Positions 1-64,000 of a DNA stretch of 64,000 nucleotides are shown here, in pieces. Positions within the stretch are counted from its first letter, which is position 1. Every line of letters begins with the position of its first letter. This DNA is from a virus. The position numbers and the translations under genes were made by a program. The stretch spans positions 1 through 64,000 of the IMG/VR virus record IMGVR_UViG_3300046673_000164; one strand, 5' to 3'. The notes under the pieces are model-generated. The model saw only the letters and a list, made by a program, of their open reading frames with translations, was not told the DNA's origin and searched no databases.

Positions 1-1423
1 GAACGACTCCCCGCGAGGCTGATAGAGCCCCGATGGTCGATGCCCGCAGCGTGCCCGTGGTCACGCCCGTAGCAACGCCCGAGAACACGCTACCGGCTGC
101 CGGCACGTACTGCGTTCCTGCGATGCCCAACAGTGTATTCCCGGTCACGATTTTTGATGTCGAGATGACCGATGAAAACGGGTTGCTGGTAGCCGTGCCG
201 GTCCAGGTGCAGGCCGGATCGATCGCGGGAAGCTGGCCGTGCCCTCTGGGATCGATCGGCGTCCAGAATTGATTGCCCGTCGCGTGCCACGTGGCCGTCG
301 AGCTGACGGTCATGGCACCATACCAACTTGCCACCGATGTGGCCGGTAGAAGCGACGATGAATAGCCGGACTGGAGGCCAAACAAATGATCGCCAGCCTG
401 GTTGTAGATACCATTGAGCGTGAACGTACCAGGCGTGCTGAGATGCGATCCGCTGTGGTGTGCGCCGACGCTCACCGCGCACCCCGCGTAAGTGGTCAGC
501 GTTCCATCGCAAATCACGGTGCCCAAATCGTCAATGTCTAATTCGCACGCCGTGCCGTTCTGCCAGACGCCCGTGTTGCCGTTGGTTCCGAGCGTGAGGG
601 TGCCCCCCGAAAAGATATGTAGCAGCGCCGTCGCGAGCGGGGCATTGCAGCCGACATAGATTGCCCCGTTGTAGGGTTGTCCGGTGATCGGAGTCACATT
701 GATTGCGCCGCCGCTCCGCACGTTCACCACCGTGACGCCGGACGAGGCCCCCACGCTATTCATCCCGACACCGATCTGAAACGTAGCAGTGCCGGCAGTG
801 GTGGTATATCCGTATTTCTCGGCACCCGTCACGTTGATCGCGCCGTAAATGTCCATCGTCGCGCCGCTCGCGCGGCCGGCCCCGATAGCCGGGTTGGCGA
901 TGGCGAGGCATGTAAACGTGCTGTTGGCGGCAATCGTTGTGATGGTCGAATTGTAATTTGCGAACGCTAAATCGCCGACCCCGCTCGCCTGTTCGACCGC
1001 GACGTTGTTCGTTCCATCGCCAAACGTCCAGCCCAGCAACGTGGGAGCGTTGCCGCCAGAGGGAAAAAACCGTAAAACCCCCTTGCTTCCGGCCGCCGCC
1101 GTGTCGATGACGGTCACACCCCGACAACTGAGGTTGAGGGACGGAGTTGGGTTGCCGGTGAGGTAGACGTTGTAACCGTTGATGTCGATAACGTCTCCAT
1201 CGACTGGCACCGATCCCGTACCACTGATCCGCGTCCAATTTGTGGAGGTGACCCACCCCAGATGTGCCGAGCTTGGTGGCGTCGTGTTTGCCCCACTCTC
1301 AACATTAGCGGTAGCCTGGGCAACTCCACCGCCCGTAAATTGAATCGTCGCCGTTGCCGCCCATGCCGGCTCGGCGGCAAGCAGGAAGGCGAGGATGATT
1401 GCGGTGCTCGAAAGACGTCTCAC
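1..1423 (-). CDS. Secreted beta-rich repeat protein, 3' end outside window (partial)
   Basis: The frame stays open from a GTG at 1423 to base 1 (474 codons), so the C-terminus is cut off by the window edge. The product starts with a clear signal peptide: a basic RRL, a hydrophobic run, and an AWA-A cleavage-like site near residue 21. The rest is Gly/Thr/Ser/Asn-rich and repetitive, like beta-helix fibres or surface adhesins. Start choice: AAAGGA lies 8 nt upstream, and the GTG overlaps the preceding stop as GTGA. It is the last visible gene of the leftward accessory operon. A signal peptide is unusual for a tail fibre, so it may be a secreted product. No function is assigned. Confidence 0.7.
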   Translation of the reverse strand, partial: MRRLSSTAIILAFLLAAEPAWAATATIQFTGGGVAQATANVESGANTTPPSSAHLGWVTSTNWTRISGTGSVPVDGDVIDINGYNVYLTGNPTPSLNLSCRGVTVIDTAAAGSKGVLRFFPSGGNAPTLLGWTFGDGTNNVAVEQASGVGDLAFANYNSTITTIAANSTFTCLAIANPAIGAGRASGATMDIYGAINVTGAEKYGYTTTAGTATFQIGVGMNSVGASSGVTVVNVRSGGAINVTPITGQPYNGAIYVGCNAPLATALLHIFSGGTLTLGTNGNTGVWQNGTACELDIDDLGTVICDGTLTTYAGCAVSVGAHHSGSHLSTPGTFTLNGIYNQAGDHLFGLQSGYSSSLLPATSVASWYGAMTVSSTATWHATGNQFWTPIDPRGHGQLPAIDPACTWTGTATSNPFSSVISTSKIVTGNTLLGIAGTQYVPAAGSVFSGVATGVTTGTLRASTIGALSASRGVV

Positions 1424-1620
1424 TTGCTCGGTCCTTTCGTGATTCGCGGCTGCGGCTGAATGTAGCACCGCCAGCCGGATGGCGACTTGGACTTACCCGC
1501 CTTCAGGGAAACCTGCTCGGCGACCGCATTGACCTGCGCGGTATTTACCGCCCGGCCCTGCCACGAGCCCGAGCTAACCAGCATCAGGCAGAGGCAAACG
1601 GAACTTGATAGACGTCTCAT
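1420..1620 (-). CDS. Small secreted protein of unknown function
   Basis: This 66-residue ORF begins MRRLSSS followed by a hydrophobic stretch, so it is probably exported. Its N-terminus (MRRLSS) nearly matches the start of the next gene downstream (VRRLSST), which suggests a duplicated signal-peptide segment. It is linked by 4-nt overlaps to the genes on both sides. I do not recognise a family. Confidence 0.55.
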   Translation of the reverse strand: MRRLSSSVCLCLMLVSSGSWQGRAVNTAQVNAVAEQVSLKAGKSKSPSGWRCYIQPQPRITKGPSK

Positions 1621-1805
1621 CGTTTTCTCTCCTCTTTGGCCCACTTCGTCATTTTCTCGAATCGCTCCCACGCAATAGCCCCAGGCATAGCCGCCGCTTC
1701 CACGAGCAGATAGCAAACAAACGCCACGGCAAACGAAACCGTCGCCACTATAAGGCAGAAAAACTCAGGCGGCAAGACGATCAGGTTGCGGGCTGTTCGG
1801 GTCAT
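1617..1805 (-). CDS. Small membrane protein
   Basis: A 62-residue protein with one strong hydrophobic segment (residues about 8-40) and a basic C-terminal tail ending in KEERKR. ATG overlaps the upstream stop. Its size and topology fit a phage holin or spanin-like membrane protein, and its place in a block of export and peptidase genes agrees, but nothing specific proves a lysis role. Confidence 0.55.
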   Translation of the reverse strand: MTRTARNLIVLPPEFFCLIVATVSFAVAFVCYLLVEAAAMPGAIAWERFEKMTKWAKEERKR

Positions 1806-2140
1806 GTTCCGTAGCCCTCCGGAAACTCAACCATATCGACCGTTTGGCCAGCAAGAGCGTGCTCGCAGTCCCCTTGATACTCGATCTTCCCGTCCCTGAT
1901 GAACAAATGACACCGCGGCCCACAACCCTCATAGTCCTTCAGCGAACGAATCAGAAACAACGACGGGGAAAAGGTCGGCTTTTCCATGTCGCCGTTGAAA
2001 CTCCACTTGGGATGATCGTTGGGCTGTTGGGTGCAATACGGAGGAGCTTCCTTGCAGGCCAGGCAGTAAAACATGTAGTGCTCGTAGTTTTCGCTACGGC
2101 GGACTGCCAGCTTCGGAGTCAGCCTAATTACTTCGCTCAT
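1802..2140 (-). CDS. DUF6527-like protein
   Basis: The 112-residue product has YCLACKEAPPYC near residue 25 and the segment HPKWSFNGDMEKPTFSPS at about 43-60. The W-x-F-N-G...P-T-F-S-P-S signature is typical of the DUF6527 family, common in phages and mobile elements and still without known function. Cysteines and histidines suggest metal binding. The start at 2140 gives an overlap with the preceding gene. Confidence 0.65.
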   Translation of the reverse strand: MSEVIRLTPKLAVRRSENYEHYMFYCLACKEAPPYCTQQPNDHPKWSFNGDMEKPTFSPSLFLIRSLKDYEGCGPRCHLFIRDGKIEYQGDCEHALAGQTVDMVEFPEGYGT

Positions 2141-2343
2141 CCCTTGGCCCTCATCAGCGCCTCTAACGCCTCTCCCCATTCTCCCACTGCAACCCTCCCC
2201 ACGTTCACCCAATGCTCGATTTGCAAAAACGCAACACTGACCGCCCGCCTTGCCCGCTCTTCCTCTGTCAACTCCGCGTCGGGAATCCGCAACGGGCAAG
2301 CTGGCTCTGGGCAGTGCGTATACCGCTCCTCATCCATCGTCAT
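2137..2343 (-). CDS. Hypothetical protein
   Basis: A 68-residue ORF starting MTMDEERYTHCPEPACPL, with a C-x5-C pair at the N-terminus and a helical remainder ending MRAKG. The start at 2343 overlaps the stop of the upstream gene (ATGA), which supports translation. No family recognised. Confidence 0.5.
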   Translation of the reverse strand: MTMDEERYTHCPEPACPLRIPDAELTEEERARRAVSVAFLQIEHWVNVGRVAVGEWGEALEALMRAKG

Positions 2344-2582
2344 TTTCCCTGGCACTCCCCATCTTGACGTTTGATCGCCTTCTCCGTCCAAACCGTGTCT
2401 TCGATCGCCAAACAAACCCAGTCCGCCGACGCCCTGGGAGGCGACCGGTGCGACATGGCGTGAAACAGCCCCTTCAGCACTAGGCAATAGGCCCAGCCGT
2501 CAGGCGTAACGCCCAGAACATTCACGATGCCGCTGCCGCGGCGAGTCATCACCAGGTAAGTTTTGTCGGCGGTCGGTGTCAT
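2340..2582 (-). CDS. Hypothetical protein
   Basis: An 80-residue ORF (MTPTADKTYLV...) with beta-rich character, coupled by short overlaps to the genes before and after it. No recognisable motif. Conserved overlaps in this operon argue that it is translated. Confidence 0.5.
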   Translation of the reverse strand: MTPTADKTYLVMTRRGSGIVNVLGVTPDGWAYCLVLKGLFHAMSHRSPPRASADWVCLAIEDTVWTEKAIKRQDGECQGK

Positions 2583-2998
2583 TTTGGCAGCCCCGCGGAC
2601 GGTGTTGGATTATCGTGCGAACGGATGATGCGAAACATTTCCTTCTGTGTTTCCTTGATTTCCTTCACGTCTCCCTTGATGTCCCCAAGTTTTTCGTTCG
2701 TCGCCTTGCGTTCATCGGCCGTCAATTGTTTTTCGACCTCCAGGGCAGTCGAGACCCTGCCGGCCTCAACCTTCGCTGCATCGGCAACCGTGGCCGCGAC
2801 AGTAGCGACCTTATCGGCCTTCTCTGTCGATCGATCAACAGCTTTCATCACCTCACTTTGTGCTGAGCACGCTTTATTAAAGCCCACGGCAACGATGGTC
2901 AGCGTGATCGCTCCCATCGCCAAAATGGCCGTAATCATCGCGTATAGCGGCCGATGCTTTTCCCAACAGAACTCGCGGGACGGAAGGGTCGTCATCAT
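2579..2998 (-). CDS. Membrane-anchored coiled-coil protein
   Basis: A 139-residue protein with one transmembrane segment (about residues 18-40, AMITAILAMGAITLTIVAVG) followed by a long Ala/Glu/Lys-rich helix with heptad character to about residue 120. This layout resembles i-spanin-like or holin-accessory proteins and lies next to the holin-like gene. Two ATG codons in tandem (2998 and 2995) are possible starts. Confidence 0.55.
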   Translation of the reverse strand: MMTTLPSREFCWEKHRPLYAMITAILAMGAITLTIVAVGFNKACSAQSEVMKAVDRSTEKADKVATVAATVADAAKVEAGRVSTALEVEKQLTADERKATNEKLGDIKGDVKEIKETQKEMFRIIRSHDNPTPSAGLPK

Positions 2999-2999
2999 C

Positions 3000-3305
3000 T
3001 TACTTTCGCTTGCTGGGCAACGGCTGTGCATGGGCCGCAGCCTTTGCCGCTGGTGGTTGATTGGCCGGCACTGGCGCCGGAGGAATGAGGGCGGGCGTAG
3101 CCGTGTGACGAAGTTGATAGATCGTCCAAAGTTTGTAGCACCCTTGTCCAATCATCACGACGGCAGCATAGGTGGCTGTGATCCAAGGATGGCTCGACAG
3201 GAATTGCTGAGGGTCCGTTGCAATGCCGATGACTAACGGCAGCAGCCAGGCCACGAAACTCGCGGTGTTGGAACCAAGCCACTTTACAGCAATCTTGAGC
3301 CACAT
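3000..3305 (-). CDS. Holin-like membrane protein
   Basis: A 101-residue protein with two probable transmembrane segments (about residues 15-32 and 43-63), a short loop between them, and a Pro/Ala-rich, basic C-terminal tail ending LPSKRK. Size, two-span topology and charged tail match small phage holins. It lies in an operon with several peptidase-fold genes, so a role in lysis is likely but inferred. Confidence 0.6.
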   Translation of the reverse strand: MWLKIAVKWLGSNTASFVAWLLPLVIGIATDPQQFLSSHPWITATYAAVVMIGQGCYKLWTIYQLRHTATPALIPPAPVPANQPPAAKAAAHAQPLPSKRK

Positions 3306-3314
3306 GGTTTTACC

Positions 3315-3701
3315 TCACTTTTGCATGGTGCCTTCGACGCCACGGGACACGCGATCGCGTGTTCGCTTCTGCAACCACATCATCGCCTCTTGAATCTTCG
3401 TCAAGGCGATGGCATTCTCGCGGCAGGCGTACTCGCCGGATTGGAAACAAGCAAGCCGATCTTCGACGATGGCGAGTAGGGCTTCGTTGCTGATGCCGTT
3501 GACGCCGGCTTCCTTGATCGGGCCATTCTGAAAATCGATCTGACAAAACACGTCGGGAACAATCCCACATTGTTGGGTTTGCCGCAACGACCCTTCGATC
3601 TGGTAGCAATGGCTCGCCCCGCCCGGACCTGGATCATCTATTACAGTGATCGTCAGAGCATCGTTCAAACCGTTGACTTTGTGGCTCGTGATCTCTCGCA
3701 T
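3315..3701 (-). CDS. Acb2/Tad1-type hairpin-domain protein, candidate anti-defence sponge
   Basis: The 128-residue product has a beta-rich N-terminal part (MREITSHKVNGLNDALTITV) and a C-terminal helical hairpin with the pattern FQNGPIKEAGVNGI, EALLAIVEDRL, FQSGEYACREN, ALTKIQEAMMWL, QKRTRDR, RGVEG. I recognise this pattern from a widespread phage family annotated as Acb2/Tad1 hairpin-domain proteins. Characterised Acb2 and Tad1 proteins bind cyclic nucleotide signals of CBASS and Thoeris immunity. Whether this variant, with the hairpin at the C-terminus, sequesters any nucleotide is inference. It sits among accessory genes, as expected for a counter-defence factor. Confidence 0.55.
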   Translation of the reverse strand: MREITSHKVNGLNDALTITVIDDPGPGGASHCYQIEGSLRQTQQCGIVPDVFCQIDFQNGPIKEAGVNGISNEALLAIVEDRLACFQSGEYACRENAIALTKIQEAMMWLQKRTRDRVSRGVEGTMQK

Positions 3702-3704
3702 CGG

Positions 3705-3914
3705 CTATCCTCGTTTCACTGAAACGTGAATCTTGATTGTCGCCCCCGGCGTGATTTCCAGGTCGAGCCCGTTTGCCAGAATCACCTGGCAAAGCTCGCG
3801 TAGTGGGCCGTCGAAAAAGCCGTCGGTCTTTGGAGCGTTCGGGGTAATATCCGATTCCCAACGATCTGTTTTAGTCCCAGTCGAGCCATCTGGTGCGTAC
3901 CCACTAGGATTCAT
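3705..3914 (-). CDS. Hypothetical protein
   Basis: A 69-residue ORF (MNPSGYAPDGSTGTK...). ATG at 3914 is preferred over the GTG three bases upstream because GGAGGGG lies 5 nt before it. The protein is mostly polar with a short beta-rich end (ITPGATIKIHVSVK). It lies directly upstream of the Acb2/Tad1-like gene, 3 nt apart. No family recognised. Confidence 0.55.
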   Translation of the reverse strand: MNPSGYAPDGSTGTKTDRWESDITPNAPKTDGFFDGPLRELCQVILANGLDLEITPGATIKIHVSVKRG

Positions 3915-3935
3915 CACTTCCCCTCCGCTGTTTTG

Positions 3936-4388
3936 TTATGGTCCCGCAATAGTCGCGTCTCTATTCTCGTTGGCCACGATGACACAACAATACCAAGTCC
4001 CATTGTGCCCCCGAGTAATCCCGGCCCCGTAATGGTCCCACTTCCGCGAGGCGACGAACCAATGACCCTCCGGCCCCTCTTGGTTCCGTACTTGGAACCA
4101 GCCATCAAACATCTGTTTTCCAATCGACAGCGGAGTATCACCCGCGGCGGGCTCCCACGATTGGTCACAGATCTCCCGCGGATCGGCGTCGGGCCAGAGG
4201 CCAAAGATTTGCCGGGCTCGGGACTCAAAGCCCTGGTGCCCTTGCCCGTAGCGAGCCATGTATTCCGCGTGCTCTTGAGCCATTTCCGCCAGCACTGGAT
4301 GCCATGCCGATTCGCAGACGCGGGCACCGTTGAACGCTAGCCCAGCGGCGATCAGTCCTTCCAGAGGTGTTTGGGGCGTGGCGGTCAC
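3936..4388 (-). CDS. CAP-domain (SCP/PR-1-like) protein
   Basis: The product shows the CAP superfamily layout: an HPVLAEMAQEHAEYMARYG helix with conserved His and Glu, a second motif around GQMFDGWFQ-like residues, and HWFVASRKWDHYGAGITRG followed by NGTWYCCVIVAN, the usual CAP core ending. The GTG at 4388 overlaps the upstream stop (GTGA) and gives 150 residues; an in-frame ATG at 4439 would give 167. No signal peptide is visible. CAP proteins have varied, often secreted roles. Here it sits between peptidase-like genes, suggesting a cell-envelope function. Confidence 0.7.
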   Translation of the reverse strand: MTATPQTPLEGLIAAGLAFNGARVCESAWHPVLAEMAQEHAEYMARYGQGHQGFESRARQIFGLWPDADPREICDQSWEPAAGDTPLSIGKQMFDGWFQVRNQEGPEGHWFVASRKWDHYGAGITRGHNGTWYCCVIVANENRDATIAGP

Positions 4389-4534
4389 AGTTTCGAGTAT
4401 TCCTGTAACAGTCTCACCACCCGCTGCGTTTCGCACCATGACCGAAACCAGCCGGTTAAAAACTCGGCTGTCTCCGCCGACAGAGAGCCATCTGCCACCA
4501 GACGATTAAGCACGTCAACCGTGTTGCCAATCAT
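4385..4534 (-). CDS. Short hypothetical protein
   Basis: A 49-residue ORF (MIGNTVDVLNRLVADGSLSA...) fills the gap between the permuted-papain-like gene and the CAP gene. Its ATG overlaps the upstream stop (ATGA) and its stop overlaps the CAP GTG (GTGA), a coupled arrangement that makes translation likely. It is mostly helical, with no known motif. Confidence 0.5.
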   Translation of the reverse strand: MIGNTVDVLNRLVADGSLSAETAEFLTGWFRSWCETQRVVRLLQEYSKL

Positions 4535-5157
4535 TGGACCCTCGCTTTCGCCAGTTGCTCACACTGGACCGCGTGGAACGCCTCTTGCACGGCCGCGTCG
4601 TATCCCGGCGTCGCGGCCAGAGTTGCGTAATGCTGTTGAATCGTGGCGTGATAGTCGTTGATCGAGGCCATGCTCGTGTAGGTCGTCTTGCGATCCAGCG
4701 ACCGCAACAACCATTTGCGAAGGACGTAAGGGCAGGGCAGCGGGATATTGCCCAATGATCCCATACGGCTACACGCCTGGTTGGCGATGTCCGAGCAAAA
4801 GTACATCCCCTCGACGCGGAGGGCATGGCCGATGCCGCTGCTGATGGCACCCAGAATGTCGTACTTCGCCCCGGCGATGGAATTGAACCACACAGTCAGC
4901 GACGGCAGGATCGGCCATGGCGTGTCGATCGTTTCCCAGAGCGAGCGGTTGCCAAGGTCCACGTCGTCAGGATTTTTCCAGCGGACGCCCTCTTCCAACT
5001 GAGCGCTGAACAACTTTCCGAACGGCACCAGACACTCGACATGCACAACGGCGTCGGGTCCATTCCATTCATTCCAGGGGACCGTGGCAACTAAAATAAG
5101 TTTATCCCACTTAGTTCCCAGACTGCGTTGAAAGGCGAGGCGGAGATTTTCAGCCAT
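4531..5157 (-). CDS. Permuted papain-like (NlpC/P60-type, YiiX-like) putative peptidase/amidase
   Basis: The 208-residue protein carries His39 in DAVVHVECL and, further on, AKYDILGAISSGIG followed by MYFCSD with Cys121. The order His before Cys with a YD-x-LG helix and FCS motif is typical of circularly permuted NlpC/P60 (YiiX/YebB-like) enzymes, which hydrolyse amide bonds in cell walls or lipids. ATG at 5157 follows a short overlap with the upstream gene. A role as endolysin or envelope hydrolase is inferred from the fold and from the holin-like gene nearby. The N-terminal 35 residues of a longer TTG-started reading look unrelated and were left out. Confidence 0.6.
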   Translation of the reverse strand: MAENLRLAFQRSLGTKWDKLILVATVPWNEWNGPDAVVHVECLVPFGKLFSAQLEEGVRWKNPDDVDLGNRSLWETIDTPWPILPSLTVWFNSIAGAKYDILGAISSGIGHALRVEGMYFCSDIANQACSRMGSLGNIPLPCPYVLRKWLLRSLDRKTTYTSMASINDYHATIQQHYATLAATPGYDAAVQEAFHAVQCEQLAKARVQ

Positions 5158-5356
5158 CAGTTTTCCCCTTCGCCTTCTCCGCATCGATCTCGGCCCGGCG
5201 TGCGATGACCAGATGGCGAAATCCAGCGTCCGCATCAAGGTTTTTCGCAAACACCTCAATCAGCCCCTTAAGGCTTTTTTCTGCGGTCGGAACGTCTTCC
5301 GTGTCAAGGTTGAGGTCATCGACAATCAGGAGGGTAATTTGGTGTAGGTTCAACAT
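5150..5356 (-). CDS. Hypothetical protein
   Basis: A 68-residue, mostly helical ORF (MLNLHQITLLIVDDLNLDTEDV...). The ATG is preceded by GGGGAGGAGG, a strong ribosome binding site, and the 3' end overlaps the next gene by 8 nt. A possible 33-codon ORF (MNLTVSVAHK...) lies just upstream, but I cannot support it further. Confidence 0.55.
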   Translation of the reverse strand: MLNLHQITLLIVDDLNLDTEDVPTAEKSLKGLIEVFAKNLDADAGFRHLVIARRAEIDAEKAKGKTDG

Positions 5357-5476
5357 TACGCCACCTCCTCCCCGCTATTCATATGTGGGCACGACACCGG
5401 CGGGATAGTGTCGGTTGTACCACGCCGTTTATGGGCCACGGAGACAGTAAGATTCATTCGTCGCCTCACAAAAGCC

Positions 5477-5505
5477 CTCCCGGCCGGAGGCAGCCGAACC
5501 GGGAG
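5477..5505 (-). terminator. Weak intrinsic terminator
   Basis: CTCCCGG at 5477-5483 pairs with CCGGGAG at 5499-5505. On the minus strand the hairpin is followed by GGCTTTTG. The short T-run makes this a weak or partial terminator behind the Ala/Thr-rich gene. Confidence 0.4.
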
Positions 5506-5522
5506 AGCGAACCCAGGGAGGG

Positions 5523-5756
5523 TCACGTCGCCAAAGCCTGCACATCGGCAAGCAATGCCTGCTCGGCAGCAGTCACGGCTGGGCCGGTCGTGGTCGTCTG
5601 GTTCGTCGTGTCGGCTGTAAGCTGCGTGTTCGCAGCAGCCACGGCCGCAGTGTCAGTTGCCACAGCCGCTTGGGCTGCGGTGTCGGTGGCGACGGCCGCC
5701 TTAAGGGCGTCTACGTCGGCCTGAATCTTGGCTAATTGGTCGGGTGAAATGCTCAT
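5523..5756 (-). CDS. Ala/Thr-rich coiled-coil protein
   Basis: A 77-residue protein (MSISPDQLAKIQADVDAL...) made almost entirely of Ala, Thr, Asp and Gln with the phrase AVATDTAA repeated. It should form one long helix or coiled coil, a common layout in small virion or lysis accessory proteins. GGAG lies 6 nt before the chosen ATG; a longer form from 5819 is possible. Confidence 0.55.
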   Translation of the reverse strand: MSISPDQLAKIQADVDALKAAVATDTAAQAAVATDTAAVAAANTQLTADTTNQTTTTGPAVTAAEQALLADVQALAT

Positions 5757-5840
5757 AACGAACTCCACTAAGAGGTTAAAAAGGTCTTCCAGTAATTTTT
5801 GGCGCTGTTCGTCACACACGCGTATGATTCCAAAACCTCC

Positions 5841-5867
5841 CGCCGCTCCGGTTGTCCGGTGGCGGCG
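5841..5867 (-). terminator. Possible hairpin terminator
   Basis: CGCCGC-CCGG at 5841-5851 pairs with CCGG-GCGGCG at 5856-5867 around a 4-nt loop. On the minus strand it is followed by GGAGGTTTTGG. It lies between the 62-residue membrane gene and the Ala/Thr-rich gene. Confidence 0.4.
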
Positions 5868-5913
5868 AGAGCAACGGAGTCCCTACCGTTAGGCAGAGCC
5901 TCTCCTTGGTCGA

Positions 5914-6102
5914 TCAGAACGACACTACCGCAGCGCGAAGCGTAGCCAGGTCCTCCGTCAACTCATCGATCTTGGCCAGCACGGCGTCTTTTTCCTCGCC
6001 GCTACAGCACTTGGCGGCCACCACCTTCGGAAGAAACTTGCTGATCAAACCGCCGACCAGCATCGCACCAATATCCAGAGTCGAAATCGCAATCGTTCCC
6101 AC
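5914..6102 (-). CDS. Small membrane protein with coiled-coil tail
   Basis: GTG at 6102 is chosen because GGAGGT sits 5 nt upstream. The 62-residue product has a hydrophobic N-terminal half (TIAISTLDIGAMLVGGLISKF), then a CC pair and a helical tail (EEKDAVLAKIDELTEDLATL). A single-span membrane protein is likely. Position in the lysis-like operon suggests a membrane accessory role. Confidence 0.55.
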   Translation of the reverse strand: MGTIAISTLDIGAMLVGGLISKFLPKVVAAKCCSGEEKDAVLAKIDELTEDLATLRAAVVSF

Positions 6103-6212
6103 AATACACCTCCGTTGAAACAGTGAAATGAAAAACGTAACTCTCTCGACGCCGCGAGCCGGCAGCACTGATCCTGTCAGGGCTGGCCGGCGATGTGCGG
6201 CACAGCGGCGAA

Positions 6213-7073
6213 TCACGCCACAATCTTCGGCAGCGGTTCGTCGGGGTTGTAGACCGCGGACTGCAAACCCCACCCGCCGAACATATCAAGCCCTTGGGAA
6301 ATCTTTCGCTCACTGAACACGCCAAAGCCCATGCCCTTGCGTTTCAGGATCTGACTATTGGCCTGGTCGGGGCAAACCGCCGCGAACGCCTGGAGCATTT
6401 CGGTGGTGAAGTTCGTCCAGGAATCTCCCCACGAATTGGCGGGAATGAAGTACCAGACTCCCTTGTATAGAAACTTCGCACAGAGCGTAATCGCGTGGCC
6501 TCCACCGAACGCGCTGGTGCCGAACGGAACTGGCCAGCCAAGCTCAAGGCATGTTCCCATGGCATCGAACACGCCACCATGCCCGCAGTCGAACGCTTTC
6601 AGGACGCTATGTTTCGCAGCATCAGGTTTCCATACCGATTCTGCCGGCCAGTCACGGCCGTCGTAGTCGTTGTTGGGAATCAGTGATCGAAGACATTGGC
6701 CGCTCTTGATAAGCACGGCCAAAACTTCATCAAGCCCGGCGCCCTCGTTCTGGTAGCCCGTGACTTGTCCCATGAGGTTCCCAGTCGATAACTGAATGTC
6801 AGACCATCCAGTCAACCGATGGGCCATCTCGTTGCCCTGGGTGCCAGCGTTGCTGTGGCACCCGTTTGTTTGTAACTGGTCAAGAATCTCCGTAATGCCG
6901 CTGGACAGATCGATGCACGGCCGCCAGCTACGACGGTCCATAATCTCGGGGGCCCCGGGCGTGCCCATCACTGCGTGGCAACAACGCTTGTCACCTACAA
7001 CCATTGTCCGGGGATGCAACGAAAGTTTTCGCGTCACGCCGCCGATTTCGATGGTCGGATAATCTCGGATCAC
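6213..7073 (-). CDS. Papain-family (C1A-like) cysteine peptidase
   Basis: The 286-residue protein shows the papain catalytic set in order: Gln69 and Cys72 in QTNGCHSNAG, His193 in FGGGHAITL, and Asn213 in ANSWGDSW, the classic NSWG signature. C1A peptidases cleave proteins and are rare in phage genomes. GTG at 7073 is the likely start: AGGAGG lies just upstream and it overlaps the preceding stop (GTGA). No signal peptide or propeptide is obvious. The upstream neighbour is exported. A role in degrading a proteinaceous host envelope is possible but inferred. Confidence 0.75.
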   Translation of the reverse strand: MIRDYPTIEIGGVTRKLSLHPRTMVVGDKRCCHAVMGTPGAPEIMDRRSWRPCIDLSSGITEILDQLQTNGCHSNAGTQGNEMAHRLTGWSDIQLSTGNLMGQVTGYQNEGAGLDEVLAVLIKSGQCLRSLIPNNDYDGRDWPAESVWKPDAAKHSVLKAFDCGHGGVFDAMGTCLELGWPVPFGTSAFGGGHAITLCAKFLYKGVWYFIPANSWGDSWTNFTTEMLQAFAAVCPDQANSQILKRKGMGFGVFSERKISQGLDMFGGWGLQSAVYNPDEPLPKIVA

Positions 7074-7768
7074 TTGGCACCTCCTTGGTATTTGCCCCAA
7101 AGGGCTTTGAAGCCCACCACGTCCTTCGGCTCCGGCCCGACGTAGAGCGTCTGGTCGGCCGCAGCACCCCGACTGCCGATGAGAACGATGCAGGGCAACG
7201 GTTTGCCGGCAATGATCTTTTTGTACCCGGCCGCCTGGTCAGGAGTCAGGTTGTTCTCTTTGAGCAGCGGACAGTTCGGCCCGCTACAACCGAGCACAGC
7301 CACATCGTAGCGGCGATACTGGCTAGCTCCGTCCGGGCCGCGGAGGGTATTCATCGCCCACAGGTCAACCACCTCCTGCCACGGCTCGCGGGCGTTGGGG
7401 TCTTCGAACACCAAGGCCCACTGAGCTACGCCCGTTTCCTCGGGTGGTTTCGGTGGCGGTTTTGGCTTCGGGTCCGGAGTGGGCTTCAGCCGAAAATCCT
7501 CATCGCCGTACAGGTCGGACCATAACGCGCGGAACGCTTGCCGATCGGCGGCCATCGCGTCGATAGCGGCTTGGCGGGCCTTCTGGTCACGGGTCAGTGA
7601 GTCGTGATCGGCCTTGATAGCCTGGTCGGCGGCCGTGACCGCGGCCCTATCGACCTCGATCTTGCCCATCAGGTCGAGTAACTTTTTAGGCGGGTCGGCC
7701 GCCGGCACGGCCAGGGCAAAGGCCGAAAGCAGACACATCAGCAGAACGAGAAAGAAACAACGACGCAT
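7070..7768 (-). CDS. Exported coiled-coil protein with thioredoxin-like C-terminal region
   Basis: A signal peptide is clear (MRRCFFLVLLMCLLSAFALA). Residues about 30-95 form a charged coiled coil, followed by a Pro/Lys linker (PDPKPKPPPKPP) and a C-terminal domain with VAVLGCSGPNCPLL and KPLPCIVLIGSRG, which resembles a thioredoxin-like fold with cysteines. GGAGGT precedes the ATG by 6 nt. Coupled by GTGA overlap to the papain-like gene, so the pair probably acts together outside the cytoplasm. No specific function known. Confidence 0.6.
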   Translation of the reverse strand: MRRCFFLVLLMCLLSAFALAVPAADPPKKLLDLMGKIEVDRAAVTAADQAIKADHDSLTRDQKARQAAIDAMAADRQAFRALWSDLYGDEDFRLKPTPDPKPKPPPKPPEETGVAQWALVFEDPNAREPWQEVVDLWAMNTLRGPDGASQYRRYDVAVLGCSGPNCPLLKENNLTPDQAAGYKKIIAGKPLPCIVLIGSRGAAADQTLYVGPEPKDVVGFKALWGKYQGGAK

Positions 7769-7772
7769 GATT

Positions 7773-7904
7773 TTACCTCCGTTTTTTCAGACAGCCGCAG
7801 TGAAGCATGCGGCCGGTTTTCAGCGAGGGTGTTTGCTTGATGAGGTATCCACCACACTTACCACAGTTGGGGCACCTTTCCTGTACACCTCTTGGTTGGG
7901 TCAA
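7773..7904 (-). CDS. Small zinc-ribbon-like protein
   Basis: A 43-codon ORF starting at TTG 7904 with AGGAG upstream. The product contains CPNCGKC near residue 11 and LHCGC near residue 35, an arrangement typical of a zinc ribbon, and ends KKRR. It overlaps the 3' end of the preceding gene by 47 nt and stops 5 nt before the next start, filling an otherwise empty gap. Confidence 0.5.
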   Translation of the reverse strand: MTQPRGVQERCPNCGKCGGYLIKQTPSLKTGRMLHCGCLKKRR

Positions 7905-8727
7905 CGATGAATCTCCTATCGACGTCCGAAGATGCGATGGAAAAACGCCGGGCGGGTTTACGCTCGACGGGCGGGGCGGCCACCTCCGCGGAAACGGTCG
8001 CAGTGACCACGGATTGAGTGTTTGCCCAATCGTTCAAGTAGCTGCCCCAATCTGTGTCGCCGACTTTCGGTGTTAAGCTCGATGGATTCGGCCAAGGACT
8101 ACGATCGGGCATTACCCAAGCGGGCTTCGGCAGGGCCGGCGTCGGCTGTGGTATGGGTGGATGCGGAGTCAACTTGTGAATCACCGCCTCGCCGCCGTGG
8201 ATGAGGCCGCCGATCAATCGCCGAATGGGTTTTCGCTTCTGAAAGAAGTTCACCACTGGGCCTTGCGTATTGTTCGGATTCGCGGCGGCCGTCTTGCCCG
8301 TCAGCGGCCAGATGGCGGTCGAAGTCCAGATGTACGGCACGGACGAACCGGGGGGCGTTGCCTGCCAGTAGCCGGGCGTCATCACGGCGTATTGTCCGGT
8401 CATGGGGTTCAGAATTGACCTGGGGGCCGTGGCCCAATTCTCGATAACCGGAACCACGTAGGGCAGTGGGTTGATGTAGGGAGGCACGAAGCCACCGCCC
8501 CAGCCACCCCAGTGTGGATGATCCCAGCCGCCGCCGTGAAAAGGCTGCGGGCCGGGTCCGCCGTGAAAGTCGGGATGCGGCGGGCCGCCGTGGAAATCTC
8601 CGGGACCGGTCAGCGGGCTAGCCAGCGGGCATGATTGCCCCCCGCAGCAGCCTTGGCAACATTGGGCCGCGGCCACGCCGCAGCACGTCAGAACGATCAG
8701 AAGAGCCAGTAGGATTCGCGGAACCAT
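7858..8727 (-). CDS. Exported Gly/His/Pro-rich protein
   Basis: A signal peptide (MVPRILLALLIVLTCCGVAAAQ) precedes a Cys-rich patch (CCQGCCGGQSC) and a Gly/His/Pro/Trp-rich stretch (FHGGPP, FHGGPG, HPHWGGWGGG). A more ordered region follows (about residues 90-150). Such low-complexity His/Gly segments occur in secreted planctomycete proteins. It is the first gene after the duplicated promoter-like element. Function unknown. Confidence 0.6.
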   Translation of the reverse strand: MVPRILLALLIVLTCCGVAAAQCCQGCCGGQSCPLASPLTGPGDFHGGPPHPDFHGGPGPQPFHGGGWDHPHWGGWGGGFVPPYINPLPYVVPVIENWATAPRSILNPMTGQYAVMTPGYWQATPPGSSVPYIWTSTAIWPLTGKTAAANPNNTQGPVVNFFQKRKPIRRLIGGLIHGGEAVIHKLTPHPPIPQPTPALPKPAWVMPDRSPWPNPSSLTPKVGDTDWGSYLNDWANTQSVVTATVSAEVAAPPVERKPARRFSIASSDVDRRFIVDPTKRCTGKVPQLW

Positions 8728-8765
8728 GAGAACTTACCTCCATTTGCAATTGCCTGTTTCCCATT

Positions 8766-8809
8766 ACCCTATTATAACCTACGCCAAACCCTATTATAAC
8801 CTACGCCAA
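8766..8809 (-). promoter_or_regulatory. Perfect 22-bp tandem duplication carrying TATAAT boxes
   Basis: Two identical 22-bp units, 8766-8787 and 8788-8809, each contain TATAAT on the minus strand (8771-8776 and 8793-8798) in the context GTAGGTTATAATAGGG. They lie 40-80 bp before the first gene of the leftward accessory operon. A doubled promoter or operator is the simplest reading; no strong -35 box is seen. Confidence 0.6.
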
Positions 8810-8834
8810 AGAAAACCCAAAACCAAACCAAGAA

Positions 8835-10412
8835 TCAAGACGACGCCAACCGGGAACCGCTTGCAATCTTCGTAACAGTAATTACACCGTCGAAGGAGAA
8901 GTCGAGAGAACGATGATCGATCAGCACTATTACCTTCCGCTCCGCCTCGCTGCGCGCCTGTAAGTGCTGTAGCAAATCGTCGACGCCTCGCGGAGACAAG
9001 TGCTGGGTAGGCTCATCCCATACTTCCAGATTGAGCTGCTCTTCTTTCCGGCTGTTTATCAATCCAGCGATTCCCATCTGCGCGGCCAGCCTCAGCCGCT
9101 GCGTAGCCCCACCACCCCAGCCCTTCCACGGGGCATACTCTCCGGATTCGCCGGAGTTAATCGCCACATTGAACCCACGGGTCACGCCTCCACTCTTGTT
9201 ATCCCTCTCTACGTCCAGCCTAATCCGCCACCGCTCCAGGCCGAGCTGAATCAAACCACTGTTGCAATGCATCTCCAGCTCGGACAACGTCGAATCCATT
9301 ATCCATAGCCGTAAGTCTCGAAACCCATTAACCCAATACAACGCCCTAGCTTCGCTTGAGGCGGCGAGGTCCCGCTTGGCGACCAGAAACCGCTTCCTCG
9401 CCTTGGATCGCGTCAGATCGCATTGCAACGCCTCCAGGGCGGCTTTATGGGGGTTGGAGTCCTCCTCCGCCAGCCGCTCGCGGATCTGCCGCAGACTGGC
9501 CTTGATTTTAGCTAATTCAACCCGGGCATCGGATATATCAGACGTAACCGCGTAAATCTCCTTGCGCTGCTTTGTCTCCCATCGCTCCCGATCCCTACTA
9601 ATCACACTACCACAATACTTACACCGCTCATCCTTCCATCTAGCAGACTTCAACTCGCCCTCCAATATAGCCTGCTGTCTATCAGCCTCCTCCAAGACAA
9701 ACACCAACCCCCGCTTCTTCTCGCGCAGCTTTGCATACTCAGTCTCCAGGCCAAGCCTGCGCTGCTCGTTCTCCTCCTCCCACCGCTCACTATTCTCTCT
9801 CGCGGACTTCCGATGCAGCCGCATGGCTTCGATCTTGCCCTTCTCCCGCTCGATCTGGTTTGTCAGTAATGCGGCAGCCGCAGCGTAGGTGTCCACATCT
9901 GCCTTAGCTTTGTCCGCCCGCTCCTCCCAATAGTCGAGGCCCAACGACTCGGAAAACAGGGCCAGCTTGTCGCTCGGCCCCAAGTCGAGGAAATACTCAG
10001 AGAACTGCCCGATCAAGACAGAATGCAAGAACTCCGTCCCGTTGCGGCCGATCAGCTCGTCTACCCGATCCTGAATCGTCAAGTCGCCATCGATCCGCAA
10101 CTCGTTGGGATTCTGCTGCCGCCACACGCATCGTACCCTTCCGCCAACCTCCAGCTCCAGGCCCACCCAAGCCTGCTCCTCTCCCCAAGACACGACACTT
10201 CCGGCCCGCAATCCCCGCTCCGTCACTCCAAACAAGCACCAATAGACGGCCGACCACAGCGTGGACTTCCCGACGTCGTTGCCCTCCAGGGCCTCATCCA
10301 CTTCATTGATGCCACGCATCAGATACAAGCCGGGCTCCTGTGGTAACTCAATCTCCTGCCGCTCACGGAAGGTGCGAAAGCCTTTCAAGCATATCTTGAG
10401 TAATCGCATCAT
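8835..10412 (-). CDS. SbcC/Rad50-like recombination ATPase
   Basis: The 525-residue protein has an N-terminal Walker A (GNDVGKST, residues 44-51), long coiled coils with a zinc-hook CKYC near residue 270, and a C-terminal ABC-type signature and Walker B (LNLEVWDEP) followed by a D-loop-like SPRG. This is the SMC/Rad50 layout in the short form used by phages (T4 gp46-like). Its partner nuclease lies two genes upstream. Together they process DNA ends for recombination-dependent replication. The start overlaps the upstream stop (ATGA). Confidence 0.85.
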   Translation of the reverse strand: MMRLLKICLKGFRTFRERQEIELPQEPGLYLMRGINEVDEALEGNDVGKSTLWSAVYWCLFGVTERGLRAGSVVSWGEEQAWVGLELEVGGRVRCVWRQQNPNELRIDGDLTIQDRVDELIGRNGTEFLHSVLIGQFSEYFLDLGPSDKLALFSESLGLDYWEERADKAKADVDTYAAAAALLTNQIEREKGKIEAMRLHRKSARENSERWEEENEQRRLGLETEYAKLREKKRGLVFVLEEADRQQAILEGELKSARWKDERCKYCGSVISRDRERWETKQRKEIYAVTSDISDARVELAKIKASLRQIRERLAEEDSNPHKAALEALQCDLTRSKARKRFLVAKRDLAASSEARALYWVNGFRDLRLWIMDSTLSELEMHCNSGLIQLGLERWRIRLDVERDNKSGGVTRGFNVAINSGESGEYAPWKGWGGGATQRLRLAAQMGIAGLINSRKEEQLNLEVWDEPTQHLSPRGVDDLLQHLQARSEAERKVIVLIDHRSLDFSFDGVITVTKIASGSRLASS

Positions 10413-10645
10413 GTCACCATATGTATATGATGCTCAACTTCCAATATCGCATCAAACATACTACTAGCTTGGCCACGAGGAAGATAGATCCAGCGTACTT
10501 TTCCGCCGACATTGTCTATTATTTCCCAATCTGCCCCAAACACATAAGCAACAACCTGATCTTCTACCCACCTCTCCATAGCCAACAACTCAAGCTCCTC
10601 AGACTCGGCATCCCATTCAAAATGCGCTGTCCAACCATTTTTCAT
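10409..10645 (-). CDS. Hypothetical protein between SbcD- and SbcC-like genes
   Basis: A 78-residue acidic protein (MKNGWTAHFEWDAESEELELL...) overlapping both neighbours by 4 nt. The conserved coupling with the Mre11/Rad50-like pair suggests an accessory role, but I see no motif. Confidence 0.55.
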   Translation of the reverse strand: MKNGWTAHFEWDAESEELELLAMERWVEDQVVAYVFGADWEIIDNVGGKVRWIYLPRGQASSMFDAILEVEHHIHMVT

Positions 10646-11619
10646 AACAACTCCCTCCCCACAGCCGCGTCCGCGTCGTCGATACCGGCCTGCTCGCAGT
10701 AGGCCTCGAACTGCTCCCGTGGAGTCCCAATCTTCGCCGTCGGCCCGTCAAGCCGTAACCGCTTCTTCCCGGCTTCCACTAAGGACACCCCACATAGCAG
10801 CAAATCGTTGCGCTCACACATCCGCCGAATCTTCCGCTGATACTTCTCCCAGCAGTCGAACTCCGATCGCCGCAGCGATAGCTCCACCTTGACCTGATCC
10901 CCAGGCTGCCACAAAGGCTGATACTCCAGCTCGTCGGGATCGCTGATCCGCAGCACTAGCTTCTGCGGGCTGATTGGATACAAGTCTTTGTGCTGCTTCC
11001 CGTCGATCAACACCACCCGCGGCTTGAACGCGTCCCCGAAGCGGATCGGATAAGGCGCGCCAACATACTCTACCGGGCCAACCTTCTGTGGGACATGAAT
11101 GTCTCCAGCCCATACTTTCCCACACTTCTCCAGGTCCGACGTAGAACAGCCAGACAGGCTATGGCCAGACTCGCTTGTAGCCCCACGGAACTTCTGATGG
11201 CATCCAACAAAATCGACCCGAACGCTTCTTAGCCGTTGAGGATCGCCAAAAATAGGATCGCGCATGTGCGGGAAGAAGGCCCAGCGACAATTCCCAATCT
11301 CAACTATCTGCGGCTTGGCGTAGTAATAGCAACGCGGATGATGGGCCAAGAATCGAAAGAACGGGCTGGAAGCCTCCGCATAGTCGTGGTTGCCCATCAG
11401 CAAATGAACCGAGATTCCCTCGCGGACGAACTCAGTCAGGGCGGCCACCAACCGATTGACGAGAACGCTGGAGTGACAATCCTTCTCCTCGGTCAAGTCG
11501 CCAAGAATCACCAGAGAGTCGAAGCGGATGCCCCACAACCACTTACTCAAGAAGTCCCAACGATAGGCGTCGTTTGGCCGGTCGGTCAGGTGCAGATCCG
11601 AAGTAAGTAGAGTTAGCAT
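10642..11619 (-). CDS. SbcD/Mre11-like nuclease
   Basis: The 325-residue product has the metallophosphoesterase motifs in order: SDLHLTD (near residue 7), LVILGDLTE, LLMGNHDY, and VWAGDIHVPQ in place of the usual GH-x-H. These ligate two metals in Mre11/SbcD (T4 gp47) nucleases. It forms a unit with the downstream SbcC-like ATPase. The first 77 nt overlap the end of the upstream nuclease gene. Confidence 0.85.
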   Translation of the reverse strand: MLTLLTSDLHLTDRPNDAYRWDFLSKWLWGIRFDSLVILGDLTEEKDCHSSVLVNRLVAALTEFVREGISVHLLMGNHDYAEASSPFFRFLAHHPRCYYYAKPQIVEIGNCRWAFFPHMRDPIFGDPQRLRSVRVDFVGCHQKFRGATSESGHSLSGCSTSDLEKCGKVWAGDIHVPQKVGPVEYVGAPYPIRFGDAFKPRVVLIDGKQHKDLYPISPQKLVLRISDPDELEYQPLWQPGDQVKVELSLRRSEFDCWEKYQRKIRRMCERNDLLLCGVSLVEAGKKRLRLDGPTAKIGTPREQFEAYCEQAGIDDADAAVGRELL

Positions 11620-12133
11620 TCTTCCCTCCGTGAATGAAGTCTTCGGGATCGAGTCTGAGCAAGTTGTCCAGATAGGCTGTCCAGAAGCCTACGTTCGGAA
11701 ACGAGGCTAATAATACCGGGCCGAAGCAACCGGACAGTAAAGGCAGAAACACCAATGCCCGCCTCGCATTCTCTTTCACAATCATCAAAGGCATCTTTTT
11801 GCATTTCCATCCTTGCTTACAGCACTTCTTCCACATCGCTACCAGCTTGCCTCTTCCATAAACAAGCAAGTCAAGATCAAGCCGTTTGTAGCTCTTTGCC
11901 TCGACAAAGAACGTATCCGCGAACGCGAAGCCGTCGGGATGGATGGCAGCAAGGTCGCCCGCCTGATGGTTCAACTCGCCGCCCTTCTTCCGTAACGTTG
12001 TCGCCCGCCCTCCGCTCTGGCTCGACCGCCAGAACAAATCTTTGCTCTTGCCCCCGCTAACCCATAGGGACAGCTTGCGGCATAACTCCCGTTCGAAGCC
12101 GCTTCCCTTCGCCTTGGATGCCTTACCGCCCAT
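11543..12133 (-). CDS. PD-(D/E)XK nuclease, Holliday-junction-resolvase-like
   Basis: The 196-residue protein begins MGGKASKAKGSGFERELCRKL (conserved Glu), then AGDLAAIHP (Asp) and FFVEAKSYKR (E-x-K), the three active-site positions of PD-(D/E)XK nucleases. Phage members resolve recombination junctions or trim DNA. The ATG shares one base with the stop of the RecA-like gene (TAATG). The C-terminal 25 residues overlap the SbcD-like gene and may be dispensable. Confidence 0.65.
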   Translation of the reverse strand: MGGKASKAKGSGFERELCRKLSLWVSGGKSKDLFWRSSQSGGRATTLRKKGGELNHQAGDLAAIHPDGFAFADTFFVEAKSYKRLDLDLLVYGRGKLVAMWKKCCKQGWKCKKMPLMIVKENARRALVFLPLLSGCFGPVLLASFPNVGFWTAYLDNLLRLDPEDFIHGGKNANSTYFGSAPDRPAKRRLSLGLLE

Positions 12134-13695
12134 TAGTACTTCCTCCTGGTCGGAGCGAAGGTTGCTTCCACCCTGGCCCACTCCACCTTGACGGCCCTCG
12201 CCAGCCGTCGACGCTCAAGCGCGTACTCCTCGTCGGCCAGGTCCTGCAGCCAGCGACCATACTCTTTCCAGTCTCCGAAGCCACTATCCACGAACGCCTT
12301 CGGCCCTCCCCTCCCCAATGTCTTCAGCCAGTCACAGGCCGCCGCCACGTCGTCGATTCCGTAGCTGAACAGAATAGGGAAGTCCGCCTCGCGGAACGGC
12401 GGACCGATCTTGTTCTTTTTCACTTTAGCCCGTATCTGCACCCCAACAACCCGCTCCACCTTGTTGATCGTCCGCTTCAGCTGCTTCATGTGGGCGAGCC
12501 ATACGATCTGTGAGGCGTAAAAGTCCAGGGCGCGTCCCCCAGTCCGAGTATGCTTTTCCCCGAACGCCACCCCAATATTGTCTCGCACCTGAGACACAAT
12601 ACACAAAGTCATCTTCGCCTTATCCATCTTCCGCGTCAGGCGGCGGAACAGCTGGCCCATTTGCTTCGGCTTGTTTCCCCCATAGGTGCTCTCGTCGATC
12701 CCGCGGGCCTGCTCCGCCCGATCCGAAACTGCGTCTAGGCTGTCGAGAATATAAAGCGAAGGGCGGTCGCCGTACTTGTCGAGCAGGGACGTTATATCCT
12801 CGAACACATCCTCCACAGTATGCAAAGTCCTCTTCATCTTCACCTGCCCAACAGGCAAGCCGAGGCTCTCCGCATAAGCGCTATCAAAGGCCGCCTCGGT
12901 TTCGCGATAGAAGATTTTGCTGTCACGATACAGCTTGGCGAAGTTGGCGCTAGCTTCGATTGCCAGCAGCGTCTTCCCAGTACTATTATGCACCACAAAC
13001 CCACTAGCTATAAAATTGTGGTGCTTCTCCTCGACGGTAACGTCATAGGTAATCTCGGAGTCTACCGACTGAATGGACACTATTTTCGATAACTCAATCG
13101 CCTTAGTATTGGCCGGCATTTCTTCAGCATGGGTTACATAATGCTCCTTATATCGCGAGACTTCCACCCCACGAGCGCTTCGCCAGCTTCTCACGGGGGT
13201 TCCCACCCGCAACATTCCATCCGCCAAACAACCCCACCCGCCATCGGTGTGAAACAAATGATCTTCTGAAGCCTTGAGGCTGTTACCCCGATCATCGCTT
13301 ATCGCATACAATCGCTTACGGCATGAACGACTAACTGCCGATACCTGAGTTAATCCTACATATCCTCCAACATCAGCCACCAAATACGTTAGAGCGTTAG
13401 CATTACGGTTTGGGTGATTCCCAGTAAATCGATTGAATAGCGTTCGAAGCGTCATCTTCTTTGGGCTAACCCCACGCTGAACGGACACAATCGTATCACC
13501 AGAGAGGCATTTGTCGCCCACGATATTGACGATCTTCCCCTCTGGCCAGCCTCCGCCAAGAGCGCAGTCGAGAAGCTGGCAGCCAGAAGAAAACAACCTA
13601 ACGGAGGAGGGCGGAGCAAAGTACGCCCCACCACTCTTCCGCTTCGGCCGCGGTGCTAAGGAGTCGTCGCTCAGTGATAATCGTTCGCGATCCAT
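12133..13695 (-). CDS. RecA/UvsX-like recombinase interrupted by a mini-intein
   Basis: The 520-residue precursor is a RecA-family ATPase split inside its Walker A. N-extein residues 1-62 end in IVNIVGDK; the C-extein resumes STGKTLLAIEA, so splicing restores GDKSTGKT. The Walker B is LYILDSLDAV and a RecA-like QTNxxV-equivalent region appears as VSQVRDNIGV. After excision the protein has 345 residues, near RecA size. It sits among nuclease, ssDNA-binding and polymerase genes. It should load onto ssDNA for strand exchange in phage recombination. Confidence 0.85.
   Translation of the reverse strand: MDRERLSLSDDSLAPRPKRKSGGAYFAPPSSVRLFSSGCQLLDCALGGGWPEGKIVNIVGDKCLSGDTIVSVQRGVSPKKMTLRTLFNRFTGNHPNRNANALTYLVADVGGYVGLTQVSAVSRSCRKRLYAISDDRGNSLKASEDHLFHTDGGWGCLADGMLRVGTPVRSWRSARGVEVSRYKEHYVTHAEEMPANTKAIELSKIVSIQSVDSEITYDVTVEEKHHNFIASGFVVHNSTGKTLLAIEASANFAKLYRDSKIFYRETEAAFDSAYAESLGLPVGQVKMKRTLHTVEDVFEDITSLLDKYGDRPSLYILDSLDAVSDRAEQARGIDESTYGGNKPKQMGQLFRRLTRKMDKAKMTLCIVSQVRDNIGVAFGEKHTRTGGRALDFYASQIVWLAHMKQLKRTINKVERVVGVQIRAKVKKNKIGPPFREADFPILFSYGIDDVAAACDWLKTLGRGGPKAFVDSGFGDWKEYGRWLQDLADEEYALERRRLARAVKVEWARVEATFAPTRRKY
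12985..13509 (-). other. Mini-intein in the RecA-like Walker A
   Basis: The inserted segment encodes 175 residues (63-237 of the precursor). It starts CLSGDT (block A Cys1), has SLKASEDHLFHT (block B-type His), YDVTVEEKHHNFIASG (block F) and ends VVHN, followed by Ser as the +1 nucleophile. All splicing residues are present. At this length there is no room for a homing endonuclease domain, so the element can splice but probably cannot home. Confidence 0.88.
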
Positions 13696-13710
13696 TCAAG
13701 CACCTTAGTG

Positions 13711-14868
13711 TCAATCGTCCTCGTCTTCATCGTCGTCTTCCTCGGCCCGCAGCTTCACAATCTTGTCCGCGGCCCGCAGCTTCATCTTCTTTCCGCGCTT
13801 GCATACGCAGAAGCCGCCTTTGCTGCTCCGGCCGGTGTCCTCGCATGCCGGGCAGTCGTACTCTTCCTCGTCGTCTTCGTCCTCATCGTCGTCAGAACGG
13901 GATATTGTCTTCTTCTTCGTAGTCACCTTTTCCCGTCGAGTAGGGCGTGGCTCATCGTCTTCGTCGTCCTCCTCGTCGTCTTCTTCTGGCTCCGGCCGCC
14001 GCTTGGCCTTCGACTTCTTGCGGGGTTCCTCATCGTCGTCCTCATCTTCGTCTTCGTCATCATCGTCGGAACGCCGCTTCTTCCTAGCGTCGGCGGCCGC
14101 CTCGCGCGACTTACCCTTGAATCTGCCGCCATCTTCTTCCTCATCGTCGTCCTCATCTTCGTCTTCGTCCTTGGCCTTCCGCCCGGCGGCCACCGCGGCG
14201 ATATGCTCGGGATCAAAGTAGACCAGCACGTCGGTCAGCGGGTTCTCCTGAACCATCTTCAGCCATTCATCGGCCGTGTCCTGGTCGTCGGCCAGCGGCG
14301 AAGGCTTGCGGTCGATTTTCGTGCCGCTGTATTTCGTCCTCAGCTTCGTTCCCTTGCGGCTGATCTCAATATCATAGCCATCCTCGGGATTGTCGATGAA
14401 CAACGTTTCGCCGCTCCGCTTGTCGATAGACAAAGAAGCAATCTCAGCGTCGATGCTCCAGGCCATCGACCATAGCTGTGGGCCGGCGTCCTCATCGTTG
14501 CGGTCGATCACCCACACTAGCACCCGCTTGACCGGCGCCAGGTCTTTCGCGTACTGGTCGTCGCCGTCCTTCTGCGCCCGCTTCCGCTCGTCGCAGATCG
14601 GGCAGGCCTCGCCCTTCATCTTGGCGGCGCAGAGATACGCCTGGTCATCGCTGCCGATGCCGTAGTGGACGTAAACGTCGAGTCCGTAGTGCTCGGCGTC
14701 CTCCCAGGTCGGCGGCAGGAAGCGGATGCGGTTCTCGCCTTCCTTTGGCTTCCACGATGTAAAGTCCGACTTGAAAGGGGAGTCGTACAGTCCTCCGCTC
14801 TGATTGGCCCGTTTCTGCGCGGCCTTTGGGTCGCGCTGCTTGTACTCAAATCGCGTTCTCTTTTTCAT
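13711..14868 (-). CDS. Single-stranded DNA-binding protein with long acidic tail
   Basis: Residues 1-215 resemble phage gp32-type ssDNA-binding cores: FTSWKPKEGENRIRFLPP near the start, and a Zn-type CAAKMKGEACPIC site. From about residue 225 the sequence is runs of Asp/Glu alternating with KKR blocks, then a second Cys cluster (CPACEDTG...FCVCKRG) and an acidic end. Acidic tails of SSBs recruit replication partners. The tail here is unusually long. It sits between clamp-loader/polymerase genes and the RecA-like gene. Confidence 0.75.
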   Translation of the reverse strand: MKKRTRFEYKQRDPKAAQKRANQSGGLYDSPFKSDFTSWKPKEGENRIRFLPPTWEDAEHYGLDVYVHYGIGSDDQAYLCAAKMKGEACPICDERKRAQKDGDDQYAKDLAPVKRVLVWVIDRNDEDAGPQLWSMAWSIDAEIASLSIDKRSGETLFIDNPEDGYDIEISRKGTKLRTKYSGTKIDRKPSPLADDQDTADEWLKMVQENPLTDVLVYFDPEHIAAVAAGRKAKDEDEDEDDDEEEDGGRFKGKSREAAADARKKRRSDDDDEDEDEDDDEEPRKKSKAKRRPEPEEDDEEDDEDDEPRPTRREKVTTKKKTISRSDDDEDEDDEEEYDCPACEDTGRSSKGGFCVCKRGKKMKLRAADKIVKLRAEEDDDEDEDD

Positions 14869-15005
14869 TTTCTCCTCCGGTGGAATGACCGCCGGATAGC
14901 AGACAGCTTACCGGCGTAGAATGCCCTAGCAACAACCCAGACCAAAGCATAAAGCAGTATAGGAACGAACAGCACGATAGCGATAGTTGCAATATTGAAA
15001 CTCAT
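14865..15005 (-). CDS. Small single-span membrane protein
   Basis: A 46-residue ORF (MSFNIATIAIVLFVPILLYAL...) with one transmembrane helix and a basic C-terminus (RRSFHRRRK). It overlaps both neighbours by 4 nt in the replication operon. A membrane protein here could tether replication to the membrane, but this is speculation. Confidence 0.5.
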   Translation of the reverse strand: MSFNIATIAIVLFVPILLYALVWVVARAFYAGKLSAIRRSFHRRRK

Positions 15006-15484
15006 AGCCTCTCCCTCCGCTGCTTCGCCATTTCCTTCCGCCGCTGCTGATACTTCTCCTGCCCAACGTCTCTGGCATCTGCACCCTTGACGGCCGTCGC
15101 CGAGAAGTAGCCTGCGACGTAAAGCCCACACAAATCCTTGAGCACGAACGCCCGCTGAGAAAAAGCTTCTTTCACCGCTAACAGCTTGTCGGCCTTCTCT
15201 TTGGCCACCAGATATGCGTCGATGGATCGGCGATAGGCCTTGTCGACTTCAATCTTCGCCTTGACGGCCGCCTCCGTCACCTTCTCTCCCTCATCGGCCA
15301 GGTCGCGACGGATGGTAAGCTCTCGGCTGGCACGAACGGCATCGACCGCCTCCTTGAGCTGGTCGCGAAAGGACATGGCCTCGGCGTAGTCCTCTGCCAC
15401 CGCCAGAAACAACTGCGGCTGTCGGATTAGCGCCTCGTCAAGGGCGTCGCGGTCAATCCGAAGTTCTTTGCCGTAGTCCATCAT
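15002..15484 (-). CDS. Conserved phage replication-region protein
   Basis: A 160-residue, charged helical protein (MMDYGKELRIDRDALDEALIRQP...). I recognise the general pattern from uncharacterised phage proteins encoded beside ssDNA-binding and recombination genes. GGAGG lies 8 nt before ATG 15484, and a TTTGTATATCTA motif precedes it. No enzymatic motif is visible. Confidence 0.65.
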   Translation of the reverse strand: MMDYGKELRIDRDALDEALIRQPQLFLAVAEDYAEAMSFRDQLKEAVDAVRASRELTIRRDLADEGEKVTEAAVKAKIEVDKAYRRSIDAYLVAKEKADKLLAVKEAFSQRAFVLKDLCGLYVAGYFSATAVKGADARDVGQEKYQQRRKEMAKQRRERL

Positions 15485-15500
15485 CGCTAAATCCTCCAAT

Positions 15501-15513
15501 TAGATATACAAAT
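15501..15513 (-). promoter_or_regulatory. TTTGTATATCTA promoter-like motif
   Basis: The minus strand reads ATTTGTATATCTA just upstream of the ribosome binding site for the 15002-15484 gene. The same motif occurs at 23622-23634 and, on the plus strand, at 38534-38546, each directly before a gene start. It may be a phage-specific promoter or a translational element. Confidence 0.5.
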
Positions 15514-16439
15514 CACCCAAAGATTATCCGACCCAGACTCAGAAGCAGCGGAGCGAAGCCCTCCGACGAATTGTAGGGCTCGCTGAACGCGTCGATCATT
15601 TCCAACACGCGGCCGGCAACCTTGTCGCTACTGGCTCCAAACGCCGCAGTCGTCAGGTAAGCCAGAGTCACCAGCCGTATACTTTCGGGGTTCTGCTCGC
15701 GCAACGGCTCCAGCAGCTTGATCGCCTTCGCCCAAGTCAGGCCCTTGACCAGAGCGCGGGCCAGCACAATTGCGTCGCCTTCCTCGTCCGCTTTCTGAAG
15801 TAGCGGTAGAGCCTCCTTCGCAGTCTTGCATCCATAGCACTGAGCCAGATAGGTCAAGGCTCGTCGCGGCGACCCGAACGACTGCCGGGCGACCACCGCC
15901 AGAACTTCGTCCGGCGTCTGGTAGTCCTCCGCCTCCCGCACCTTCTCCAGCAGCTCAATCAGCAGATCGACGCAGACCGGCTGCAAACCGAAAGAGGTGC
16001 AGCGAGTCTCAATCGTCTTCGGTATCTTTCCCGGCTCAGTCGTACAGAACACCCAATACACGTGCGGGGGCGGCTCCTCGACCGACTTCAACAAACTCTG
16101 CCAAGCCTGCTTGCTCAGGGCGTGGGCCTCATCGATCACGATCACCTTGGCCGTCGACTCTCCGAATCCCTTATAGGCGGTCCCGTCAGCGATCTGCCGC
16201 ATGGCGTCGATTCCGGTATGTGTGGCCGCGTCGACCTCCAGGAGATTCTGCGGCTCGCATCCGACCTCTCCTGCGAGGATACGAGCTAACGTCGTCTTGC
16301 CGACTCCACTCGGGCCGGTCAGCAGAAAGGCGTGTGCCGTCTTCTTCTTCAGCACGGCGCACAATCCCTTGACCACCGGAGCTTGACCAAGCACCTCATC
16401 CCAGGTCGTCGGCCGATATTTACGATGAAGATCGCTCAT
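15513..16439 (-). CDS. Clamp-loader ATPase (DnaX-like)
   Basis: The 308-residue protein starts MSDLHRKYRPTTWDEVLGQ, a typical DnaX/RFC N-terminus. It has Walker A GPSGVGKT (42-49), Walker B VIVIDEAHALS, and a sensor-1 region VYWVFCTTEPGKI followed by TIETRC. It lacks the four-Cys zinc module of bacterial DnaX. It probably loads the phage clamp encoded at 19730-20758. It overlaps the polymerase gene by 4 nt. Confidence 0.85.
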   Translation of the reverse strand: MSDLHRKYRPTTWDEVLGQAPVVKGLCAVLKKKTAHAFLLTGPSGVGKTTLARILAGEVGCEPQNLLEVDAATHTGIDAMRQIADGTAYKGFGESTAKVIVIDEAHALSKQAWQSLLKSVEEPPPHVYWVFCTTEPGKIPKTIETRCTSFGLQPVCVDLLIELLEKVREAEDYQTPDEVLAVVARQSFGSPRRALTYLAQCYGCKTAKEALPLLQKADEEGDAIVLARALVKGLTWAKAIKLLEPLREQNPESIRLVTLAYLTTAAFGASSDKVAGRVLEMIDAFSEPYNSSEGFAPLLLSLGRIIFG

Positions 16440-19027
16440 AACTCATCCGAAAAGAAGGTTCCCACAGGCCGCATGTCGGCCCAGTTCTCGCCTATCTTCA
16501 CTTCCACACTCATCGGCACATTGACCCAATCGAAGGCCGGAGTCAGCATTTCGCGGACGATCTCCTCTTGCAGCCCCTCCAAGCGATCCTTTGGAATATA
16601 AAACTCTAGGTCATCGTGCAGATCGATCACGGCCTGGAACGCCGGCTCCTCCTCCTTCTCCGCCCGCACCGACAGGCGGTTCATCGCCTCGACCACCAAG
16701 TCGCTGGCCACTCCCTGCGTGATGTTGTTGAGTAGCTGGTTGGTGCTCAACGGAGCCCGCCGCCTCCGCCCTGTCAGCCCGGTCACATAGCCGTCATGCT
16801 GATAGTCGGCCAGCTGCTTCTCCTGCCACTTCCAGACACCAGGGAACGCGCCCTTGAACTCCTCAAACAAATCCTCGCATTTTCGAGACAGCTTCAAACG
16901 GGCCGCGATGCTTTCCCAAGCCGCCCCGTAGAAGCCGGCCAACACCCAATTGCTCTTCACGTCCTGCCGCAGCTTCTTCAAGTCGTTTCCATACTCCCGA
17001 TATGCCCTCAGGTCCGCCTTAGCAATCCGTTCCGCCCAGTCGCCATGAATGTCGTGGCGGTCGACGAACGACCTGACCAGCCGCTTATCCCGCGACTCCA
17101 TTGCGATCACCCGTGGCTCGATCTGCCCGTAGTCGCAAGACAATAAAACATGCTTGCAACTAGCCCCGGTTATCGGATGGGTCTTCGGCGCCGTCACAAT
17201 AGCTCGCACCCACGCATCCTCCCGCATGGGGAAGTTCTGTACGTTTGGGTCTTGGCTACTCAACCGGCCAGTCACGGTGAATAGATCGTTGAACTTCGTG
17301 TGCAGCCGCCCGTCCGCATACACTACGCCTCCGACCGGGGCGCAAGGATCGATGTAGGTAGATTTCATCTTGGAGTAAGATCGCAGCCGCAAAACCGCGG
17401 ACGCGATCGGCAGGTCCATCTTCTCCAAAGCGGAGTCATCGACGCTGTATCCGGTCTTGTTCTTCTTCCGCTGCCCCTCCCGCCGGTCGAGTAGGTCGCG
17501 GAACAGAACGACTAGCTGCGGGTTAGAAGTCGGTTCCAGCGGCTTGCCGATCTTCTTCTCGTACAGCCTCGCCTCGCGGCTGTCGGCAATCTCCAACAAA
17601 CATTGATCGATCTTCCGCTGCATCTTCTTCTGAAACTTGGCCACCGCGTCAAAGTCCACCACCAGGCCCTTCTGCTGCGCCCTGACCAGCGTCAAACATC
17701 GACGGAGGTGTAGTTTGTATGCCTCCTGTAATCCCTCCTGCTCAATCTCTTCCGCCTGGACATGATACAACTTCGCCTCATACTTTGCGTCCAGCGCATT
17801 ATACTTCAGTAGCCGGTCGATGCCTTCCTCCGCCAGCCGAGACCGATCCACGTTGCTTTGGCTTTTCAGCCGGAATCCGAATCGGTGCAGACAGCAGTCG
17901 TCGAGGCTGAGGCCGCCCCGCCGCTCATCCAGAACGTAAGCCTGCGACATCGTATCGCCCCATCCGGTCCGCCGCCATCGCGGGTTATGCCCATATATTT
18001 GTGTCATCCACTCCAGCTCGAACGGAAGGCTATGGGCGACCTTAACACATTTTGAACGGAGGAATTGCAACACTAGGTCTTTGGCCCGATGCCAATCATC
18101 GGGAGACCATCTGGCGTCCTTGTGGCAGATCGGCAAGGCCCACGTGATCCGGCCGTCGGAGAAGGCTATTGACAGCCAGCCGTTGACGGGGGGCAGCATA
18201 TACGGCCGGAGGGCCTTGGTTTCTATGTCGAAAGCAATGATTGCTCTTTCGGCAACCCAAGCCGCTAGCTGCCTCCCCAAACGAGTTAGCCCGCTAGAAT
18301 CCCTGGCGTAGCGTATACCGCGATCCAGGCCGTCGAGGGGTTCTAGGGTAGGATCGCCCAAGCCTCGCGTTATACGCGAAGCCAACCCCCTTAAATCGCA
18401 TTTGAAGACTAGGTTCCAATCCTCGTCAGCGTAATTGCTCGACCGCTGGACGAACGACGGGTGGAGGATCGGGTACAGCCAGCAGACATGCTCCCCCGCC
18501 TTGACGGGCATCAGCTTGCCCCGCCACTTGGTGATCGAGGATTCCCCGGTCGCCCACAGCAGGGCAGTCCCGCCGACAGCCAGAATCACCTGCGGCCTAG
18601 CCCGCTCGATGCTGCGGACGACCCGCCTGCGGCATCGCTCGAACTCGACCCGTTCCGGCGTCCGGTTGTCCGGCGGGCGGCAGCGGCAGCAGTTGTCCCA
18701 CCGCAAAGAATCCAGCCCGACCTCTTTCAGAATGGAGCGTAGCAGCCGGCCGGACCTACCAACAAACTGCTCGGCCTTCTTGTCCTCATCGGCTCCAGGC
18801 GCCTCGCCCAACACGTAGATGATAGGATGCTTCTCACCGGTCGGCTTCATCCCAGGGCTAAGCACCTCGTCGGTCAACAACGAGCATCCGTCGCAGCCTC
18901 GCTCCTGGATGGAGGAGTAGTCGATCTCAACCGGAGCAGAACGAGGGTTAGCCTTTCGCGGCCCGAAGCCAACCCGCTTCTTGACCGCCTTCTTCTCAGT
19001 GCGGGTGAAGAATCCGACATCACTCAT
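16436..19027 (-). CDS. Uracil-DNA glycosylase (family 4)-DNA polymerase A fusion
   Basis: From ATG 19027 the protein has 863 residues. Residues 40-200 form a family-4 UDG-like domain: CDGC (45-48), GEAPG (74-78), a second Cys group (CCRC near 114, Cys132) that would bind an Fe-S cluster, and HPS (189-191). Then follows a 3'-5' exonuclease (DIET at 267-270, later HSLPFELEW and YNALDAKYEAKLY) and a PolA domain with motif A CDYGQIEPRV, a motif B-like KSNWVLAGFYGA and motif C DLHDDLEF. SPO1-type phage polymerases also carry a UDG-like part. This is the replicative polymerase of the phage. Confidence 0.85.
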   Translation of the reverse strand: MSDVGFFTRTEKKAVKKRVGFGPRKANPRSAPVEIDYSSIQERGCDGCSLLTDEVLSPGMKPTGEKHPIIYVLGEAPGADEDKKAEQFVGRSGRLLRSILKEVGLDSLRWDNCCRCRPPDNRTPERVEFERCRRRVVRSIERARPQVILAVGGTALLWATGESSITKWRGKLMPVKAGEHVCWLYPILHPSFVQRSSNYADEDWNLVFKCDLRGLASRITRGLGDPTLEPLDGLDRGIRYARDSSGLTRLGRQLAAWVAERAIIAFDIETKALRPYMLPPVNGWLSIAFSDGRITWALPICHKDARWSPDDWHRAKDLVLQFLRSKCVKVAHSLPFELEWMTQIYGHNPRWRRTGWGDTMSQAYVLDERRGGLSLDDCCLHRFGFRLKSQSNVDRSRLAEEGIDRLLKYNALDAKYEAKLYHVQAEEIEQEGLQEAYKLHLRRCLTLVRAQQKGLVVDFDAVAKFQKKMQRKIDQCLLEIADSREARLYEKKIGKPLEPTSNPQLVVLFRDLLDRREGQRKKNKTGYSVDDSALEKMDLPIASAVLRLRSYSKMKSTYIDPCAPVGGVVYADGRLHTKFNDLFTVTGRLSSQDPNVQNFPMREDAWVRAIVTAPKTHPITGASCKHVLLSCDYGQIEPRVIAMESRDKRLVRSFVDRHDIHGDWAERIAKADLRAYREYGNDLKKLRQDVKSNWVLAGFYGAAWESIAARLKLSRKCEDLFEEFKGAFPGVWKWQEKQLADYQHDGYVTGLTGRRRRAPLSTNQLLNNITQGVASDLVVEAMNRLSVRAEKEEEPAFQAVIDLHDDLEFYIPKDRLEGLQEEIVREMLTPAFDWVNVPMSVEVKIGENWADMRPVGTFFSDEL

Positions 19028-19029
19028 GC

Positions 19030-19386
19030 TTAATCCTCGGCCTGGATGCGGCGGCTGGCCAGATACCGGCGCAGGTTCTTGTGAAAGGGCTGATCCGCCA
19101 GCCAATCGAGATAGTCTAGTTCGATCTCATCCAGCCGCTTCCCGACACACTTTCCGAACAGCATGGGCTGATTGCCGAACTGCCTGGCCTCCTGGTCGGT
19201 CATCGGGCCAAGGTCCGCCCGACTCTTCTTCCGCGGCAGAAGCGGGCAGGCGTCGCGGATCACTTCCCAGAACGCGTCCGCTGAAGGCTCGTCGATATGC
19301 TCGGCTGCCTCAGACCGAATCAGGTCGACCAGCTCCTTGGCCCTTTGCCGGGCGATCACCCTAGCCTTGATTACAGACTCGTCCAT
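19030..19386 (-). CDS. DUF3820/exonuclease X C-terminal-like protein
   Basis: The 118-residue protein ends with MLFGKCVGKRLDEIELDYLDWLADQPF, matching the pattern F-G-K-x-K-G-x-x-L-x-x-I-x-x-x-Y-L-x-W found at the end of exonuclease X-type proteins and in DUF3820. The N-terminal part is helical and lacks an exonuclease core. It lies next to the polymerase gene, 2 nt apart. Function unknown. Confidence 0.6.
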   Translation of the reverse strand: MDESVIKARVIARQRAKELVDLIRSEAAEHIDEPSADAFWEVIRDACPLLPRKKSRADLGPMTDQEARQFGNQPMLFGKCVGKRLDEIELDYLDWLADQPFHKNLRRYLASRRIQAED

Positions 19387-19396
19387 GACCACACCC

Positions 19397-19726
19397 CTAC
19401 ATAATCCCACGAACCGAAGAGAACATACGAACCAACTCCCTACGCTGCTCAACCGACAAACCGTTATTGAAAGCGGCCTGAGCTACTGCCGCCATCAGCT
19501 TCGGACGATCTCGAAGAATATTAAAGTCGTCGAAGTAAGACCGCGTCACCTTACCCCGAAAACCAGCGGTTTCCGCGATCTCTTTCAGTTTTGGCCAATA
19601 ACCGTTCTTGACCAGAGCAGTGTTGGACACACCAACCACCCGGCTAAACCGTTTCTTGTCCACGCTTGGATACCGCTCCAAAAAAGCAATTGCGTCCCGT
19701 ACAATACTAGTCGAAGCCCTAGACAT
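19397..19726 (-). CDS. Hypothetical helical protein, possible HTH
   Basis: A 109-residue basic protein with a possible helix-turn-helix around FSRVVGVSNTALVKNGYWPKL. It lies between the clamp and polymerase genes and could be a DNA-binding accessory or regulator. No family recognised. Confidence 0.5.
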   Translation of the reverse strand: MSRASTSIVRDAIAFLERYPSVDKKRFSRVVGVSNTALVKNGYWPKLKEIAETAGFRGKVTRSYFDDFNILRDRPKLMAAVAQAAFNNGLSVEQRRELVRMFSSVRGIM

Positions 19727-19729
19727 AAT

Positions 19730-20758
19730 TTAACCCTCCGCTTTGACACCCACCAGAACTTGGAAATTGTCTCCCTCCAACACAATACAACGATCGCTAA
19801 TCCCAATCCGCTTGGCGACATCGAGATAGCGGAGCACATACTCTGCGCAGGTGTAGACTTTGATTGGCTCCTCGCCCAAGTCGATTTTGACCGAATCGCG
19901 AATCTCAATCCCCTGATCCTTGGCTAGCAGATTCAGCCGACCATCAGCATAAGAGAACTCGACGTCTTCCTTCTGCGAAGCGATCAAGGATCGTTGCAGG
20001 CAGCGAGCCAACGACGCCGGTACGTCGGCCTTGGGTATTTCGTCGAGCTTAGATGACAAGATCATCTTCTCGTAGCGGTCGGGTTCGGGATCGCCTATCA
20101 ACTTACCGAACAGTTGCGCCTCATCAGACACGCCAATCACATCACCTCCCGTGGTGAACACAATCTTAGTATTGGCTCCAATGCCCAACAGCAGCTCATA
20201 GAACCGAGGCGGCAGAACGAAGCTCTTTCCAGAGAGCTTCGACACCCTATGGTTTTCCACCACCCGAGCCACACTAACGTTGTCCGTCCCAAACAGGGTT
20301 AGTTTCTTTTCTCCAAAAACAAGGGTGATCCCGCTCAGCGTCGGGTGCATTAGATTCAGGGTGGCAGACCGAGAAACGATCTTGACCGCCTCTCGCAGCT
20401 TCACATCCAAGTCAAGCTCGATACCTCTAATCTTCGGAGGAACAAACACAAAGTCACTAGTCGGCAATACCGCCAACTTGAGCTTAGATCGCCCCAGCTT
20501 GAACAGCGCCTGACCATCATCCTGCTGACACTCTACATCAGCAGCCGAAGATGAAGAGAGGACGGCCAGAAGCTGAGCACCTGGAACCGCTCCTTCCAAC
20601 TCCAGATCACAATCGCATCGAAGAGCAACAGAATCATTGTAGGCGCTGACCTGCCCATCACAGAAGCATAGGTGGGTCAAAACCGGGATTAGAGAACTAG
20701 CCCCAGCAAGGGCTGGTTGCACACGACGTAAGGCGGATAACAACTCTTCTCTATACAT
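19730..20758 (-). CDS. Sliding clamp (DnaN-like)
   Basis: The 342-residue product has the length and alternating strand/helix pattern of a bacterial-type beta clamp: MYREELLSALRRVQPALAG at the start, an AVPGAQLLAVLSS segment, SATLNLMHPTLSGITLVFGEKKLTLFGTDN (typical of domain 2), and SFVLPPRFYELLL. It should encircle DNA and tether the polymerase. The clamp loader and polymerase genes are downstream in the same operon. It overlaps the DpdA-like gene by 8 nt. Confidence 0.75.
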   Translation of the reverse strand: MYREELLSALRRVQPALAGASSLIPVLTHLCFCDGQVSAYNDSVALRCDCDLELEGAVPGAQLLAVLSSSSAADVECQQDDGQALFKLGRSKLKLAVLPTSDFVFVPPKIRGIELDLDVKLREAVKIVSRSATLNLMHPTLSGITLVFGEKKLTLFGTDNVSVARVVENHRVSKLSGKSFVLPPRFYELLLGIGANTKIVFTTGGDVIGVSDEAQLFGKLIGDPEPDRYEKMILSSKLDEIPKADVPASLARCLQRSLIASQKEDVEFSYADGRLNLLAKDQGIEIRDSVKIDLGEEPIKVYTCAEYVLRYLDVAKRIGISDRCIVLEGDNFQVLVGVKAEG

Positions 20759-21818
20759 ACTGGAAACTCCTTAGTCTGTCAGGACCGCCCAAAGAACGAT
20801 CCGCGAACGACACCAACTTGTATTGTGGGTAGCAGAATATCTTTGGGTCCATGTAATGCTTTACGGTCCACAAGTCGGAAAGCCACGAGCCATCAAACAC
20901 CTGTAACCTGCGCCACGGGACCGTAATCACACCCCCATCCTCAAACAGATTTGTAGGAATTACGAACGGTTTTATTTGATACTCGACGCAGAATCGGATG
21001 TTGATATACGAGTTGACCAACAAACGAAAAGTCCTAGCAGAACACTTGTCTACCCCAGACTTGCGTTTGACGTCGGTCCTAGGCGGCATACTGAAACAGC
21101 TCTCCAGCCCAGTAGCCTCGACAAAGTCGAGGATGTACTTTCGATTCTCGGCTCCGATACCCAACGACTTCAACCACCGATCACGGAGCTTACCATACAT
21201 TTCGCCGCCATGCGCCCGCTCAGAAACATAGATCCGTCTCGGAGCCACCGTGTAGCAGTACTCCCCATCGCGCATCTGAGGAATGAGGATGCCACCCCTA
21301 CCGGCATTCCCAAACGCGCTCGTGCTGTCGCAGGAGAACCATGGGTAGCGTGTCATCAGACCAAACCGAGTCACAGCAAACCCATGCACCTTGACCATCT
21401 CCCCCCTACGATGAAAAATATGGGAGAAAACGGAATCGAGCCATCGAATAAGCTGCTCGTTGCTGACCCGCAGAAGGCCGCCGACCCCCAGATAGTCGAT
21501 ACCACTATCCAAAATCTTGTCCAGCCAATAGACACGCTCGGAGTAATGAAACACCGGCATCGGACTGAAGCCAGATCGAACCATTCGCTGATAGTTCTTC
21601 CAGCTACCCTTAGCGGCCTCCTCCACAATCATCGGGTCGGTTCGACTGCTTGGAATTACGTCGAGGTTCACGTAGGTCTGCAAAATATCCTCGACCTGCT
21701 CGATGTAGTTGCAATACTCGGTCAGATCGACCGTCAGGCCTTTTGTCCAGACCGAGACCGCCCCACTATCAAGCATCATCGTACAAAACAGCTTGTCCAA
21801 ACGCTCTCGTGTCTTCAT
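20751..21818 (-). CDS. dpdA: DpdA-like DNA 7-deazaguanine transglycosylase
   Basis: The 355-residue protein has the TGT-like barrel signature of phage DpdA: Asp17 in MMLDSGAVSVW (equivalent to DSGGFQ of tRNA-guanine transglycosylase), YLGVGG (110-114), and Asp164 in WFSCDSTSA, the likely nucleophile. DpdA exchanges guanine in DNA for preQ0 or a derivative, protecting phage DNA from restriction. The surrounding queC, queD, queE and folE genes make the precursor. It overlaps the FolE fusion gene by 4 nt. I infer the family from these motifs and context. Confidence 0.78.
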   Translation of the reverse strand: MKTRERLDKLFCTMMLDSGAVSVWTKGLTVDLTEYCNYIEQVEDILQTYVNLDVIPSSRTDPMIVEEAAKGSWKNYQRMVRSGFSPMPVFHYSERVYWLDKILDSGIDYLGVGGLLRVSNEQLIRWLDSVFSHIFHRRGEMVKVHGFAVTRFGLMTRYPWFSCDSTSAFGNAGRGGILIPQMRDGEYCYTVAPRRIYVSERAHGGEMYGKLRDRWLKSLGIGAENRKYILDFVEATGLESCFSMPPRTDVKRKSGVDKCSARTFRLLVNSYINIRFCVEYQIKPFVIPTNLFEDGGVITVPWRRLQVFDGSWLSDLWTVKHYMDPKIFCYPQYKLVSFADRSLGGPDRLRSFQYV

Positions 21819-22714
21819 TTTCCTCGTGCTCCAGACAAGAACTCCTCGCGGGCCTTTGCGTCATCCTTGAAGACTCCTCGCAAAGCGCAGGTAGAAGTGG
21901 TAATGCCCGCCTGATGAATGCCGCGGCTCTCCATGCACGTGTGGCGGCACTCAATCAGCACCGCCACGCCCTTTGGCTCCAAGCCGTTCTGTAGGGCGTC
22001 GGCCACCTGATTGGTCAAGCGCTCCTGCACTTGCAAACGATGGGAGTAGATGGAGACAAGACGACTGACCTTGCTCAGCCCCACAATCCGATCGTTGGGG
22101 ACATAGGCAACGTGCGCGACGCCGAAGAAGGGCGCTAGGTGATGCTCACAAAAGGACCATAACGGCACGTCCCGCAGCAAAATCATCTCGTCATACTTCT
22201 CCGCCCCGTCCGCGAAGCTGTGGAGTATCTCGGCGGGGTCTTGCTTGTAGCCAGAAGTCCAATGCTGCCACGCCTTAGCGAAGCGCTCCGGCGTCTTGAG
22301 CAGCCCTTCCCGCTTTGGGTCCTCGCCGATATACTCCAGCAGCCGGGTGGCAATGTCCATGCCAGATGATAACGACCCGTCGCAGCCCTCTTGCTTCTCC
22401 CAGGGGAAGACGACCCACTGCGACGGATCATCTTTAAGATGCAGGGAGAAGAAGGGCTTGTCGGGATACCGCTGCCGCCAGACCTCTTGCGTGCGACCAG
22501 AGTCGACAATATCATCGACAATGACGGCTGCCAACTCAGGATCATCTGCCGCTTCAATCCGCTCAGGGAACAAGCTACTGAGCAGCATGGCCACGATCGT
22601 CCCGCCACGGGGCACCCCATGCACCACCACGGGCAAGGGGAGGGGCGTCGCCAGAATTGCTCTGCCTAGCGCTCGCAGCTTTTCCTGAGTCCGCCGTATC
22701 GTTAGGTCCAGCAT
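21815..22714 (-). CDS. folE: Phosphoribosyltransferase-GTP cyclohydrolase I (FolE) fusion
   Basis: ATG 22714 follows GGGAGAG with good spacing and gives 299 residues. Residues 1-105 are a type I phosphoribosyltransferase: [10 protein letters not shown] near 30 and the PRPP loop [13 protein letters not shown] (63-75). Residues 118-299 are GTP cyclohydrolase I with zinc ligands Cys189 and His192 in [10 protein letters not shown] and Cys260 in [10 protein letters not shown]. FolE makes dihydroneopterin triphosphate, the first step to preQ0. The fused PRT may act on a purine to feed GTP or on a pathway intermediate; this is inference. Confidence 0.85.
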
Positions 22715-22883
22715 CGCTTCTCTCCCGATGAATGGCAGCGTAGACTTCCTGCCGATGAACAGAAACTTCTTTCGGCGCCTCGACTCCGAGGCGTACCTTA
22801 TCCCCACGAATCTCGACGATCGTGATAGTAACATCGTCTCCAATCACGATCGCCTCACCCCGATGACGCGACAGAACCAGCAT
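22575..22883 (-). CDS. csrA: CsrA/RsmA family RNA-binding regulator
   Basis: Residues 1-53 match Csr[21 protein letters not shown], then [20 protein letters not shown]. CsrA dimers bind GGA motifs in mRNA leaders and alter translation or stability. The frame continues to 103 residues with a low-complexity tail that overlaps the first 140 nt of the FolE fusion gene. The tail may be a by-product of the overlap or of a frame error. It lies between queC and folE. Targets could be host or phage transcripts; GGA motifs are common in this phage's leaders. Confidence 0.85.
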
Positions 22884-22910
22884 AGATCGTCCCTCCTTAA
22901 ACAAAGAATC

Positions 22911-23603
22911 CTACAAACCCTTGGCCCTCGCCACCAACGGATCGACAATACCGGCCTCGGCAAATCCCTTGGCCCGCAGCAAACAGGCATGACAATGACC
23001 GCAGGGCGGGAAGACGCCGTTATAGCAGGTATGGCTATAGGCCAGAGCTTCCATGCACTCCGGCAACGCAGCAGCCAACTCAACTGTCTTCTTCTTGCTG
23101 AGGAAGAGTACCGGAGCCCAAATAGCTAACTCCGATTCCCCAGCAGCGTGATGAATCGTCTTGTTGGCTGAGATGAGAAACTGCTCCCGACAATCGGGAT
23201 AACCACCAAAGTCTTCCTGACTCACCCCTACCACCAAAATCCTGGCGCCATGATGATAAGCGCGGTTGGCGGCCAGGGTCAGGAACAAAAGATTACGCAT
23301 AGGAATGAAGGTGGCTTCGATCCCTCCCGGCAAGACCTCCGCCGAGGCGTACTGGACGACATCGACGCTCTTATTCACCAACGGACTGGAGGATTGAAGT
23401 ACGCCATCGGGCAGCAGCAACAACTCCCGCTCAACGTCGGCCATCTCCGCCACCTTCCACGACGCTTCGATCTCGCAGCAATGCTTCTGCCCATAGAAGA
23501 TCGACAGCGCCTTGACTTCCGCTTTCCCCCACCGCCGAATTGCAGCATACAAGCAGGTCGTCGAATCCTGCCCGCCAGACAATAACACAATGGCTTTGGT
23601 CAT
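22911..23603 (-). CDS. queC: QueC, 7-cyano-7-deazaguanine (preQ0) synthase
   Basis: The 230-residue protein has the PP-loop SGGQDST (9-15), FYGQKH, a FIPMRNLLFLTLA segment and a C-terminal zinc site CYNGVFPPCGHCHACLLR, all typical of QueC. It converts CDG to preQ0 with ATP and ammonia. Length matches bacterial QueC. A TTTGTATATCTA motif and AAGGAGG precede the ATG, and a strong terminator isolates it from the upstream gene, so it probably opens its own transcript with csrA, folE and dpdA. Confidence 0.93.
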   Translation of the reverse strand: MTKAIVLLSGGQDSTTCLYAAIRRWGKAEVKALSIFYGQKHCCEIEASWKVAEMADVERELLLLPDGVLQSSSPLVNKSVDVVQYASAEVLPGGIEATFIPMRNLLFLTLAANRAYHHGARILVVGVSQEDFGGYPDCREQFLISANKTIHHAAGESELAIWAPVLFLSKKKTVELAAALPECMEALAYSHTCYNGVFPPCGHCHACLLRAKGFAEAGIVDPLVARAKGL

Positions 23604-23621
23604 GGTTAAACCCTCCTTGAC

Positions 23622-23634
23622 TAGATATACAAAT
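23622..23634 (-). promoter_or_regulatory. TTTGTATATCTA promoter-like motif before queC
   Basis: The minus strand reads ATTTGTATATCTAG about 20 nt before the queC start, directly downstream of the terminator at 23650-23700. A new transcript has to begin in this gap, so the motif is a good promoter candidate. Confidence 0.5.
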
Positions 23635-23649
23635 CAGCTCTTTCCCCAC

Positions 23650-23700
23650 AAAAAGAAAGGTGGGTGAGGAGCCGGGGCCTACCCCGCAAACTCCTCACCC
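23650..23700 (-). terminator. Strong intrinsic terminator
   Basis: GGGTGAGGAG (23662-23671) pairs perfectly with CTCCTCACCC (23691-23700), with a small GGGG/CCCC hairpin inside. On the minus strand the stem is followed by ACCTTTCTTTTTG. It ends transcription behind the acidic/basic repeat gene. Confidence 0.85.
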
Positions 23701-23715
23701 GCCCAAACGCCACCG

Positions 23716-24426
23716 CTAGCCCTTCAACGCGCCGCGCTTCTGCAGCGAGGCCAGAGTGCTCTTGATCGCCGCCAGCTGCACCCCAATTGTGCCCTTGCCC
23801 GGAACAATCCCCTTCTTCTCCAGCTTGGCCAAGACCTTGTCGGTCAAAGCCTTGGGGCTCTTGTCCGGAGCGGCGAGGAAGGCGTCGAGGTACGCTTCCC
23901 GCAAGTTCTCGACAATGCCGGTGCCCGGCGCCTTCTTCTCGAACGGGGTGTCGCCCTTCTTCTTCGCCTTGGGCGCCTCTTCCTCGTCTTCGTCCTCATC
24001 GTCGGCGGCCTTGGCCTTCTTCGGCTTCTTGGCCTTGGGCGCCTCTTCCTCCTCGTCCTCGTCTTCGTCCTCATCGTCGGCGGCCTTGGCCTTCTTCGGC
24101 TTCTTGGCCTTGGGCGCCTCTTCCTCGTCCTCTTCCTCTTCGTCCTCATCGTCGGCGGCCTTGGCCTTCTTCGGCTTCTTGGCCTTGGGCGCCTCTTCCT
24201 CCTCGTCCTCGTCGGCGGCATCGGGGTCGACGATCGCCTTCTTGGCCTTGATCGCCAAGACGGCCTCGTTGGTCCAATCCTGATCCGCTTCGGGCAGCGT
24301 CGCCCAGTCGTCCTCCGGCGCCTTCAGTACGGCCTTGACCAGCCGCTCCAGATACGCCTGCCGCTCCTCGCCGTCCTCCGGCTTGCAGCCAGTCAACTTC
24401 ACCAATGCTTTCAATGCACTCGCCAT
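23716..24426 (-). CDS. Acidic/basic repeat protein, possible DNA-binding ends
   Basis: The 236-residue protein has an N-terminal helical domain (about 1-70), a central array of four near-identical units built as acidic runs followed by APKAKKPKKAKAADDED, and a C-terminal helical domain (VENLREAYLDAFLAAPDK...). Lys/Ala/Pro-rich units resemble histone H1-like tails, here alternating with acidic stretches. A role in condensing or organising DNA is possible. It lies between queD and the terminator in the modification operon. Confidence 0.6.
   Translation of the reverse strand: MASALKALVKLTGCKPEDGEERQAYLERLVKAVLKAPEDDWATLPEADQDWTNEAVLAIKAKKAIVDPDAADEDEEEEAPKAKKPKKAKAADDEDEEEEDEEEAPKAKKPKKAKAADDEDEDEDEEEEAPKAKKPKKAKAADDEDEDEEEAPKAKKKGDTPFEKKAPGTGIVENLREAYLDAFLAAPDKSPKALTDKVLAKLEKKGIVPGKGTIGVQLAAIKSTLASLQKRGALKG
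23968..24215 (-). repeat. Tandem repeats encoding acidic/KKPKKAKAA units
   Basis: About four tandem units of roughly 65-75 bp, differing mainly in the number of GAG/GAC codons, lie inside the gene at 23716-24426. Length variation within the acidic runs suggests slippage or unequal recombination. Confidence 0.7.
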
Positions 24427-24439
24427 AGCTCGATCCCTT

Positions 24440-24850
24440 TCAAAGCTCTGCCCAACAGGTGGGCGTTTCAAAAAGCCGCATGGACACCATGCCCATGGGC
24501 AGACCTACCAAACGTTGACGAATCTCGGTCGCAATCTGCTCGATCATGTTCTCGACCGTAGGTTCGTCCTTCATCTCCACTATACAAATATCCAAGTTGC
24601 TATCTCGCAGTATTTGCAGTAGTGGATCACAAGAGCATAACGCAACGGCGTGATCCCACTCCGCCAGTACTCCCGCGATCAGGCATTTGACTTCGTAGAA
24701 GTCCATCACCATGCCATGGTCCTCAGCGTTCCCCCACAGCACAATCTCAATCCCATAGGTGTGGCCGTGGAGGTTATGGCACTTGCCTTCGTGCTCGGGC
24801 AAGCGGTGGGCCATGTCGAAGGTCGTCTTGAATCCGATCCGTGCCATCAT
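24440..24850 (-). CDS. queD: QueD, 6-carboxytetrahydropterin synthase
   Basis: From ATG 24850 the 136-residue protein has zinc ligands His15 (MAHRLPEH), His28 and His30 (NLHGHTYG) with catalytic Cys24 just before them, then MVMDFYEVK, a conserved WDHAVAL segment and PTVENMIEQIA. All match QueD, which converts dihydroneopterin triphosphate to 6-carboxytetrahydropterin. It overlaps queE by 4 nt (ATGA). Confidence 0.93.
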   Translation of the reverse strand: MMARIGFKTTFDMAHRLPEHEGKCHNLHGHTYGIEIVLWGNAEDHGMVMDFYEVKCLIAGVLAEWDHAVALCSCDPLLQILRDSNLDICIVEMKDEPTVENMIEQIATEIRQRLVGLPMGMVSMRLFETPTCWAEL

Positions 24851-25440
24851 TGCACCCCTATGATCTTCTGAGTTTGTAGGCTGAGGCGCCACCCGCGACG
24901 CATACACAAGTCGATGCATGTCCTCAGGTTGGCCTTGTTCTTCTCATCGTCGTGGTCATCACGAGGCTGAACGAAAGTCGGGATAGGTCCAGTATAGCAC
25001 TCCTGCCGATCTTCGGCCCCAACAACAAACTTAAAAGCGCTGGCATTCTTGACGATGCCGAAACGAACGGCGTGACTCGGCTTCGGCGAGCAGACGATCG
25101 AAACGAACTTTGGAATTGCCCACTCAATCTCGGGCTGCCAAAGTGTGCCGTTGGTTTCGATCTGCACCGCGCACTTCTGAGCAAACAGAATCTTGACCAG
25201 CAAAGACAAGGGCTGCGTGAAGGGCTCACCTCCGGTGATGACCACGAAGCGATTGGGTGGGATGATCTGCTCGACGGCATACATAATGTCCGCCTCGCAC
25301 ATCTCTTTGGCATCAGTGGTGTGGTCGGTGTCGCACCACGAACAGGAGAGATTGCAGCCGGCCAACCGGATGAATACGGCCGGAGTGCCTACGTCAGGGC
25401 CTTCCCCTTGCAGGGAGGCAAAGATTTCCTTGACTCGCAT
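24847..25440 (-). CDS. queE: QueE, 7-carboxy-7-deazaguanine synthase (radical SAM)
   Basis: The 197-residue protein begins MRVKEIFASLQGEG and has the CX3CX2C cluster motif Cys29, Cys33, Cys36 (AGCNLSCSWCDTDH), then VVITGGEPFTQP, QIETNGT and SPKPSHAV, typical of QueE. It forms the deazapurine ring with SAM and Mg2+. It is the first gene of the queE-queD unit and is preceded by a TTGGGA-16-TATAAT promoter. Confidence 0.93.
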   Translation of the reverse strand: MRVKEIFASLQGEGPDVGTPAVFIRLAGCNLSCSWCDTDHTTDAKEMCEADIMYAVEQIIPPNRFVVITGGEPFTQPLSLLVKILFAQKCAVQIETNGTLWQPEIEWAIPKFVSIVCSPKPSHAVRFGIVKNASAFKFVVGAEDRQECYTGPIPTFVQPRDDHDDEKNKANLRTCIDLCMRRGWRLSLQTQKIIGVQ

Positions 25441-25467
25441 CCCGAAGCTCCTTAACTCAATCCCTCT

Positions 25468-25496
25468 ATTATACTCGATCCTCCGCCAATCCCAAT
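25468..25496 (-). promoter_or_regulatory. Promoter before queE
   Basis: On the minus strand TTGGGA (25495-25490 region) is followed after about 16 bp by TATAAT (25468-25473) and then AGAGGG. It lies 28 bp before the queE start and behind the end of the sigma-like gene. Good match to a sigma70-type promoter. Confidence 0.55.
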
Positions 25497-25503
25497 ATAC
25501 AAG

Positions 25504-26043
25504 TTAGCGGGAACATTTCAACCACAACTTAAACATCCGACGCAGCGGCGTCGTGTCAGGCACGCCGGCCAGCCGACACAGATATTGGTTGGTGGTCTCC
25601 CGATGGCCAACCGCTTTCCTCATCGGCAGCTTCCGCTGCCGCCCATCGACGGCCCGCAACAATACGCGGACCGCTGGTGGCGCCTCCAGCACGTGCAGAT
25701 GCCAATCAATTCCAGGATTGCGGTCGACGACCTCCAACTTGCCCAGCGGCTGCTCCCGCCTACGCGTCCGCAGCTTGGCCAGGTTGATAATCCAATTATG
25801 CAGCGCCGACTTCCAGACTGCCATAAAGTGGGCCGGCGTCTCATACTCATACCGCTCCTGAAGCTCCAGAAACTTGATGTAGGCCTCCTGGAGCAGGTCG
25901 TCCAGGTCCATCTCCCTGCCCACCCGCCACGCGTGCTTGCCGAGATAGTTGACGGCGTAGCCCGCCACGGCCCCCTCCCACTCGGGATCGTACCCGAGGA
26001 ATAGCCGCTTGATTCTCTCCCGCACCTTCTGCGCGATAGTCAT
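25504..26043 (-). CDS. Sigma-70-like factor (region 2 present)
   Basis: The 179-residue protein contains MDLDDLLQEAYIKFLELQERYEYETPAHF and a following tryptophan-bearing helix (AVWKSALHNWIINLAK) with RTRRREQ, the arrangement of sigma region 2. The C-terminal half (GHRETTNQYLCRLAGVPDTT) may be a degenerate region 4 helix-turn-helix. It could steer RNA polymerase to the TATAAT/TTTGTATA elements scattered in this genome. KGDQI precedes ATG 26043; GGAGACC lies 6 nt upstream. Confidence 0.6.
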   Translation of the reverse strand: MTIAQKVRERIKRLFLGYDPEWEGAVAGYAVNYLGKHAWRVGREMDLDDLLQEAYIKFLELQERYEYETPAHFMAVWKSALHNWIINLAKLRTRRREQPLGKLEVVDRNPGIDWHLHVLEAPPAVRVLLRAVDGRQRKLPMRKAVGHRETTNQYLCRLAGVPDTTPLRRMFKLWLKCSR

Positions 26044-26083
26044 TATCTGGTCTCCTTTGTGAAAGATAGAACGTAAATCGCCG

Positions 26084-26103
26084 GCAGGGACGCGACCCCC
26101 TGC
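26084..26103 (-). other. Hairpin with T-loop-like GTCGCGT in the sigma-like gene leader
   Basis: GCAGGG (plus 26084-26089) pairs with CCCTGC (26098-26103) around GGTCGCGT on the minus strand. It lies in a 120-nt spacer between the 320-residue gene and the sigma-like gene. It resembles the hairpins in the leaders at 27182-27200 and 29976-29993. Confidence 0.45.
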
Positions 26104-26164
26104 TACGCCTCGCCCGACCACGAGCCGGGCTGGCCGCTATGGCGACGCGGCGGAGACCATGCCG

Positions 26165-27127
26165 CTAATCCTCGAACACGATTCTCCGTTTCGGGGCCTT
26201 CTCCAGCAGCTTGTCAAGGGCCGCTTGCACGCGGGCCATCTCACCAGCCACCTCGCCCCGAGCCACTGAACTCGTCCGCAGCTTGTCAGGCTTCTTCCCC
26301 TTGAGCACGTCGCGGGCCCGAATCACCAATCCCTCCAGCTCAGCATCGCCGGCGATGTTCCTTGCTTTGAACAGATCGATGAACTCAAGCAGCTTCTCAA
26401 CGGCCGTATCCTTGAAAACCTTCTTCTCGCCGTCCGGCGTCGGCTCCAACCGCTCGGCCAGATGCCCGACCAAGCTGCGGAAGGCGTCCCGCAAGGCCTC
26501 CTGTATGTCGTAGGCGGCATTCGTCCAGGTCTCCTCAGCCTTCTTCTTCTCGCTCTCCCACAGGGCCTTGCCGATCTTAGCCTCCGACGGCACGCCAAAG
26601 TCCAAGAACCGCCGCTCGACCCACACCGCAGACCGTAAGGCACGGACACTGGGATAATTGCCGGCATCGAACTGATCCTTGAGCTGCTCTTTCGCATTCT
26701 CGACCAGCTTCGGATAGGCCTGGAAAAAGGCTTCAAACCTGCTGAGGTACTTGACCTCGGCCGCTTCGATCTTGTCGCTGATGTCGCCCACCATGCTGAT
26801 CGGAACGAGGTAGGTCCCGCGGCGGAGCGGGCTCGGCAGGCAGCGGGCCAGCAACCAGCGGCGAAGCTCGCCGGCCACCGCCACGGCCTCCCCATACTCC
26901 TTGCGGTTGACAATATCCTTATTTAGCCTCAGCATGGTCTTGTCCGCCACGGTCTCTACCTTCCCCACGTCGGCCTTGCGGTAGATACCCGGCCGATGAA
27001 ACACAAGATCAAGAACCACCACCTGATCCATAATAGCCTTGGCATCCCGCACCGACACTTCCGATGCCGGGGTCGCGGCCGCCACTTCCTCTTTGATCTC
27101 GTCCAAACTCAATCTTGCGCGCACCAT
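26165..27127 (-). CDS. Uncharacterised protein, possibly DUF3150-like
   Basis: A 320-residue charged, mostly helical protein with LRRGTYLVPISMVGDISDKIEAAEVKYLSRFEAFFQAYPKL in the middle. The general form resembles DUF3150 proteins, which accompany AAA+ ATPases in phages. The gene downstream of an AAA+ ATPase here fits that. GGGAGACC precedes the ATG by 7 nt. I am not certain of the family. Confidence 0.5.
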   Translation of the reverse strand: MVRARLSLDEIKEEVAAATPASEVSVRDAKAIMDQVVVLDLVFHRPGIYRKADVGKVETVADKTMLRLNKDIVNRKEYGEAVAVAGELRRWLLARCLPSPLRRGTYLVPISMVGDISDKIEAAEVKYLSRFEAFFQAYPKLVENAKEQLKDQFDAGNYPSVRALRSAVWVERRFLDFGVPSEAKIGKALWESEKKKAEETWTNAAYDIQEALRDAFRSLVGHLAERLEPTPDGEKKVFKDTAVEKLLEFIDLFKARNIAGDAELEGLVIRARDVLKGKKPDKLRTSSVARGEVAGEMARVQAALDKLLEKAPKRRIVFED

Positions 27128-27174
27128 TTTCTGGTCTCCCTTGCTTATGCCTTGAGCGTTGTGCTCTCAGTCAG

Positions 27175-27216
27175 GAGCCCGCGGCGGAGTCGAACCGCCG
27201 GTCACCACTCGGGCTC
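27175..27216 (-). ncRNA. Minimal tRNA-like fold (acceptor plus T-arm) in a leader
   Basis: On the minus strand GAGCCCG (27216-27210) pairs with CGGGCTC (27181-27175). Inside, CGGCGG and CCGCCG close the loop TTCGACT, which fits a tRNA T-loop. A 9-nt AGTGGTGAC joins the stems. There is no anticodon arm and no CCA. It lies just after a TATAAT box (27225-27230) and before the gene at 26165-27127. Confidence 0.5.
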
Positions 27217-27224
27217 ACCACCCC

Positions 27225-27230
27225 ATTATA
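27225..27230 (-). promoter_or_regulatory. TATAAT box overlapping the AAA+ gene stop
   Basis: The minus strand reads GCATATAATGGGG across the TAA stop of the AAA+ gene. No good -35 element is seen 16-18 bp upstream. It may start a transcript whose leader carries the tRNA-like fold. Confidence 0.35.
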
Positions 27231-28680
27231 TGCTGATCCTCCGTTTCGATCCAGCCTGCTGCCGACGATAGACGCCCGGTTTGCTGGCGCTGATATACTT
27301 GCCCTCAGCTGCATCCCTCGCGGCCTTCACGACCTCTGGGTTCGCCTTGCCGTTGCTGGAGGCGAACTGCAACACGTCCTTGAGCGAGCGGCCCATCTTC
27401 CAAGCCATCTCGCATATGTTGCGGATGTCCGACCCACTCCAGTCCGTATCGTCCGGCTGCTTGTCCTTGGCGTCGATCTCGAACTTGCCCCGATGCAATT
27501 CCCACATCGCTGCCCGCTCCTCGTCGTCGGGCATATCGAACATCCACACTCCGTAGCGGAAGCGGCGGACCAACTCCGGCGGCACGTTCATCTTGTTCAT
27601 GCTCGCCACAAAGAACACCTCGCGGCCGCCAATGGCGATCAGGGTCTTTACCACATTACGAACGTTGGCCTCGCTGCTGCCCACCAACCCCTCTTTCGTA
27701 GCGTTAATGTCGAACACCAGCGGCAACCGATCAAAGGTGTTGGCCAGCGCCTTGCTGTAGAGGCTCTTGCCCGTACCGGGAGGGCCGAAGGCAATCTGCC
27801 CCGCCCAACCGTTGTCTTCCATCGCGGAGAGAAACACCTGAAGAGCGTCTTGGCTCGTTCCGCTCAAGTCTCCCTGCGAGCCAGCCATCGACTTTTCAAG
27901 CTCTTCGACCCGCACCACCACCGCCGGCGGATGGGGCCCGGTAAACAAAGCCTCGCCAAAATCCTTTGCGTTGCTCAACCCGCGAATGTCGTCGAACGTC
28001 TCGCTGCCCTCGTCGAAGGTCAGGCCCCGGCGCTCGATGGCCTTCCGCTTGCCCTGCCACAACTGGGCGATGTCCACTCCTTCTTTCGTCAGGGCCATTG
28101 CCAGCTCTTGCTCGGCGGAGAACGCTGACAAGCCACGGAGGGCTTGCACCACCCGCTCTAAGGTCGCCTTGTCCAGCTCACCAGCAGTCTCGACGGCGAT
28201 CTCGCGCAGCCGGTCCTGGTCGGGCAGTGGCTCGTCGATCACCACCACGTCGCGGGCCAGCGGCTTCGGAAGCTGGTGGTCGGCGGCCAACAGAACGAGC
28301 ATGCGCTGGTTCTGCTTGTATTCATCCCGCAGATTCCAGCAGCCCTGCACAACGGGCAACCCACGGTCGAAGCATGCCTGCGAGTTGTGCCAAAACACCA
28401 CGGTGCCGTCGGGATAGCTCTGAGCGGCGAGCAGGAAGGCTGCGGGGTCTCCCTCCGTGTCGGACGAGGCGTAGGTCAGTCCAGCCTCATTCACCGCGAC
28501 CGTTCCGCGGCACACGTCCCACGCCAAAATCGGGGCATCTTCGTGGCCTTTGACGGTCGGCAGCACTTTGCCGATCTCTCGGATCGTCGAAGCCGGGTCG
28601 GGCGTGTTGATCGCCACCAGTGGCACTCCGGCTCGGCAGGCCGCCCGGTACAAGTCCAGCCAGTTCTTTTGATTCTTCAT
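27226..28680 (-). CDS. Ycf46-like AAA+ ATPase
   Basis: The 484-residue protein has an N-terminal part in the style of Ycf46 (PLVAINTPDP..., APILAWDVCRG, GDPAAFLLAAQ, then QRMLVLLAADHQLPKPLARDVVVIDEPLP), and a C-terminal AAA+ module with Walker A GPPGTGKS and VFFVASMNKMNVPPELVRRF as sensor region. Ycf46 ATPases are of uncertain function and occur with DUF1257 (Ycf35) and DUF2997 proteins; both are encoded just upstream here. A hammerhead ribozyme separates it from the DUF2997-like gene. Confidence 0.75.
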   Translation of the reverse strand: MKNQKNWLDLYRAACRAGVPLVAINTPDPASTIREIGKVLPTVKGHEDAPILAWDVCRGTVAVNEAGLTYASSDTEGDPAAFLLAAQSYPDGTVVFWHNSQACFDRGLPVVQGCWNLRDEYKQNQRMLVLLAADHQLPKPLARDVVVIDEPLPDQDRLREIAVETAGELDKATLERVVQALRGLSAFSAEQELAMALTKEGVDIAQLWQGKRKAIERRGLTFDEGSETFDDIRGLSNAKDFGEALFTGPHPPAVVVRVEELEKSMAGSQGDLSGTSQDALQVFLSAMEDNGWAGQIAFGPPGTGKSLYSKALANTFDRLPLVFDINATKEGLVGSSEANVRNVVKTLIAIGGREVFFVASMNKMNVPPELVRRFRYGVWMFDMPDDEERAAMWELHRGKFEIDAKDKQPDDTDWSGSDIRNICEMAWKMGRSLKDVLQFASSNGKANPEVVKAARDAAEGKYISASKPGVYRRQQAGSKRRISI

Positions 28681-28699
28681 CACTTGGTCTCCGCCAGAG

Positions 28700-28768
28700 G
28701 AACCTGCCTCGTCAGGAGCGGTAGGTAATCTCCGCTCGACGCCCCGAAGGGCGTTTCGGCTAGTGCTG
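28700..28768 (-). ncRNA. Type II hammerhead ribozyme A
   Basis: Read on the minus strand: stem II half AGCC (28761-28758), core GAAAC (28757-28753), stem III GCCC-TTCG-GGGC (28752-28741), cleavage triplet GUC (28740-28738), stem I GAGCGG...CCGCTC (28737-28716), core CUGACGA (28715-28709), stem II half GGC (28708-28706). All conserved hammerhead core bases (CUGANGA, GAAA, NUH) are in the right order. It starts at the stop codon of the DUF2997-like gene and ends before the ribosome binding site of the AAA+ gene. Predicted cut is after 28738. Confidence 0.88.
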
Positions 28769-28993
28769 ATGAACGTGGCCGTCGTGGCAATGTTGCTCGA
28801 AAGCCTTTTGCATCGACGATCCCAACTCCATCTTCGTTCGCTTGCGGCAGGTGGTCTCGCCACCCGCAAGCTCGTTGATCCGCTTTATCAGCTTGTCGGC
28901 CGATAGGTGGTTCTGCCCGCTGATCCCGTCCGTGATTATGCTGATCGTTCCGTCCTCCAGAATCTCGATCTTGATTTCGTCTTGTTGGGCCAT
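28760..28993 (-). CDS. DUF2997-like protein
   Basis: A 77-residue protein with KIEILEDGTISIITDGISGQNHLSADKLIKRINELAGGE, the usual DUF2997 pattern, and a His-rich end (HCHDGHVHQH). DUF2997 genes often lie beside DUF1257 and Ycf46-type ATPases, as here. Its stop codon (TAG) is part of the hammerhead ribozyme's first stem. Confidence 0.7.
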   Translation of the reverse strand: MAQQDEIKIEILEDGTISIITDGISGQNHLSADKLIKRINELAGGETTCRKRTKMELGSSMQKAFEQHCHDGHVHQH

Positions 28994-28994
28994 C

Positions 28995-29306
28995 TCACCA
29001 CCCTCCCTTCGCTGCGACCGCCTGGGTCTCGGTCTTCCACATTGGCTTCCAGTTCATCGCCTGGCAGGCCAACAAGACGGCCTGCTTGCTGTAGGAGCGT
29101 TTCAGGTCGTTGACTGTCCGCTGATCCTTTGCGATCGCCTTACCAGCAGCCAAGTCGATCTTAATCACCCCCCGCATGTCGCTGAGGGTCACGTTGTTGC
29201 CGAGCCGGGTGAATCGATAGCCCAGCTCGACGGCCGCCTTCTCCAATAGGTCGACATGCTCGACCTCGAACGCGACCGACACGGTCTGTACTTGGTAACA
29301 TGGCAT
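28995..29306 (-). CDS. DUF1257 (Ycf35-like) protein
   Basis: The 103-residue protein MPCYQVQTVSVAFEVEHVDLLEKAAVELGYRF... matches the short DUF1257/Ycf35 pattern, with a beta-alpha repeat and LSDMRGVIKIDL. Start at ATG 29306 because TGGAGG lies just upstream. Together with the DUF2997-like and Ycf46-like genes it forms a conserved trio of unknown function. A second hammerhead ribozyme lies directly upstream. Confidence 0.7.
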   Translation of the reverse strand: MPCYQVQTVSVAFEVEHVDLLEKAAVELGYRFTRLGNNVTLSDMRGVIKIDLAAGKAIAKDQRTVNDLKRSYSKQAVLLACQAMNWKPMWKTETQAVAAKGGW

Positions 29307-29324
29307 CACTTGGCCTCCAAGAGG

Positions 29325-29390
29325 AACCTGCCTCATCAGCGCCGGTGGGCTAGGTCCGGCGGACGCCCCGCAGGGCGTTTCGGCTATTCA
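29325..29390 (-). ncRNA. Type II hammerhead ribozyme B
   Basis: Minus-strand order: AGCC (29385-29382), GAAAC (29381-29377), stem III GCCC-TGCG-GGGC (29376-29365), GUC (29364-29362), stem I CGCCGG...CCGGCG (29361-29340), CUGAUGA (29339-29333), GGC (29332-29330). It is nearly the same as ribozyme A in stems II and III but differs in stem I, where both strands have changed together. It again begins at the stop (TAG) of the upstream gene. Predicted cut is after 29362. Confidence 0.9.
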
Positions 29391-29920
29391 CAATGGCTCT
29401 TGAGCGTCTTGGCCTGCGACGGAGTGATCGGAGCCGGCTCGCCCCGCTGCCCCTTTTTCCCGGCGAGCAACTGAATCTTGACCGTCGACATGCTCAGACC
29501 GTATTCGCCGGAAATGTCGGTGACGGCCGCGAAGGCGTCTTCCACATCCCAACCATTCTTTCCCATCCAACGGAGGACGGCAGTCACCGAGTAGTCAAAC
29601 ACCCTGGCCCGATGGACAATGCGGGGCGCCCGCTCTTTCTTCTCGGCCGGCGCGTCCTTATATTCCTCGGTTACCACCGCGCTGGTCGATCCGGAGCGCG
29701 CGTAGCCGTTGAAGCGATCCGCCTTAGCCAACGTCTCGTTGATTGCCTTCTGAAAGAGGCGGTCGGCGTGGGTCATCACCTCGACGGTCAGCTCAGCCGC
29801 ATCAATTCGCTGTTCGGCCAAGATCGCTGCGTCCTCTTTGACGTGGTGTGGGTAGATTCCGTAGTGGTCGGCCAAGGCCGCAATCCGCACCGCCAACTCA
29901 GCTCTGATTTCGCTTTGCAT
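29384..29920 (-). CDS. Hypothetical protein upstream of the Ycf46-like trio
   Basis: A 178-residue helical protein (MQSEIRAELAVRIAALADHYGIYPHH...) with a C-terminal region (VLRWMGKNGWDVEDAFAAVTDISGEYGLSMSTVKIQLLAG) that could hold a helix-turn-helix. It is the first gene after a long leader and ends in the second hammerhead ribozyme. No family recognised. Confidence 0.55.
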   Translation of the reverse strand: MQSEIRAELAVRIAALADHYGIYPHHVKEDAAILAEQRIDAAELTVEVMTHADRLFQKAINETLAKADRFNGYARSGSTSAVVTEEYKDAPAEKKERAPRIVHRARVFDYSVTAVLRWMGKNGWDVEDAFAAVTDISGEYGLSMSTVKIQLLAGKKGQRGEPAPITPSQAKTLKSHCE

Positions 29921-30467
29921 CGTAAGGTCTCCTTGTTCTCGCCTTGCGGGAAGTCCGCTCGGTCGAAGAGGCCGGGGCGGTCGCGAACCCGCCTTACGCT
30001 AACCGTCCTTGTAACTTGATTTGGTTTTATCTCCCTTCCCCCTATTCCCACCGCAGTGTGGCCACCGCGGCTGGTTTCGGTGTTGTTTGGGCCGGGTTGT
30101 CGGCCTCTAGGTTTTGGTTCCCCCTCCCCGACCCGATCTGCACCTGCCGCGTCATTGCGGCTTCCGGTGGATCGGGTCGGCTCAGTTTCGCCCCGCGTCT
30201 CATTTCCCCTTCATCGTTTCCCCCACCTCTGGGGCCAGGTCGCGTTTTGGTTTGGTCTTGTCTTGTCCTCGTCTGCTTATATATTAGGGGTAATCGCCCA
30301 AAAGATCAATAGCAGCCCAGGAAAAACCCAGCCTAGATTTTCGGATTCGGTCCGAACTCGTTACTAGATAAGCAGTTACGACGAAAAAATAGTTGGAAAA
30401 TAACCGAGTTTTGGGGGCCAAAACAGGCGTCGGAAGGCCGATGGCCACCTGAAAAACGACTCTGTTT
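29921..30467 (-). promoter_or_regulatory. Long structured leader region, no clear gene
   Basis: No supported gene lies in this 547-bp stretch. It holds a possible minus-strand promoter (TTGATC-17-TAATAT, -10 at 30283-30288), a Y-shaped hairpin with an 11-bp perfect stem (30128-30138 with 30170-30180 and an inner GCCGC/GCGGC pair), and a hairpin GGCGG-GTTCGCGA-CCGCC at 29976-29993 near the next gene. The segment 30300-30467 is A/T-richer, with runs of T and A and no ORF. Confidence 0.5.
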
Positions 30468-30833
30468 TCAGAGCGAAAGCCTTGTTTTCCCGGGCTTTTT
30501 TCGTGTTTTCAGCGTTTCCACCTCAGAATCCAGGGCGATTCTCGGCTGCTTTCTCTGCCGCAGCCCACCCCCGCCGTCCAGGCCGATCCGCTGGCGGGGC
30601 AGGTTAGATTGCGGCCGGACGGCCGGCTCGCTGGAATCCTGCCCGCAGTAGCCCTCGACCTTGCCCCGCAGAGAATAGCCGGCGCCTCCCCACTCGGAAT
30701 AGACCCAAGGTTTAGTCGTCGGCACAAAGCCCTGGACCAGCGCCAGCCGAACCGTCTCGCCAGCGGCATGCCCGACCACCCTCGGAATCGGATGTGATTC
30801 ACTCCAATGCCAAATCCTAATATGAACCCCCAT
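30468..30833 (-). CDS. Hypothetical protein
   Basis: A 121-residue basic protein (MGVHIRIWHWSESHPIP...). AAGGAGACC precedes the ATG, the same ribosome binding context as in the genes at 25.5-29.9 kb, which supports translation. The C-terminal half is low complexity and basic. No family recognised. Confidence 0.45.
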   Translation of the reverse strand: MGVHIRIWHWSESHPIPRVVGHAAGETVRLALVQGFVPTTKPWVYSEWGGAGYSLRGKVEGYCGQDSSEPAVRPQSNLPRQRIGLDGGGGLRQRKQPRIALDSEVETLKTRKKPGKTRLSL

Positions 30834-30853
30834 CGTCTCGGTCTCCTTCCCTC

Positions 30854-30866
30854 AGCTATACAAACT
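30854..30866 (-). promoter_or_regulatory. TTTGTATAGCT motif, variant of the recurring element
   Basis: The minus strand reads AGTTTGTATAGCT about 20 nt before the start at 30833, overlapping the helicase stop. It differs by one base from the TTTGTATATCT motif seen before queC and other genes. Confidence 0.4.
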
Positions 30867-32391
30867 ACAACCGCTCCCGCCGCTTCTCCGCTAGGCTGGT
30901 CCGCCCGTCTACCAAAGCCTCGAACAAGTCCTCCCCCTCCGCCAAGAAGTGTAGAATCTTCTGCTCGACCGTATTCTTCGCAAACAGATCGTAGATGAAT
31001 ACCCGCTTCGACTGACCCGGCCGGTGGCAGCGCTTCTCCGCCTGCCGCCGCACGATCGGGCTGACCGGCGACTCATAGAACGCGACGTATGGAGCGATCT
31101 GCAAGTTTAAGCCCTGTGCCCCGCTCTGACTATTAACAACAAACGCCCGGCACTTCGGGTCCAAGTTGAACCGCCGCAGCTCCTTGGCTTTGTCCTTCGT
31201 ACCGGAGTAGAGGCGGGCAATGTTCCCTTTTCCCAGCGCCGCCTCGATTCGATCCCCCGACCATACGAACTCATTAAACACGACCACCTTCTCGTCCGGT
31301 GGCAGTTCGTCCAATAGCTCCAGTAGTGACTCTAGCTTCGGATTCTCCTCCAATGGCGAGGGCTGATGCTCGACCGACACGAAGCCGGAAGCGATCTGCC
31401 GCAACCGGACGAACACGCCCTTGATGTCCAGCATACCTTCCTTTCCATGCTGGCATTGCTCCAAGATCGCAGAATAGTACTCCCACGCCTCGTCCGGCAT
31501 GACAAACGGCCGCTCGACGTGGACCAGCTCCGGCAAGTCTAGGCATTCCTCGCTGCTGTAGCGAATGCTGCTATGGTTCATCATCCGCTTAAGCTGCGGC
31601 TCCCGCTTCTTGTGGAAAGTATACTCGACGCCCCCGAACCATCCTTCCTTGCTGGTGAAGAAGGCTTCACGGAACGGGCCGAGGGTCTGCCCCAGCGCCT
31701 CGCCACGGTCGACGCAGTAGAACTGCGACCATAGCACCTGCGGATCGCGGCCCAGTGGCGTCCCGGTCAGGCCCAGCCGCCAGCGGAAGTTTTTGGACAG
31801 CTGCGAAGCGATGCGGAAGTTCAAAGAGCGATGAGACATAAGAGCCTGGCACTCGTCCCACACAATCCCATCAAACAGCTTCTGCGCCTTCTTCAGCTTG
31901 GCCAGATCGATCCGCATTTTCTTCGCCGACTTCGTGCAGACGAGATGATACAAGCCGGCGTAGGTGCAGAGGCAAAGATCGGTCTCGTCGTCCCACGCCT
32001 CGGCCCGTTCCCGCTTGTCGCCCATAATGTAGGACGCGGTCAGGTCGGGGGCGTGCTTGGCAATCTCCAGCCGCCAGCCCTCCAAGTTAACGACGTTCGG
32101 CACAAGCACAAGAACTCGATGAATACGGCCAGCATGTTTTAGCCAACGAATCGAATCTAGAGCCGTCTTTGTCTTGCCCAATCCAAGATCAAACATAGAG
32201 AATAAGTGGGGACGCTGCACTGACAATAAGAATCCCACCTTCTGATGCTTATGTGGCTGAGTAACAAACTTTGGCGGTGGGTCCAATTTACCCAATACAC
32301 TATCAACCCTAGCAGCAGACCATCGCTTCGCCTTGCTCAAATCGCGGAGCGGCCGGCTAATGAAGTCATCTATGGCGCCCTTGAAGATCAC
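30865..32391 (-). CDS. SNF2-family helicase/translocase
   Basis: From GTG 32391, which overlaps the upstream stop (GTGA), the product has 508 residues. Motif I is MFDLGLGKTKTAL, motif II appears as WDECQAL, motif III region LGLTGTPLGR, and the C-lobe has VVFNEF, NSQSGAQGLNLQ and the motif VI stretch RRQAEKRCHRPGQSKRVF. This is the SNF2/RapA-like fold, which remodels protein-DNA complexes or supports replication and recombination in phages. A TTG at 32487 would add 32 unrelated residues and was not used. Confidence 0.85.
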   Translation of the reverse strand: MIFKGAIDDFISRPLRDLSKAKRWSAARVDSVLGKLDPPPKFVTQPHKHQKVGFLLSVQRPHLFSMFDLGLGKTKTALDSIRWLKHAGRIHRVLVLVPNVVNLEGWRLEIAKHAPDLTASYIMGDKRERAEAWDDETDLCLCTYAGLYHLVCTKSAKKMRIDLAKLKKAQKLFDGIVWDECQALMSHRSLNFRIASQLSKNFRWRLGLTGTPLGRDPQVLWSQFYCVDRGEALGQTLGPFREAFFTSKEGWFGGVEYTFHKKREPQLKRMMNHSSIRYSSEECLDLPELVHVERPFVMPDEAWEYYSAILEQCQHGKEGMLDIKGVFVRLRQIASGFVSVEHQPSPLEENPKLESLLELLDELPPDEKVVVFNEFVWSGDRIEAALGKGNIARLYSGTKDKAKELRRFNLDPKCRAFVVNSQSGAQGLNLQIAPYVAFYESPVSPIVRRQAEKRCHRPGQSKRVFIYDLFAKNTVEQKILHFLAEGEDLFEALVDGRTSLAEKRRERL

Positions 32392-33815
32392 AGCATCTCC
32401 CTTCGCTTCACCGGACGCTCGGACACATCCCCATCCTCGACCGCCTTCCAATAGCGGCCTGGCATCATCCTCGTAGAAGATATACAAAACTGCCCCGTCG
32501 CGTAGTTCTGAGAAATGAGCACCGTAAACCCCTTCTCCTCCCCGCGGGCCTTCATAACATGCAGCCTCGCCAGTCCCAACCGCCGCTCGGCCTCGGTCTG
32601 ATTGTAGGAAAAAGCCACATCCGCCGTCGCTATCTTGCTGTAGTCCTCCGCCACGTCCTTCTCAGTTATCAACTTCTTTCCCAGCGCCATACGGTTTGTC
32701 TGGCTCACCACCGCCACGGCCATCTGCCGGCTGATCGCCAGCCCACGCAGCTCCTGAAATATCTTGCCCAGCGAAATGCGGTGCTCGCTGCGATCCCCGA
32801 CATGCATAAGGTCGGGATAGTCAAGCAGCATCAACTTCGGCTTGAACCGGCTCTGCGATTCCAGCGCGTCCAGATAGGCGGTCAACTCACGAACGGTCAA
32901 CGAGCCGGTGGGGAACTGCCGGATCACCAACGGGCTGCGGCGCCTGAAGTTCGCGTGCTTCCCAGCCAACTTCTGGATCACGTCCGCATCAGACAACGAC
33001 CCCACCTTCTCCAGGACCTCCGACGATATACCAACGAAGCGGCCCTGCTCATCCTCCTCGAACACGCGGTTGACGATCCGCTCCCGCCGCTTGCTGACGG
33101 CGCAGAACGACTGGAGGAAGCGGCGGGCGACCTTCCGTTCGCCCATCTCCAGAGTAACATACAAGGTCGAAGCGTGGGCGATCGTCACCGCGGCCTTGCC
33201 GAGCTGGTTCAACCACCAGCTTTTCCCATAGTTGCTCGGGGCGATCAGTAGGTTCAGCTCGCCGACGGCCGGTCCCAACTCCTTCTCGTCCAACTCCTTG
33301 ATCCCTGTCGGCAAAGCCTCGACCTCGTCATGCGTCAGGTCGGACGGCGGAGTCTCAGAAAAGACGAGGCCGGAGTGGAACAGCCTCAGCCCCTCCTTCA
33401 TCGACTCCTGAACCGTAGCCTGCGCATCATCCAGCTTGCCCTGCTCCAGCAGCCCGACCGCTTCGACGATGCCCTTACGGAACCGCTGCTCGCGGACGAA
33501 GCCCTCTGCCTGCCCCAGGACGTACTTCGGGTTGATGTTCTCCCGGCACTCTTGGATCGACTCGAAGAGGCGGCGGCTAAGTTCGGCCTTCTTCGGGTCG
33601 GCCAACTCGACAGCCGCAAATATGTCGAGGGCATGCTCGCCGGGCGGTTCATTGAACTGTCGCCAGTAATTGACCGCTTCGGAAGCGATCCGTCGGTAGG
33701 GTCCATCGTAGCACTCAATGGGAACTAGCGAACATACTCTACCACCCTGCTCCCTGTCGTACAAAAGCAAGGCGATGAGAGATTCTTGGGTCAGGCCGGT
33801 CAGTGATCCCATCAT
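32388..33815 (-). CDS. DnaB-like replicative helicase
   Basis: The 475-residue protein has an N-terminal helical part (about 1-150), then GIKELDEKELGPAVGELNLL, Walker A APSNYGKS, LYVTLEMGERKVARR, Walker B LMLLDYPDL, and VAVVSQTNRMALGK, the RecA-type helicase core order of DnaB/gp41 proteins. It would unwind DNA at the phage fork. The plus-strand primase at 37.6 kb is its probable partner. ATG overlaps the preceding stop. Confidence 0.85.
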   Translation of the reverse strand: MMGSLTGLTQESLIALLLYDREQGGRVCSLVPIECYDGPYRRIASEAVNYWRQFNEPPGEHALDIFAAVELADPKKAELSRRLFESIQECRENINPKYVLGQAEGFVREQRFRKGIVEAVGLLEQGKLDDAQATVQESMKEGLRLFHSGLVFSETPPSDLTHDEVEALPTGIKELDEKELGPAVGELNLLIAPSNYGKSWWLNQLGKAAVTIAHASTLYVTLEMGERKVARRFLQSFCAVSKRRERIVNRVFEEDEQGRFVGISSEVLEKVGSLSDADVIQKLAGKHANFRRRSPLVIRQFPTGSLTVRELTAYLDALESQSRFKPKLMLLDYPDLMHVGDRSEHRISLGKIFQELRGLAISRQMAVAVVSQTNRMALGKKLITEKDVAEDYSKIATADVAFSYNQTEAERRLGLARLHVMKARGEEKGFTVLISQNYATGQFCISSTRMMPGRYWKAVEDGDVSERPVKRREML

Positions 33816-33988
33816 CCGGCCTTCCGCCGCTTAGTCTTGCGGAAGGTCTCGACCCACTCCTTGGCCGGGCGGATCGGCTGGTTGGACGCCTCCATCAGCT
33901 GCTTGTACTGATAGTAGGCATACCACTCCTCCGAGTTCATCTTCTTCGCCTTCGGCTTTGTCTTCGTTCTGGTTTGCAGTTCTTCCAC
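33812..33988 (-). CDS. Small basic protein
   Basis: A 58-residue ORF from GTG 33988 (VEELQTRTKTKPKAKK...NSEEWYAYYQYKQLMEASNQ). GGAGG lies 6 nt before the GTG, and the stop overlaps the DnaB-like start (ATGA). Lys-rich at both ends. It could be a helicase-associated factor, but no motif is known. Confidence 0.55.
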   Translation of the reverse strand: MEELQTRTKTKPKAKKMNSEEWYAYYQYKQLMEASNQPIRPAKEWVETFRKTKRRKAG

Positions 33989-34003
33989 GACGCACCTCCG
34001 AAG

Positions 34004-34210
34004 CTAGTCGTCGCCCACGGCCTTCGTCAGCACCTGGAGTCCATACCTTCCCAAGTACTCGTTGACCATTCTGTTGATCCGCTCCTCGTGATGGTTCAAC
34101 CCATGCGAGAAGCTGTAGCCCAGCAGCTCGTAGTATCCGCTGACCGTCCTATCGATCAGCAACAGCCTCCACTCGGGAATCATCGCGTGGTATTTGACTT
34201 GTCCTTCCAT
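34004..34210 (-). CDS. Hypothetical protein
   Basis: A 68-residue ORF starting at ATG 34210 after GGGAGGG (MEGQVKYHAMIPEWRLLLID...). It has a mixed alpha/beta pattern ending LQVLTKAVGDD. A longer TTG-started reading adds a Gly-rich stretch that overlaps the upstream gene and looks unrelated. No family recognised. Confidence 0.5.
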   Translation of the reverse strand: MEGQVKYHAMIPEWRLLLIDRTVSGYYELLGYSFSHGLNHHEERINRMVNEYLGRYGLQVLTKAVGDD

Positions 34211-34668
34211 CGCTTGTCCCTCCCCTCCCCCAAAGCTTCCGCCAAGCATCCGGCCTCCATATAGCCGGGATAGTATTCTTCCACCACCGACCATATACAA
34301 CTAAGCCGGGCGCCGATCGCCAGCGGAGACAATCGAAGGCCTTGCGACTTGAGGTCGTCGACCACACATTGTGCCAACAGCAGCATAATCCGCAGCCTAG
34401 ACGCCTTCCGCATCTGGCCAAAGTTCTCCTTAACAAAACTGACCAGCGTCTCGGCCCCATTCTTGAACCTGATGAACTGCTTACTCTTGCGTAGGACCGC
34501 GAGCGGCGGAAAACCGGCTCCAACAATCCTGACCACGACGGAATAGACCTCTCCATCGACCCCGCGATCTGAAGACAAGATCGACAACCTTCCAGCCAGC
34601 GTCCGCTTCTCTTCATCCGTCAAGCCGTTTAGCTCGTGCAGGATCAGGGCGAGGGATTTTGCGCTCAT
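34180..34668 (-). CDS. Hypothetical helical protein
   Basis: A 162-residue helical protein (MSAKSLALILHELNGLTDEEKRTLAGRL...). Its last residues (KRWKDKSNTTR) overlap the next gene. It lies in a chain of short overlapping ORFs upstream of the helicases. No family recognised. Confidence 0.55.
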   Translation of the reverse strand: MSAKSLALILHELNGLTDEEKRTLAGRLSILSSDRGVDGEVYSVVVRIVGAGFPPLAVLRKSKQFIRFKNGAETLVSFVKENFGQMRKASRLRIMLLLAQCVVDDLKSQGLRLSPLAIGARLSCIWSVVEEYYPGYMEAGCLAEALGEGRDKRWKDKSNTTR

Positions 34669-34895
34669 GGCTTCGGCTCCGACGCTTTCACGGCCTTTTG
34701 AATATTGTTGCGCTGCCTAGCCGAAACAACCAGCCGTTCCAACGCCATCATGCGGGTTGTTCCATCTGCACTTTCAATTTCACCGTCCTCGTCGCGTTCT
34801 GCCATTACAGCCCAGTAGTATTTGTAGCAGTGGTAGATGGATCGCAGGCTCCACCCAAGGGACTTCAACTCCATTTCTACTTGCTTCACTGTCAT
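34665..34895 (-). CDS. Hypothetical protein
   Basis: A 76-residue ORF (MTVKQVEMELKSLGWSLRSIYHCYKYY...) overlapping both neighbours by 4 nt. Its last residues (VKASEPKP) resemble the end of the next upstream protein (VKASDPKP), which points to a duplicated C-terminal segment. Function unknown. Confidence 0.5.
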   Translation of the reverse strand: MTVKQVEMELKSLGWSLRSIYHCYKYYWAVMAERDEDGEIESADGTTRMMALERLVVSARQRNNIQKAVKASEPKP

Positions 34896-35218
34896 GGCTT
34901 CGGATCAGACGCTTTCACCACCTCGGCCAGCCGACGGCAATCGCCTACAGAAATGCTTTTATCGCACAACGCCCCCGGTGGATTCACGATCAACTGGTCC
35001 GGAATGTCGTCCGCGTACCACACACCGCCCCACGGCTCTACCGCCTCCCGCAGTTTGGCAAGCCACTGACGTGCCGCGTCACGATCCTGCTCGGCGGTGG
35101 CAAGCTGTGATCGGAGGGAAACTACCTCGTGAACCAGCAGTTTCGCCCCAATACAGAACCCACATTGGCAACGGTCTGGCTCCCTACTAACAACAATTAA
35201 CGCTTCATCAATCATCAT
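34892..35218 (-). CDS. Hypothetical coiled-coil protein
   Basis: A 108-residue ORF with CQCGFC near residue 18 followed by a coiled coil (LVHEVVSLRSQLATAEQDRDAARQWL) and a C-terminal VVKASDPKP that echoes the downstream gene. It may bind a metal through the Cys residues. No family recognised. Confidence 0.5.
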   Translation of the reverse strand: MMIDEALIVVSREPDRCQCGFCIGAKLLVHEVVSLRSQLATAEQDRDAARQWLAKLREAVEPWGGVWYADDIPDQLIVNPPGALCDKSISVGDCRRLAEVVKASDPKP

Positions 35219-35245
35219 CCCTCGGCCCTCACTTTCTCGGCTGCT

Positions 35246-35659
35246 TTAGTCATAATCACGTTCATTAGTAGAAGCCTCAATCACCTGTTGCTCTAAGTCA
35301 GCGATGCGGTTGTTTAGCCGTCCAATATCCGCGTCCTTGGCGGCAAGCAACCCGCGGTTGGCATCTGTGTCCAGACCGCGTACCAACGATTCCAACATCA
35401 CTGCCTTCGCCTCAAGGCGGCACCTCCGTGGCGTCATTTTATTCTGCTCTTCTGCGATCAAAACGCTCACGGCCGCCATCGTGTCGTCGATTCGCTTTAG
35501 TAGCACCTCCAGCAGGCTCACGTCTTCCAACGCGGCTGTGATGGCGTCGGCCCGTTGCGTCAGTTCAAATCGTAACGACGGCACTGCCGTGCGATCATCA
35601 GACATGTTTTGGCAGTAGCTAACGTGCGCTAAGAGTAATTTGAATTGTTCTAATATCAT
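35246..35659 (-). CDS. Hypothetical coiled-coil protein
   Basis: A 137-residue, mostly helical ORF starting MILEQFKLLLAHVSY, ending in a coiled coil (AAKDADIGRLNNRIADLEQQVIEAS). ATG overlaps the upstream stop (ATGA). No known domain. Confidence 0.5.
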   Translation of the reverse strand: MILEQFKLLLAHVSYCQNMSDDRTAVPSLRFELTQRADAITAALEDVSLLEVLLKRIDDTMAAVSVLIAEEQNKMTPRRCRLEAKAVMLESLVRGLDTDANRGLLAAKDADIGRLNNRIADLEQQVIEASTNERDYD

Positions 35660-35880
35660 AGTCTCGCCCGTTCCTTCTCGACCGTCTTTTTCCCATGCTT
35701 TGCTGCCCACCGCAGCACGGCCCGCCGGTCGTAGCGGATTGCGTCCCGGTGGTCGCCTGGGATGCGGACATAAGGCATCCCCTCGAACCGCCGCCAGTGT
35801 CGTATGGTCACGATCTTCATTCCGAACATCACGGCCAGCATGCCATCCGTCATCAAGTTGCGTAGCACGCGCTCTTTCAT
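35656..35880 (-). CDS. MerR/excisionase-like helix-turn-helix protein
   Basis: The 74-residue protein MKERVLRNLMTDGMLAVMFGMKIVTIRHWRRFEGMPYVRI... has the layout of a winged helix of the excisionase/MerR type: a first helix, a turn and a recognition helix with RHWRR, then a wing. It lies near the start of the leftward early transcript and could be a regulator of it. ATG 35880 overlaps the stop of the preceding small gene. Confidence 0.6.
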   Translation of the reverse strand: MKERVLRNLMTDGMLAVMFGMKIVTIRHWRRFEGMPYVRIPGDHRDAIRYDRRAVLRWAAKHGKKTVEKERARL

Positions 35881-36050
35881 CGCAGCACCTCGTCCTCGTC
35901 GATCTCTAGTTGGCATACGTAGCAGCGGGACATTATCTCCCGCAGCTTCACAATCTCATCCGCGGCCTGCTCCATCAAAGAAGCCGCTCCGCCCATCCCC
36001 TGACGTCCGAATCCAGATCGCCATTCCCGAAGCTTCTCGACTAAGCTCAT
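35877..36050 (-). CDS. Small hypothetical protein at the head of the early operon
   Basis: A 57-residue ORF (MSLVEKLREWRSGFGRQGMG...EIVKLREIMSRCYVCQLEIDEDEVLR). GGAGG lies 4-5 nt before ATG 36050 and the stop overlaps the next ATG. A C-x-x-C near the end may bind metal. Translational coupling supports it. Confidence 0.55.
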   Translation of the reverse strand: MSLVEKLREWRSGFGRQGMGGAASLMEQAADEIVKLREIMSRCYVCQLEIDEDEVLR

Positions 36051-36150
36051 ATGTCCTCCAGTATGCTGAACTCTCCCCGCCTGCGGTACAAGCTATGGCC
36101 GACCTTATCGAAGATGGCCACATGCCCGCTCTTGTTTCTTTCTGGTCCAT
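35956..36150 (-). CDS. Possible leader ORF of the leftward transcript
   Basis: A 64-residue ORF (MDQKETRAGMWPSS...) starts at ATG 36150 after GAGGAG and 23 bp from the promoter -10. It overlaps the 57-residue gene in another frame for 95 nt and has no clear domain. It could be a translated leader that couples to the next gene. Confidence 0.3.
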   Translation of the reverse strand: MDQKETRAGMWPSSIRSAIACTAGGESSAYWRTYELSREASGMAIWIRTSGDGRSGFFDGAGRG

Positions 36151-36172
36151 CGGATCACTCCTCAATACTCCT

Positions 36173-36200
36173 ATTATACAAGCAGGCGGGAAAGAATCAA
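36173..36200 (-). promoter_or_regulatory. Leftward early promoter
   Basis: On the minus strand TTGATT (36200-36195), a 16-bp spacer, and TATAAT (36178-36173) followed by AGGAG. Good sigma70-type match. It would drive the small early genes and the helicases to the left. Confidence 0.65.
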
Positions 36201-36214
36201 AACTAAAGTTTGTT

Positions 36215-36243
36215 TTGGATAATTTCCGGGTCGAGGGTATATT
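36215..36243 (+). promoter_or_regulatory. Rightward promoter
   Basis: TTGGAT (36215-36220), a 17-bp spacer, and TATATT (36238-36243) on the plus strand. It lies back to back with the leftward promoter, 14 bp between -35 boxes. The first product is a short RNA ending at the terminator at 36365. Confidence 0.6.
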
Positions 36244-36249
36244 AAAGGG

Positions 36250-36365
36250 TAGTCGATCAGGAAGGGTAAGCAAACATGAAACAAATAGCCGCGCGCAGCA
36301 TCGAGCAGCTCTCGCAAGAGGCTTACTCTAGCCCTGATCGGCAAGCTGCGCGCGGCTTCTTTTTC
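36250..36365 (+). ncRNA. Terminated short RNA or attenuated leader
   Basis: From the promoter start near 36250, the transcript meets GCCGCGCGCAGC (36288-36299), which pairs perfectly with GCTGCGCGCGGC (36345-36356), then TTCTTTTTC. Inside the loop, CTCT-CGCA-AGAG and AGAG-GCTTA-CTCT are mutually exclusive hairpins sharing AGAG. AGGAAGGG and ATG at 36276 could start a leader peptide (MKQIAARS...). It may be a regulatory RNA, a replication primer, or an attenuator. Confidence 0.5.
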
Positions 36366-36465
36366 GCCTCAAGGGAAGTGGTCCAGGATTGCAAATCCGG
36401 TCCCGCCAGCCCGTCCCGGGAGCATTGCCCGGGTGAGGCGCTGACTTGCTCAATGACGACGGAAG

Positions 36466-36590
36466 CACGCACTACGCCAACACGGCACTACGCACTCGCT
36501 TCCGGTAGAGTGAGCCTGCCACTCCAAAGGGAAGCTGCTACCGACCGCCCAGCCCACTACGCATTATCCACGCACTATCGGGCTCCTGCG
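36466..36590. repeat. CACTACGC repeats with DnaA-box-like site
   Basis: GCACTACGC-type repeats occur at about 36468, 36485 and 36554, and a variant GCACTATCG at about 36572. TTATCCACG, one base from the DnaA box consensus, lies near 36564. Two of the repeats sit inside a hairpin CGGAAGC/GCTTCCG, and the box sits inside AGCCC/GGGCT. Such iterons plus a DnaA box suggest a replication origin. Confidence 0.45.
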
Positions 36591-36977
36591 ATCATCGGCA
36601 ACAGAACAGCTTTGGTTACCACCTGGCATGCTGAGCACGCTAGACGAAGTCTCTGCATAGGAGAAGGACGACCCCACAACTTAATTCCCGGCAACGGCCA
36701 CCATACGCCCGGGTGCTCGATCAGCCCTTCCCCGTTGATTGCAAGCCTCAGTAGTCTAGAAGCCGATCTCTGTCGGTTAACCGCTTTGTCTCTGTTCCCC
36801 AATATGTTCTTACTACCTGCCCCCGTTCTCGACCGCTAAAGCGTCAGAACTACGGTAAGCCTAGAACAATTTGAGGAGTAAAGATCGAGTGGAATGGGGG
36901 TGGGTCTAATATAAGGAAGAAGTGGAAGTATGAACACGCAAAGGCAATGGATTACTTGACGCATCAAAAGGAGAAAA

Positions 36978-37556
36978 ATGATGGCGAATTGTGAGCTATG
37001 CGGCGAACCGATGCCGGCTGGAGAAGAGATGTTCAAGTTCCATGGTTACAGCGGAAACTGTCCGAAACCGCCTCTGTCCATGGCGCAGCGTAAGATTGTT
37101 ATTCAACCCAGTCCGACTGCGGACACCAGGACATGCGACTGGAGCAAGGTAACGAAAGAGCAACTGTTTGCGTCAAGCAAACAGCACATCGAAGATGTAG
37201 GTCGTGGACTGTCGTTTTTTATCAGTATGATGGCTCATGCTCGCCTCAACCACGACTACGACAAGTTATCTGGCATAGATGCCTTCCACGCAGACTTTCA
37301 AACCGGATTCAAGCAGACAGGATGGTGGGACAATCACCGCAAGGAGAGTCGTCACCACCTGAACGTAGCGGATGGTATACCGGCGGACGTCAATCTCATC
37401 GACATTATCAAGTATGTCGTTGACTGCGTCATGGCCGGCATGGCTCGCAGCGGAAGCGTCTATGAACTGAAGCTTCCGGACGAAGTGCTGCGGCGAGCAT
37501 TCGCCAATACGGTCGAGCTTCTGAAAAATAAAGTAGTGGTGAGTCAGGTAAGTTAG
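36978..37556 (+). CDS. Conserved phage protein with N-terminal zinc finger
   Basis: The 192-residue protein starts with a C-x2-C...C zinc-like site (CELCGEPM...GNC), then HARLNHDYDKLSGIDAFHADF and WWDNHRKESRHHLNVADGIPADVNLIDIIKYVVDCVMAGMARSG, a pattern I know from uncharacterised phage proteins with many conserved His and Asp residues. It may be a metal-dependent enzyme. AAAAGGAG lies before the ATG. First gene of the rightward unit. Confidence 0.65.
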   Translation: MMANCELCGEPMPAGEEMFKFHGYSGNCPKPPLSMAQRKIVIQPSPTADTRTCDWSKVTKEQLFASSKQHIEDVGRGLSFFISMMAHARLNHDYDKLSGIDAFHADFQTGFKQTGWWDNHRKESRHHLNVADGIPADVNLIDIIKYVVDCVMAGMARSGSVYELKLPDEVLRRAFANTVELLKNKVVVSQVS

Positions 37557-37591
37557 TGCCCACGCAAACTATGGGCGGGAGAAACTATAGT

Positions 37592-38533
37592 ATGGACATA
37601 CAAGAGCTGCTTAAAGACCGGGGCGTGCCTTTCGTCGAAGAGGGGAACAACGTCAAACGCGGTTATGTAAATATCAAGTGTCCTTGGTGTGGAGAAGCTG
37701 ACCCTAGCGAGCATCTTGGCATCGACCTAAAGACCGGGGCCTTCGCCTGCTGGAGGAACACGCAGCATAGAAGCAAGAGAATCCACGGCCTATTGATGAA
37801 GCTGCTGGGTTGCTCCTGGGAAGCTGCCCAGGTCCTACTTAGTGACACGAGCAATCTTCAGACCATCGCAGACCGCCTTTTTCCCAAGCAGGAGGAGTCC
37901 GCCGCAGAAGAGAAGCTGACAATTCCGTCGGGCCTCGAACCGTTGACCATGAAGCCGTCGCATAGGCGGTTTTACGACTATTTGCTTAGGCGGGGTTACA
38001 CCTACAACGACGTTCCGGTCATGGCCAAGCTCTATGGCTTGAAGTGCGCGCTGACCGGCCGTTTCAAGAATAGGATTGTCTTCCCGGTCGTCGTCGATGG
38101 TGAGACAATCGGCTGGACTGGACGGTGTATCGACGGCGGGAAGTTCCGCTATTTGTCCTACCCGGGACCAGTTGTAAAGCACAACATCTTGTGGAGAGAC
38201 TTGCTGCTGGCCGGCGGACGAAAGCTCTATATTTGCGAGGGACCGTTCGACGCCCTACGCGTCGACTATTGCTCTCATCAGCTCGGAGTCCCGAACAGAG
38301 CCACCTGCCTGTTCGGAATTTCATACACCGCCGACCAACTAGCAAAGATAGCCGAGCTGGCTACGGAGTTCTCTCACGTCCAGGTGCTGTTTGACCACGA
38401 CGCGACCGCTGCCGGAATGAAGCTGCGGGAGGAACTGGCCTACTTGCGGGCTGGAATAATGACACTACCGGAGTGGCTCAAGGACCCCGGCGAGCTGTCG
38501 TGGACACAAGTCGGAGAGATGGCAAATCCTTAG
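37592..38533 (+). CDS. DnaG-type primase
   Basis: From ATG 37592 (GGGAGA upstream) the product has 313 residues. It has the primase zinc finger CPWCGEADPSEHLGIDLKTGAFACW, a middle region (MKPSHRRFYDYLLRRGYT...FKNRIVFPVV), and a TOPRIM domain with YICEGPFDALRVD and QVLFDHDATAAGMKL. It would lay RNA primers for the DnaB-like helicase encoded leftward at 32.4-33.8 kb. A GTG start at 37556 is possible but adds residues unlike primases. Confidence 0.85.
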   Translation: MDIQELLKDRGVPFVEEGNNVKRGYVNIKCPWCGEADPSEHLGIDLKTGAFACWRNTQHRSKRIHGLLMKLLGCSWEAAQVLLSDTSNLQTIADRLFPKQEESAAEEKLTIPSGLEPLTMKPSHRRFYDYLLRRGYTYNDVPVMAKLYGLKCALTGRFKNRIVFPVVVDGETIGWTGRCIDGGKFRYLSYPGPVVKHNILWRDLLLAGGRKLYICEGPFDALRVDYCSHQLGVPNRATCLFGISYTADQLAKIAELATEFSHVQVLFDHDATAAGMKLREELAYLRAGIMTLPEWLKDPGELSWTQVGEMANP

Positions 38534-38546
38534 TTTGTATATCTAA
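38534..38546 (+). promoter_or_regulatory. TTTGTATATCTAA motif on the plus strand
   Basis: TTTGTATATCTAAG lies between the primase stop and the AAGGAGG of the repeat-protein gene. It is the same element as at 15501-15513 and 23622-23634, now on the opposite strand, which supports a function tied to the following gene. Confidence 0.5.
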
Positions 38547-38564
38547 GCAAAGGAGGGTCAAAGC

Positions 38565-38921
38565 ATGACCAAAAAAGCTGTAAAAAAGAAGCTGGTTCTG
38601 TCTTTAGATTTTGTTTGGAAAATCCGACTGGGGCTGCGTGCTGAGGGCGACAAGCTGCGTGCTGAGGGCGACAAGCTGTGGGCTGAGGGCAACAAGCTGT
38701 GGGCTGAGGGCAATAAGCTGTGTGCTGAGGGTAACAAGCTGTGTGCTGAGGGTAACAAGCTGTGGGCTGAGGGCGAAAAGCTGTGGGCTGAGGGCGAAAA
38801 GCTGTGGGCTGAGGGTATTATCGCAGCTTTCGGAAATATCACTGTAGAATGGAAGAACTACAACAAAGAGAAACACGACTACGAATGCCATCTGGGAAAC
38901 GGCGAAGTCTATAAGCCCTAG
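38565..38921 (+). CDS. Heptapeptide-repeat protein (AEG[DNE]KL[RWC])
   Basis: The 118-residue protein has a short basic N-terminus, about nine tandem heptads of the form AEGDKLW, AEGNKLC and AEGEKLW, and a non-repetitive end (AAFGNITVEWKNYNKEKHDYECHLGNGEVYKP). Similar AEGxKLW repeats occur in scattered phage proteins of unknown function. The array should form a regular amphipathic helix. AAGGAGG precedes the ATG. Confidence 0.7.
   Translation: MTKKAVKKKLVLSLDFVWKIRLGLRAEGDKLRAEGDKLWAEGNKLWAEGNKLCAEGNKLCAEGNKLWAEGEKLWAEGEKLWAEGIIAAFGNITVEWKNYNKEKHDYECHLGNGEVYKP
38633..38815 (+). repeat. 21-bp tandem repeats
   Basis: About nine copies of a 21-bp unit (GCTGAGGGCGACAAGCTGTGG and variants) encode the heptads. 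Only a few positions vary between copies, so the array expanded recently and could change in copy number. Confidence 0.8.
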
Positions 38922-39006
38922 CAATCGATTCTACGCCCCGATAGGGTTTCGGGGAATAAAATCCCGCCCCCGGTCGCGGATCGCGTTAGACGCGAAACCA
39001 GACGGC
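38922..39006. other. Convergent intergenic region
   Basis: Plus- and minus-strand genes converge here. A 6-bp hairpin (CCCCGA 38936-38941 with TCGGGG 38949-38954) lacks a T-run in either direction, so it is at best a weak bidirectional terminator. Confidence 0.4.
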
Positions 39007-39474
39007 TTAAATCGAAGGATAAGGGTTTGGGGTTGGCCACTTCCCCGCCGGGCATTGTCCGATCCGTTGCAGCACCGCCAGCGGCGGCTTGTTCTCACGC
39101 TGCTTGATCTCGTTCGTACAGCCTGCGAGGCACTGCGGCGGAAACGATTGCTCGGGCTGGCACTTTCGCCCATTGCAACAGACCGTAGGGAACGTCACCG
39201 CCTCGCCATAATGCTCGCACACTTGGCACATCGCCGCGTGGTCCGCTTGCTCCTCGGGAGTTCGTTCTGGATATCCGGCCGCCATCCACGTGGCAAGTTG
39301 CTGAATGAACGGTTGGCACTGGTCGAGCGTCAGGCCAAGACGTTCGGCTGCGGGGAGCAGGTCGGGCGACTTCGGGCAGTTGCGTCTTGGCCACTCGCAA
39401 ATGTCCGGCCGTGTCCACTGCCAACCGCAGTTGACGCAAGCTGTCTTTTCGGCGTTGGGGATGCAGTAAAACAT
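39007..39474 (-). CDS. Cys-rich protein of unknown function
   Basis: A 155-residue protein with many C-x-x-C groups (ACVNCGWQW, CQVCEHYG, VCCNGRKC, CLAGC), so several metal sites are likely. It ends the leftward structural operon after the tail adhesin-like genes. Similar Cys-rich proteins follow tail genes in planctomycete prophages I have seen; this is a memory-based comparison. Confidence 0.6.
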   Translation of the reverse strand: MFYCIPNAEKTACVNCGWQWTRPDICEWPRRNCPKSPDLLPAAERLGLTLDQCQPFIQQLATWMAAGYPERTPEEQADHAAMCQVCEHYGEAVTFPTVCCNGRKCQPEQSFPPQCLAGCTNEIKQRENKPPLAVLQRIGQCPAGKWPTPNPYPSI

Positions 39475-40070
39475 CAGACTGCGTTAACCACACACGCGGT
39501 ACTGGTGATATTGCAGTAGGAACCGCCACCCGCATACGGAACGGAGAGATTATTCCACGCACTACAGTCGGGTTTGCTAGCGCCAAGGTCGATTCCGCAT
39601 ACGCTCCATGAAGTATCGATACAACCTGGACCTGATAGGTAATTGGGATCACTTTGGATGCTGCTAAACACAACTAATTGGTAGTGTCCAATGCCCGACA
39701 TGACTCCCAACCGAGCGTAGAGATATAAAGCTCCGCACATCGGTTGTGAATAGGTATGTTGCCACCAACACCCGGGACAATTCGTCCCCAATTTCAAGTA
39801 CGTTGTCACAAAGGTATTATTAAAGTCTGCGCAGTGACTTCCCGAGCATGTTGATGGGGTGTTTTCTTGCCATAGAGAATACGTGATAGCGAGCGATGGT
39901 GTTGCACCAGAACAATTAGTGCATAATGGAACCGCGCAACACCTCCTCCGCCCCATCCCCCTCTCGCCACTCGGCATCCGCTCCATCGCGTACCACGGCC
40001 GCGGCACGGCGATAGAATCGTCAGCCACAAGAAGCCCAGATGGTCGGCGGTTGAAATGTCGCTTGGCCAT
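39474..40070 (-). CDS. Cys-rich tail-tip protein
   Basis: From ATG 40070 the product has 198 residues. After a basic N-terminus it contains RRRCCAVPLCTNCSGATP, a pattern that I associate with planctomycete and prophage tail proteins, then a beta-rich region with many Cys, Trp and Gly residues (CWWQHTYSQPMCGALYLYARLG). Probably a receptor-binding or tail-tip component. It overlaps the last gene by one base. Confidence 0.55.
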   Translation of the reverse strand: MAKRHFNRRPSGLLVADDSIAVPRPWYAMERMPSGERGMGRRRCCAVPLCTNCSGATPSLAITYSLWQENTPSTCSGSHCADFNNTFVTTYLKLGTNCPGCWWQHTYSQPMCGALYLYARLGVMSGIGHYQLVVFSSIQSDPNYLSGPGCIDTSWSVCGIDLGASKPDCSAWNNLSVPYAGGGSYCNITSTACVVNAV

Positions 40071-40071
40071 G

Positions 40072-41205
40072 TCAGGATTGCGGGCAAGCACCGGCCGATG
40101 AGCAAGGCCCGTCGATGACCCGCCAGTTGCCCGCGTCATCACGAACGCACGTTGTCTGGTCGGTGCTCGCGCCGAGGTTGCAGTTGTAATTTGTGACGCT
40201 GATCGTACTGCCTGGTGACACCCCACTGTCGAGAACGTATGTAATCGTGAGCGTGAATGTTGCGTTCGCCGAGACCTGGCTGTTTGACCCGCGCACCATG
40301 TGCGCTATGACGTCGCAGTCTGTGATGACGTAGGTGTTTGCCACCTTGTCCAGCATCATAGTGGCTTGCGAGCCCGTTACGGTATCAAAACCGTTAGCGT
40401 CGATCGCCGGGCTGGTCGAGGAGCTAACCGTGTCGCTCGTGAGCATGGAGCCGCCATCTATCGTTGTGCAGCCCGTAATACTCGTTGGAAACTTACTGCC
40501 GTCCACGGCGGCAACCGTGCCCTTGATCCACTGGGAAAGCTGCTCGGCGGCAACCACTACATTGTCGTCATTGATCCAGACGATATCCCCCCGCCCGTCT
40601 CCGGACGCGCCTGGGCTGGCATCGTGTCCAAGAGAATAGAACGACGCGCTTGGATCGTAAACCGTGATAAGGTTGCTGGTATCGGCATAGGTTGGGTCGA
40701 TAAAAGTGTGGGTTGACGGGTCAATAGCTACGATCCAGCCCGTGGCACTGGTTACGCTGCCATCGCTACTCGGCTTGAGCGTTGTCTTGAGTTCGACCGC
40801 GTGAAGGCTGGCTTTCACCAACTGCGCTAGCATGATCTTGTTGCTACTGTCCGTCACGCCCTCAACGGTTAAGCAGCCGGGGTTCCCGTTTGCAGTGGCC
40901 GTTCCCTGGCCGGACTTCGGACCCCACACATCGCCACAGGAGGGCGTCGCCGAGGAATCATAGGCCACAAGAACAGATTGGCCTGGCAAGCAGCACCTCC
41001 CATATTTTCCCGCTGCCACGGACACGAGGCCGTTGACCGCATAGATGGCTCCAACCGTCGAGTCTGGCTGCTGGCCCTGGCGATAGGCGGCTCCGTTTAT
41101 CATCTGGATACCGGAGACGCGGAACAGCTCGAACGGTCCAACAGACGCCGATCCGACGTTGATCCAGGGCTTCCAATCGAAGTTCCGTAGTGGCCTGCCG
41201 CTCAT
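40072..41205 (-). CDS. Tail-associated protein
   Basis: A 377-residue beta-rich protein. The middle has GDGRGDIVWINDDNVVVAAEQLSQW and the end carries several Cys residues (NYNCNLG, TTCVRDD, PCSSAGACPQS). Composition and position, after the hub-like gene and before the tail-tip gene, suggest a structural tail protein. No enzymatic motif is seen. Confidence 0.6.
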   Translation of the reverse strand: MSGRPLRNFDWKPWINVGSASVGPFELFRVSGIQMINGAAYRQGQQPDSTVGAIYAVNGLVSVAAGKYGRCCLPGQSVLVAYDSSATPSCGDVWGPKSGQGTATANGNPGCLTVEGVTDSSNKIMLAQLVKASLHAVELKTTLKPSSDGSVTSATGWIVAIDPSTHTFIDPTYADTSNLITVYDPSASFYSLGHDASPGASGDGRGDIVWINDDNVVVAAEQLSQWIKGTVAAVDGSKFPTSITGCTTIDGGSMLTSDTVSSSTSPAIDANGFDTVTGSQATMMLDKVANTYVITDCDVIAHMVRGSNSQVSANATFTLTITYVLDSGVSPGSTISVTNYNCNLGASTDQTTCVRDDAGNWRVIDGPCSSAGACPQS

Positions 41206-41206
41206 G

Positions 41207-42934
41207 CTATCTCCAGTGCCTATGCTCTTTCCAGGCCCTTGTCTTCTCCGAAGCGGTATCGTCCCGCAGCCTCTCCTTCATTCGCTCGATCAGGCGACGC
41301 TCGTCCTTACTCTGCACTAGCGTCCTGCGCTCGTTGTTCCGGCATGCCGTAGTCTTCGGCCCGTCCTTACCCACGCTCCAGGTCACATGCTGGATCGCCC
41401 CGTCAAGATCGACGTACCGCAGTGATCCATAGGTCACAGTCTGGGGGGTCTTCTGCGCATAGCTTTGAACGATGGCGTCCCAATAGTACTTTGCCTGTTG
41501 TTGGGCATCCTGCTGGTTGTCGGTCGTGTTCTGGTAGTTAATCGTGTCAGTACTACCCTTGGAGTAGTGGGCGACGATCTGTGGTTGCACGTCCTCGAAT
41601 ATATCGAAACGGGTGTCGGTTCCTAGCTGGTTGCCGGTCTGCCACGAATAGTACATCCGCACCGGAGAGAATAACTGCTCGTCGAGGATGGTACATGCGG
41701 TCCGCAGCCAGAGCTTGGCCGCGCTGTAGGTCTGGGCCGATTCATCGTACAGATAGATCGGCTCGCTGAAGATCACCACGCACTGCTTCTCGTCGATGTA
41801 GAAGTGGACGTGGTTGACCTCCTGATCTGCGTTTGTTGGATCAACTCCGCCGACCGTCGCCATGCTCTTAGTAATGTCCTCCAGCTCGCTGAAGTAGTTG
41901 CCGTAGACGGCCGCCGGTTTGGCCCGCTTCTGCTCCTGTGGGACATTGGCCGGCTGGTCAGTCACGGTCTCGACCTGCTGGGGCTCCAGATGTAGCTTCC
42001 AATAGTCGGTCAGCGTGGCATCCTTGTTTCCCTGCGAATCCGAGTAGCCGTGAATCTGGCAGGGGAACACTATACGATAGTAGCGAAAGACGGACCGCAT
42101 CGCCAAGTCGTGGTTGCTCAGGCTGGTAGCCATCAAGCTTGGGAAGTCATCGGGGTCTTCGTTGCCCCACCCTCCCGCCGGCGTGTAACTAAGTTGGTCG
42201 ATGGGCACCAGCTTCGGGGTCGATCCCTGCTCGATGCCCACAGCCTCAAGCTGGAAGTCTTCCTGAAACCGAATCTTGGCCGAGACGATAGCAATGGAGT
42301 CAGGAGCGCTCCACACGTCCATCGACAAAGAATTGGTCAGCACGTCGAAGCCTTCGGGCAGGTCCGCCCCGACTCCGACCTGGCAGAGCTTCACCGTATC
42401 GTCGAGCCCCAACACGACGATGAACCCAAGCTCGTCACACAACTTAGCTAGGGCCTCGGCCGGCAGCGTGAAGTCCCACAAGCACTCAGGCCGCGTGTCG
42501 GAAGGCAGTGAGCCTAGATCGTAGTTATCCTCTCCCATTTTCTTCAGGATGACCTTCGCCAAGTCGGTAGGCGTCATCTCGGTGCTGGGAATAATCTTGG
42601 CCTGCTCATCCGCAGGGTCTCGGAGGTTGGCATAGGTGCAGATCGCGTTCCCACCCCCATGCCGCTGCCACATCCAGCGGCGATCGCGTATAGTCAGCTT
42701 CCAAACCAGCCCATCATGGTTCAGCTCGAAGCTATTGGTGTCCAGCTTGCAATCTTTGAAGGTGATCGTCGTGTCACCGTCGGAGAAGACCAGGTCGCCG
42801 ATCGTGTCGGTGAAGTCGGCCTGCGGGGCAATCTCAAGGATCGCCGATGAGGGAGTGATGCCCGTCGTGAAGCTCATCGAGCATCGCAACACTTGTCGAA
42901 TGCCGGGGAAGTTGCATATCGCGAAGTTTCCCAT
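41207..42934 (-). CDS. Tail hub/baseplate-like protein
   Basis: A 575-residue protein with alternating strands and motifs such as LAKVILKKMGEDNYDL and ALAKLCDELGFIVVLGLDDTVKLCQVG, typical of phage hub proteins (gpD/gp27 type), where a domain tests a LysM-like or hub fold. It follows the fibre-like gene. Length and place fit the central tail hub. The C-terminal half has charged coiled-coil ends. Confidence 0.6.
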   Translation of the reverse strand: MGNFAICNFPGIRQVLRCSMSFTTGITPSSAILEIAPQADFTDTIGDLVFSDGDTTITFKDCKLDTNSFELNHDGLVWKLTIRDRRWMWQRHGGGNAICTYANLRDPADEQAKIIPSTEMTPTDLAKVILKKMGEDNYDLGSLPSDTRPECLWDFTLPAEALAKLCDELGFIVVLGLDDTVKLCQVGVGADLPEGFDVLTNSLSMDVWSAPDSIAIVSAKIRFQEDFQLEAVGIEQGSTPKLVPIDQLSYTPAGGWGNEDPDDFPSLMATSLSNHDLAMRSVFRYYRIVFPCQIHGYSDSQGNKDATLTDYWKLHLEPQQVETVTDQPANVPQEQKRAKPAAVYGNYFSELEDITKSMATVGGVDPTNADQEVNHVHFYIDEKQCVVIFSEPIYLYDESAQTYSAAKLWLRTACTILDEQLFSPVRMYYSWQTGNQLGTDTRFDIFEDVQPQIVAHYSKGSTDTINYQNTTDNQQDAQQQAKYYWDAIVQSYAQKTPQTVTYGSLRYVDLDGAIQHVTWSVGKDGPKTTACRNNERRTLVQSKDERRLIERMKERLRDDTASEKTRAWKEHRHWR

Positions 42935-44199
42935 TAGAACGTCAGCTTAGTTCCTGCGGCCACGTTCAGCGTAATATCCCCGACCTCACAGTCGGCGGAG
43001 AACGACATGCCATTGGTCAAGGTCACGAGGTGATAGGGGTCGTTGTAGACAGCTTTCTTGTAGACCCACAGCGTGGTGATCGTAGAAGCCGTCAATCCCT
43101 GGCTGTGATCGTAGGTCCCGATGAGGTTGACCATGTCAAGCGTTCCTCCGCCATAATCGATCAATGTTCCTCCGATATTGATCGGGCTTCCGGTTATACT
43201 GGCCCCCGACATCAAGTACAGGATGCCTGCGGTCTGATTCAAATTGATGAAGTTGTTGTTTGTGTAGATCGTTCCCCCGCTCTGAGTAATCTCCAATCCG
43301 GCCCCCCCGATTCCGCCCGTGGCGCCGGAACCAAGCCATACGCTGGAATCGCCTAACATGTTGTTGACAAATCCGACATTCAATTGCCTGAGAACCGCGA
43401 CCTCATCCGCGAAATAAGCCACCCCGACGCTTCCCTTCTGCCCCGTCAGGCTGTTCGCGGAAGCGTGGGTTCCCTTGATTAGCACCGCCGGGACGTCGTT
43501 TTCCAGACCGCTGGCCGAGTTCCACACCGTGCAGTTGTACGCAGCGGTTCCGAAGTCGATCTTAATCCTTCCGGACCCATTGCCCGGTCCGATCCCGATG
43601 GCGCAGGTTGTCGCCCCAATCTGGAAGTAAGTCGGTCGATATTCCCTATAAATGCTGCTCCCGGTCCCGGCCGTGTTCGGCAGCCCAATCTGCCCGATGA
43701 ACGTCCCGGTGATCTTTAAGTAGGCCAGGGTCACCGCGGAGAGAGCGGACAAATCGTACAACATGCTCGCGGCGCTGTTATCGAAGATAAGCGTATCGCC
43801 GGTCGTCGGCAGCGATCCGGTACTGTAGTTGGCCGCCACGGAGGCCACCGCGGGGCCGCTGTTTGCCGTTACGGCGCTGTAGGAGCCTAGCGTTCCCGAT
43901 CCGCCGCTGACAGAGCTGGTCGCCGTGAAGGGCTTGCCCGCAGCGTCCGCCGTTCCCTGAATCACGCCGTTACTGGGATTGCTCCAGGTGATCTCCGTGA
44001 ACTCTGGTATTGTGCTAGCGTTCAATACCGTGACGAGGTTAGTGGCCGTTATGGTCGTGCTGGTCGCCCCAACCGCGGAAACGACCTTACCGTTGATCGT
44101 GATATTGTAGGTGGTGGAGGCGTCGTAGCCCGTAACCGTGAAAGTTCCGACCTGGGCGACCGCCGGCGCGTCTCCTCGCCAGATGATAGTGGAAGGCAT
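42934..44199 (-). CDS. Beta-helix fibre-like tail protein
   Basis: The 421-residue protein starts MPSTIIWRGDAPAVAQVGTFTV, has an N-terminal Ig-like or attachment part and a long Gly/Thr/Ser/Asn-rich region with repeats (GSGATGGIGGAGLEITQSGG, IYTNNNFINLN) typical of right-handed beta-helices. It probably forms a tail fibre or spike that touches the host. ATG overlaps the hub gene by one base. Confidence 0.6.
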   Translation of the reverse strand: MPSTIIWRGDAPAVAQVGTFTVTGYDASTTYNITINGKVVSAVGATSTTITATNLVTVLNASTIPEFTEITWSNPSNGVIQGTADAAGKPFTATSSVSGGSGTLGSYSAVTANSGPAVASVAANYSTGSLPTTGDTLIFDNSAASMLYDLSALSAVTLAYLKITGTFIGQIGLPNTAGTGSSIYREYRPTYFQIGATTCAIGIGPGNGSGRIKIDFGTAAYNCTVWNSASGLENDVPAVLIKGTHASANSLTGQKGSVGVAYFADEVAVLRQLNVGFVNNMLGDSSVWLGSGATGGIGGAGLEITQSGGTIYTNNNFINLNQTAGILYLMSGASITGSPINIGGTLIDYGGGTLDMVNLIGTYDHSQGLTASTITTLWVYKKAVYNDPYHLVTLTNGMSFSADCEVGDITLNVAAGTKLTF

Positions 44200-44202
44200 T
44201 TG

Positions 44203-44934
44203 CTATATCCTTTGTCCGTTGATAGGCATCATTGCGGGAGGAGGAGTCGGCACCACATTGCCGGGAGCATAGGCAAACGAGAACACGTAGGTCCAGTTGA
44301 TTACCCGCTTGCCATATAAGTCCGAAGGAAGCTCGGGGGTCACCTGCCGCTGGTCCTGATGTTCGTTCCAAGGCCAGATTGGACCTGGAGGCGTGATGTA
44401 GATTCCATTGCTTCCCGTCGCTGATCCGTGCTGGGTCACGTGGCACACGGAATACTGCTGGAGAATCTGCTGCACGGGAGGCCCGTTGAGGTATTCCTGA
44501 TACTTCCAAACCGGCCCGCCGGTCCCGCGATAGGAAAGATTCTGAGTCCAGCTTAGCAGGTCGCCGTCGAGGTCATAGGGGAACTCCGCCTCCAGGGCAA
44601 GATGGTAGTGACGGTAGGTACTGAACTCCGCCCCACGGCCCTCGGGAAAGCTAGGAGGAGTTACCACCCGCACGCCATTCAGCGTGTCCGATGACCGCAT
44701 GCCATTCACCGTCCCGGCAAACACAAGGTCATAGCCGTTATGCGAGTATGCGGTCATCAAGTCGGCGATGGCAGAGTTCACATGGTCGGTGTCGATGGCG
44801 GTCAGCAGGCCAAGCACGTCCCACCGCTCCTTGACGGCATACTGCTTGCCCAGGTCGCTGAAGATGCCCTCGCGGCTGATCGCGATCTGGCATTCCCCAG
44901 GCTGGTGCGTATATCCGCCATATTGTAGTTGCAT
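44203..44934 (-). CDS. Distal-tail-like protein
   Basis: A 243-residue protein (MQLQYGGYTHQPGECQIAISREGIF...). A beta-rich N-terminal part and a C-terminal Pro-rich end. It lies between the tape measure gene and the fibre/hub genes, the place of a distal tail protein (Dit). I do not recognise a precise family. Confidence 0.5.
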   Translation of the reverse strand: MQLQYGGYTHQPGECQIAISREGIFSDLGKQYAVKERWDVLGLLTAIDTDHVNSAIADLMTAYSHNGYDLVFAGTVNGMRSSDTLNGVRVVTPPSFPEGRGAEFSTYRHYHLALEAEFPYDLDGDLLSWTQNLSYRGTGGPVWKYQEYLNGPPVQQILQQYSVCHVTQHGSATGSNGIYITPPGPIWPWNEHQDQRQVTPELPSDLYGKRVINWTYVFSFAYAPGNVVPTPPPAMMPINGQRI

Positions 44935-44936
44935 GA

Positions 44937-47654
44937 CTACCTCGACGAAGCGGCCTGACTCTCGTGCTTGTGGTGGCTGTCCATCGCGTCCTGGTTTAGC
45001 TTCTGATACACCCGGTCGATCTCTTTGGCGAAGCGCTCCGACTGCATCTTGAACAGCCGCTCCAGGATCGTACCGACTTTGGCCGACATGCTCGCGGCCG
45101 ACTCATCGGCCGCCTTGCGCAACCCTTCCAGACGCTTTTCCTGCTCGTCGATGCGCTTCTTGTCCTCGGCCGCCTTGCCCTTCTCCGCTTTCTCAGCGTC
45201 CTTACCCCAGCCTAGAGCCTGCTCCGTCTTGGCGAAGGAGGGGTTATCCTTCTCCATTTTTTTCTCTAGCTGTTTCTCGACTCGATCCCTCACTTCGGGT
45301 GCCGCCTTCTCGGCGACCAGGGCAAGTTCTTTGTTCGTCGCGGTGCCGGCCTGCCAGTGCTGCACGGCCTTCTCCAGCTTGCGACGTTCGCGCGGCTTTT
45401 CCATCCCCATAGAGATTGTCAGGGATCGACGACCCTTTTCGATAGCCTCGGCGTTCTTGAGATGCTGCTCGTGCATCTCCTTCAGCTTCTCGATGTACTT
45501 CTCCGCCCCCTGGATATCGCGCTCGGCCTGCTTCTCCTTCATCTCTGCCAGCTTCTCGGTCTCTTCCTGCTGCTTCTTCAGTGCGTCTTCCTGTCCCTGA
45601 CCAGCGGCCTTGGCCTCGGCTTCCGCCTTGCCAGCCTGTTCGGTCGATCCCTTCGACAGTTGTGCGGTCGCCTCGGCTCGCTGCTTCAGTTGTTCCTCTC
45701 GATTCCAGCCCTGTGAAACGCCAGATATGGCTCCTTGGACAAAGCCCCCAGCATTGTCTCCGCCAGCCAGCCCACCGGCGACAGCCCCCTTCGTGGCCGC
45801 CCACAAGCCACTCTGCTCCTCAGCCCGCTGCCCAGCAATAGCCGCGGTCGCCTCATTTTGGGCTGCCGTTTGCCTGGTCGCTTTGGCTTTTTCTTCGGCG
45901 GCTTTTACGTTAGCCTCAGCCGCGGATGTTTCCTTGGCGGCCGCCTCGACCCGTTTCTGCTGGTCGTCGATCAGCTTCTGACTAGACGCATGCCTAGCGG
46001 CAAGGCCTTCTTCGATGTGGGCGTAGGGTGTGTATTCTTTTTCCTGCGATTCATGTAGCCTCTTGGCGTAGGCTGTAGCTGTCTCCGGCGTCGCAAACTT
46101 GCCAAGATGCTCGCCTGTCTTGTGGTAATGTTCTATCGCCTCTTCGTTCGTCATCGGCCGTTCTAGGCCCTTGCGGACGGTCGGCACCAACACTTCCTGG
46201 CCATTCTCTTCGAAGGACATGGACCGGACGGTCGAAATCGAGCCGTCAGGATTGTGGACTGAGGGACGCTGGTGAAGGTTAATGTTTCCTTCGACCGTTT
46301 TTCCAGTCAAGCCGGTCTCATCAACTTCCTGCCTCTTCCCGGCCTCCCGCATATAGCGGTCAAGGTCGCGTTCCCGACTGCGATCCAATCGCTCTTCACG
46401 ACTGATGTCCCGCTGCCTCGCATGCTCCTCCAGCTTCTGCTTACCCTCTACCTGCTGCCGCTGAAGGCCTGATATCTGCCCATAGTGGTGCTCAGCCTTC
46501 TCCTGTCCCTCGACGTTCTCTTTGTAGCCTTCCTCCATCCGCTCTGCCATACGTCGGCTGCGCTCAGCCTCATGCTCCGGCCCCATCGTGCCGAGTTTGT
46601 AGGCTGCGATCCCTCCGATAGCAGCTCCGCCGAGAATGCCGGCGCCAGCCATCGCCGATCCGCCTCCGGCCATTGCCAAGGCGCCATGCCCTAGGTTCAA
46701 GGCCCCGCCGAACAACCTCGTACCTAAGCCCAGGCCCCTAGCCGCTCCTCCAGCAGCCGCTCCGGCTCCTTGAGCGGCTGCTGCCTGCCCGGCCGCCCCA
46801 GCAAGGTTCTGGTTTGCGACCGCGTCCGCATTGGCAGCTACGGCATCTGCGGCATGAGCAGCCGCGGCTTCGGTCGCGGCAGCAGCAGCAACAGTTTGAG
46901 CGGCCGCGGAGGCAGCAACAGCCGCGTTGTAGGCTTCCCATGCCTCGACTATTCCGTAGATGATGTGCGTGGCCCCACGCATCACGTCGTAGGCCCCGTG
47001 GATCATCATTAGGCTCTGCATCAGCTGTCGAGCTTCTTTCTCATTGCTCGACAGCAGCATCGCCATGCCTCGGGCGACATGCATGCCTCCCAGCAGGATG
47101 CCCTGACGACTGGCGGCGAGTCCGATAAGTCGCTGGTTTAGCTGATGAGCAGTCTGCTCTGCTTCCCGCTCGGCTGTCATGGCCTGTTGCGATGCTCGTA
47201 CCCTGGCTTGAGCCTCCTCGTTGGCCATGCGGATGGCTTCACGGGTGGCAGCCTGGCCCGCGGCCATAGCCTGCTTACGATCTTGCTCCTCTTCTCTAGC
47301 CGCTTCCTTCGTAGCCTTCGCTTCTTCAGCTGCGGCTTCCTTGACCATGCGGACTTGCTCTTTCCTCGCAGCCGCAGCCGCTTTCAAGGCGTCCCGCTGG
47401 TCCCGCTCCTCTTCCTTCAACGCTTCTTTAGCGGCCTTTGCCTGTTCCTTGGCCGCCCTCTCGGCGATCTTCACCTGCTCTCGGGCCTGCTTCTCTGCGG
47501 AATCGGAAAACTGTTTCTGCTGCTTCTCGGCCGCGTCGCTGATCTGCTGCTGCGCCGTCCTGGCCTTCGAGGCGACGTCGCGGAAGCTGGATTCCAAAGA
47601 GGAATCCATTTTCGCTTTGAGCAGAAACACTACTTCGCGGCTGGTAGCGACCAT
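44937..47654 (-). CDS. Tail tape measure protein
   Basis: At 905 residues this is one of the longest genes here. It begins MVATSREVVFLLKAKMDSSL, then runs in long Glu/Lys/Ala coiled coils (AREQVKIAERAAKEQAKAAK...), a Gly/Ala-rich hydrophobic middle (ALNLGHGALAMAGGGSAMAGAG), and more coiled coil to the end. This is the usual tape measure layout, which sets tail length and delivers DNA. Chaperone genes lie just upstream. Confidence 0.75.
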   Translation of the reverse strand: MVATSREVVFLLKAKMDSSLESSFRDVASKARTAQQQISDAAEKQQKQFSDSAEKQAREQVKIAERAAKEQAKAAKEALKEEERDQRDALKAAAAARKEQVRMVKEAAAEEAKATKEAAREEEQDRKQAMAAGQAATREAIRMANEEAQARVRASQQAMTAEREAEQTAHQLNQRLIGLAASRQGILLGGMHVARGMAMLLSSNEKEARQLMQSLMMIHGAYDVMRGATHIIYGIVEAWEAYNAAVAASAAAQTVAAAAATEAAAAHAADAVAANADAVANQNLAGAAGQAAAAQGAGAAAGGAARGLGLGTRLFGGALNLGHGALAMAGGGSAMAGAGILGGAAIGGIAAYKLGTMGPEHEAERSRRMAERMEEGYKENVEGQEKAEHHYGQISGLQRQQVEGKQKLEEHARQRDISREERLDRSRERDLDRYMREAGKRQEVDETGLTGKTVEGNINLHQRPSVHNPDGSISTVRSMSFEENGQEVLVPTVRKGLERPMTNEEAIEHYHKTGEHLGKFATPETATAYAKRLHESQEKEYTPYAHIEEGLAARHASSQKLIDDQQKRVEAAAKETSAAEANVKAAEEKAKATRQTAAQNEATAAIAGQRAEEQSGLWAATKGAVAGGLAGGDNAGGFVQGAISGVSQGWNREEQLKQRAEATAQLSKGSTEQAGKAEAEAKAAGQGQEDALKKQQEETEKLAEMKEKQAERDIQGAEKYIEKLKEMHEQHLKNAEAIEKGRRSLTISMGMEKPRERRKLEKAVQHWQAGTATNKELALVAEKAAPEVRDRVEKQLEKKMEKDNPSFAKTEQALGWGKDAEKAEKGKAAEDKKRIDEQEKRLEGLRKAADESAASMSAKVGTILERLFKMQSERFAKEIDRVYQKLNQDAMDSHHKHESQAASSR

Positions 47655-48041
47655 CTACACCATCCTCCTCAGCAGCGAGGCCTGGTAGGTTGCTTTGAGA
47701 ATGCCACGATCATAGCCATCAAGCAGCTCATAGATGATACCGAAGTTCCGCCGCATGATGTCATCCGTTTCTATTCCAGCGGCTCGGTGCTGCCAGTACA
47801 GTTCTAGGGTTCGCTTGTTTCTTGCGGACAAGTCGTAGGTTCTTCCGGTTCGCGGGCTTCGCTCGACGGCTCCGGAGCACTTGGCGCAGCCGAAGCAGGG
47901 GGGTCGGCTTCCTGCGGGGCGTCGGACGGGTTTGCCGGTGATGCGATCTCGAATGAGGTGCCCATCCTCGGTATCGAATACCCAACATTTGCAGTCATCA
48001 CAGGTCCTCGCGGCCGTCTCGGGGTGGGCTAGCATCAGCAT
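47655..48041 (-). CDS. Tail assembly-region protein with zinc site
   Basis: From ATG 48041 the protein has 128 residues with CDDCKCW and CFGCAKC, a probable zinc site, around a DTEDGHLIRDRITGKPVRRP segment. I associate this pattern with prophages of planctomycetes. Its place, between the chaperone and tape measure genes, matches the second tail assembly chaperone, though I see no slippery frameshift site. Confidence 0.55.
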   Translation of the reverse strand: MLMLAHPETAARTCDDCKCWVFDTEDGHLIRDRITGKPVRRPAGSRPPCFGCAKCSGAVERSPRTGRTYDLSARNKRTLELYWQHRAAGIETDDIMRRNFGIIYELLDGYDRGILKATYQASLLRRMV

Positions 48042-48052
48042 CACCCCGCACC

Positions 48053-48499
48053 TCAGTTTTTTTCGTTGGCCTCCTGCCGCAGCTCGCCGACGTTCATTCC
48101 GGACTCTCCCGCTTCCCGCTGCTGCTCCAGCTCCTCAGCTTCCTTGTCCTCGTCCCACTTCGGGTCGATGTCGCTAGCGTCCGTTCCCAACACGATTCCA
48201 TGCAGCCGATTGAACACGGCCGGTTTGAGCTGGCCGATTGTCTTCGGACTGATGGGCAGCGGCTCATCCTTGCCATCGACCAATGACCAGCTCTTCACCC
48301 GGCTGGCCATCATCTTGGCGCATTCGCGGTCGAATAGTTCCGGCCGCATCTTGTCGCTATCGCGGACCCACTTCCCCTGCTCCGCGGGCAGCATGGGACG
48401 GAATGTGAACCGCAGCTCGTCATGGAGGCCGGGCCTCGCGGCGACATAGCCAGGCTCCGTGTATCCATCGTTCGGAATGACGTTGTGATGCTTCGACAT
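48053..48499 (-). CDS. Tail assembly chaperone-like protein
   Basis: A 148-residue protein (MSKHHNVIPNDGYTEPGYVAARPGLHDELRFTFRPM...) with an acidic C-terminal part (DEDKEAEELEQQREAG). Between the tube and tape measure genes, so a gpG-like chaperone is likely. The ATG is preceded by the recurring TAGCTTTGGGAG leader motif. Confidence 0.6.
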   Translation of the reverse strand: MSKHHNVIPNDGYTEPGYVAARPGLHDELRFTFRPMLPAEQGKWVRDSDKMRPELFDRECAKMMASRVKSWSLVDGKDEPLPISPKTIGQLKPAVFNRLHGIVLGTDASDIDPKWDEDKEAEELEQQREAGESGMNVGELRQEANEKN

Positions 48500-48505
48500 T
48501 GTATT

Positions 48506-48517
48506 CTCCCAAAGCTA
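48506..48517 (-). promoter_or_regulatory. TAGCTTTGGGAG leader motif
   Basis: The minus strand reads TAGCTTTGGGAG just before the chaperone-like gene. GGGAG is the ribosome binding site. Similar sequences stand before genes starting at 51881, 58154 and 59538. Confidence 0.5.
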
Positions 48518-48530
48518 GAGGAAACAAGAA

Positions 48531-49436
48531 CTACGCAAACGCGATTTCCTTGGTATTGGCTGCCGTGTTAGAAGCGGCTTGCATATTGAGGGTAAGCTGC
48601 ACTTCGGTCTTGCCGGGGATGTGCGGACTCTCGGCCGGAACCTGCAAGGTGCCGAAGCTGAAGGTGCCGGTGTTGGTCCCATTGTTGAGGGCCAACGTTC
48701 CAGCGCTTCCCTGAACGGCCTGATCGTACAAGGAGACGGTCGTGTCGTTATAGGGGTGGACCGTCTGCAAGGTCACGGTCCGATCCAGCTCGACGGTCTG
48801 GCTCAGGGTCAGGCTGTTGAGGAACCGCTCGGGGTCGATGTGATTGTCGATCACGAGCTGGAAGCTGAAGGCCTCTTGGACGGCGTTCGCCAGGTTCAAA
48901 GCCAGGTCGGAGAAAATGAATGGGACGCCGCTGTTCGGGGCCGCTACGCTTCCGGTGTTCTGCACTTCGGTCTGGCCGATCACGTCGAGCTGCACGTTGA
49001 TGATCCCGCCCTGCTGCCCGGTGATCGTAGCCCGGTTGACTTTGCATCCAGTGTAGGTATCGACCCGTTCGTAGCGGTCGACCACCGTGTTGAAGGACGG
49101 GATAGTCTCGGAGGTGTTGCCGCCGCTTCCGATGGCCAGTGACATCAGGGCCACCAGCTCGGCGTAGCTGGGCTCCAGGCGGATCGTGCCACCAATGTGC
49201 TGCGGACCTTTGCGCGCATCGCCGTCGATGTGGGACCGCGTGCCGCGGATGCCGTTGCGACGCAGCATAGTCTCCTTCTTGCCCACTTCACAAGCAAGGA
49301 TGGACATAGAAGTGTCGTTGATACTCACGGCGGTAAACGCACCAGCAGAATAGTTCTTCGTCATAGGATCACCTAATAGAGGTTGCTCGGAGACGGGCTC
49401 CGGCTCGTTGGTTTCTTCTTGGTATTCCTCGTTCAT
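48531..49436 (-). CDS. Major tail (tube) protein
   Basis: A 301-residue beta-rich protein with segments typical of tube proteins (IGGTIRLEPSYAELVALMSLAIG, ATITGQQGGIINVQLDVIGQTE). Either ATG 49436 (GGAG 5 nt upstream) or ATG 49364 (AGGTGA upstream) could be the start; the first 24 residues are Glu/Pro-rich and poorly ordered. It lies between the tail terminator-like gene and the chaperone. Confidence 0.65.
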   Translation of the reverse strand: MNEEYQEETNEPEPVSEQPLLGDPMTKNYSAGAFTAVSINDTSMSILACEVGKKETMLRRNGIRGTRSHIDGDARKGPQHIGGTIRLEPSYAELVALMSLAIGSGGNTSETIPSFNTVVDRYERVDTYTGCKVNRATITGQQGGIINVQLDVIGQTEVQNTGSVAAPNSGVPFIFSDLALNLANAVQEAFSFQLVIDNHIDPERFLNSLTLSQTVELDRTVTLQTVHPYNDTTVSLYDQAVQGSAGTLALNNGTNTGTFSFGTLQVPAESPHIPGKTEVQLTLNMQAASNTAANTKEIAFA

Positions 49437-49437
49437 C

Positions 49438-49938
49438 CTAACTCCTCGGCTCGCGGGAAGTGAATCGCAACATCAGAGCGCCGGCAAGGGTGTTCTGCTT
49501 CCAGAACTCGGGCATCACGACCTTGGCCGGCTTGACGGAGGAGATTATGCTGGTCGAAACCGAGGCCACCCGCTTGTTGCGGAAGGCCTTGGCCACGCAC
49601 TCGATCCAATAGAGGTGTGAGTCGAGGTTGGCCTGCAAAGTCGGTTCCTGGTTGTCGGCGGAGCAGAACACACAAAGGATTCGATAGACCACGTCGTCGT
49701 AGCCGATCGGCCCTTGTGTCGGGTCCATCTCCTCGCCTTCGGGGCTGAGAATGATGCAAGGACGGGCGACTGGCAGGTCCTCCCGTTTGTAGATGCGCTC
49801 CAGCGGAATCTTCAGCCAGACGATGCTACTGTCCACAATACCGTCCAGATTGAGGCCCTGAATCGTGGACTGTGCAGCCAAGATGAACTGCATGGCGACG
49901 GAGTTGGACGATGGTGACTTGACAACTGCTTCGCTCAT
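49438..49938 (-). CDS. Tail terminator/completion-like protein
   Basis: A 166-residue protein with an alpha-beta pattern (MQFILAAQSTIQGLNLDGIVDSSIVWLKI..., YDDVVYRILCVFCS). Its size and place, between the gpS-like gene and the tail tube gene, fit the tail terminator. ATG overlaps the preceding gene by 4 nt. Confidence 0.55.
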   Translation of the reverse strand: MSEAVVKSPSSNSVAMQFILAAQSTIQGLNLDGIVDSSIVWLKIPLERIYKREDLPVARPCIILSPEGEEMDPTQGPIGYDDVVYRILCVFCSADNQEPTLQANLDSHLYWIECVAKAFRNKRVASVSTSIISSVKPAKVVMPEFWKQNTLAGALMLRFTSREPRS

Positions 49939-50414
49939 AGTTCCAGCGCCTCCGCCAGGTTGTCTGCGATCACCACACCCACACCCTCGGCAGCCTGATC
50001 GTCCAGGCCGAGGAACTCGCGCTGCGCGATGTTGCGGGAGGGAAAACCATAGTTGTGGACGCCCGCCCCAGGTATACCACCAATCCCGCCATCCTTGTCG
50101 ACCCCATAGACCAGAGTGTCATCATCCTCGATCCGCGACACGTGGCCACCGCCCTGCCCGGTCGCAGCCGCAAGCAAGCTGCCAGCACCCTGGGTGTTGG
50201 TCTCGACCAATAGCGGATGTCCATCACCCTCAACCTTGCGAGCAGGCCAAGGATCGCCGTCGGGAGACTCCTGCCTCGCGAAGTGCTCCATCACATCCTC
50301 TTCGACAAGCTGCTCACAGGCGCGCAGGGCGCCGGGCACGGACCGCCGGAAGTCGGAGGCGAGGCCCTCCATCTCGGTCGCGAACTCTTCGGCGGTTTGC
50401 TCGGCGTGGGCCAT
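49935..50414 (-). CDS. Phage virion morphogenesis (gpG/gpS-like) protein
   Basis: The 159-residue protein has FARQESPDGDPWPARK and HPLLVETNTQGAGSLLAA, resembling the family pattern DPW-x-P...HPLL...T-x-x-L-x-x-S of Mu gpG/P2 gpS-like tail completion proteins, then IHNYGFPSRN-like residues (VHNYGFPSRN). These proteins complete head-tail or tail ends. Confidence 0.65.
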   Translation of the reverse strand: MAHAEQTAEEFATEMEGLASDFRRSVPGALRACEQLVEEDVMEHFARQESPDGDPWPARKVEGDGHPLLVETNTQGAGSLLAAATGQGGGHVSRIEDDDTLVYGVDKDGGIGGIPGAGVHNYGFPSRNIAQREFLGLDDQAAEGVGVVIADNLAEALEL

Positions 50415-50415
50415 A

Positions 50416-50823
50416 CTAAGCTATTCCCTTGGCCCCAAGTTCTTTCGCTCGGTTGTAGTGAGCTTCCGACATTTTCTCATGATAGGCCTTGATCCCGGCG
50501 TCAGCGTGTTCCATAGCTGCTTGATCGTGATGGTCACCAGCCATAACATGAAGACCTGCCAAGTGAGAATTATGTCCTTCTGCTTTCCCCCAATGATTCT
50601 GTTCTGCTAGGTCGGTGGCCTTAGTCATCGCCATAGCCGATTTTGAGGATTCTCCCGCCCCCTTCATGGCTTTACTGCTGGGACCTTCTCCCTTATCATG
50701 ACCGGCTTTTCGTCTAGCCTCTGCCGACGCTTCCCTAGCGGCATCCGACCATGCTTCGGTCACATCAGCCTCGACCGGAAGCCTACCTAACAGCCCCATC
50801 GCATCTCTGCTAAGCTCGTTCAT
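50416..50823 (-). CDS. Hypothetical helical protein
   Basis: A 135-residue, charged helical protein rich in Ala, Lys, His (DHHDQAAMEHADAGIKAYHEKM). It lies between connector-type genes, 4 nt overlap upstream. No family recognised; perhaps a moron-like insertion within the structural cassette. Confidence 0.5.
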   Translation of the reverse strand: MNELSRDAMGLLGRLPVEADVTEAWSDAAREASAEARRKAGHDKGEGPSSKAMKGAGESSKSAMAMTKATDLAEQNHWGKAEGHNSHLAGLHVMAGDHHDQAAMEHADAGIKAYHEKMSEAHYNRAKELGAKGIA

Positions 50824-51170
50824 TGTTTTCTTCCTATGATCTCAAAATGGGTTAACGTGTCGCCAAACGACTTCACCTTGATAGAAAGTGCGGTCCAAAC
50901 CGTCCCGTCCGTCGTCGTGATTGTGTCTCCTCGGTGCGGGGTCACGCCGACCAGCCGCTTTGCTCCCACAATCCACATTTGATCTGTCGGCTCCAGTCCC
51001 AGCGCAGCCCCAAGCATTACTTCCTTGTAGGTCAGGTCTCGGTTCTTGGCCTTCAGCCCGGCATAGGAGACGCTGGTGACGACGTTGGTCAGCGTGACGT
51101 TTTGTAGGTCGTCTCGCCTCTCCCAGTCTTCCAACAACGTCTCGGCATAGCCGGCGCCTAAAACCATCAT
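50820..51170 (-). CDS. Head-tail connector-like protein
   Basis: A 116-residue protein with a beta-rich end (MWIVGAKRLVGVTPHRGDTITTTDGTVWTALSIKVKSFGDTLTHFEIIGR), a pattern seen in phage connector and stopper proteins (gp16/FII-like). Its place after the capsid genes fits. Two ATG codons in tandem are possible starts. Confidence 0.5.
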   Translation of the reverse strand: MMVLGAGYAETLLEDWERRDDLQNVTLTNVVTSVSYAGLKAKNRDLTYKEVMLGAALGLEPTDQMWIVGAKRLVGVTPHRGDTITTTDGTVWTALSIKVKSFGDTLTHFEIIGRKQ

Positions 51171-51397
51171 GCAGGCCTCCCTTCAAGGCTCAACTCCCAG
51201 GGGCCTTGCTGCAAGTCGATCTGGGCGTTCAGCTCTTTCAGTTCGCGATACAGCTGGTCGATCTTCCCAGTGTGGTCGACGGTCCCGGCCCCGCCACCAT
51301 TCACGTTTGGGCTGTCGTCCGCCGTGCCCGATAAGGCAGCCAGCTCGGCGTAGATGGCGGATCGGCGGGTAGTCAGGTTGTCCAGGTCGGTAGCCAT
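51167..51397 (-). CDS. Small structural-region protein
   Basis: A 76-residue, helical protein from ATG 51397 (MATDLDNLTTRRSAIYAELAALSG...LYRELKELNAQIDLQQGPWEL). Short coiled-coil proteins of this kind are found in the connector region of many phages. No function known. Confidence 0.5.
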   Translation of the reverse strand: MATDLDNLTTRRSAIYAELAALSGTADDSPNVNGGGAGTVDHTGKIDQLYRELKELNAQIDLQQGPWELSLEGRPA

Positions 51398-51503
51398 TCC
51401 CTTATCCTTCGATTTAAGCCGTCTGGTTTCGATTCTCTTGCGATCCAAGCCGCCTGAGCCTGTTTCCCCTCGCCCAGGCGGCTTCCTCGCCTCAAATCGC
51501 ATC

Positions 51504-51881
51504 CTAGAGGGCTACTCGGGCCTTCTTGGACTTGGTCGTCTCTTGCTGCTCCAAGGCTGTCACTACTCCCTCGGCGATGCCCTTGGCCAGCGCACTGGTG
51601 AACCGCTTCTCTTGCTCCTCGGGCGGCAGGATAGGGTTGGTGGCCCTGGTCGGCTCCGGAGGCGTCTGCGTAGCCGGCTCATCGGTCTCTTGGATTTCGT
51701 AGGGGTGATTGGTCGACTTGATCGCCATCATCCTGTTGTAGATGGCCTGGGCCTCGGACTTGCGGCCATCCACAGACGCGGATTGGAAACACTCCCCGCT
51801 GATGACGCGGGTGGCGAGCTGTCGCATGGTCGGGGAGGCCTGATCGTGGACCAAACACACTTTAATGTTTCTGTACGGCAT
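51504..51881 (-). CDS. Hypothetical structural-region protein
   Basis: A 125-residue protein (MPYRNIKVCLVHDQASPTMRQLATRVISGECFQ...) with a helical C-terminal half. A leader motif (AGCTTTGGGAG) precedes it and a strong terminator separates it from the capsid gene, so it may be first in a separate transcript. No family recognised. Confidence 0.5.
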   Translation of the reverse strand: MPYRNIKVCLVHDQASPTMRQLATRVISGECFQSASVDGRKSEAQAIYNRMMAIKSTNHPYEIQETDEPATQTPPEPTRATNPILPPEEQEKRFTSALAKGIAEGVVTALEQQETTKSKKARVAL

Positions 51882-51889
51882 TTTCTAAG

Positions 51890-51902
51890 CTCCCAAAGCT
51901 GA
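51890..51902 (-). promoter_or_regulatory. CAGCTTTGGGAG leader motif
   Basis: The minus strand reads TCAGCTTTGGGAG directly before the gene at 51504-51881. It is a variant of the recurring leader element also found at 48506, 58162 and 59545. Confidence 0.5.
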
Positions 51903-51910
51903 AGGTGAGT

Positions 51911-51961
51911 AAAAGGAAAACCCGCCGGCCCGGCTGTCTGGATTCCGGAGCCGGGCCGGCG
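51911..51961 (-). terminator. Strong terminator behind the capsid gene
   Basis: CGCCGGCCCGGCT (51923-51935) pairs perfectly over 13 bp with AGCCGGGCCGGCG (51949-51961). On the minus strand it is followed by GGGTTTTCCTTTT. It ends the capsid transcript 17 bp beyond the capsid stop. Confidence 0.85.
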
Positions 51962-51977
51962 AGGGCTGCCACGAGGC

Positions 51978-53375
51978 CTAGTACGGGTCGGACCAAGTGG
52001 GCGTGGCAACGTCAATGCTGCGGTTCTGGATCACGAACCTAGGATCGCGGACGGCAGGAATCCCCATCTCGTCTACGAACATCGAGAAGACCAATCCACG
52101 GTCGGCCATTTCATAGGAGGTCGGGGCGGCACGGGTTATGGTCAAAGGCAAGTTCTCGATGTACATGAACGCCTTCTTGAAGTTGCCCGCGAGCCACAGC
52201 TCATCGGCGGCCGTCACGCCGGTGGCCTGGATGGTGTCGCTGTTGAACAGCGACAAGTTCTGCTGCGTGTCGATCAGCTTGATGAGGCCGACCGGGTTGG
52301 CGTTCTGGTTGTAGTCCGTCAGCCGCTTGTAAGCGTACTGGCTGACCATCGGAGCGTTCCATTGTCCGCTGATCGGGTTCTTGCCGTAACCCAAAGGAGT
52401 GCCCACATCGGTCGTGTTGGAAAGGCTTCCTTGGCGCACCTGGGTGTCGCTGAGGATTTTCTCCATTGTCGCCTTGCGGGCCGGCATGACGATCAGGTCC
52501 TTGGCCTCGACGCTGATCGGCTGGCCGGTCTCGGGGTCGACCATGCGGCTGAAGTATTTGTAGACCGCGTCGAGGCAGGTCCAATCCGCGATCGGGTTCA
52601 AGAGCAGGTTCACCCACAAGCCGTAGCCCGCCTGGTTGGAAATGGCGTAGGTGTAGTAGTTCGTTCCATCGTAGGTGTAGGTGTTCTTGATGCCGAGCAC
52701 CGTGTCCCACATCAAGTATTCCTTGCGGAGAGCCAGGGTTTGGCTGACCATTTCGGCGTGCTCCATCACCTGCCGGGTCAGGTCGAACATGATCGCTTCG
52801 CGGGTCACGTCGACGGCGTTCGCCCGGTTCTTGGTAATGGGCGTGGTCACGTACCGCTCGCTCATCTGGGCGCGCGGGTGCGTCTGGCCAGGCTTGCGCT
52901 CCTGGGCGGCATCCGCCGGCACGCTGATGCCGATGAACTTCTCTTGCACCTTGTTACTAGGCACGTTGGTGGCCAGTTGCGGGGCGAGGAACTCGGGGCG
53001 GTTGTACGCTTCCAGAATCTTGACTTCCAGGAGGCCGGCGACGGTCTCGTTATAGGCTGTGATGTCGGCGAACTGCGACGGGACGATGTCATTGCCTGCT
53101 TCCAGGACGTCGCCTTCCAACTCCTGGAACTTCGGCGCCGGCTGCGAAAGCCTCCGTTCGATATTCTGCTCGCCGAAAATGGCGCAGGCCAATCCCTTGA
53201 GTGAGACGCCGTCCGGCTTGATCTGCTGGCTTTCCAGCACGGGCCGACCCTCGGGATCGCGGTACTTGATGCCCTTGGCGTTGCGAAGGCCGAGTAGGCT
53301 GTGCATGCTACGGACAAATCCGACCGGGCCGCGGTCGGCATACATCCGTCGAGCGTAGTCGATCGAAAATGCCAT
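51978..53375 (-). CDS. Major capsid protein
   Basis: A 465-residue protein placed after the protease/scaffold and decoration genes. It has the HK97-like spread of features: an N-terminal helical arm (MAFSIDYARRMYADRG...), a region FIGISVPADAAQERKPGQTHPRAQMSERYVTTP, an E-loop/spine region and a C-terminal RGLVFSMFVDEMGIPAVRDPRFVIQ. Terminators on either side suggest high and separate expression, as usual for a capsid gene. Confidence 0.75.
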   Translation of the reverse strand: MAFSIDYARRMYADRGPVGFVRSMHSLLGLRNAKGIKYRDPEGRPVLESQQIKPDGVSLKGLACAIFGEQNIERRLSQPAPKFQELEGDVLEAGNDIVPSQFADITAYNETVAGLLEVKILEAYNRPEFLAPQLATNVPSNKVQEKFIGISVPADAAQERKPGQTHPRAQMSERYVTTPITKNRANAVDVTREAIMFDLTRQVMEHAEMVSQTLALRKEYLMWDTVLGIKNTYTYDGTNYYTYAISNQAGYGLWVNLLLNPIADWTCLDAVYKYFSRMVDPETGQPISVEAKDLIVMPARKATMEKILSDTQVRQGSLSNTTDVGTPLGYGKNPISGQWNAPMVSQYAYKRLTDYNQNANPVGLIKLIDTQQNLSLFNSDTIQATGVTAADELWLAGNFKKAFMYIENLPLTITRAAPTSYEMADRGLVFSMFVDEMGIPAVRDPRFVIQNRSIDVATPTWSDPY

Positions 53376-53394
53376 AGTTCTTTTCTCTTTCGTG

Positions 53395-53407
53395 TTTTCC
53401 GAAGCTG
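53395..53407 (-). promoter_or_regulatory. CAGCTTCGGAAAA leader motif
   Basis: The minus strand reads CAGCTTCGGAAAA before the capsid gene, a degenerate copy of the AGCTTCGGGAG leader element. The ribosome binding site is the AAAGAGAAAAGAA stretch nearer the start. Confidence 0.4.
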
Positions 53408-53429
53408 TTGTTGGAACGTAACAGTCTTG

Positions 53430-53471
53430 AAAATCCGGAGGGGGCCCAGCGGCCGCTAAGCCGCCCCCCGG
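53430..53471 (-). terminator. GC-rich hairpin, likely terminator
   Basis: GGGGG (53440-53444) pairs with CCCCC (53464-53469 region) around a GGC/GCC inner pair. The minus strand continues TCCGGATTTTC. It lies between the decoration and capsid genes. Confidence 0.45.
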
Positions 53472-53491
53472 CGCTTCGGGATCGGGCGTAG

Positions 53492-54349
53492 CTACATCGA
53501 ACCCTTGATGATCCCCACAGTCACGAGGTCGGCCCGCAGGCGGTTGACCAGCGTGTTGACCGCCAGCAAGTCCGTCCGCAAGGCATTGACGTTAGTAACG
53601 ATCATGTTGGCTTGGGCTGCGCTTGCGAAGCCGTAGCTGTTGGGCGCGTCCACCGTGTTGACGGCGTTCGTGGCGTTGACGGCGGAGCCCACCGTGGTAA
53701 TCACGGCGTTCTGAGCGTTGCTCGCCTGCTGGATCACAGCCGTGGCGCCCCAGAAGCCAAGCTTCTGCGCTGCCGCCGTGGCGATGATCGTGCCGGTGTC
53801 AGTGCCGGTCGAAATGTTTGCTCCGCTGTTCATCGAAATGCTGGCGGAGGCGACCGTCGGCATATTGAACTTCGGAAGCACGCGGCTGATGAGGACGACG
53901 GTCACAGTCGTGACTCCGACACCTCCGACCAGGACGTAGCCGATAGCGCTGGATGCCAGCGAGGTCTTTTCGACCGCATTACTGAGCATCGTCACGCCAG
54001 CGTCGCCGTTGTCGACAAAGGTTATCAGGTCGCCCTGATAGTAGGTGCCACTGGTGATCGTCATCGGCCCGACGTACACGCGGTCGACGAGGATCGAGGT
54101 ACGAACTTGGGTCGCCGTCAGCTGCTCCTTGGCCACGCCGATGAAACGCTGGGCCAGGTATGCCTGATTGGCGGCCTTACTACCCTGCGTATAGCCGGTC
54201 ATGGACGCGACCGGAACCACGTCGTAGGCGGTTGTAACTAACGCCGCACTGTCTTGCCACATCAAGTCGTTGATGTTGACCTTGATCGAGCCCGCGAACG
54301 GGCAGGGAACGCGGTCCGCGTCGGGCCAATAGGTGGAAGGATCGCCCAT
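53492..54349 (-). CDS. Head decoration-like protein
   Basis: The 285-residue protein begins MGDPSTYWPDADRVPCPFAGSI and has a small beta-rich head domain (TITSGTYYQGDLITFVDNGDAG...SSAIGYVLVGGVGVTTVTVVLIS), like decoration proteins encoded next to capsid genes. Residues 175-285 are Ala/Asn/Thr-rich with SISMNSGANISTGTDTG and a coiled-coil tail (VNALRTDLLAVNTLVNRLRADL) that could form a trimeric spike. Confidence 0.6.
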   Translation of the reverse strand: MGDPSTYWPDADRVPCPFAGSIKVNINDLMWQDSAALVTTAYDVVPVASMTGYTQGSKAANQAYLAQRFIGVAKEQLTATQVRTSILVDRVYVGPMTITSGTYYQGDLITFVDNGDAGVTMLSNAVEKTSLASSAIGYVLVGGVGVTTVTVVLISRVLPKFNMPTVASASISMNSGANISTGTDTGTIIATAAAQKLGFWGATAVIQQASNAQNAVITTVGSAVNATNAVNTVDAPNSYGFASAAQANMIVTNVNALRTDLLAVNTLVNRLRADLVTVGIIKGSM

Positions 54350-54420
54350 CTCAAACTCACTTTCTGTGAAAGGTCTGTCGTGCGGGTTCGGCTAAGGTGC
54401 CACCCCGCTTACCTCCGCTG

Positions 54421-55722
54421 TTATCGATTGCTGCCAGCCATCAGCAGCATCGCGTCCTCTTTGATCTGCTCCGCTGTCGGAGCATGGGTCTTCTGCGGCT
54501 CGCTGCGGGCCGACTCCAACACGCTGCCAGACTTCGGCTTGGCAGCCGCGCTCGGCTTGATCGTCTTCCACGTAGCGGCCAGCTCGGCTCGGTTAGTCTC
54601 GGGAACCGCCAGCAAGAGCTTGATGTACTTGCTGCTGGGCGCCACGCCGGCGGACTCCAGCACGTCGAGGGCCTGGACATAGTCGGGCTTGTCCTTCTTC
54701 GGCTTCTCCACCGGGGGCTCGGCCACGCTCTCGGCCGCTTCCTCTTCCCCGCCCGGCTCCTCGCCGCCTTCGGGGCCTTCCTCGGGCTCTTCCTCCTCCG
54801 GCGCCTCGTCGGACAAGGCATCGATGATCGCGTCGATCTTCTTCTTCAAGTCGTTGAGAAGCTGCTTGCGCTGCCCCTTGTCCGCGGTCGACTTGATCGT
54901 CGGCAGGCACTTGGCCAACAGGGCGTCAATCGCCACGTCGACGGGGTCTTGCTCAAGCTCTGCGCTCGGCTCGGGCGGCGTATCGGTAATCGGCTGACCA
55001 TCTTCGCCGTTCGGGGCCTGGGTGTTGGGATCGGCCATGTTCGGATTCTCGCTTTCAAAGATAGAGGATGTGGTCGCAGGATCGGCCACGAGGTCGACCG
55101 ACCGCACCCGGACAATAGATTCGTGAATGACGCCGCCAGCCTCGTCGGGAACCTGGATCGTGCGGGCGTTCTGAGAGAAGCCCAACGCCTCGGGCATCCG
55201 CTCGGCGGCCTCACAGACCATCTCGGCCAGCAGATGGCTTTTCAGGTAGTGCAGGTCGGCATAGGCTCCATCGCCTCTGACCACATAGTTGTGGTAGATG
55301 CCGAAGCGGTCGGCCACCAGGCGGTCACGGCCCGGCTTGTCCCGCTCGGGATGGTTGATGTTGCACTTGGCGCCCTCGTACATCGCGCGGGCCTCGCTCA
55401 GGGCCTCCAGCGTGTAGCGGCCACCATTCTTGCTCTCCAGGCCGCAGAGCTTGACGCCATAGATGACGCCCTCCTCCCGGTCCACGCGGCAAGGCTTGTC
55501 CTGCCTGACAAACTCCATCACGTCCCGCTCAATCTTGCGGGGGGCGATAGAAGGATCGGCGGATTCATTAACGTTCTTGGCTCCGCCCTTCGGCTTGATC
55601 TTGCCCTGCTGGATCATAATGGCGACCCCCTGCTTCTGCGCCTTCTTCTTGGCGCCCTTACCCGTGTAAACCTTCCCGCTCTTGCCCCACCGTTTCCCGC
55701 CCTTAGCTTTTTCAACCGGCAT
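54421..55722 (-). CDS. Prohead protease/scaffold fusion
   Basis: From ATG 55722 (GGAG upstream) the protein has 433 residues. The N-terminal part (about 1-215) contains a protease-like region with CNINHPERDKPG, GDGAYADLHYLKSHL and VRVRSVDLVADPATTSSIFE, typical of phage prohead proteases. The C-terminal part is an acidic, coiled scaffold-like segment (EEEEPEEGPEGGEEPGGEEE) ending in helices. Protease-scaffold fusions are common in phages. The catalytic residues are not certain. Confidence 0.65.
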   Translation of the reverse strand: MPVEKAKGGKRWGKSGKVYTGKGAKKKAQKQGVAIMIQQGKIKPKGGAKNVNESADPSIAPRKIERDVMEFVRQDKPCRVDREEGVIYGVKLCGLESKNGGRYTLEALSEARAMYEGAKCNINHPERDKPGRDRLVADRFGIYHNYVVRGDGAYADLHYLKSHLLAEMVCEAAERMPEALGFSQNARTIQVPDEAGGVIHESIVRVRSVDLVADPATTSSIFESENPNMADPNTQAPNGEDGQPITDTPPEPSAELEQDPVDVAIDALLAKCLPTIKSTADKGQRKQLLNDLKKKIDAIIDALSDEAPEEEEPEEGPEGGEEPGGEEEAAESVAEPPVEKPKKDKPDYVQALDVLESAGVAPSSKYIKLLLAVPETNRAELAATWKTIKPSAAAKPKSGSVLESARSEPQKTHAPTAEQIKEDAMLLMAGSNR

Positions 55723-55735
55723 TTCCCGCTCCAGC

Positions 55736-55776
55736 AAATAAAAAGAGCCGTCGAAGTGTCGAGCCCTCGACGGCTC
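55736..55776 (-). terminator. Strong terminator just before the protease gene
   Basis: GAGCCGTCGA (55745-55754) pairs perfectly with TCGACGGCTC (55767-55776). On the minus strand TTTTTATTT follows directly. It stands 14-20 bp before the protease start, so it either ends the upstream operon or attenuates the next one. Confidence 0.88.
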
Positions 55777-55829
55777 CTAGTTGCTCCCGTCCCGCTAGGC
55801 TGGCCAGCTAAGCGGCGGTTCTATCGCAA
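55740..55829 (-). ncRNA. Promoter-driven structured RNA ending at a terminator
   Basis: A transcript from the promoter at 55835-55862 would run about 90 nt: GTTGC...GCAAC closing a helix, inner near-perfect hairpin CGCTTAGCTGG/CCAGCCTAGCG, then the terminator stem. No ORF fits. It may be a small RNA or an attenuating leader of the protease-capsid operon. I do not recognise it as a known riboswitch. Confidence 0.5.
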
Positions 55830-55834
55830 CTTTT

Positions 55835-55862
55835 ATTATAACCTAGAAACTCAATTCACCAA
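55835..55862 (-). promoter_or_regulatory. Promoter upstream of the structured RNA
   Basis: On the minus strand TTGGTG (55862-55857), a 16-bp spacer, and TATAAT (55840-55835) followed by AAAAG. It lies in the gap behind the GT-MT-GT gene and before the 90-nt structured RNA. Confidence 0.6.
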
Positions 55863-55871
55863 AACACAAAA

Positions 55872-58154
55872 TCATTCCCCGTGGAAATAAGCTAAGTCGA
55901 TGCGGTACTGCTTGATGATCTCGTCGTCCTCTTCCCGCTGAGTCTTCCCGTTCGGCATCCGCCGGCAGCCGATGGGCTGCTTGAGCGGACGCATATGGCA
56001 AGCCTGAACCCCGTCGACGATTCCGATCCGCACCCGATATTCCGGCCAGAGGTAGGCCAGGCCCCATCCGCTCTCTGTGAGCTGGAAGGTGTCGATGCAC
56101 TGCTCCAAGCCGCGGCGGCGGAAGAAGGGCATCATCAGCTCGACGAACCGACCGTTGCGAACGATACTCCTATTCTGGACCGCCAGGTGCGGCCAGCAGT
56201 TGACGCTGTCGATAGAGAGGGCTGGCTGCCATAGGTCGAGGTTGCATGCGTAGCCGATCTGGAACAGCTGATTGATCTGCTTCGTAGACAATTCCACATC
56301 GTCGTCAAGGAAGCAGACCGCTTCGTACTTCTGCCAGATGCCGTCGAGCAGGTGGGTGGCGGAGTAGAACTTTTCTTCATCGACAGAGAAATCCCAATCA
56401 GCAAACGCTTCAATATTAGCAAACGGATCGGGGCCTTTCCAGCGATTGACCGCGACGTCGAATAACCGACCATTTCCGAACAGTTCAGCTTTGCAGCTCC
56501 CATCAGAAGACAGATAGACCAGGAAACGGTTGCGTGGGTTCGGCTCCCAAAGCTTCTGCGGCTTATGCTCTCCGCCAACCAGCTTCATCATTTCTTTGTC
56601 CTTCTGAATGCGACAAGCTTCTCCAGCGGCAGCGGCCTTTTGCAATAGCAGGTTGTTGCGATCCTCGGAAAGAACTTCTCCTAAAACTGGGGACACAATA
56701 GCTTCATGCAAAGCGCGATCAGTGTGATCCAACAACTCGCCCACAGCCCGATGCATGTCGGTTACCGTTTCGATTCGATAGTAGACCATCAAGGTCTCGC
56801 GGAAGTAAGGCAATGTGTTGACCCGCTTGCGGAACTCCTGCTCTGCTTGCCGATTGCGGGCGAAACCATAATCCAGCATCTTCGCCTCGACATACTCGTT
56901 CGTCTGGCAGTTGACATGACCCTGTCCGATCTGACCGGGAACGGCCCAACTCAGGATGACCTCGTGGCGGGCCGCATAGCAGATATTGTCGAGGAAGATC
57001 GATTCATACTTCTGCGGGATGTGCTCGCCGACTTCCAAGCAGAGCACGCGATCCCAAACGCCGAGGCCGCAGTTCTTCTCCGCCAGGTCAACGACGTAGG
57101 TGTCTTTGGCCCATTGCCTGACGTCGGGGTTGCCGTCGAACCCGCAGCAGTTGATCCCGGCCGCCTGCATCGCCTTCAGATAATGGCACCGACCACATCC
57201 GGCGTCAGCCACCGACACATCCCCGCAATACTCCACAATCGCCGAGGCCAAGCCAGAATCGAACAGGGCTCCATCTGGCGCGTCGTCCAGCCAGTAGCCA
57301 TGCTCGTGGATGCGGAGCGGCTCGTGGGCTGCCTGTTTCTGGAAGTCGGGCTGTGAGGCTCGCACTCCACATTGGTCCTGATCCCAGTCGCCCCACGGCA
57401 TCTCGTTGGTGAAGGGTAGTTCGCCGTAATGTCGCAGCTTGACTTTGCGGGTGGCAAACAGCTTGGCGCCTGCCTCATTGAGGACGCGGCTGAGCAGCCA
57501 GTCCTCGGTCTCGGTTTGGGCACACCATCCCTTGCCAGGAATAAACACGATGCGGTTCCTAATCTCGAAGTGGGCCGCCAGCTCCCCACGGTCACCCACC
57601 TCCTTGAACCATGGCTTGCGTAGGTCGATCAGCATACATCCTGTATTTAGCAGCAGCGCATATCCCTTCCCCTCCTCGCCCAGGTCCTTGACGCTGAAGG
57701 TCTCGGGCAAGCCGTGAATCTCCCGCATGGTGATCCGGCACCATGGGTTCCAGGGGCTGTCTATGCAACTGATCGCTGTGCTCGTCGTCCCATGCACATC
57801 CTTGATCGGGCTAATGGCCGCGATCCAGTCGGCGCCGGTCGCCAACATCTCATCGTAGAGGATGTCGACCCACCACGGGGCGGATATGTCGGCGTGGAGG
57901 ATGGCCAGATGCGTAGACAGGCCCTCGTCGCGTTTGTTAAGAGCGAAGCATAAGCCCTGGTTGAACCCATGAGCCAGGTTGCTGCATGGCATCGGATCGG
58001 CACGAATCAGGCTCTTCCCCTCGCACTTGGACGCCTCGACAAAATAGCTCTTGGCGGCTGCCGGATGCACCGGCCCGAAGGTCGGCATGAAGGTGGAAAT
58101 GATGATCTTCTCTTTTTCAATGGGCTTCCAACAACGTCCCTGCGTTTCTTCCAT
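55872..58154 (-). CDS. Glycosyltransferase-methyltransferase-glycosyltransferase fusion
   Basis: From ATG 58154 (GGGAG upstream) the protein has 760 residues. Residues about 20-260 resemble a GT-A glycosyltransferase (HLAILHADISAPWWVDILYDEM; later AQTETEDWLLSRVL). Residues about 315-460 hold a SAM methyltransferase (VADAGCGRCHYLKAMQAAGINCCGFDGN, then VLCLEVGEHIP). Residues about 540-760 resemble a second glycosyltransferase with AVCFLDDDVELS. It lies between the portal/MuF genes and the protease, and so may decorate virion proteins or host-surface sugars. A three-enzyme fusion in a capsid operon is unusual. Confidence 0.7.
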   Translation of the reverse strand: MEETQGRCWKPIEKEKIIISTFMPTFGPVHPAAAKSYFVEASKCEGKSLIRADPMPCSNLAHGFNQGLCFALNKRDEGLSTHLAILHADISAPWWVDILYDEMLATGADWIAAISPIKDVHGTTSTAISCIDSPWNPWCRITMREIHGLPETFSVKDLGEEGKGYALLLNTGCMLIDLRKPWFKEVGDRGELAAHFEIRNRIVFIPGKGWCAQTETEDWLLSRVLNEAGAKLFATRKVKLRHYGELPFTNEMPWGDWDQDQCGVRASQPDFQKQAAHEPLRIHEHGYWLDDAPDGALFDSGLASAIVEYCGDVSVADAGCGRCHYLKAMQAAGINCCGFDGNPDVRQWAKDTYVVDLAEKNCGLGVWDRVLCLEVGEHIPQKYESIFLDNICYAARHEVILSWAVPGQIGQGHVNCQTNEYVEAKMLDYGFARNRQAEQEFRKRVNTLPYFRETLMVYYRIETVTDMHRAVGELLDHTDRALHEAIVSPVLGEVLSEDRNNLLLQKAAAAGEACRIQKDKEMMKLVGGEHKPQKLWEPNPRNRFLVYLSSDGSCKAELFGNGRLFDVAVNRWKGPDPFANIEAFADWDFSVDEEKFYSATHLLDGIWQKYEAVCFLDDDVELSTKQINQLFQIGYACNLDLWQPALSIDSVNCWPHLAVQNRSIVRNGRFVELMMPFFRRRGLEQCIDTFQLTESGWGLAYLWPEYRVRIGIVDGVQACHMRPLKQPIGCRRMPNGKTQREEDDEIIKQYRIDLAYFHGE

Positions 58155-58161
58155 TTGCTTT

Positions 58162-58173
58162 CTCCCGAAGCTA
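58162..58173 (-). promoter_or_regulatory. TAGCTTCGGGAG leader motif
   Basis: The minus strand reads TAGCTTCGGGAGAAAGC just before ATG 58154. GCTT and AAGC can pair around CGGGAGA, which would hide the ribosome binding site in a small hairpin loop. Same sequence as at 59545-59556. Confidence 0.55.
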
Positions 58174-59322
58174 AGGTTTACCAACGCTAATCCCAAACCT
58201 AAGATATACAGTTTCGTCTGCCCCTTTGTCTCGCCAATTCGCCAGCCAGTCCTTCCAGCGGATCAGCACCTTGCCAGGAGCAGCGATATTGCCCGTTCCT
58301 TTTGCTTCACCCTTCGGCACGCTGCCGCCCGGCACGTTCTCTACATTCTCAATAGAGCTATCCTGGCAAATGACATAGCCGGGGAGCATGCCGATGACCG
58401 TCAGCCAGTGACCGCCCCCGTAGTCCTGCGCTGGGCAAATAACCGGCCGCCCCGCCGCGATGGACCTCGAAAGGTCAGTGATCGTCTGGTTGGGGGCGGC
58501 CGTCACCTGGAGGCCGAGACGAGTTAGGTAAGTCTCGATGGCCTTGGCCGACGTGCTCTTCTCTCCGGTCGTACCCACCGCCTTCTTCCACGCTTCGATG
58601 TCGTCAGGGCCGACGCCAAAATACCTACCGACCGACATAGCAGCGGCCGCTCCACAGCTCCAATGGTCCGGCTGTCGAACGTCGGGTACGTCGAGGATGG
58701 TGATTTGCTGTTCCTTAAAAGACTCCATCACACTGCCAAGATAGTCCAGCCAGCATCGACAGCGTGGATGCGCCGGAGGCCCTGCGGGGAAGTCCAACGA
58801 CCAGACGTCTTGCGGCTGCCCATCCAAGGGTTCGCACTCCTCGCACACAAGGTCGTCCTGCGCCGTGATCCAGTTAACTTCCTCCGGCCCCAACATGCCG
58901 GCCAAGACCATAGATGAGACGACGCCAAACTCTCCGGCCGTGTTGGCCCTCGTGGTCTCGGTAATAGCGATCTTCTCCGCCCGCTCCACATCGAACTGAT
59001 CGTCAAGGTCCTCTCCAGCGTCAGCCAGCTTCCTCGTGTTGTCGATGATCTGCTTCGCCAGCTCCTCGCAGTAACCCTCGGACCAGCGGGCAGACAGCAG
59101 CCTGGGATCGGCGTCTAGGTCGTTCGCAATCTGGCTGCGAAGTCGAGTGAAGGCGAGGTCATAGGTTCCGGCCAGCTGTGGCCTGATCGCCGCCTCTAGA
59201 TCAATGCGGAAGTCCTCCCAGTTGATTGTAGCCGGCTCCTGCTCCTCATAGTCGCGGAACAAGAGAATCAGCGCCGCGACTAGCGCCCGCTCACGATCGG
59301 CTCTTTCTTTGAGGTCTGGCAT
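58171..59322 (-). CDS. MuF-type head morphogenesis protein fused to a C39-like peptidase
   Basis: The 383-residue protein starts with a MuF/SPP1 gp7-like part (about 1-195): AEKIAITETTRANTAG, then a metal-type CEEC (160-163) and HPRCRCW (185-191). Residues 212-375 look like a C39/papain-like peptidase: Cys223 in DHWSCGAAAAMSVGRYFG, His305 in YGGGHWLTVIG and Asp321 in ICQDSS. MuF proteins sit inside the capsid next to the portal and some carry C-terminal toxin domains. This effector could be injected with the DNA. It follows the 59323-59538 gene by a direct join. Confidence 0.8.
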   Translation of the reverse strand: MPDLKERADRERALVAALILLFRDYEEQEPATINWEDFRIDLEAAIRPQLAGTYDLAFTRLRSQIANDLDADPRLLSARWSEGYCEELAKQIIDNTRKLADAGEDLDDQFDVERAEKIAITETTRANTAGEFGVVSSMVLAGMLGPEEVNWITAQDDLVCEECEPLDGQPQDVWSLDFPAGPPAHPRCRCWLDYLGSVMESFKEQQITILDVPDVRQPDHWSCGAAAAMSVGRYFGVGPDDIEAWKKAVGTTGEKSTSAKAIETYLTRLGLQVTAAPNQTITDLSRSIAAGRPVICPAQDYGGGHWLTVIGMLPGYVICQDSSIENVENVPGGSVPKGEAKGTGNIAAPGKVLIRWKDWLANWRDKGADETVYLRFGISVGKP

Positions 59323-59538
59323 TTACTTATAGCCTATCTTTTGCCGATCAACGCCAAGTCCTGCTTCTATTTCACAAGCCATTACCCACTCTTCGTTACG
59401 CTCTCTCCCATTCCACCAAACCACCTTGTACATTACGCCATCCTTGCTAATCGCAATCTCCATAATGATGCCTTGGATCTTTTCGCCAAACCCAAGACTA
59501 ACCACTTCCCCAATGCGCAACACTTCCAAATAGCTCAT
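59323..59538 (-). CDS. Small hypothetical protein
   Basis: A 71-residue protein (MSYLEVLRIGEVVSLGFGEKIQGIIMEIAISKDGVMYKVVWWNGRERNEEWVMACEIE) with a beta-rich, SH3-like pattern. Its stop lies directly before the MuF start. AGCTTCGGGAG precedes the ATG. No function known. Confidence 0.6.
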   Translation of the reverse strand: MSYLEVLRIGEVVSLGFGEKIQGIIMEIAISKDGVMYKVVWWNGRERNEEWVMACEIEAGLGVDRQKIGYK

Positions 59539-59544
59539 CGCTTT

Positions 59545-59556
59545 CTCCCGAAGCTA
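59545..59556 (-). promoter_or_regulatory. TAGCTTCGGGAG leader motif
   Basis: The minus strand reads CTAGCTTCGGGAGAAAGC before the gene starting at 59538, the same 17 bases as before the gene starting at 58154. Confidence 0.55.
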
Positions 59557-59562
59557 GAATAA

Positions 59563-61374
59563 TTATGGATAGCTCCGCCAATCGACCTTGGAAGCTTTGG
59601 CCAAGGATTCGTACTGGTCTGTCTCTTGCGGCACAGCGCCCTCATTGCTCATCGGCTTGCTCTTCCCCATACCCGACGCCCCGACGGCCTTGACCGCACT
59701 GATTGGGTCCTGCCGTGGCTTGGCCCCTTGCTTGACCTGCTCGTCGTAGTCGACACCTTCGCGGGTTCCCAGCTCAACCGGAGAGATAATCCCCGCGTCC
59801 AATAGCAGGATTCCCCGCTGCGTCTCCTTCATCCGGTCCCGCACGTCCACTTGCTGGGGCGTCACCATAACATCAACTGCCCGCCGGATGTCGCTCCAGG
59901 CATAATTCCCAAGCCGACCAATCTTCCAGTTGAACCACAACACCTTCCAGTACACTTCCTTCCACAAACCGACGTGCCAGCTCTGCCGTGTCTCAATATG
60001 CTTGACGAATGGCGAACCCGCCTCCAAGATCGAGGCATAGTTGTTGTTCCCGGCGTTGCCCGTAATCATATGCTCCGGCATCGACCATATCTGCGCCACG
60101 GACCGCAGCATCGCTTCGTAGATCGCCACCAATCCAGCGGCCATGCTCTGCTGTACCCAGGGCGGAGGCACAAACTTTTGGTTGGCTCCCAGATAAAGCG
60201 AGGTTCCCGGCTGATAGGTCTGTTGGTAGCTGGTCCGCACGCCCCCGTTCTGTGTCGCGGTCCGGGTGCTCCAATCCGCCGTCGACATGGTGGCCGAATT
60301 GACTTGCGACTGCGTCGTACCGGGCGCCAGCTCCCTAATCCAAGCGATGGCAGCCTGTAACGCTCCGGCGTGGGTCAGGTTGCGGATCATCTTACGGGCC
60401 AGCTCCACATCACCGGTCACAGGCCAGAAATCGCTCACCCCCCGCTTGATATTACGGTCGGTGTTGGCTTTGAGTAAGCACATCCACTTATTGCCGCCGT
60501 CGGCTGGAGGATAGCAGGGTTGATTGCCTCCCGGCATATAATCCCAGTTCTCCAGCGATCCGTCCCACTGCACATAGTAGCCGTGCTTCGATCCGACATC
60601 ACCTGCCGTCGTATGGATGCCATAGGACCAGTTGCTCACGAAGCCGAGTCCTGACTCGTCATCCTGGGAGTGCAACCAATCCTCCAAGCCGCCTGGATTG
60701 GTCGGCTCGCTGACCTGATCCGGCTCTACCATGCGCGCCTCGACCCGCCCCTCTCCACGGTGCCACAGTCCGATGAACAGCTCTCCATCGCGGCTATGGC
60801 GGATGCACCCTTCCTGGTCCATCGGCAGCTCGGCAGATCGGCTGCCGCCGGTCACGCTGTTTAGTTCGTCGAACTCGTCCAGGATATTGGTGATCGCATC
60901 CAGCAGCTCCTTAGGCGCGTCCCGTTTGCTCTCTGCCTTGCGGGTGAATCCGGTCTTACCGACCACATAGTCACGCAGCTTGTTGAGAACCCCAAAGGTG
61001 GTCTTGTTGTAGGCGGCCAGTAGCCGGACCGTCCCACGGATCGCGGCCAGCTCCGCCTCGCTCGTCCAATAGGGCCAGTTACGGCCATCCTGGCGGTCGG
61101 TCTTGGTCGTAAAAGTAGCCGCATAGGCCTGATAGCCATAATTGTCTCGGCGGTAGTCCTCAATGTCTATGTAGTCCTCAGGGGCGTATAGGCCCTCCAT
61201 TGTCTCCTGTGGGCCGGCCGAGCCGAAGCTGCGGCTTCCCGCCTCCAAGGCCAGGGCACGGTCGAGCTGCTTGAATTGCGCTTCTTGCACCCGCAGGTCC
61301 ATCTTAATCTGATTGGCCCGATACTGCGCCTCCAGGACGTCGACGGACTCGGGCTCTTGCGTTTCGGTCGGCAT
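59563..61374 (-). CDS. Portal protein (lambda gpB-like)
   Basis: From ATG 61374 (AGAAGGAA upstream) the product has 603 residues. The region YAATFTTKTDRQDGRNWPYWTSEAELAAIRGTVRLLAAYN, the VKHIETRQSWHVGLWKEVYWKVLWFNW helix and YASILEAGSPF match lambda-like portal proteins. Portals form the dodecamer through which DNA is pumped. It lies between the terminase and MuF genes. Confidence 0.8.
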   Translation of the reverse strand: MPTETQEPESVDVLEAQYRANQIKMDLRVQEAQFKQLDRALALEAGSRSFGSAGPQETMEGLYAPEDYIDIEDYRRDNYGYQAYAATFTTKTDRQDGRNWPYWTSEAELAAIRGTVRLLAAYNKTTFGVLNKLRDYVVGKTGFTRKAESKRDAPKELLDAITNILDEFDELNSVTGGSRSAELPMDQEGCIRHSRDGELFIGLWHRGEGRVEARMVEPDQVSEPTNPGGLEDWLHSQDDESGLGFVSNWSYGIHTTAGDVGSKHGYYVQWDGSLENWDYMPGGNQPCYPPADGGNKWMCLLKANTDRNIKRGVSDFWPVTGDVELARKMIRNLTHAGALQAAIAWIRELAPGTTQSQVNSATMSTADWSTRTATQNGGVRTSYQQTYQPGTSLYLGANQKFVPPPWVQQSMAAGLVAIYEAMLRSVAQIWSMPEHMITGNAGNNNYASILEAGSPFVKHIETRQSWHVGLWKEVYWKVLWFNWKIGRLGNYAWSDIRRAVDVMVTPQQVDVRDRMKETQRGILLLDAGIISPVELGTREGVDYDEQVKQGAKPRQDPISAVKAVGASGMGKSKPMSNEGAVPQETDQYESLAKASKVDWRSYP

Positions 61375-61464
61375 ATTCAATTCCTTCTAGGATTAGTTTT
61401 AACCCGTTTGTTTTCGCGTTTAACGCCTTCCCGAAGTCCTTTCGATAATCTAGCCCAAAAACGC

Positions 61465-61860
61465 CTAACTCGCCTTAGAATCGAATCTACGGGGCTTGGT
61501 CGCCTGGTAGGTTCGCTTGTCCATATATAGCACGTCCTGATAAAAGTTGTAAGGCCAATGCTTCCGCTGGCACTCCGTCCGCACCCGCACGATATCCAGG
61601 TAGGCTTCCTGGCAGGCGTCGTGCAAGTCCAGGCCGAGGATCGCCTCAGTCTCCTCCATCGGCACTTCCGCGAAACGGCTGGTCGGTTTTTCCAGCAGGA
61701 TCGTCTTCGGCTCCGGCTTCGTCCGGTAACTTCCCGCTCTGATCTTCTTCACAGTCGATATTGACACTCCTGCCCGATAGGCCGTGAACTTGCAAGTCTT
61801 CCCTCTCCCCAGTAATCTTCGACACAATCGTATCCTATCATCTGTCAAAGGCCTCGTCAT
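61465..61860 (-). CDS. Helix-turn-helix protein beside the terminase
   Basis: A 131-residue protein with a possible HTH around CKFTAYRAGVSISTVKKIRAGSY. It could be a second terminase small-subunit-like protein or a regulator. It lies directly after the large terminase gene, 12 bp apart. No clear family. Confidence 0.5.
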   Translation of the reverse strand: MTRPLTDDRIRLCRRLLGRGKTCKFTAYRAGVSISTVKKIRAGSYRTKPEPKTILLEKPTSRFAEVPMEETEAILGLDLHDACQEAYLDIVRVRTECQRKHWPYNFYQDVLYMDKRTYQATKPRRFDSKAS

Positions 61861-61872
61861 AACGATCTCCTC

Positions 61873-63177
61873 CTAGACAAGGGCGCTAGTAACCATCTCC
61901 TCTTCGAGAGCGTGCTCCAAGCCCTCCTTATTCAATCCTCGCTGGAATACTTCCCGCATTAGTCTGACCGCCATTTCCAAGGCATCTGGGCCGTCATCGT
62001 GAATCTTCGGCAACGGGAATCCGCGCAGCTGCTCGATCAGTAGCCTGGTGCCCGGCGTATTACGGAAGCGGAACTCATGCCTGCTGAGGTAGGGTGTCAG
62101 AGTCGCCCTGATCCGAATCAGCTTATTGTCCCGGTTGTCTAGTGGCCACACCGGAAGGCCGAGGCCGTTCTTACCCTTGCTCTTCTCGTAGAGCTGGTCG
62201 GCCAGCATGACCTGCCACATATTGGACTCGATGCCTACAGCCGAAGGCTTGAACCAGCGAGCCAAGTCGATCACCGTGTCGCATATCTGCATCCGGTCCT
62301 GGCGGAGTAGCTGCCCCTCGACCCACATCACGCCGTCGCGGTCAAGGCCCATCAGAACATGCGCCTGGTAGTCGCTCTTGTCCGTCTTCCCCAGTGACGG
62401 ATCGCAGGTCTGAACCCGATAGACGAACTGCCGCTCAAGCTCCGGCCAGTCCTCGAACCACATATCGTCGGGGAAGTAAAGAGCTGAAAACTCCGCTCCT
62501 GCCATATTGACGAACTGGGCCATATGCTCCTGGGAGAACATCGCTTCACCCATATCCAAGAGCGCCTCATCCAGTTCATCCTGATCGATAAGCGGGTTGT
62601 CGCTGGTCGGCTTCTGCCACCGCTCCCACTGGCCCTTCGTGTCCCTTCCTGCCCTATCGAATAGCTCCTTGAACCAATTGAACCCATTAGGCGTGCCGAT
62701 GTGGATCGTCCAGCCCTTCTTGTCCGCCAATGCGGGACGTAGGGCAGCCTTCCAGGCGTCCTCAGCCACAAACGCGGACTCATCAATCACCAGACCATCC
62801 AACCCTTCCCCGCGAAGGCTATCCGGATTATCTGCTGACTTGACTTCAATAGACCCACCGCCTGGGAACTCAATCCGACGTTCCTGCTCCCCCTTGTCGC
62901 TCCAGGCATTCTTACTAGCCCGCTTCAGCTGCCGCCAGATGATATTGCTAATTGGGAAAGTAGGAGCCACCCACCAAATCGTCCCCCCATCCAACGCACC
63001 CTTGAACCAGCCACGCTCTGGTCCATGTCCCTTGATAGTGGCGAGCAGTCCAGTCCCAGTCTTTCCCCACCGCCTTCCACACACCACTACTTTATGGCGA
63101 GCAGAAGACAGAAGCACCCTGCGCTGGTGTGGCAGGGCCTTAGGAAGGCTGATTGTCCTCTGGATGGCTGTTACCAT
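61873..63177 (-). CDS. terL: Terminase large subunit
   Basis: The 434-residue protein has Walker A CGRRWGKT near residue 33, Walker B LDGLVIDESAF near residue 130, and a nuclease-type Asp in VQTCDPSLGKTDKSDYQAHVLMG with a later VGIESN and DALEMAVRL. All are standard in phage packaging motors. It overlaps the small subunit gene by one base (TAATG). Headful or cos packaging cannot be told from this sequence. Confidence 0.88.
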   Translation of the reverse strand: MVTAIQRTISLPKALPHQRRVLLSSARHKVVVCGRRWGKTGTGLLATIKGHGPERGWFKGALDGGTIWWVAPTFPISNIIWRQLKRASKNAWSDKGEQERRIEFPGGGSIEVKSADNPDSLRGEGLDGLVIDESAFVAEDAWKAALRPALADKKGWTIHIGTPNGFNWFKELFDRAGRDTKGQWERWQKPTSDNPLIDQDELDEALLDMGEAMFSQEHMAQFVNMAGAEFSALYFPDDMWFEDWPELERQFVYRVQTCDPSLGKTDKSDYQAHVLMGLDRDGVMWVEGQLLRQDRMQICDTVIDLARWFKPSAVGIESNMWQVMLADQLYEKSKGKNGLGLPVWPLDNRDNKLIRIRATLTPYLSRHEFRFRNTPGTRLLIEQLRGFPLPKIHDDGPDALEMAVRLMREVFQRGLNKEGLEHALEEEMVTSALV

Positions 63178-63614
63178 TACAAGCTCATCCTCGACCTGGG
63201 TTTTCCATTTCCGTTGCTGGACGCCTTCCCATTACCGTTCGACAGGCCAAGAGTAGCAAGGCGGGTTGCGTTTCCATACCAGTTGTCATCCTCCACCACC
63301 TTGACGGTCACTTCCATACTGCCTGTAGTCTTCTGGTCGATCTGCGTAACAGGCTCCCTATACCCAAGCCACTGCTTACTAAGCCAGATCATCAACGAGC
63401 GGTCTCCTTGCAGGGCCATCTTATACATGACCTTCTGCAACTTCCCGTTGCGTTTGTTTCTGCCTCTCTGTATAGCTCCCAAATAATTATTACTCAACGT
63501 CTCCGCACTACAGCCCATCACGTCTGCAGTATACTCGACAGTATTGGCCTCTGCAATCAACTCCTCGATCTTCTGTTCGTCGAGTTGCAGACGTGGTCGT
63601 CCTCGCTTCGCCAT
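63177..63614 (-). CDS. Terminase small subunit-like protein
   Basis: The 145-residue protein has an N-terminal helix-turn-helix (MAKRGRPRLQLDEQKIEELIAEANTVEYTADVMGCSAETLSNNY...) that fits DNA recognition by small terminases, and a low-complexity Gly/Asn/Ser tail. Directly before terL, as usual. The basic RGRPR start can also bind DNA. Confidence 0.7.
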   Translation of the reverse strand: MAKRGRPRLQLDEQKIEELIAEANTVEYTADVMGCSAETLSNNYLGAIQRGRNKRNGKLQKVMYKMALQGDRSLMIWLSKQWLGYREPVTQIDQKTTGSMEVTVKVVEDDNWYGNATRLATLGLSNGNGKASSNGNGKPRSRMSL

Positions 63615-63640
63615 GATGTCTTACCCCTATTATATAAGAC

Positions 63641-63925
63641 CTAGTAGAGGCCGACGATGCCGGTGGCCGTCGTGCCTGTTGCCCACACTTGGGTGACCAG
63701 GAAATGGTATACGCCTCCAGCCACCACCGCTATCGTAGCCTGGCTTCCGTCGAAGAAGGTCAAGTTCAGGTTGCCGTCGACGGCCACAATCAAGGCACGC
63801 ACCGGACTAGACAGTAGAGTCGAGTCTGATGGGGTGATGCTGACCGCTCCCGTGTAGGAATCGATGATGCGGTCCACGTGACCGTTGACCGGAGAATTGA
63901 GGGTATTGGTGTTAGGATAGCTCAC
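63641..63925 (-). CDS. Small beta-barrel virion-associated protein
   Basis: A 94-residue protein ending ALIVAVDGNLNLTFFDGSQATIAVVAGGVYHFLVTQVWATGTTATGIVGLY. I know this pattern from a family of small phage proteins encoded in the structural cassette, possibly decoration or spike parts. GTG at 63925 overlaps the upstream stop (GTGA), and GGAGG lies 9 nt upstream. Confidence 0.65.
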   Translation of the reverse strand: MSYPNTNTLNSPVNGHVDRIIDSYTGAVSITPSDSTLLSSPVRALIVAVDGNLNLTFFDGSQATIAVVAGGVYHFLVTQVWATGTTATGIVGLY

Positions 63926-64000
63926 TTTGCGTTCCTCCTTTGTTCTACAATGATTTTCTTAGGTACAGCGGTTCCAACCACGTCGTCCACTGTTGTGCCC
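63922..64000 (-). CDS. 3' end of an upstream gene (partial)
   Basis: An open frame enters from the right edge and ends in a TGA at 63924-63922 (last residues VPKKIIVEQRRNAK). The stop overlaps the GTG of the next gene as GTGA. Only about 25 residues are visible, too few to name a product. Confidence 0.5.
   Translation of the reverse strand, partial: GTTVDDVVGTAVPKKIIVEQRRNAK

Follow-up and report, generated by a model that had tools for sequence, protein, structure and literature searches.

The region under study is a six-gene block on the minus strand of a virus record, and the window comprises the 64,000 nucleotides analysed from that record. All six genes lie where the original prediction had placed them, and their coordinates, together with those of the segments of the ATPase and the two spacer RNAs, are collected in Table 1. 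Four of the six genes make up a phage module consisting of a Ycf46-like AAA+ ATPase, DUF1257, DUF2997 and DUF3150.

Table 1 Features of the six-gene block and of the ATPase encoded within it.
Feature	Position	Strand	Evidence or remark
Six-gene block	25,504-29,920	-	IMGVR_UViG_3300046673_000164, 64.4-kb virus record
Sigma-70 region 2-like gene, 179 aa	25504..26043	-	20.4 bits, below cut-off 24
DUF3150 protein, 320 aa	26165..27127	-	leave-window-out profile 299 bits, 1.5e-89
Ycf46-like AAA+ ATPase, 485 aa, rearranged catalytic core	27226..28683	-	phrog_8638 E 2e-32; Pfam AAA 2e-7
Sensor 1, putative Arg finger, sensor-2/lid region, residues 355-472	27268..27621	-	directly after alpha2
Beta1-alpha1-beta2-alpha2 with Walker A GPPGTGKS, residues about 294-354	27622..27804	-	
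Moved segment beta3-alpha3 with Walker B, residues about 253-292	27808..27927	-	upstream of Walker A
Predicted type II hammerhead ribozyme, DUF2997/ATPase junction	28698..28762	-	RF02276 35.8 bits, just below gathering
DUF2997 protein, 77 aa, His-rich tail	28760..28993	-	leave-window-out profile 49 bits, 2e-13
DUF1257 protein, 103 aa, short, divergent	28995..29306	-	leave-window-out profile 27.7 bits, E 1e-6
Predicted type II hammerhead ribozyme, 178-aa gene/DUF1257 junction	29322..29386	-	RF02276 39.8 bits, above gathering 37
178-aa gene of unknown kind	29384..29920	-	found only in window

The partner proteins were identified chiefly through their relatives. Direct comparison with Pfam returned no match for the DUF1257 and DUF3150 proteins and only E 0.07 for the DUF2997 protein. 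The DUF3150 profile was built from relatives with the window excluded, and two of these relatives exceed the Pfam DUF3150 cut-off; the DUF1257 protein shares 33% identity with its homologue in related locus L013. A search by sequence for solved relatives of the three partners gave marginal matches only.

The gene-neighbourhood check demonstrated that the module genes co-occur in other phages. All three partners are present in 44 of the 55 loci with enough downstream DNA, and the module genes adjoin one another in most of the related records examined, so that the four-gene set is a conserved, operon-like unit. The readable neighbours of the module in the phage include replication and DNA-metabolism genes. 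Versions with the canonical core order are carried by other phages and by a plasmid of Ca. Manganitrophus, and phage and plasmid copies are already annotated in public records. On that plasmid (CP114554), an AAA family ATPase, DUF1257, DUF2997 and DUF3150 stand side by side as they do here, but its ATPase keeps the canonical AAA+ core order. The Ycf46, Ycf35 and DUF2997 proteins of cyanobacteria and plastids are conserved and uncharacterised; their likeness to the window's set, in which Ycf35 corresponds to DUF1257, lies in the protein families. Among 14 control genomes, the DUF1257 and DUF2997 models match only Synechococcus elongatus.

Assignment of the ATPase as Ycf46-like is substantiated over its N-domain by homology to phage Ycf46-like ATPases (phrog_8638) and by the DUF1257 and DUF2997 neighbours, whereas the order of its AAA+ core differs from that of canonical members. 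The canonical phage proteins (of Rhizobium phage L338C, Aeromonas phage HJ05 and Pseudomonas phage SM1) share the N-domain, motif set, length and neighbours with the window's protein, but carry Walker A 54 residues before Walker B, while in the window's family Walker B comes first. This rearranged core was overlooked in the original prediction and is the main point of the present report. The chain runs beta3-alpha3, then beta1-alpha1-beta2-alpha2, then beta4-alpha4-beta5-lid, with a moved Walker-B segment of about 40 aa preceding the Walker-A segment (beta1 to alpha2). Against the canonical profile, the moved segment aligns to positions 357-392, the part downstream of it to 298-353, and the alignment resumes at 396. 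In all 90 testable family members, the window's included, Walker B precedes Walker A, and the usual AAA+ order of Walker A, Walker B and sensor 1 is not encountered. As read from the aligned sequences, this branch of ATPases has swapped two neighbouring parts of its catalytic core while keeping the catalytic residues.

An order of this kind could be an artefact, produced by faulty assembly, a frameshift or misalignment; alternatively, the upstream DEIEK could match by chance, with a normal Walker B lying downstream. The data consist of DNA sequence alone, and the window's Walker-B piece taken by itself scores just 0.2 bits against the profile; however, the corresponding pieces of its relatives are significant, reaching 24.5 bits. 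Canonical proteins have about 40 more residues between the Walker-A lysine and sensor 1, and in the predicted model three residues separate alpha2 from beta4, which leaves no room for a second beta3-alpha3 downstream. Furthermore, when the family was collected with DNA patterns for the motif order (Walker B before Walker A), the permuted pattern retrieved 61 stretches from IMG/VR and 38 from GTDB genomes, the latter from Acidobacteriota and Armatimonadota, and all 99 encode the permuted order. The 45-residue distance from Walker B to Walker A in this first set follows from the pattern itself, and a looser pattern added 23 stretches, other spacings included. The cultured phage Tunturi_3 also encodes a permuted ATPase. 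Artefact is thus an exceedingly improbable explanation, already refuted by independent recurrences of the order. Peptide-pattern searches, run with the window's ATPase alone and with a two-row alignment, gave no matches.

In a tree of the N-domain, the part of the protein that is not rearranged, all sampled permuted proteins fall on one side of a single branch (100/98), and this topology fits one origin. The possibility of a host chromosomal core gene was rejected, since the gene is present in 2 of the 61 genomes surveyed from a single order, the starting genome being one of them. No permuted AAA+ or P-loop protein was found in the open-access full-text literature. Taken together, these proteins very probably constitute an undescribed AAA+ family that has two adjacent core pieces exchanged but is still predicted to adopt the AAA+ fold, that is compatible with one origin, and whose carriers are phages and, sporadically, what is probably mobile DNA of Acidobacteriota and Armatimonadota.

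The AlphaFold model of the window's ATPase is confident (pLDDT 92.1, pTM 0.86), and it is through this predicted model that the AAA+ fold is recognised. The model matches p97 D2 (Z 16.1, 199 residues, 2.7 A) and other AAA+ structures too, and among viral proteins its closest matches by fold bear the name ycf46; the position assigned to the moved strand within the sheet is a putative one. Like p97/CDC48, the ATPase has two tandem AAA-type domains, but it differs in its rearranged chain order, in an identity of about 18-23% and in an N-terminal AAA-like domain without recognisable Walker motifs. These features are best explained by a p97-like protein whose N-domain is AAA-like and which has a single catalytic AAA+ domain.

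Walker A, Walker B, sensor 1 and an Arg finger are all present, the Arg finger being assigned by alignment only. Whether the protein hydrolyses ATP is less certain, because about half of the family's P-loops bear Ala or Ser in place of the Gly before Lys (AAKS, VSKS) and the window's protein has Glu in place of the Walker-B Asp. The same features would suit an inactive structural or scaffolding relic, which we consider unlikely: K306, E261, N363 and R374, representing the Walker-A Lys, catalytic Glu, sensor-1 Asn and putative Arg finger, are invariant in a 42-row alignment of divergent members, and the P-loop of the window's protein is standard.

The swap may have arisen when the two pieces were duplicated in tandem and the outer halves were then lost. 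An ATP site would still be formed by the rearranged domain, which probably assembles into a hexameric ring for remodelling a protein complex. DUF1257, DUF2997 and DUF3150 could serve as adaptors or clients, which would make the assembly a remodelling ring of p97 type accompanied by three small proteins, perhaps acting in phage replication. Overall, we moderately favour an operon-like set that encodes a Ycf46-type AAA+ machine, composed of the rearranged p97-like ATPase and its three partners, with predicted self-cleaving RNAs at two of the gene junctions. An anti-phage or anti-defence system of IetA/IteA type is a far less plausible assignment; the ATPase does match the IetA/IteA models weakly, a match attributable to the shared AAA+ fold, but the score against the curated model is 29.7 bits compared with a cut-off of 510, and the other five window proteins have no PADLOC match.

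The original prediction had extended the unit to all six genes and proposed a possible control of host physiology or late transcription. The phage-borne Ycf46/DUF1257/DUF2997 set, the DUF3150 gene and the RNA elements were borne out, while the sigma-like gene and the 178-aa gene fall outside the conserved unit. The 178-aa gene showed no convincing family match and no homologue in the related loci. Reprogramming of the host with the sigma-like gene as effector draws on the adjacency of that gene to the module, seen in the window as in its closest kin, where the homologue in L048 scores above the cut-off (26.2 bits), and on the DUF2997-ycf35-fed7 cluster of cyanobacteria, which links the cyanobacterial relatives to a ferredoxin gene (PMC4284462). 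However, the sigma-like gene is confined to the nearest kin and was found in only three loci, as against a widespread four-gene module, and the window's protein stays under the Pfam cut-off for sigma-70 region 2 and has no region 4 match. We therefore regard host reprogramming as a doubtful role for the module.

AAA+ motors are found in all forms of life, and the order of elements along their chain is generally regarded as invariant. If a natural swapped AAA+ is indeed at hand, the fold tolerates rewiring, and the family offers a natural test of the connections needed for ATP hydrolysis and ring motion. Since order-dependent profile searches see only fragments of permuted proteins, further ATPases of rearranged order may have gone unnoticed among known sequences. 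The phage genes could also serve as a small system for studying the Ycf46, Ycf35 and DUF2997 proteins of cyanobacteria and plastids.

Structured spacers and GGAGACC-type binding sites had also been predicted ahead of the genes. Two of the spacers are predicted type II hammerhead ribozymes (Rfam Hammerhead_II), each placed after an upstream TAG stop and ahead of the following Shine-Dalgarno. At the 178-aa gene/DUF1257 junction, where the 5' end of the ribozyme is overlapped by the upstream TAG, the predicted cut follows GUC between 29362 and 29361; at the DUF2997/ATPase junction it falls between 28738 and 28737. The latter ribozyme keeps 15 of 15 pairs of the former, three of them changed on both sides, as counted from two rows. 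Minimum-free-energy z-scores are unremarkable by themselves (-0.33 and -1.60). Core sequence, stems I-III, a possible loop-I/tail pseudoknot and intergenic phage position are shared with RF02276 hammerheads, but in three of the four copies inspected the stop codon of the upstream gene overlaps the ribozyme's 5' end. Comparable settings in phages, and settings with several ribozymes, are described for hammerheads (PMC3088659). Rfam detected hammerheads in only 3 of 50 related records, which places the ribozymes outside the conserved module. The ribozymes may cut the polycistronic RNA into separate messages starting roughly 50 nt before DUF1257 and before the ATPase. Since each ribozyme starts at the stop codon of the preceding gene, ribosomes completing that gene might delay cleavage; such an overlap suggests a testable link between translation and self-cleavage in a phage message. 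The GGAGACC sites are best described as extended Shine-Dalgarno (ribosome-binding) sites; they occupy this position ahead of four of the six genes, not each of them, and the motif occurs in 11 copies over both strands of the window, compared with about 12 by a rough base-composition estimate.

In comparisons with solved AAA+ proteins, the Ycf46-like ATPase of the window aligned in separate stretches. After the P-loop part the alignment skipped about 50 target residues before resuming at sensor 1, and the missing Walker-B part was found upstream of the P-loop. A canonical profile, built from relatives in the Rhizobium phages L338C and RHph_I4 and the Aeromonas phage HJ05, fell on such permuted proteins in four pieces, which followed one another as the N-domain, the Walker-B segment (median profile positions 357-394), the Walker-A segment (297-355) and sensor 1 onward (from 397). 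None of the 101 permuted reading frames aligned straight through to this profile, and Walker B came first in 90/90 frames with both segments aligned. Walker A is first in the canonical proteins (n=9), with Walker B 54 residues downstream. From the Walker-A lysine, the sensor-1 asparagine lay 57 residues away in most permuted proteins versus 92-101 in seven canonical ones, the automatic value of 9 for the other two being a false motif match; this shortening of about 40 residues equals the length of the moved piece. The alignment shows no variation at K306, E261, N363 or R374, and the Gly before the Lys is replaced by Ala or Ser in about half of the permuted P-loops.

The AlphaFold model of the window ATPase (42-row alignment as input) reached a mean pLDDT of 92 and a pTM of 0.86; the moved strand would presumably superpose on its canonical place. 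VIA-align matched residues 222-472 to p97 D2 (Z 16.1, 199 residues, 2.7 A) and the entire model to p97 (Z 18.1, 394 residues, 5.3 A). The top viral structure matches were phage proteins named ycf46.

Secondary-structure elements of the AlphaFold model of the window ATPase, named by motif
Element	Residues
beta3	255-259
alpha3	262-291
beta1	294-299
alpha1	306-316
beta2	320-324
alpha2	336-352
beta4	356-362
beta5, lid next	379-381

Scanning of DNA for the pattern E-x-E-K-x-x-[AST]-G, 31 residues, G-x-P-G-x-x-K-[ST] gave 61 stretches in IMG/VR and 38 among bacteria and archaea (84,980 species), with the permuted order encoded in 61/61 and 38/38. All 38 came from metagenome-assembled genomes labelled as Acidobacteriota or Armatimonadota groups. 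A looser pattern of variable spacing added 23 members (E < 1e-89), cleanly separated from chance matches (best 6e-5). Some contigs in these sets are nearly identical to one another. When the window protein and one relative served as tblastn queries against 50,697 phage records, Tunturiibacter phage Tunturi_3 was the one isolate recovered with the permuted order. Phages commonly carry canonical relatives, and the L338C protein as a tblastn query matched 123 records, many by the AAA+ domain alone. Within one bacterial order the permuted gene was present in 2/61 genomes, counting the starting genome, a distribution more in keeping with mobile DNA than with a gene of the host core.

In a tree of the N-terminal region, where the chain order is unchanged, a single branch (support 100/98) separated the 51 sampled permuted proteins from the seven canonical ones; branching order among the canonical rows is unsure because some have long branches. 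This topology is consistent with a single origin of the sampled permuted proteins. AAA+ proteins generally have the canonical order, and the swap is thus taken as derived. No rearranged AAA+ core was found in the open-access full text searched.

The ATPase, 485 aa long, belongs to six minus-strand genes with short spacers in a virus record of 64,425 bases, the others encoding a 178-aa protein, DUF1257, DUF2997, DUF3150 and a sigma-region-2-like protein; DUF1257 and DUF2997 lie ahead of the ATPase gene. Direct Pfam searches matched the AAA+ protein and gave weak or no matches for the other five. With profiles from relatives, the window protein being left out, DUF3150, DUF2997 and DUF1257 scored 299, 49 and 27.7 bits, and two relatives passed the Pfam DUF3150 cut-off. 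The window DUF2997 (28760-28993, minus strand) and that of the related locus L048 lack the Cys after GxG found in most relatives and have His-rich tails.

Of the 55 permuted loci that extend at least 2.5 kb downstream, 49 had DUF1257, 49 DUF2997, 47 DUF3150 and 44 all three together. Independent Pfam searches of 50 records (E up to 0.1) recovered DUF1257 in 29 and DUF2997 in 32, of which 16 and 17, respectively, were over the curated cut-off. Among the permuted loci examined, the sigma-like gene occurred in the window, L016 and L048 only, and the 178-aa gene in the window only. This module gene set in phages is already known from annotation, and a Ca. Manganitrophus plasmid carries all four module genes, but with a canonical ATPase. 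No function was established for the cyanobacterial counterparts in the literature found.

Two Rfam Hammerhead_II matches lie in the block, at 29322-29385 (39.8 bits) and 28698-28761 (35.8 bits), each starting at the TAG stop of the upstream gene and leaving about 10 nt or fewer ahead of the following Shine-Dalgarno. Between them 15/15 pairs are kept, with 3/6 stem I pairs changed on both sides; this covariation is supportive and not conclusive, as 57/500 shuffles score as well and two sequences only are compared. In each of the two, inspection shows that ACCU of loop I could base-pair with AGGU of the tail, a candidate pairing that resembles the type II hammerhead pseudoknot reported in PMC3088659. 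The overlap with the upstream stop was seen in L031 and not in L013, both related loci. In L031, another phage, a type II hammerhead (560-630) fills the gap from a TAG stop to the next start codon, ahead of another gene. GGAGACC serves as the Shine-Dalgarno in 4/6 genes of the block. A CsrA-like regulator is encoded at 22575-22904 on the minus strand (phrog_9500, 4e-23); since CsrA proteins recognise leader RNAs by their GGA motifs, the GGAGACC sites could be its targets.

The ATPase would most likely act as an ATP-driven p97-like ring remodelling a protein complex, and its putative adaptors or clients are DUF1257, DUF2997 and DUF3150. A replication-linked client is tentatively favoured, because replication genes lie near the module in the window (DnaB and a helicase) and near the L338C copy (a replicative helicase). 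The operon RNA is probably split by the ribozymes, and their overlap with the stop codon suggests that translation could modulate cleavage.

Elsewhere on the minus strand, 16436-19105 encodes a family A DNA polymerase with a 3'-5' exonuclease domain, fused to a uracil-DNA-glycosylase domain, and 12133-13695 a RecA-like protein with a match to the intein-splicing domain PF14890 (33 bits, cut-off 35.8). An intein-like insertion was seen by eye in the sensor-1 region of the permuted ATPase of the related locus L052. The genes at 20751-25440 (minus strand), comprising QueE, QueC, QueD and FolE (the last three by eye) and a TGT-like protein (phrog_887, E 2e-37), probably form a 7-deazaguanine DNA modification pathway; just upstream of queE, 25468-25521 (minus strand) holds two sigma-70-like promoter matches (10 of 12). 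At 38612-38842 a 21-nt unit is repeated head to tail about eight times.

Follow-up and report, generated by a model that had tools for sequence, protein, structure and literature searches.

The window, the whole stretch of 64,000 nt of phage DNA analysed here, contains two type II hammerhead ribozymes, hereinafter copy A and copy B. The order on the minus strand is 178-aa gene, copy B, 103-aa gene, 77-aa gene, copy A and AAA ATPase gene, and the features are as follows (the caret marks the predicted cut).

29384..29920, minus strand: 178-aa gene, upstream of copy B (open reading frame; the UAG stop at 29384-29386 overlaps the ribozyme)
29322..29385, minus strand: type II hammerhead ribozyme copy B (Rfam RF02276; core and stems read directly)
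28995..29306, minus strand: 103-aa gene, downstream of copy B (AUG at 29306, SD GGAGG at 29314-29318)
28760..28993, minus strand: 77-aa gene, upstream of copy A (open reading frame; the UAG stop at 28760-28762 overlaps the ribozyme)
28698..28761, minus strand: type II hammerhead ribozyme copy A (Rfam RF02276)
27226..28680, minus strand: AAA ATPase gene, downstream of copy A (AUG at 28680, SD GGAG at 28689-28692)
Copy B RNA: UAGCC GAAA CGCCC(UGCG)GGGCG UC^CGCCGG(ACCUAGCCCA)CCGGCG CUGAUGA GGC AGGUU
Copy A RNA: UAGCC GAAA CGCCC(UUCG)GGGCG UC^GAGCGG(AGAUUACCUA)CCGCUC CUGACGA GGC AGGUU

The initial annotation had placed the two copies around a three-gene module named Ycf46/DUF1257/DUF2997. Given the gene order on the minus strand, copies A and B bracket two genes, not three: the 103-aa and 77-aa open reading frames are enclosed, and the ATPase gene lies downstream of copy A. 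The module name is not supported either. An AAA domain is present in the ATPase only, which matches PF00004 (E 1.8e-7) and phrog_8638 (E 2.2e-32); the 103-aa protein does not match DUF1257, and the 77-aa protein reaches DUF2997 only below the cut-off (E 0.071, 13.4 vs 24.1 bits). The 178-aa protein has no match in Pfam or PHROG. The 103-aa frame also has an AUG at 29336, in the copy B core (CUGAUGA); it was rejected as the true start in favour of AUG 29306, which has the SD. No promoter- or terminator-like sites were found among these genes on the minus strand.

Elsewhere on the minus strand, the stretch 20751-25440 contains QueC and a GTP cyclohydrolase I fused to a phosphoribosyltransferase-like N-terminus, and adjoining open reading frames resemble QueD and QueE by eye; this is likely a 7-deazaguanine DNA modification cluster. 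A 251-aa protein (23716-24471, minus strand) carries repeated blocks of acidic and lysine-rich residues (EEAPKAKKPKKAKAADDEDEE).

Copy B matches RF02276 (Hammerhead_II) with a score of 39.8 bits (gathering score 37; E 1.3e-4) in a cmscan against all 4227 Rfam families, while copy A, with 35.8 bits (E 1.4e-3), falls just under the gathering score. A search of the genome with the single family RF02276 gives E values of 3.0e-8 and 3.4e-7 for copies B and A, respectively, and the family has no match in any of 14 control genomes. Specifically, CUGANGA, GAAA and UC^ are intact in both copies and agree with the family consensus (CUGANGA, GAAA and UH at the cut); the core of copy A is CUGACGA, with C at position 7. 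The hammerhead initially read at the copy B site is thus borne out by both the family match and the intact core. A core-plus-stems scan of 122 loci, among the matches listed, returns 158 matches vs none in letter-shuffled sequence.

In the Rfam alignment, stems I and III of both copies form hairpins and stem II is open. Stem II is GCC/GGC in both copies and is followed by the tail AGGUUCCUC. By eye, both copies have a loop I/tail pseudoknot (ACCU/AGGU), which in copy B is either at a shifted position or formed by AGCC/GGUU with one G-U pair. When copy B is folded in 2D alone, pairing with downstream sequence outcompetes its stem II. Copies A and B are type II hammerheads, members of a known family, and are predicted from their sequences to cleave themselves, at 28738|28737 in copy A and at 29362|29361 in copy B. 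Because C17 of copy B is position 29362, the first base of the predicted 3' product is 29361, one base from the 5' end proposed earlier.

Comparison of copies A and B confirms the compensatory stem I changes described by the initial annotation: three of six pairs differ, namely pairs 1-3, each changed on both sides (C-G/G-C, G-C/A-U, C-G/G-C), and pairs 4-6 are identical. Two copies alone are thin evidence for the selected fold that had been argued for, but a larger set covaries far more widely. This same-tail set comprises 17 distinct ribozymes with the tail AGGUUC, copies A and B included, among the matches listed, and was gathered by a pattern that did not require pairing in stems I and III. 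Stem I is formed throughout the set (n=17), with 3-5 pair types at every pair. Stem III is also formed, except for one parse with a break, and its pairs 2-5 show four pair types each.

Both copies stand in the same position relative to their neighbours. In each case stem II begins with the G of the upstream UAG stop, and the cut site lies 22 nt past the stop. From the cut to the next SD-led start codon there are 55 nt in copy B and 57 nt in copy A. This placement is widespread in type II hammerheads. In three non-redundant samples, 100 of 127, 108 of 139 and 85 of 133 ribozymes, among the matches listed, start within 10 nt of an upstream same-strand stop, i.e. 64-79% vs 19% for random placement within ribozyme-free same-strand gaps (6% for random positions). 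The stop-to-ribozyme distance has its mode at -1 to 0, where -1 means that the last base of the stop is shared with stem II. About three quarters of type II ribozymes have an SD-led start within 120 nt downstream, with a median gap of 26 nt from stem II to that start (both among the matches listed). These placement figures are estimates, because the open reading frames were called mechanically. The stops at the ribozymes, among the matches listed, are TAA (110), TAG (88) and TGA (62), while TGA prevails in the local background.

Type I hammerheads show the same tendency, with 78% within 10 nt of a stop (97 non-redundant, among the matches listed). In phages carrying type I (L495-L614), many stops lie inside the ribozyme, some of them being the UGA in the conserved CUGAUGA of the core. 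The proposal that type II was chosen as the sole type leaving hairpins on both ends is weakened, as type I is found at stops equally often; hairpins on both new ends are therefore not the whole reason for the placement.

No close relatives of this phage were found by protein or DNA searches. The only relative of the ATPase, in Tunturiibacter phage Tunturi_3 (31% identity), has no hammerhead in the surrounding 17.5 kb, and a blastn match to Propionibacterium phage Lauchelly was rejected, as it lacks hammerhead structure. Relatives of the ribozymes are numerous, and the placement rule and the core-tail covariation were drawn from several hundred of them in phages. Pattern scans of IMG/VR gave at least 120 matches for each of three stem II variants and at least 120 for type I, and bacterial genomes yielded 118 pattern matches, about 31 of which are ribozymes after a stem filter. 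In whole-record searches of multi-copy phages, every copy is on one strand and in one block (10 copies in G017, 7 in G005, 7 in G022 and 11 in Streptomyces phage Alvy). The tie of the ribozymes to a named gene set, expected initially, is not supported: across 124 genes that follow related ribozymes, each protein family occurs at most three times, among the matches listed.

Alvy is a cultured phage (L494, NC_054669.1, 40000-53011) with its 11 type II hammerheads in the early region; its deposited annotation of this stretch lists CDS only, and the hammerheads are unannotated. Several of these ribozymes extend across annotated CDS starts, and most of ORF 84 (24 aa) lies on one ribozyme, so those genes may have been miscalled. 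Deposited annotations of Faecalibacterium phage Mushu and Roseobacter phage CRP-212 agree with the placement: one gene terminates on the ribozyme, and the following gene begins about 20 nt beyond it.

Long-loop-I ribozymes support the loop/tail contact. Among the matches listed, 38 of 43 have at least four complementary bases between loop and tail, vs 10.9 expected from redistributing the tails across ribozymes; this matches the type II pseudoknot reported previously (Perreault 2011, PMC3088659).

In many type II relatives the tail contains CNUCAG, which complements the core CUGANG (CUGACG...CGUCAG or CUGAUG...CAUCAG). This core-tail hairpin is absent from copies A and B. The complement occurs only where loop I is at most 7 nt long (52 of 300 such ribozymes, ~17%, among the matches listed), and the preferred spacing between its five-base arms is 6-7 nt. 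In the exploratory sample, the tail GUCAG accompanies 21 of 55 ribozymes with C at position 7 and 2 of 82 with U, and the tail AUCAG accompanies 0 of 55 and 7 of 82, respectively (matches listed). The same covariation appears in independent samples, other stem II sequences and bacterial genomes unused in forming the idea, where C goes with 15 G and 2 A and U with 5 G and 18 A (Fisher p 7e-5, among the matches listed). Likewise among the matches listed, all non-redundant ribozymes give 30 G and 2 A for C, 7 G and 25 A for U (p 4e-9), and one ribozyme per locus cluster and state gives 23/2 and 7/13 (p 8e-5). UCAG is the top-ranking one of 211 four-letter suffixes, with the runner-up at p 4e-4 (among the matches listed), and both C/A exceptions have GUCAG as well, at the main position. 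Examples of the covariation are found in L273, L268, L098, L024 and L081, and in L273 also among copies within one phage.

In 2D energies, which ignore tertiary contacts, the core-tail hairpin beats stem II in 44 of 50 cases, by a median of 1.45 kcal/mol. Because it is incompatible with the active core, it would be an off state in uncut RNA or a latch in the 3' product. We give an even chance to the reading that phage hammerheads are a general, stop-codon-anchored punctuation that includes a type II sub-class, with loop I of at most 7 nt, carrying such a refolding hairpin; cleavage would then have to precede capture of the core by the tail, or the hairpin would latch the 3' product irreversibly after cleavage. 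No prior description of this hairpin was found in the openly available papers searched, and its novelty is provisional.

The sequence, structure, covariation and placement of copies A and B are established here, and we consider it likely that both are functional type II hammerheads acting as intercistronic cut sites in one long minus-strand transcript. Specifically, each ribozyme would fold directly on the upstream stop as RNA polymerase passes, and would cut itself between stems III and I. The upstream mRNA would end 22 nt past the stop, in the stem III hairpin, with a 2',3'-cyclic phosphate, while the downstream mRNA would start with a flush stem I hairpin and a 5'-OH, with SD and AUG ~55-57 nt further on. 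Three messages would result, one ending with the 178-aa gene, one with the 103-aa and 77-aa genes, and one starting with the AAA ATPase gene, and the separated messages would carry fixed, structured ends. Cleavage would probably occur in the cell, the ends would be protected and neighbouring genes uncoupled, to the benefit of the phage. The interpretation in the initial annotation survives in part: the hammerhead and its stem I compensation stand and processing is the best-supported role, whereas the three-gene module, the DUF1257 name and the tie to a gene set are not supported.

Alternatively, the two copies might act as a pair whose cuts release a 624-nt piece; RtcB or another ligase would then close it into a circular mRNA for the 103-aa and 77-aa genes. 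The piece would have a 5'-OH and a 2',3'-cyclic phosphate, exactly the ends that RtcB joins, and retrozymes elsewhere form such circles (PMC7761336). However, searches of the phage record turned up neither RtcB nor a T4-type RNA ligase (the ligase search had no positive control; a host RtcB is possible), many relatives have a single ribozyme or a long series rather than a pair, and circular or spliced products were sought in similar arrays and not detected (Perreault 2011, PMC3088659), which makes this reading very unlikely. Nor do we favour a regulated switch for the downstream gene, in which cutting, a ligand or a protein would alter access to the SD; in a variant for the same-tail family, UUCCUC of the tail could bind the SD (GGAGG) in uncut RNA and GAGG of the core strand once cleavage has occurred. 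Unrelated phages share the tail AGGUUCCUY, GAGG/CCUC has a pair probability of about 0.4 in the copy A 3' product, and long-loop relatives have a slight excess of complements to their own core GAGN (13 vs 7.0 expected, p 0.0075; p 0.02 without the same-tail family; among the matches listed). By contrast, the same pair probability is 0 in the predicted ensemble of copy B, CCUC pairs with any SD by nature, and position 7 does not covary in the same-tail family, so that we regard such a switch as unlikely. Carrying the core-tail hairpin over to copies A and B as GAGG/CCUC was likewise set aside as weakly supported.

A passenger motif, small and either selfish or neutral, that spreads among phages and sits at gene ends, where insertions are least harmful, would fit the diversity of the adjacent genes. 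It would also fit a 56-kb phage contig (L025) whose proteins have almost no similarity to those of this phage, yet whose region 7846-12884 carries four ribozymes very like copy A, including the tail AGGUUCCUC, a case of possible horizontal spread between phages. But stems covary and cores are intact across many lineages, the placement at stop codons is precise, and informal inspection shows no inserted unit beyond ribozyme and tail; this explanation appears improbable. Still less can be said for a chance resemblance, or for a hairpin that serves another purpose, for instance as a terminator, which we regard as exceedingly improbable. Stem III is indeed a GC-rich hairpin directly after a stop codon, but it has no U tract and the minus strand here has no terminator-like match, on which grounds a terminator was rejected; chance was rejected on the E-values, the absence of shuffled matches, the full conserved core and the stem covariation.

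Intercistronic cutting agrees with earlier work, in which hammerheads flanking prophage genes were described and mRNA processing of long phage transcripts was proposed (Perreault 2011, PMC3088659). Three tandem prophage arrays cleave in vitro, and A. tumefaciens ribozymes also cleave in E. coli, while 4 of 18 consensus hammerheads tested were inactive (PMC3088659). Copies A and B share with Hammerhead_II (RF02276) the core, the permutation with stem II open, the loop I/tail pseudoknot and the arrangement around (pro)phage genes on one strand (PMC3088659). Nothing essential differs, apart from details such as stem II GCC/GGC with its tail and the shifted pseudoknot of copy B; the phage and the gene pair are new. 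HHphage of haloviruses HF1 and HF2, where a mapped transcript 5' end coincides with the cut (PMC3088659), is likewise a hammerhead in a phage operon, in an early-gene context and shortly upstream of a start codon, but it has an atypical core with insertions near C3, belongs to an archaeal virus and is a single copy. As in plant and animal retrozymes (PMC4918200, PMC7761336), two hammerheads bracket a unit of several hundred nucleotides, although here the unit lies in a protein-coding phage operon, has no repeat and has no known circular product.

The kind of ribozyme is already known, and the placement rule and the core-tail covariation in relatives are what is of wider interest. The role of bacterial and phage hammerheads has been unproven since the 2011 report. 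A strict rule, with the ribozyme on the stop and the next start ~60 nt past the cut, favours cistron separation over regulation of a single gene. The tail covariation supplies the one variable position of the core with a pairing partner and suggests a switch that acts during transcription or after cleavage. Punctuation can be tested directly in cultured phages that carry many unannotated copies, Alvy with its 11 being an example.

Follow-up and report, generated by a model that had tools for sequence, protein, structure and literature searches.

What does a protein that joins two glycosyltransferase-like domains and a methyltransferase do among the head genes of a phage? We addressed this question for one gene of an uncultivated bacterial virus, in the IMG/VR record IMGVR_UViG_3300046673_000164 (64,425 bases), using positions 1 to 64,000, hereafter the window, which is the whole stretch of 64,000 nucleotides that was analysed.

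A three-domain gene in the head gene cluster

We found that the gene order runs from TerL through the portal, a MuF domain fused to a C39-like peptidase, the fusion gene and a protease/scaffold-like protein to the major capsid protein (Table 1). The first-pass annotation had described one chain with a GT-A-like domain, a SAM methyltransferase and a second GT-like domain, lying between MuF and the protease and inside the capsid operon. The three-domain chain is confirmed as a single frame of 760 residues and so is its position, with the refinement that the MuF neighbour is itself a fusion with the peptidase. As for the operon, the gene does lie in the head gene cluster, but it is the last one before a terminator-like hairpin of 14 bp. 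Because this strong hairpin stands 3' of the gene, the fusion gene is probably the last of the upstream unit, closing terL-portal-MuF. No comparable hairpin was found in two relatives, the L055 locus having none on the coding strand and the L104 locus a weak one. Some 50 bases ahead of the hairpin of the window, there is a perfect TATAAT (55743-55845, minus strand), which could yield a very short RNA. The MuF proteins of L055 and L104 are without the C39-like peptidase domain. The capsid protease/scaffold-like role of the downstream neighbour is suggested by its position.

Table 1. Positions in the window of the fusion gene, its domains and motifs, and the neighbouring features.
Feature	Position	Strand	Basis
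Whole fusion gene, 760 aa	55872..58154	-	One stop-free frame, ATG 58154
Domain 1, residues 1-270, predicted GT-A glycosyltransferase of unnamed phage family	57345..58154	-	AlphaFold2, PDB comparison, 69 homologues
H87-A88-D89, HxD at the DxD place, directly after strand 82-86	57888..57896	-	H and D each 69/69; strand in model
E217-D218, opens helix 217-227, place of GT-A catalytic base	57501..57506	-	68/68 each; helix in model
H242, place of third GT-A metal/nucleotide ligand	57429..57431	-	67/67
Domain 2, residues 283-460, predicted class I SAM methyltransferase, Methyltransf_23-like	56775..57308	-	Pfam, conserved SAM motifs
D317-A-G-C-G321, SAM motif I	57192..57206	-	D317, G319, C320 100%, G321 97% (78 homologues)
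Linker, residues 461-545	56520..56774	-	GC and GC3 below those of domains
Domain 3, residues 546-760, DUF707-related GT-A domain, perhaps impaired	55875..56519	-	AlphaFold2, PDB comparison, tblastn
D617-D618-D619, DDD motif	56298..56306	-	100/98/98% of 46 homologues
Ala700 (GCC), Asp in 44/46 homologues	56055..56057	-	Start of helix 169-176 of C model
TerL	61873-63177		
Portal	59563-61380		
MuF domain fused to C39-like peptidase, upstream neighbour	58171..59322	-	Pfam PF04233 5.2e-7, PF13529 4.9e-7
Putative capsid protease/scaffold-like protein, downstream neighbour	54421..55737	-	PHROG_29592, function unknown, 1.7e-12
Terminator-like hairpin, 14 pairs + U-run, between fusion gene and protease	55743..55778	-	-25.4 kcal/mol, z -4.45
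Major capsid protein	51978..53375	-	Pfam Phage_capsid_4 1.3e-7

The sequence GGGAGAAAG stands immediately 5' of the ATG at 58154, and an alternative TTG start at 58196 would give 774 aa and overlap the MuF gene. An identical copy of all 760 aa is present in IMGVR_UViG_3300037095_000019, and residues 1-156 are identical in 3300037182_000005, where the contig ends. Since the identical protein recurs in other IMG/VR contigs, a chimera or a sequencing slip is unlikely, and the fusion gene is real and, so far as we can judge, not a product of misassembly. Relative to the L055 homologue (58% amino acid identity in domains 1-2), the differences at the three codon positions are 0.34/0.28/0.58, which is the pattern of a constrained protein. 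A profile comparison gave no support for domains 1 and 3 being mutual copies (probability 0.5%). The fusion protein was without a match in PADLOC, and the mad2 matches of its relatives there were taken as the common methyltransferase fold.

Elsewhere in the window, we observe a RecA interrupted by an intein-like stretch (12133-13695, minus strand; Pfam RecA 2.3e-35, Intein_splicing 6e-8) and a family A DNA polymerase whose chain also contains, close to the N-terminus, a domain of the uracil-DNA-glycosylase superfamily (16436-19105, minus strand). The genes for GTP cyclohydrolase I and QueC are adjacent (21815-23603, minus strand), which suggests 7-deazaguanine DNA modification.

Folds and conserved residues of the three domains

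The AlphaFold2 model of domain 1, built from 56 sequences, has a pLDDT of 92 and a pTM of 0.88. Its top PDB match is A197 of the archaeal virus STIV (PDB 2c0n; Z 16.6, 175/191 residues, rmsd 2.8), followed by human LH3, COLGALT1 and mimivirus R699 (Z 14 to 16), which at about 6-10% identity are alike in fold only, and many GT-A enzymes are found at Z above 11. The residues H87, D89, P116-D119, G122, T124, E217, D218, T235 and H242 are invariant across 69 aligned homologues, and the window protein has all of them, including an acidic residue that opens the acceptor-side helix, and the late His. The DxD metal motif is absent from domain 1 and is replaced by an HxD that is invariant in the 69 homologues. 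The DxD motif varies in some GT-A enzymes, and the GT-A assignment therefore stands despite the HxD. The domain 1 part of the window protein has no Pfam, PHROG or NCBIfam match, and the profile of its family matched no chain among PDB sequences; the name thus rests on fold and motifs, by which domain 1 is a well-supported candidate glycosyltransferase of GT-A fold. Judged from the conserved Glu/Asp at the helix start, it is probably inverting.

Like domain 1, A197 is virus-encoded, has a GT-A fold and is proposed to act on a capsid protein; it is essential, and its proposed substrate is the glycosylated coat protein of STIV (PMC10551542, PMC4187194). The catalytic base of A197 is Asp151 (PMC4187194), to which E217-D218 would correspond by their position in the model rather than by alignment. 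The two proteins share 16% identity and differ in that A197 has a DxD; it belongs to a different kind of virus and is without the methyltransferase and third domain of the window protein.

Domain 2 resembles Pfam Methyltransf_23 (1.8e-4) with 21.7 bits, under the curated cut-off of 27, which its L055 homologue passes with 35.3 bits. Motif I and the acidic end of strand 2 are present, with D317, G319, C320, G321 and D340 conserved; E374, E377, H378 and H413 are also conserved across the 78 relatives, in which C323 is usually Gly. A class I SAM methyltransferase is well supported by these motifs. The family is common in phages (at least 476 loci confirmed), and in the other loci examined it stands alone, as a gene no longer than 264 aa. 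Its close relatives are mostly stand-alone and adjoin terminase, RusA or ParB genes, not capsid genes; on its own, the methyltransferase family therefore has no tie to heads.

The model of domain 3 (pLDDT 83, pTM 0.82) matches GT-A enzymes, with ppGalNAc-T2 and BcsA at Z about 12 and A197 first in Foldseek. Searching with domain 3 by tblastn returned plasmid-borne rhizobial proteins, one of them annotated DUF707 (3e-12), as well as a family with members in Ruegeria, Rhizobium, Nocardia and others; among viral contigs, a single further one yielded a relative. Domain 3 and DUF707 (PF05212) share about 30% identity and the motifs DDD, R-x5-E-x-M-x-P and H-x-R-P. PF05212 itself gave no match to the window protein up to E 1, although two relatives (L004 and L189) do match it, and domain 3 is further unlike DUF707 in being fused inside a phage protein and in its catalytic-position Asp having become Ala. 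The domain retains DDD, E672, M674, P676, D714 and H720, while Ala700 replaces a nearly invariant Asp of G-x-G-x-D, the usual place of the GT-A catalytic base; the two remaining of 46 relatives have one Glu and one Ser there. An interferon match of the domain 3 profile was taken as chance.

These results bear out the GT-A-like domain (by fold, by the match to A197 and by the invariant catalytic residues) and the SAM methyltransferase (by its intact motif and the residues conserved in 78 homologues). For the second GT-like domain with a DDD motif, the fold and the DDD hold and the catalytic-base Asp does not. The first-pass annotation had named a lack of conservation of the DXD-type and SAM residues as refuting its reading; in domains 1 and 2 such residues are kept and the reading is not refuted, with the reservation that the motif in domain 1 is HxD.

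A predicted glycosyltransferase family associated with head genes

From IMG/VR, a degenerate DNA pattern built on the PIKD..G.TST motif recovered about 70 contigs encoding relatives of domain 1, at 30-62% identity. A DNA pattern for NTGC..D gave no domain 1 relatives, and scans of viral contigs with a single protein (whole protein, domain 1 or domain 3) gave only same-phage copies. Across 50,697 phage-isolate records, tblastn of domain 1 returned chance matches only, above E 1, and two other family members used as queries against these records found nothing. About 700 sampled bacterial genomes from two phyla, scanned without a positive control, gave partial weak matches to domain 1 (E 7e-5 or worse). 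Among 56 family members, three weakly match phrog_1574, of function unknown, and in NCBIfam there is one weak match in the family, to the mycofactocin glycosyltransferase MftF.

Fusions were tallied over 73 family genes, a set from which near-duplicates were removed and in which the window counts as one. A methyltransferase is fused in 24/73, with 12 in the order GT-MT24, eight MT24-GT and four GT-MT23, so that other members carry Methyltransf_24 as the fused domain; one such domain matches TylF, and the Methyltransf_23 and Methyltransf_24 families include TylF and CmcI-type sugar O-methyltransferases. In several further members, a methyltransferase gene is found nearby in the same orientation. 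Because the joining occurred independently, in both orders and with two unrelated families, it points to one pathway to which glycosyltransferase and methyltransferase would both belong. In L056, L081 and L095, the glycosyltransferase domain is fused instead to a domain matching the iron-sulfur SPASM family (L056, Pfam 1.8e-4), perhaps a radical SAM partner.

Related loci carry varying versions of this arrangement. In L055, a GT-MT protein between MuF and the protease continues into a phosphoribosyltransferase domain (Pfam 2.1e-6) and a stretch recognised by eye as HAD-like, while in L104 the same place holds a glycosyltransferase alone. In L072 and L052, which are one phage from two samples, the protease is followed by the glycosyltransferase and a separate methyltransferase gene, an unfused pair, and in L045 the order is MuF, protease, glycosyltransferase, another gene and then a capsid protein. 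Looked for in these related phages, the fusion is present for its GT-MT part at the same locus in L055, where the third module differs, and is absent from L104 and L072. Going by these sequences, the third module at this chain position changes among related phages and is exchangeable. We also considered MuF as a general partner of the family and rejected it; since MuF is present in only 2/30 family contigs, its adjacency is a feature of the clade of the window, not of the family. Two further genes were observed at these loci: the L104 portal protein (1254-4025, plus strand) apparently has an intein, read from the sequence as a long insert, and directly 3' of the tail-tube gene of L052 lies a sulfotransferase-like gene (6914-7555, plus strand) with a KTAGSS motif recognised by eye, possibly another virion-modifying enzyme.

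Next, we examined the neighbours of the glycosyltransferase. Leaving out the window's own clade, we took the 119 proteins that flank it (two upstream, one downstream), and as control 119 proteins flanking stand-alone domain 2 genes drawn from other phage groups. Capsid Pfam families account for 17/119 in this sample of fragmentary contigs and non-independent members (11 Phage_capsid_4, five Phage_capsid, one GP7), and 1/119 in the control (Fisher's test, p-value = 4e-5; p-value = 8e-4 if up to three further control capsid matches fall outside the 25 control families listed, which include terminase, RusA and ParB). The same flanks contain seven cement, about nine head-tail joining or completion and three portal proteins, and PHROGs agree. 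The glycosyltransferase is on the terminase strand in all 17 contigs with a clear terminase and downstream of it in 16 (median 6.4 kb), though one phage is represented twice among the 17, and a common strand is frequent for the late genes of phages. Members of the domain 1 family thus lie among head genes in many phages.

Proposed role of the fusion protein

The folds of domains 1 and 3, the conserved residues, the methyltransferase fusions and the head-gene neighbourhood are computed results, and the reading we prefer, which we hold to be narrowly probable, is that the fusion protein decorates the virion head by glycosylation plus methylation. The fusion protein would be made together with the head proteins. 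In the cytoplasm, domain 1 would take a sugar from a nucleotide sugar supplied by the host and attach it to a head protein; the likeliest acceptors are the major capsid protein, MuF or a decoration protein. Domain 2 would then use SAM to methylate the attached sugar, which would be capped or masked in this way, and domain 3 would either extend the glycan without the lost Asp or only bind sugar or acceptor. Here we infer which molecule accepts the sugar, which sugar is donated, in what order the reactions run and how the phage benefits. The sugar/methyl reading of the first-pass annotation is strengthened for domains 1 and 2 (fold, catalytic residues, SAM motif, repeated fusions) and weakened for domain 3 by the missing catalytic Asp. 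Of its options, glycosylation of virion proteins gains support from the family lying among head genes in many phages and from A197 being the closest solved structure.

A variant compatible with virion decoration, whose probability comes close to even without reaching it, is that enzymatic activity is confined to domains 1 and 2, domain 3 being a dead GT-A fold that binds sugar or protein and brings the acceptor. With Ala700 opening the helix that carries the base in GT-A enzymes, at a position where 44/46 relatives have Asp, the activity of domain 3 is doubtful and the domain may be inactive; the exchange of modules at this place also favours the variant. However, DDD and H720 are kept, two relatives have Glu or Ser at position 700, and retaining glycosyltransferases require no such base.

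The other option of the first-pass annotation is a change of the host surface, which would come late in infection. The glycosyltransferase domains would add or alter LPS, capsule or O-antigen sugars, and capping of these by the methyltransferase would prevent released progeny or rival phages from binding. In bacteria, the relatives of domain 3 adjoin genes for GT25, UDP-galactopyranose mutase, a flippase and pyruvyl transferase, as in surface-polysaccharide loci, and DUF707 has been noted in an LPS outer-core locus (PMC4172580). Nevertheless, we consider this explanation unlikely: no membrane anchor or export signal is evident on reading the fusion protein by eye, domain 1 adjoins head genes even in unrelated phages, and the phage family as a whole is without domain 3, apart from the one other viral contig. 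It is very improbable that a small molecule or a hypermodified base in DNA, rather than a protein or surface glycan, serves as acceptor; the GTP cyclohydrolase I and QueC genes would fit it through 7-deazaguanine DNA modification, but they lie about 32 kb away in the replication half, whereas the glycosyltransferase gene and its relatives travel with head genes.

Several observations count against virion decoration itself. The hairpin parts the fusion gene from the protease and capsid genes, domain 3 is without the usual catalytic Asp and has bacterial relatives in surface-polysaccharide loci, and the relatives of domain 2 are mostly stand-alone and away from capsid genes. A precedent in its favour comes from the mycobacteriophages Che8 and Rita, for which glycans are reported on the capsid protein (PMC11256854, citing Freeman et al. 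2023) and where, as proposed for the window phage, phage-encoded glycosyltransferases would glycosylate virion proteins; the glycosyltransferase genes of the related phage Maravista, however, are located towards the 3' end of its genome and away from the head cluster.

Beyond this locus, we tentatively propose, with confidence somewhat under even, that domain 1 represents a widespread family, so far unnamed, of glycosyltransferases encoded in the head clusters of uncultivated phages and repeatedly joined to methyltransferases of unrelated families, and that many environmental phages may have capsids with methylated sugars that have gone unseen. Within such a family, the window protein would be an elaborate version whose third module is exchangeable. 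So far, only a few phage isolates are known to have glycosylated capsids, and a head-gene-tied glycosyltransferase family that occurs in dozens of environmental phages, but did not turn up in the isolate records searched, would, if true, make virion glycosylation a general trait. The domain 1 family offers a concrete set of genes and acceptors, and if general, virion glycosylation would bear on particle stability, sticking to surfaces, clearance and recognition by antibodies.
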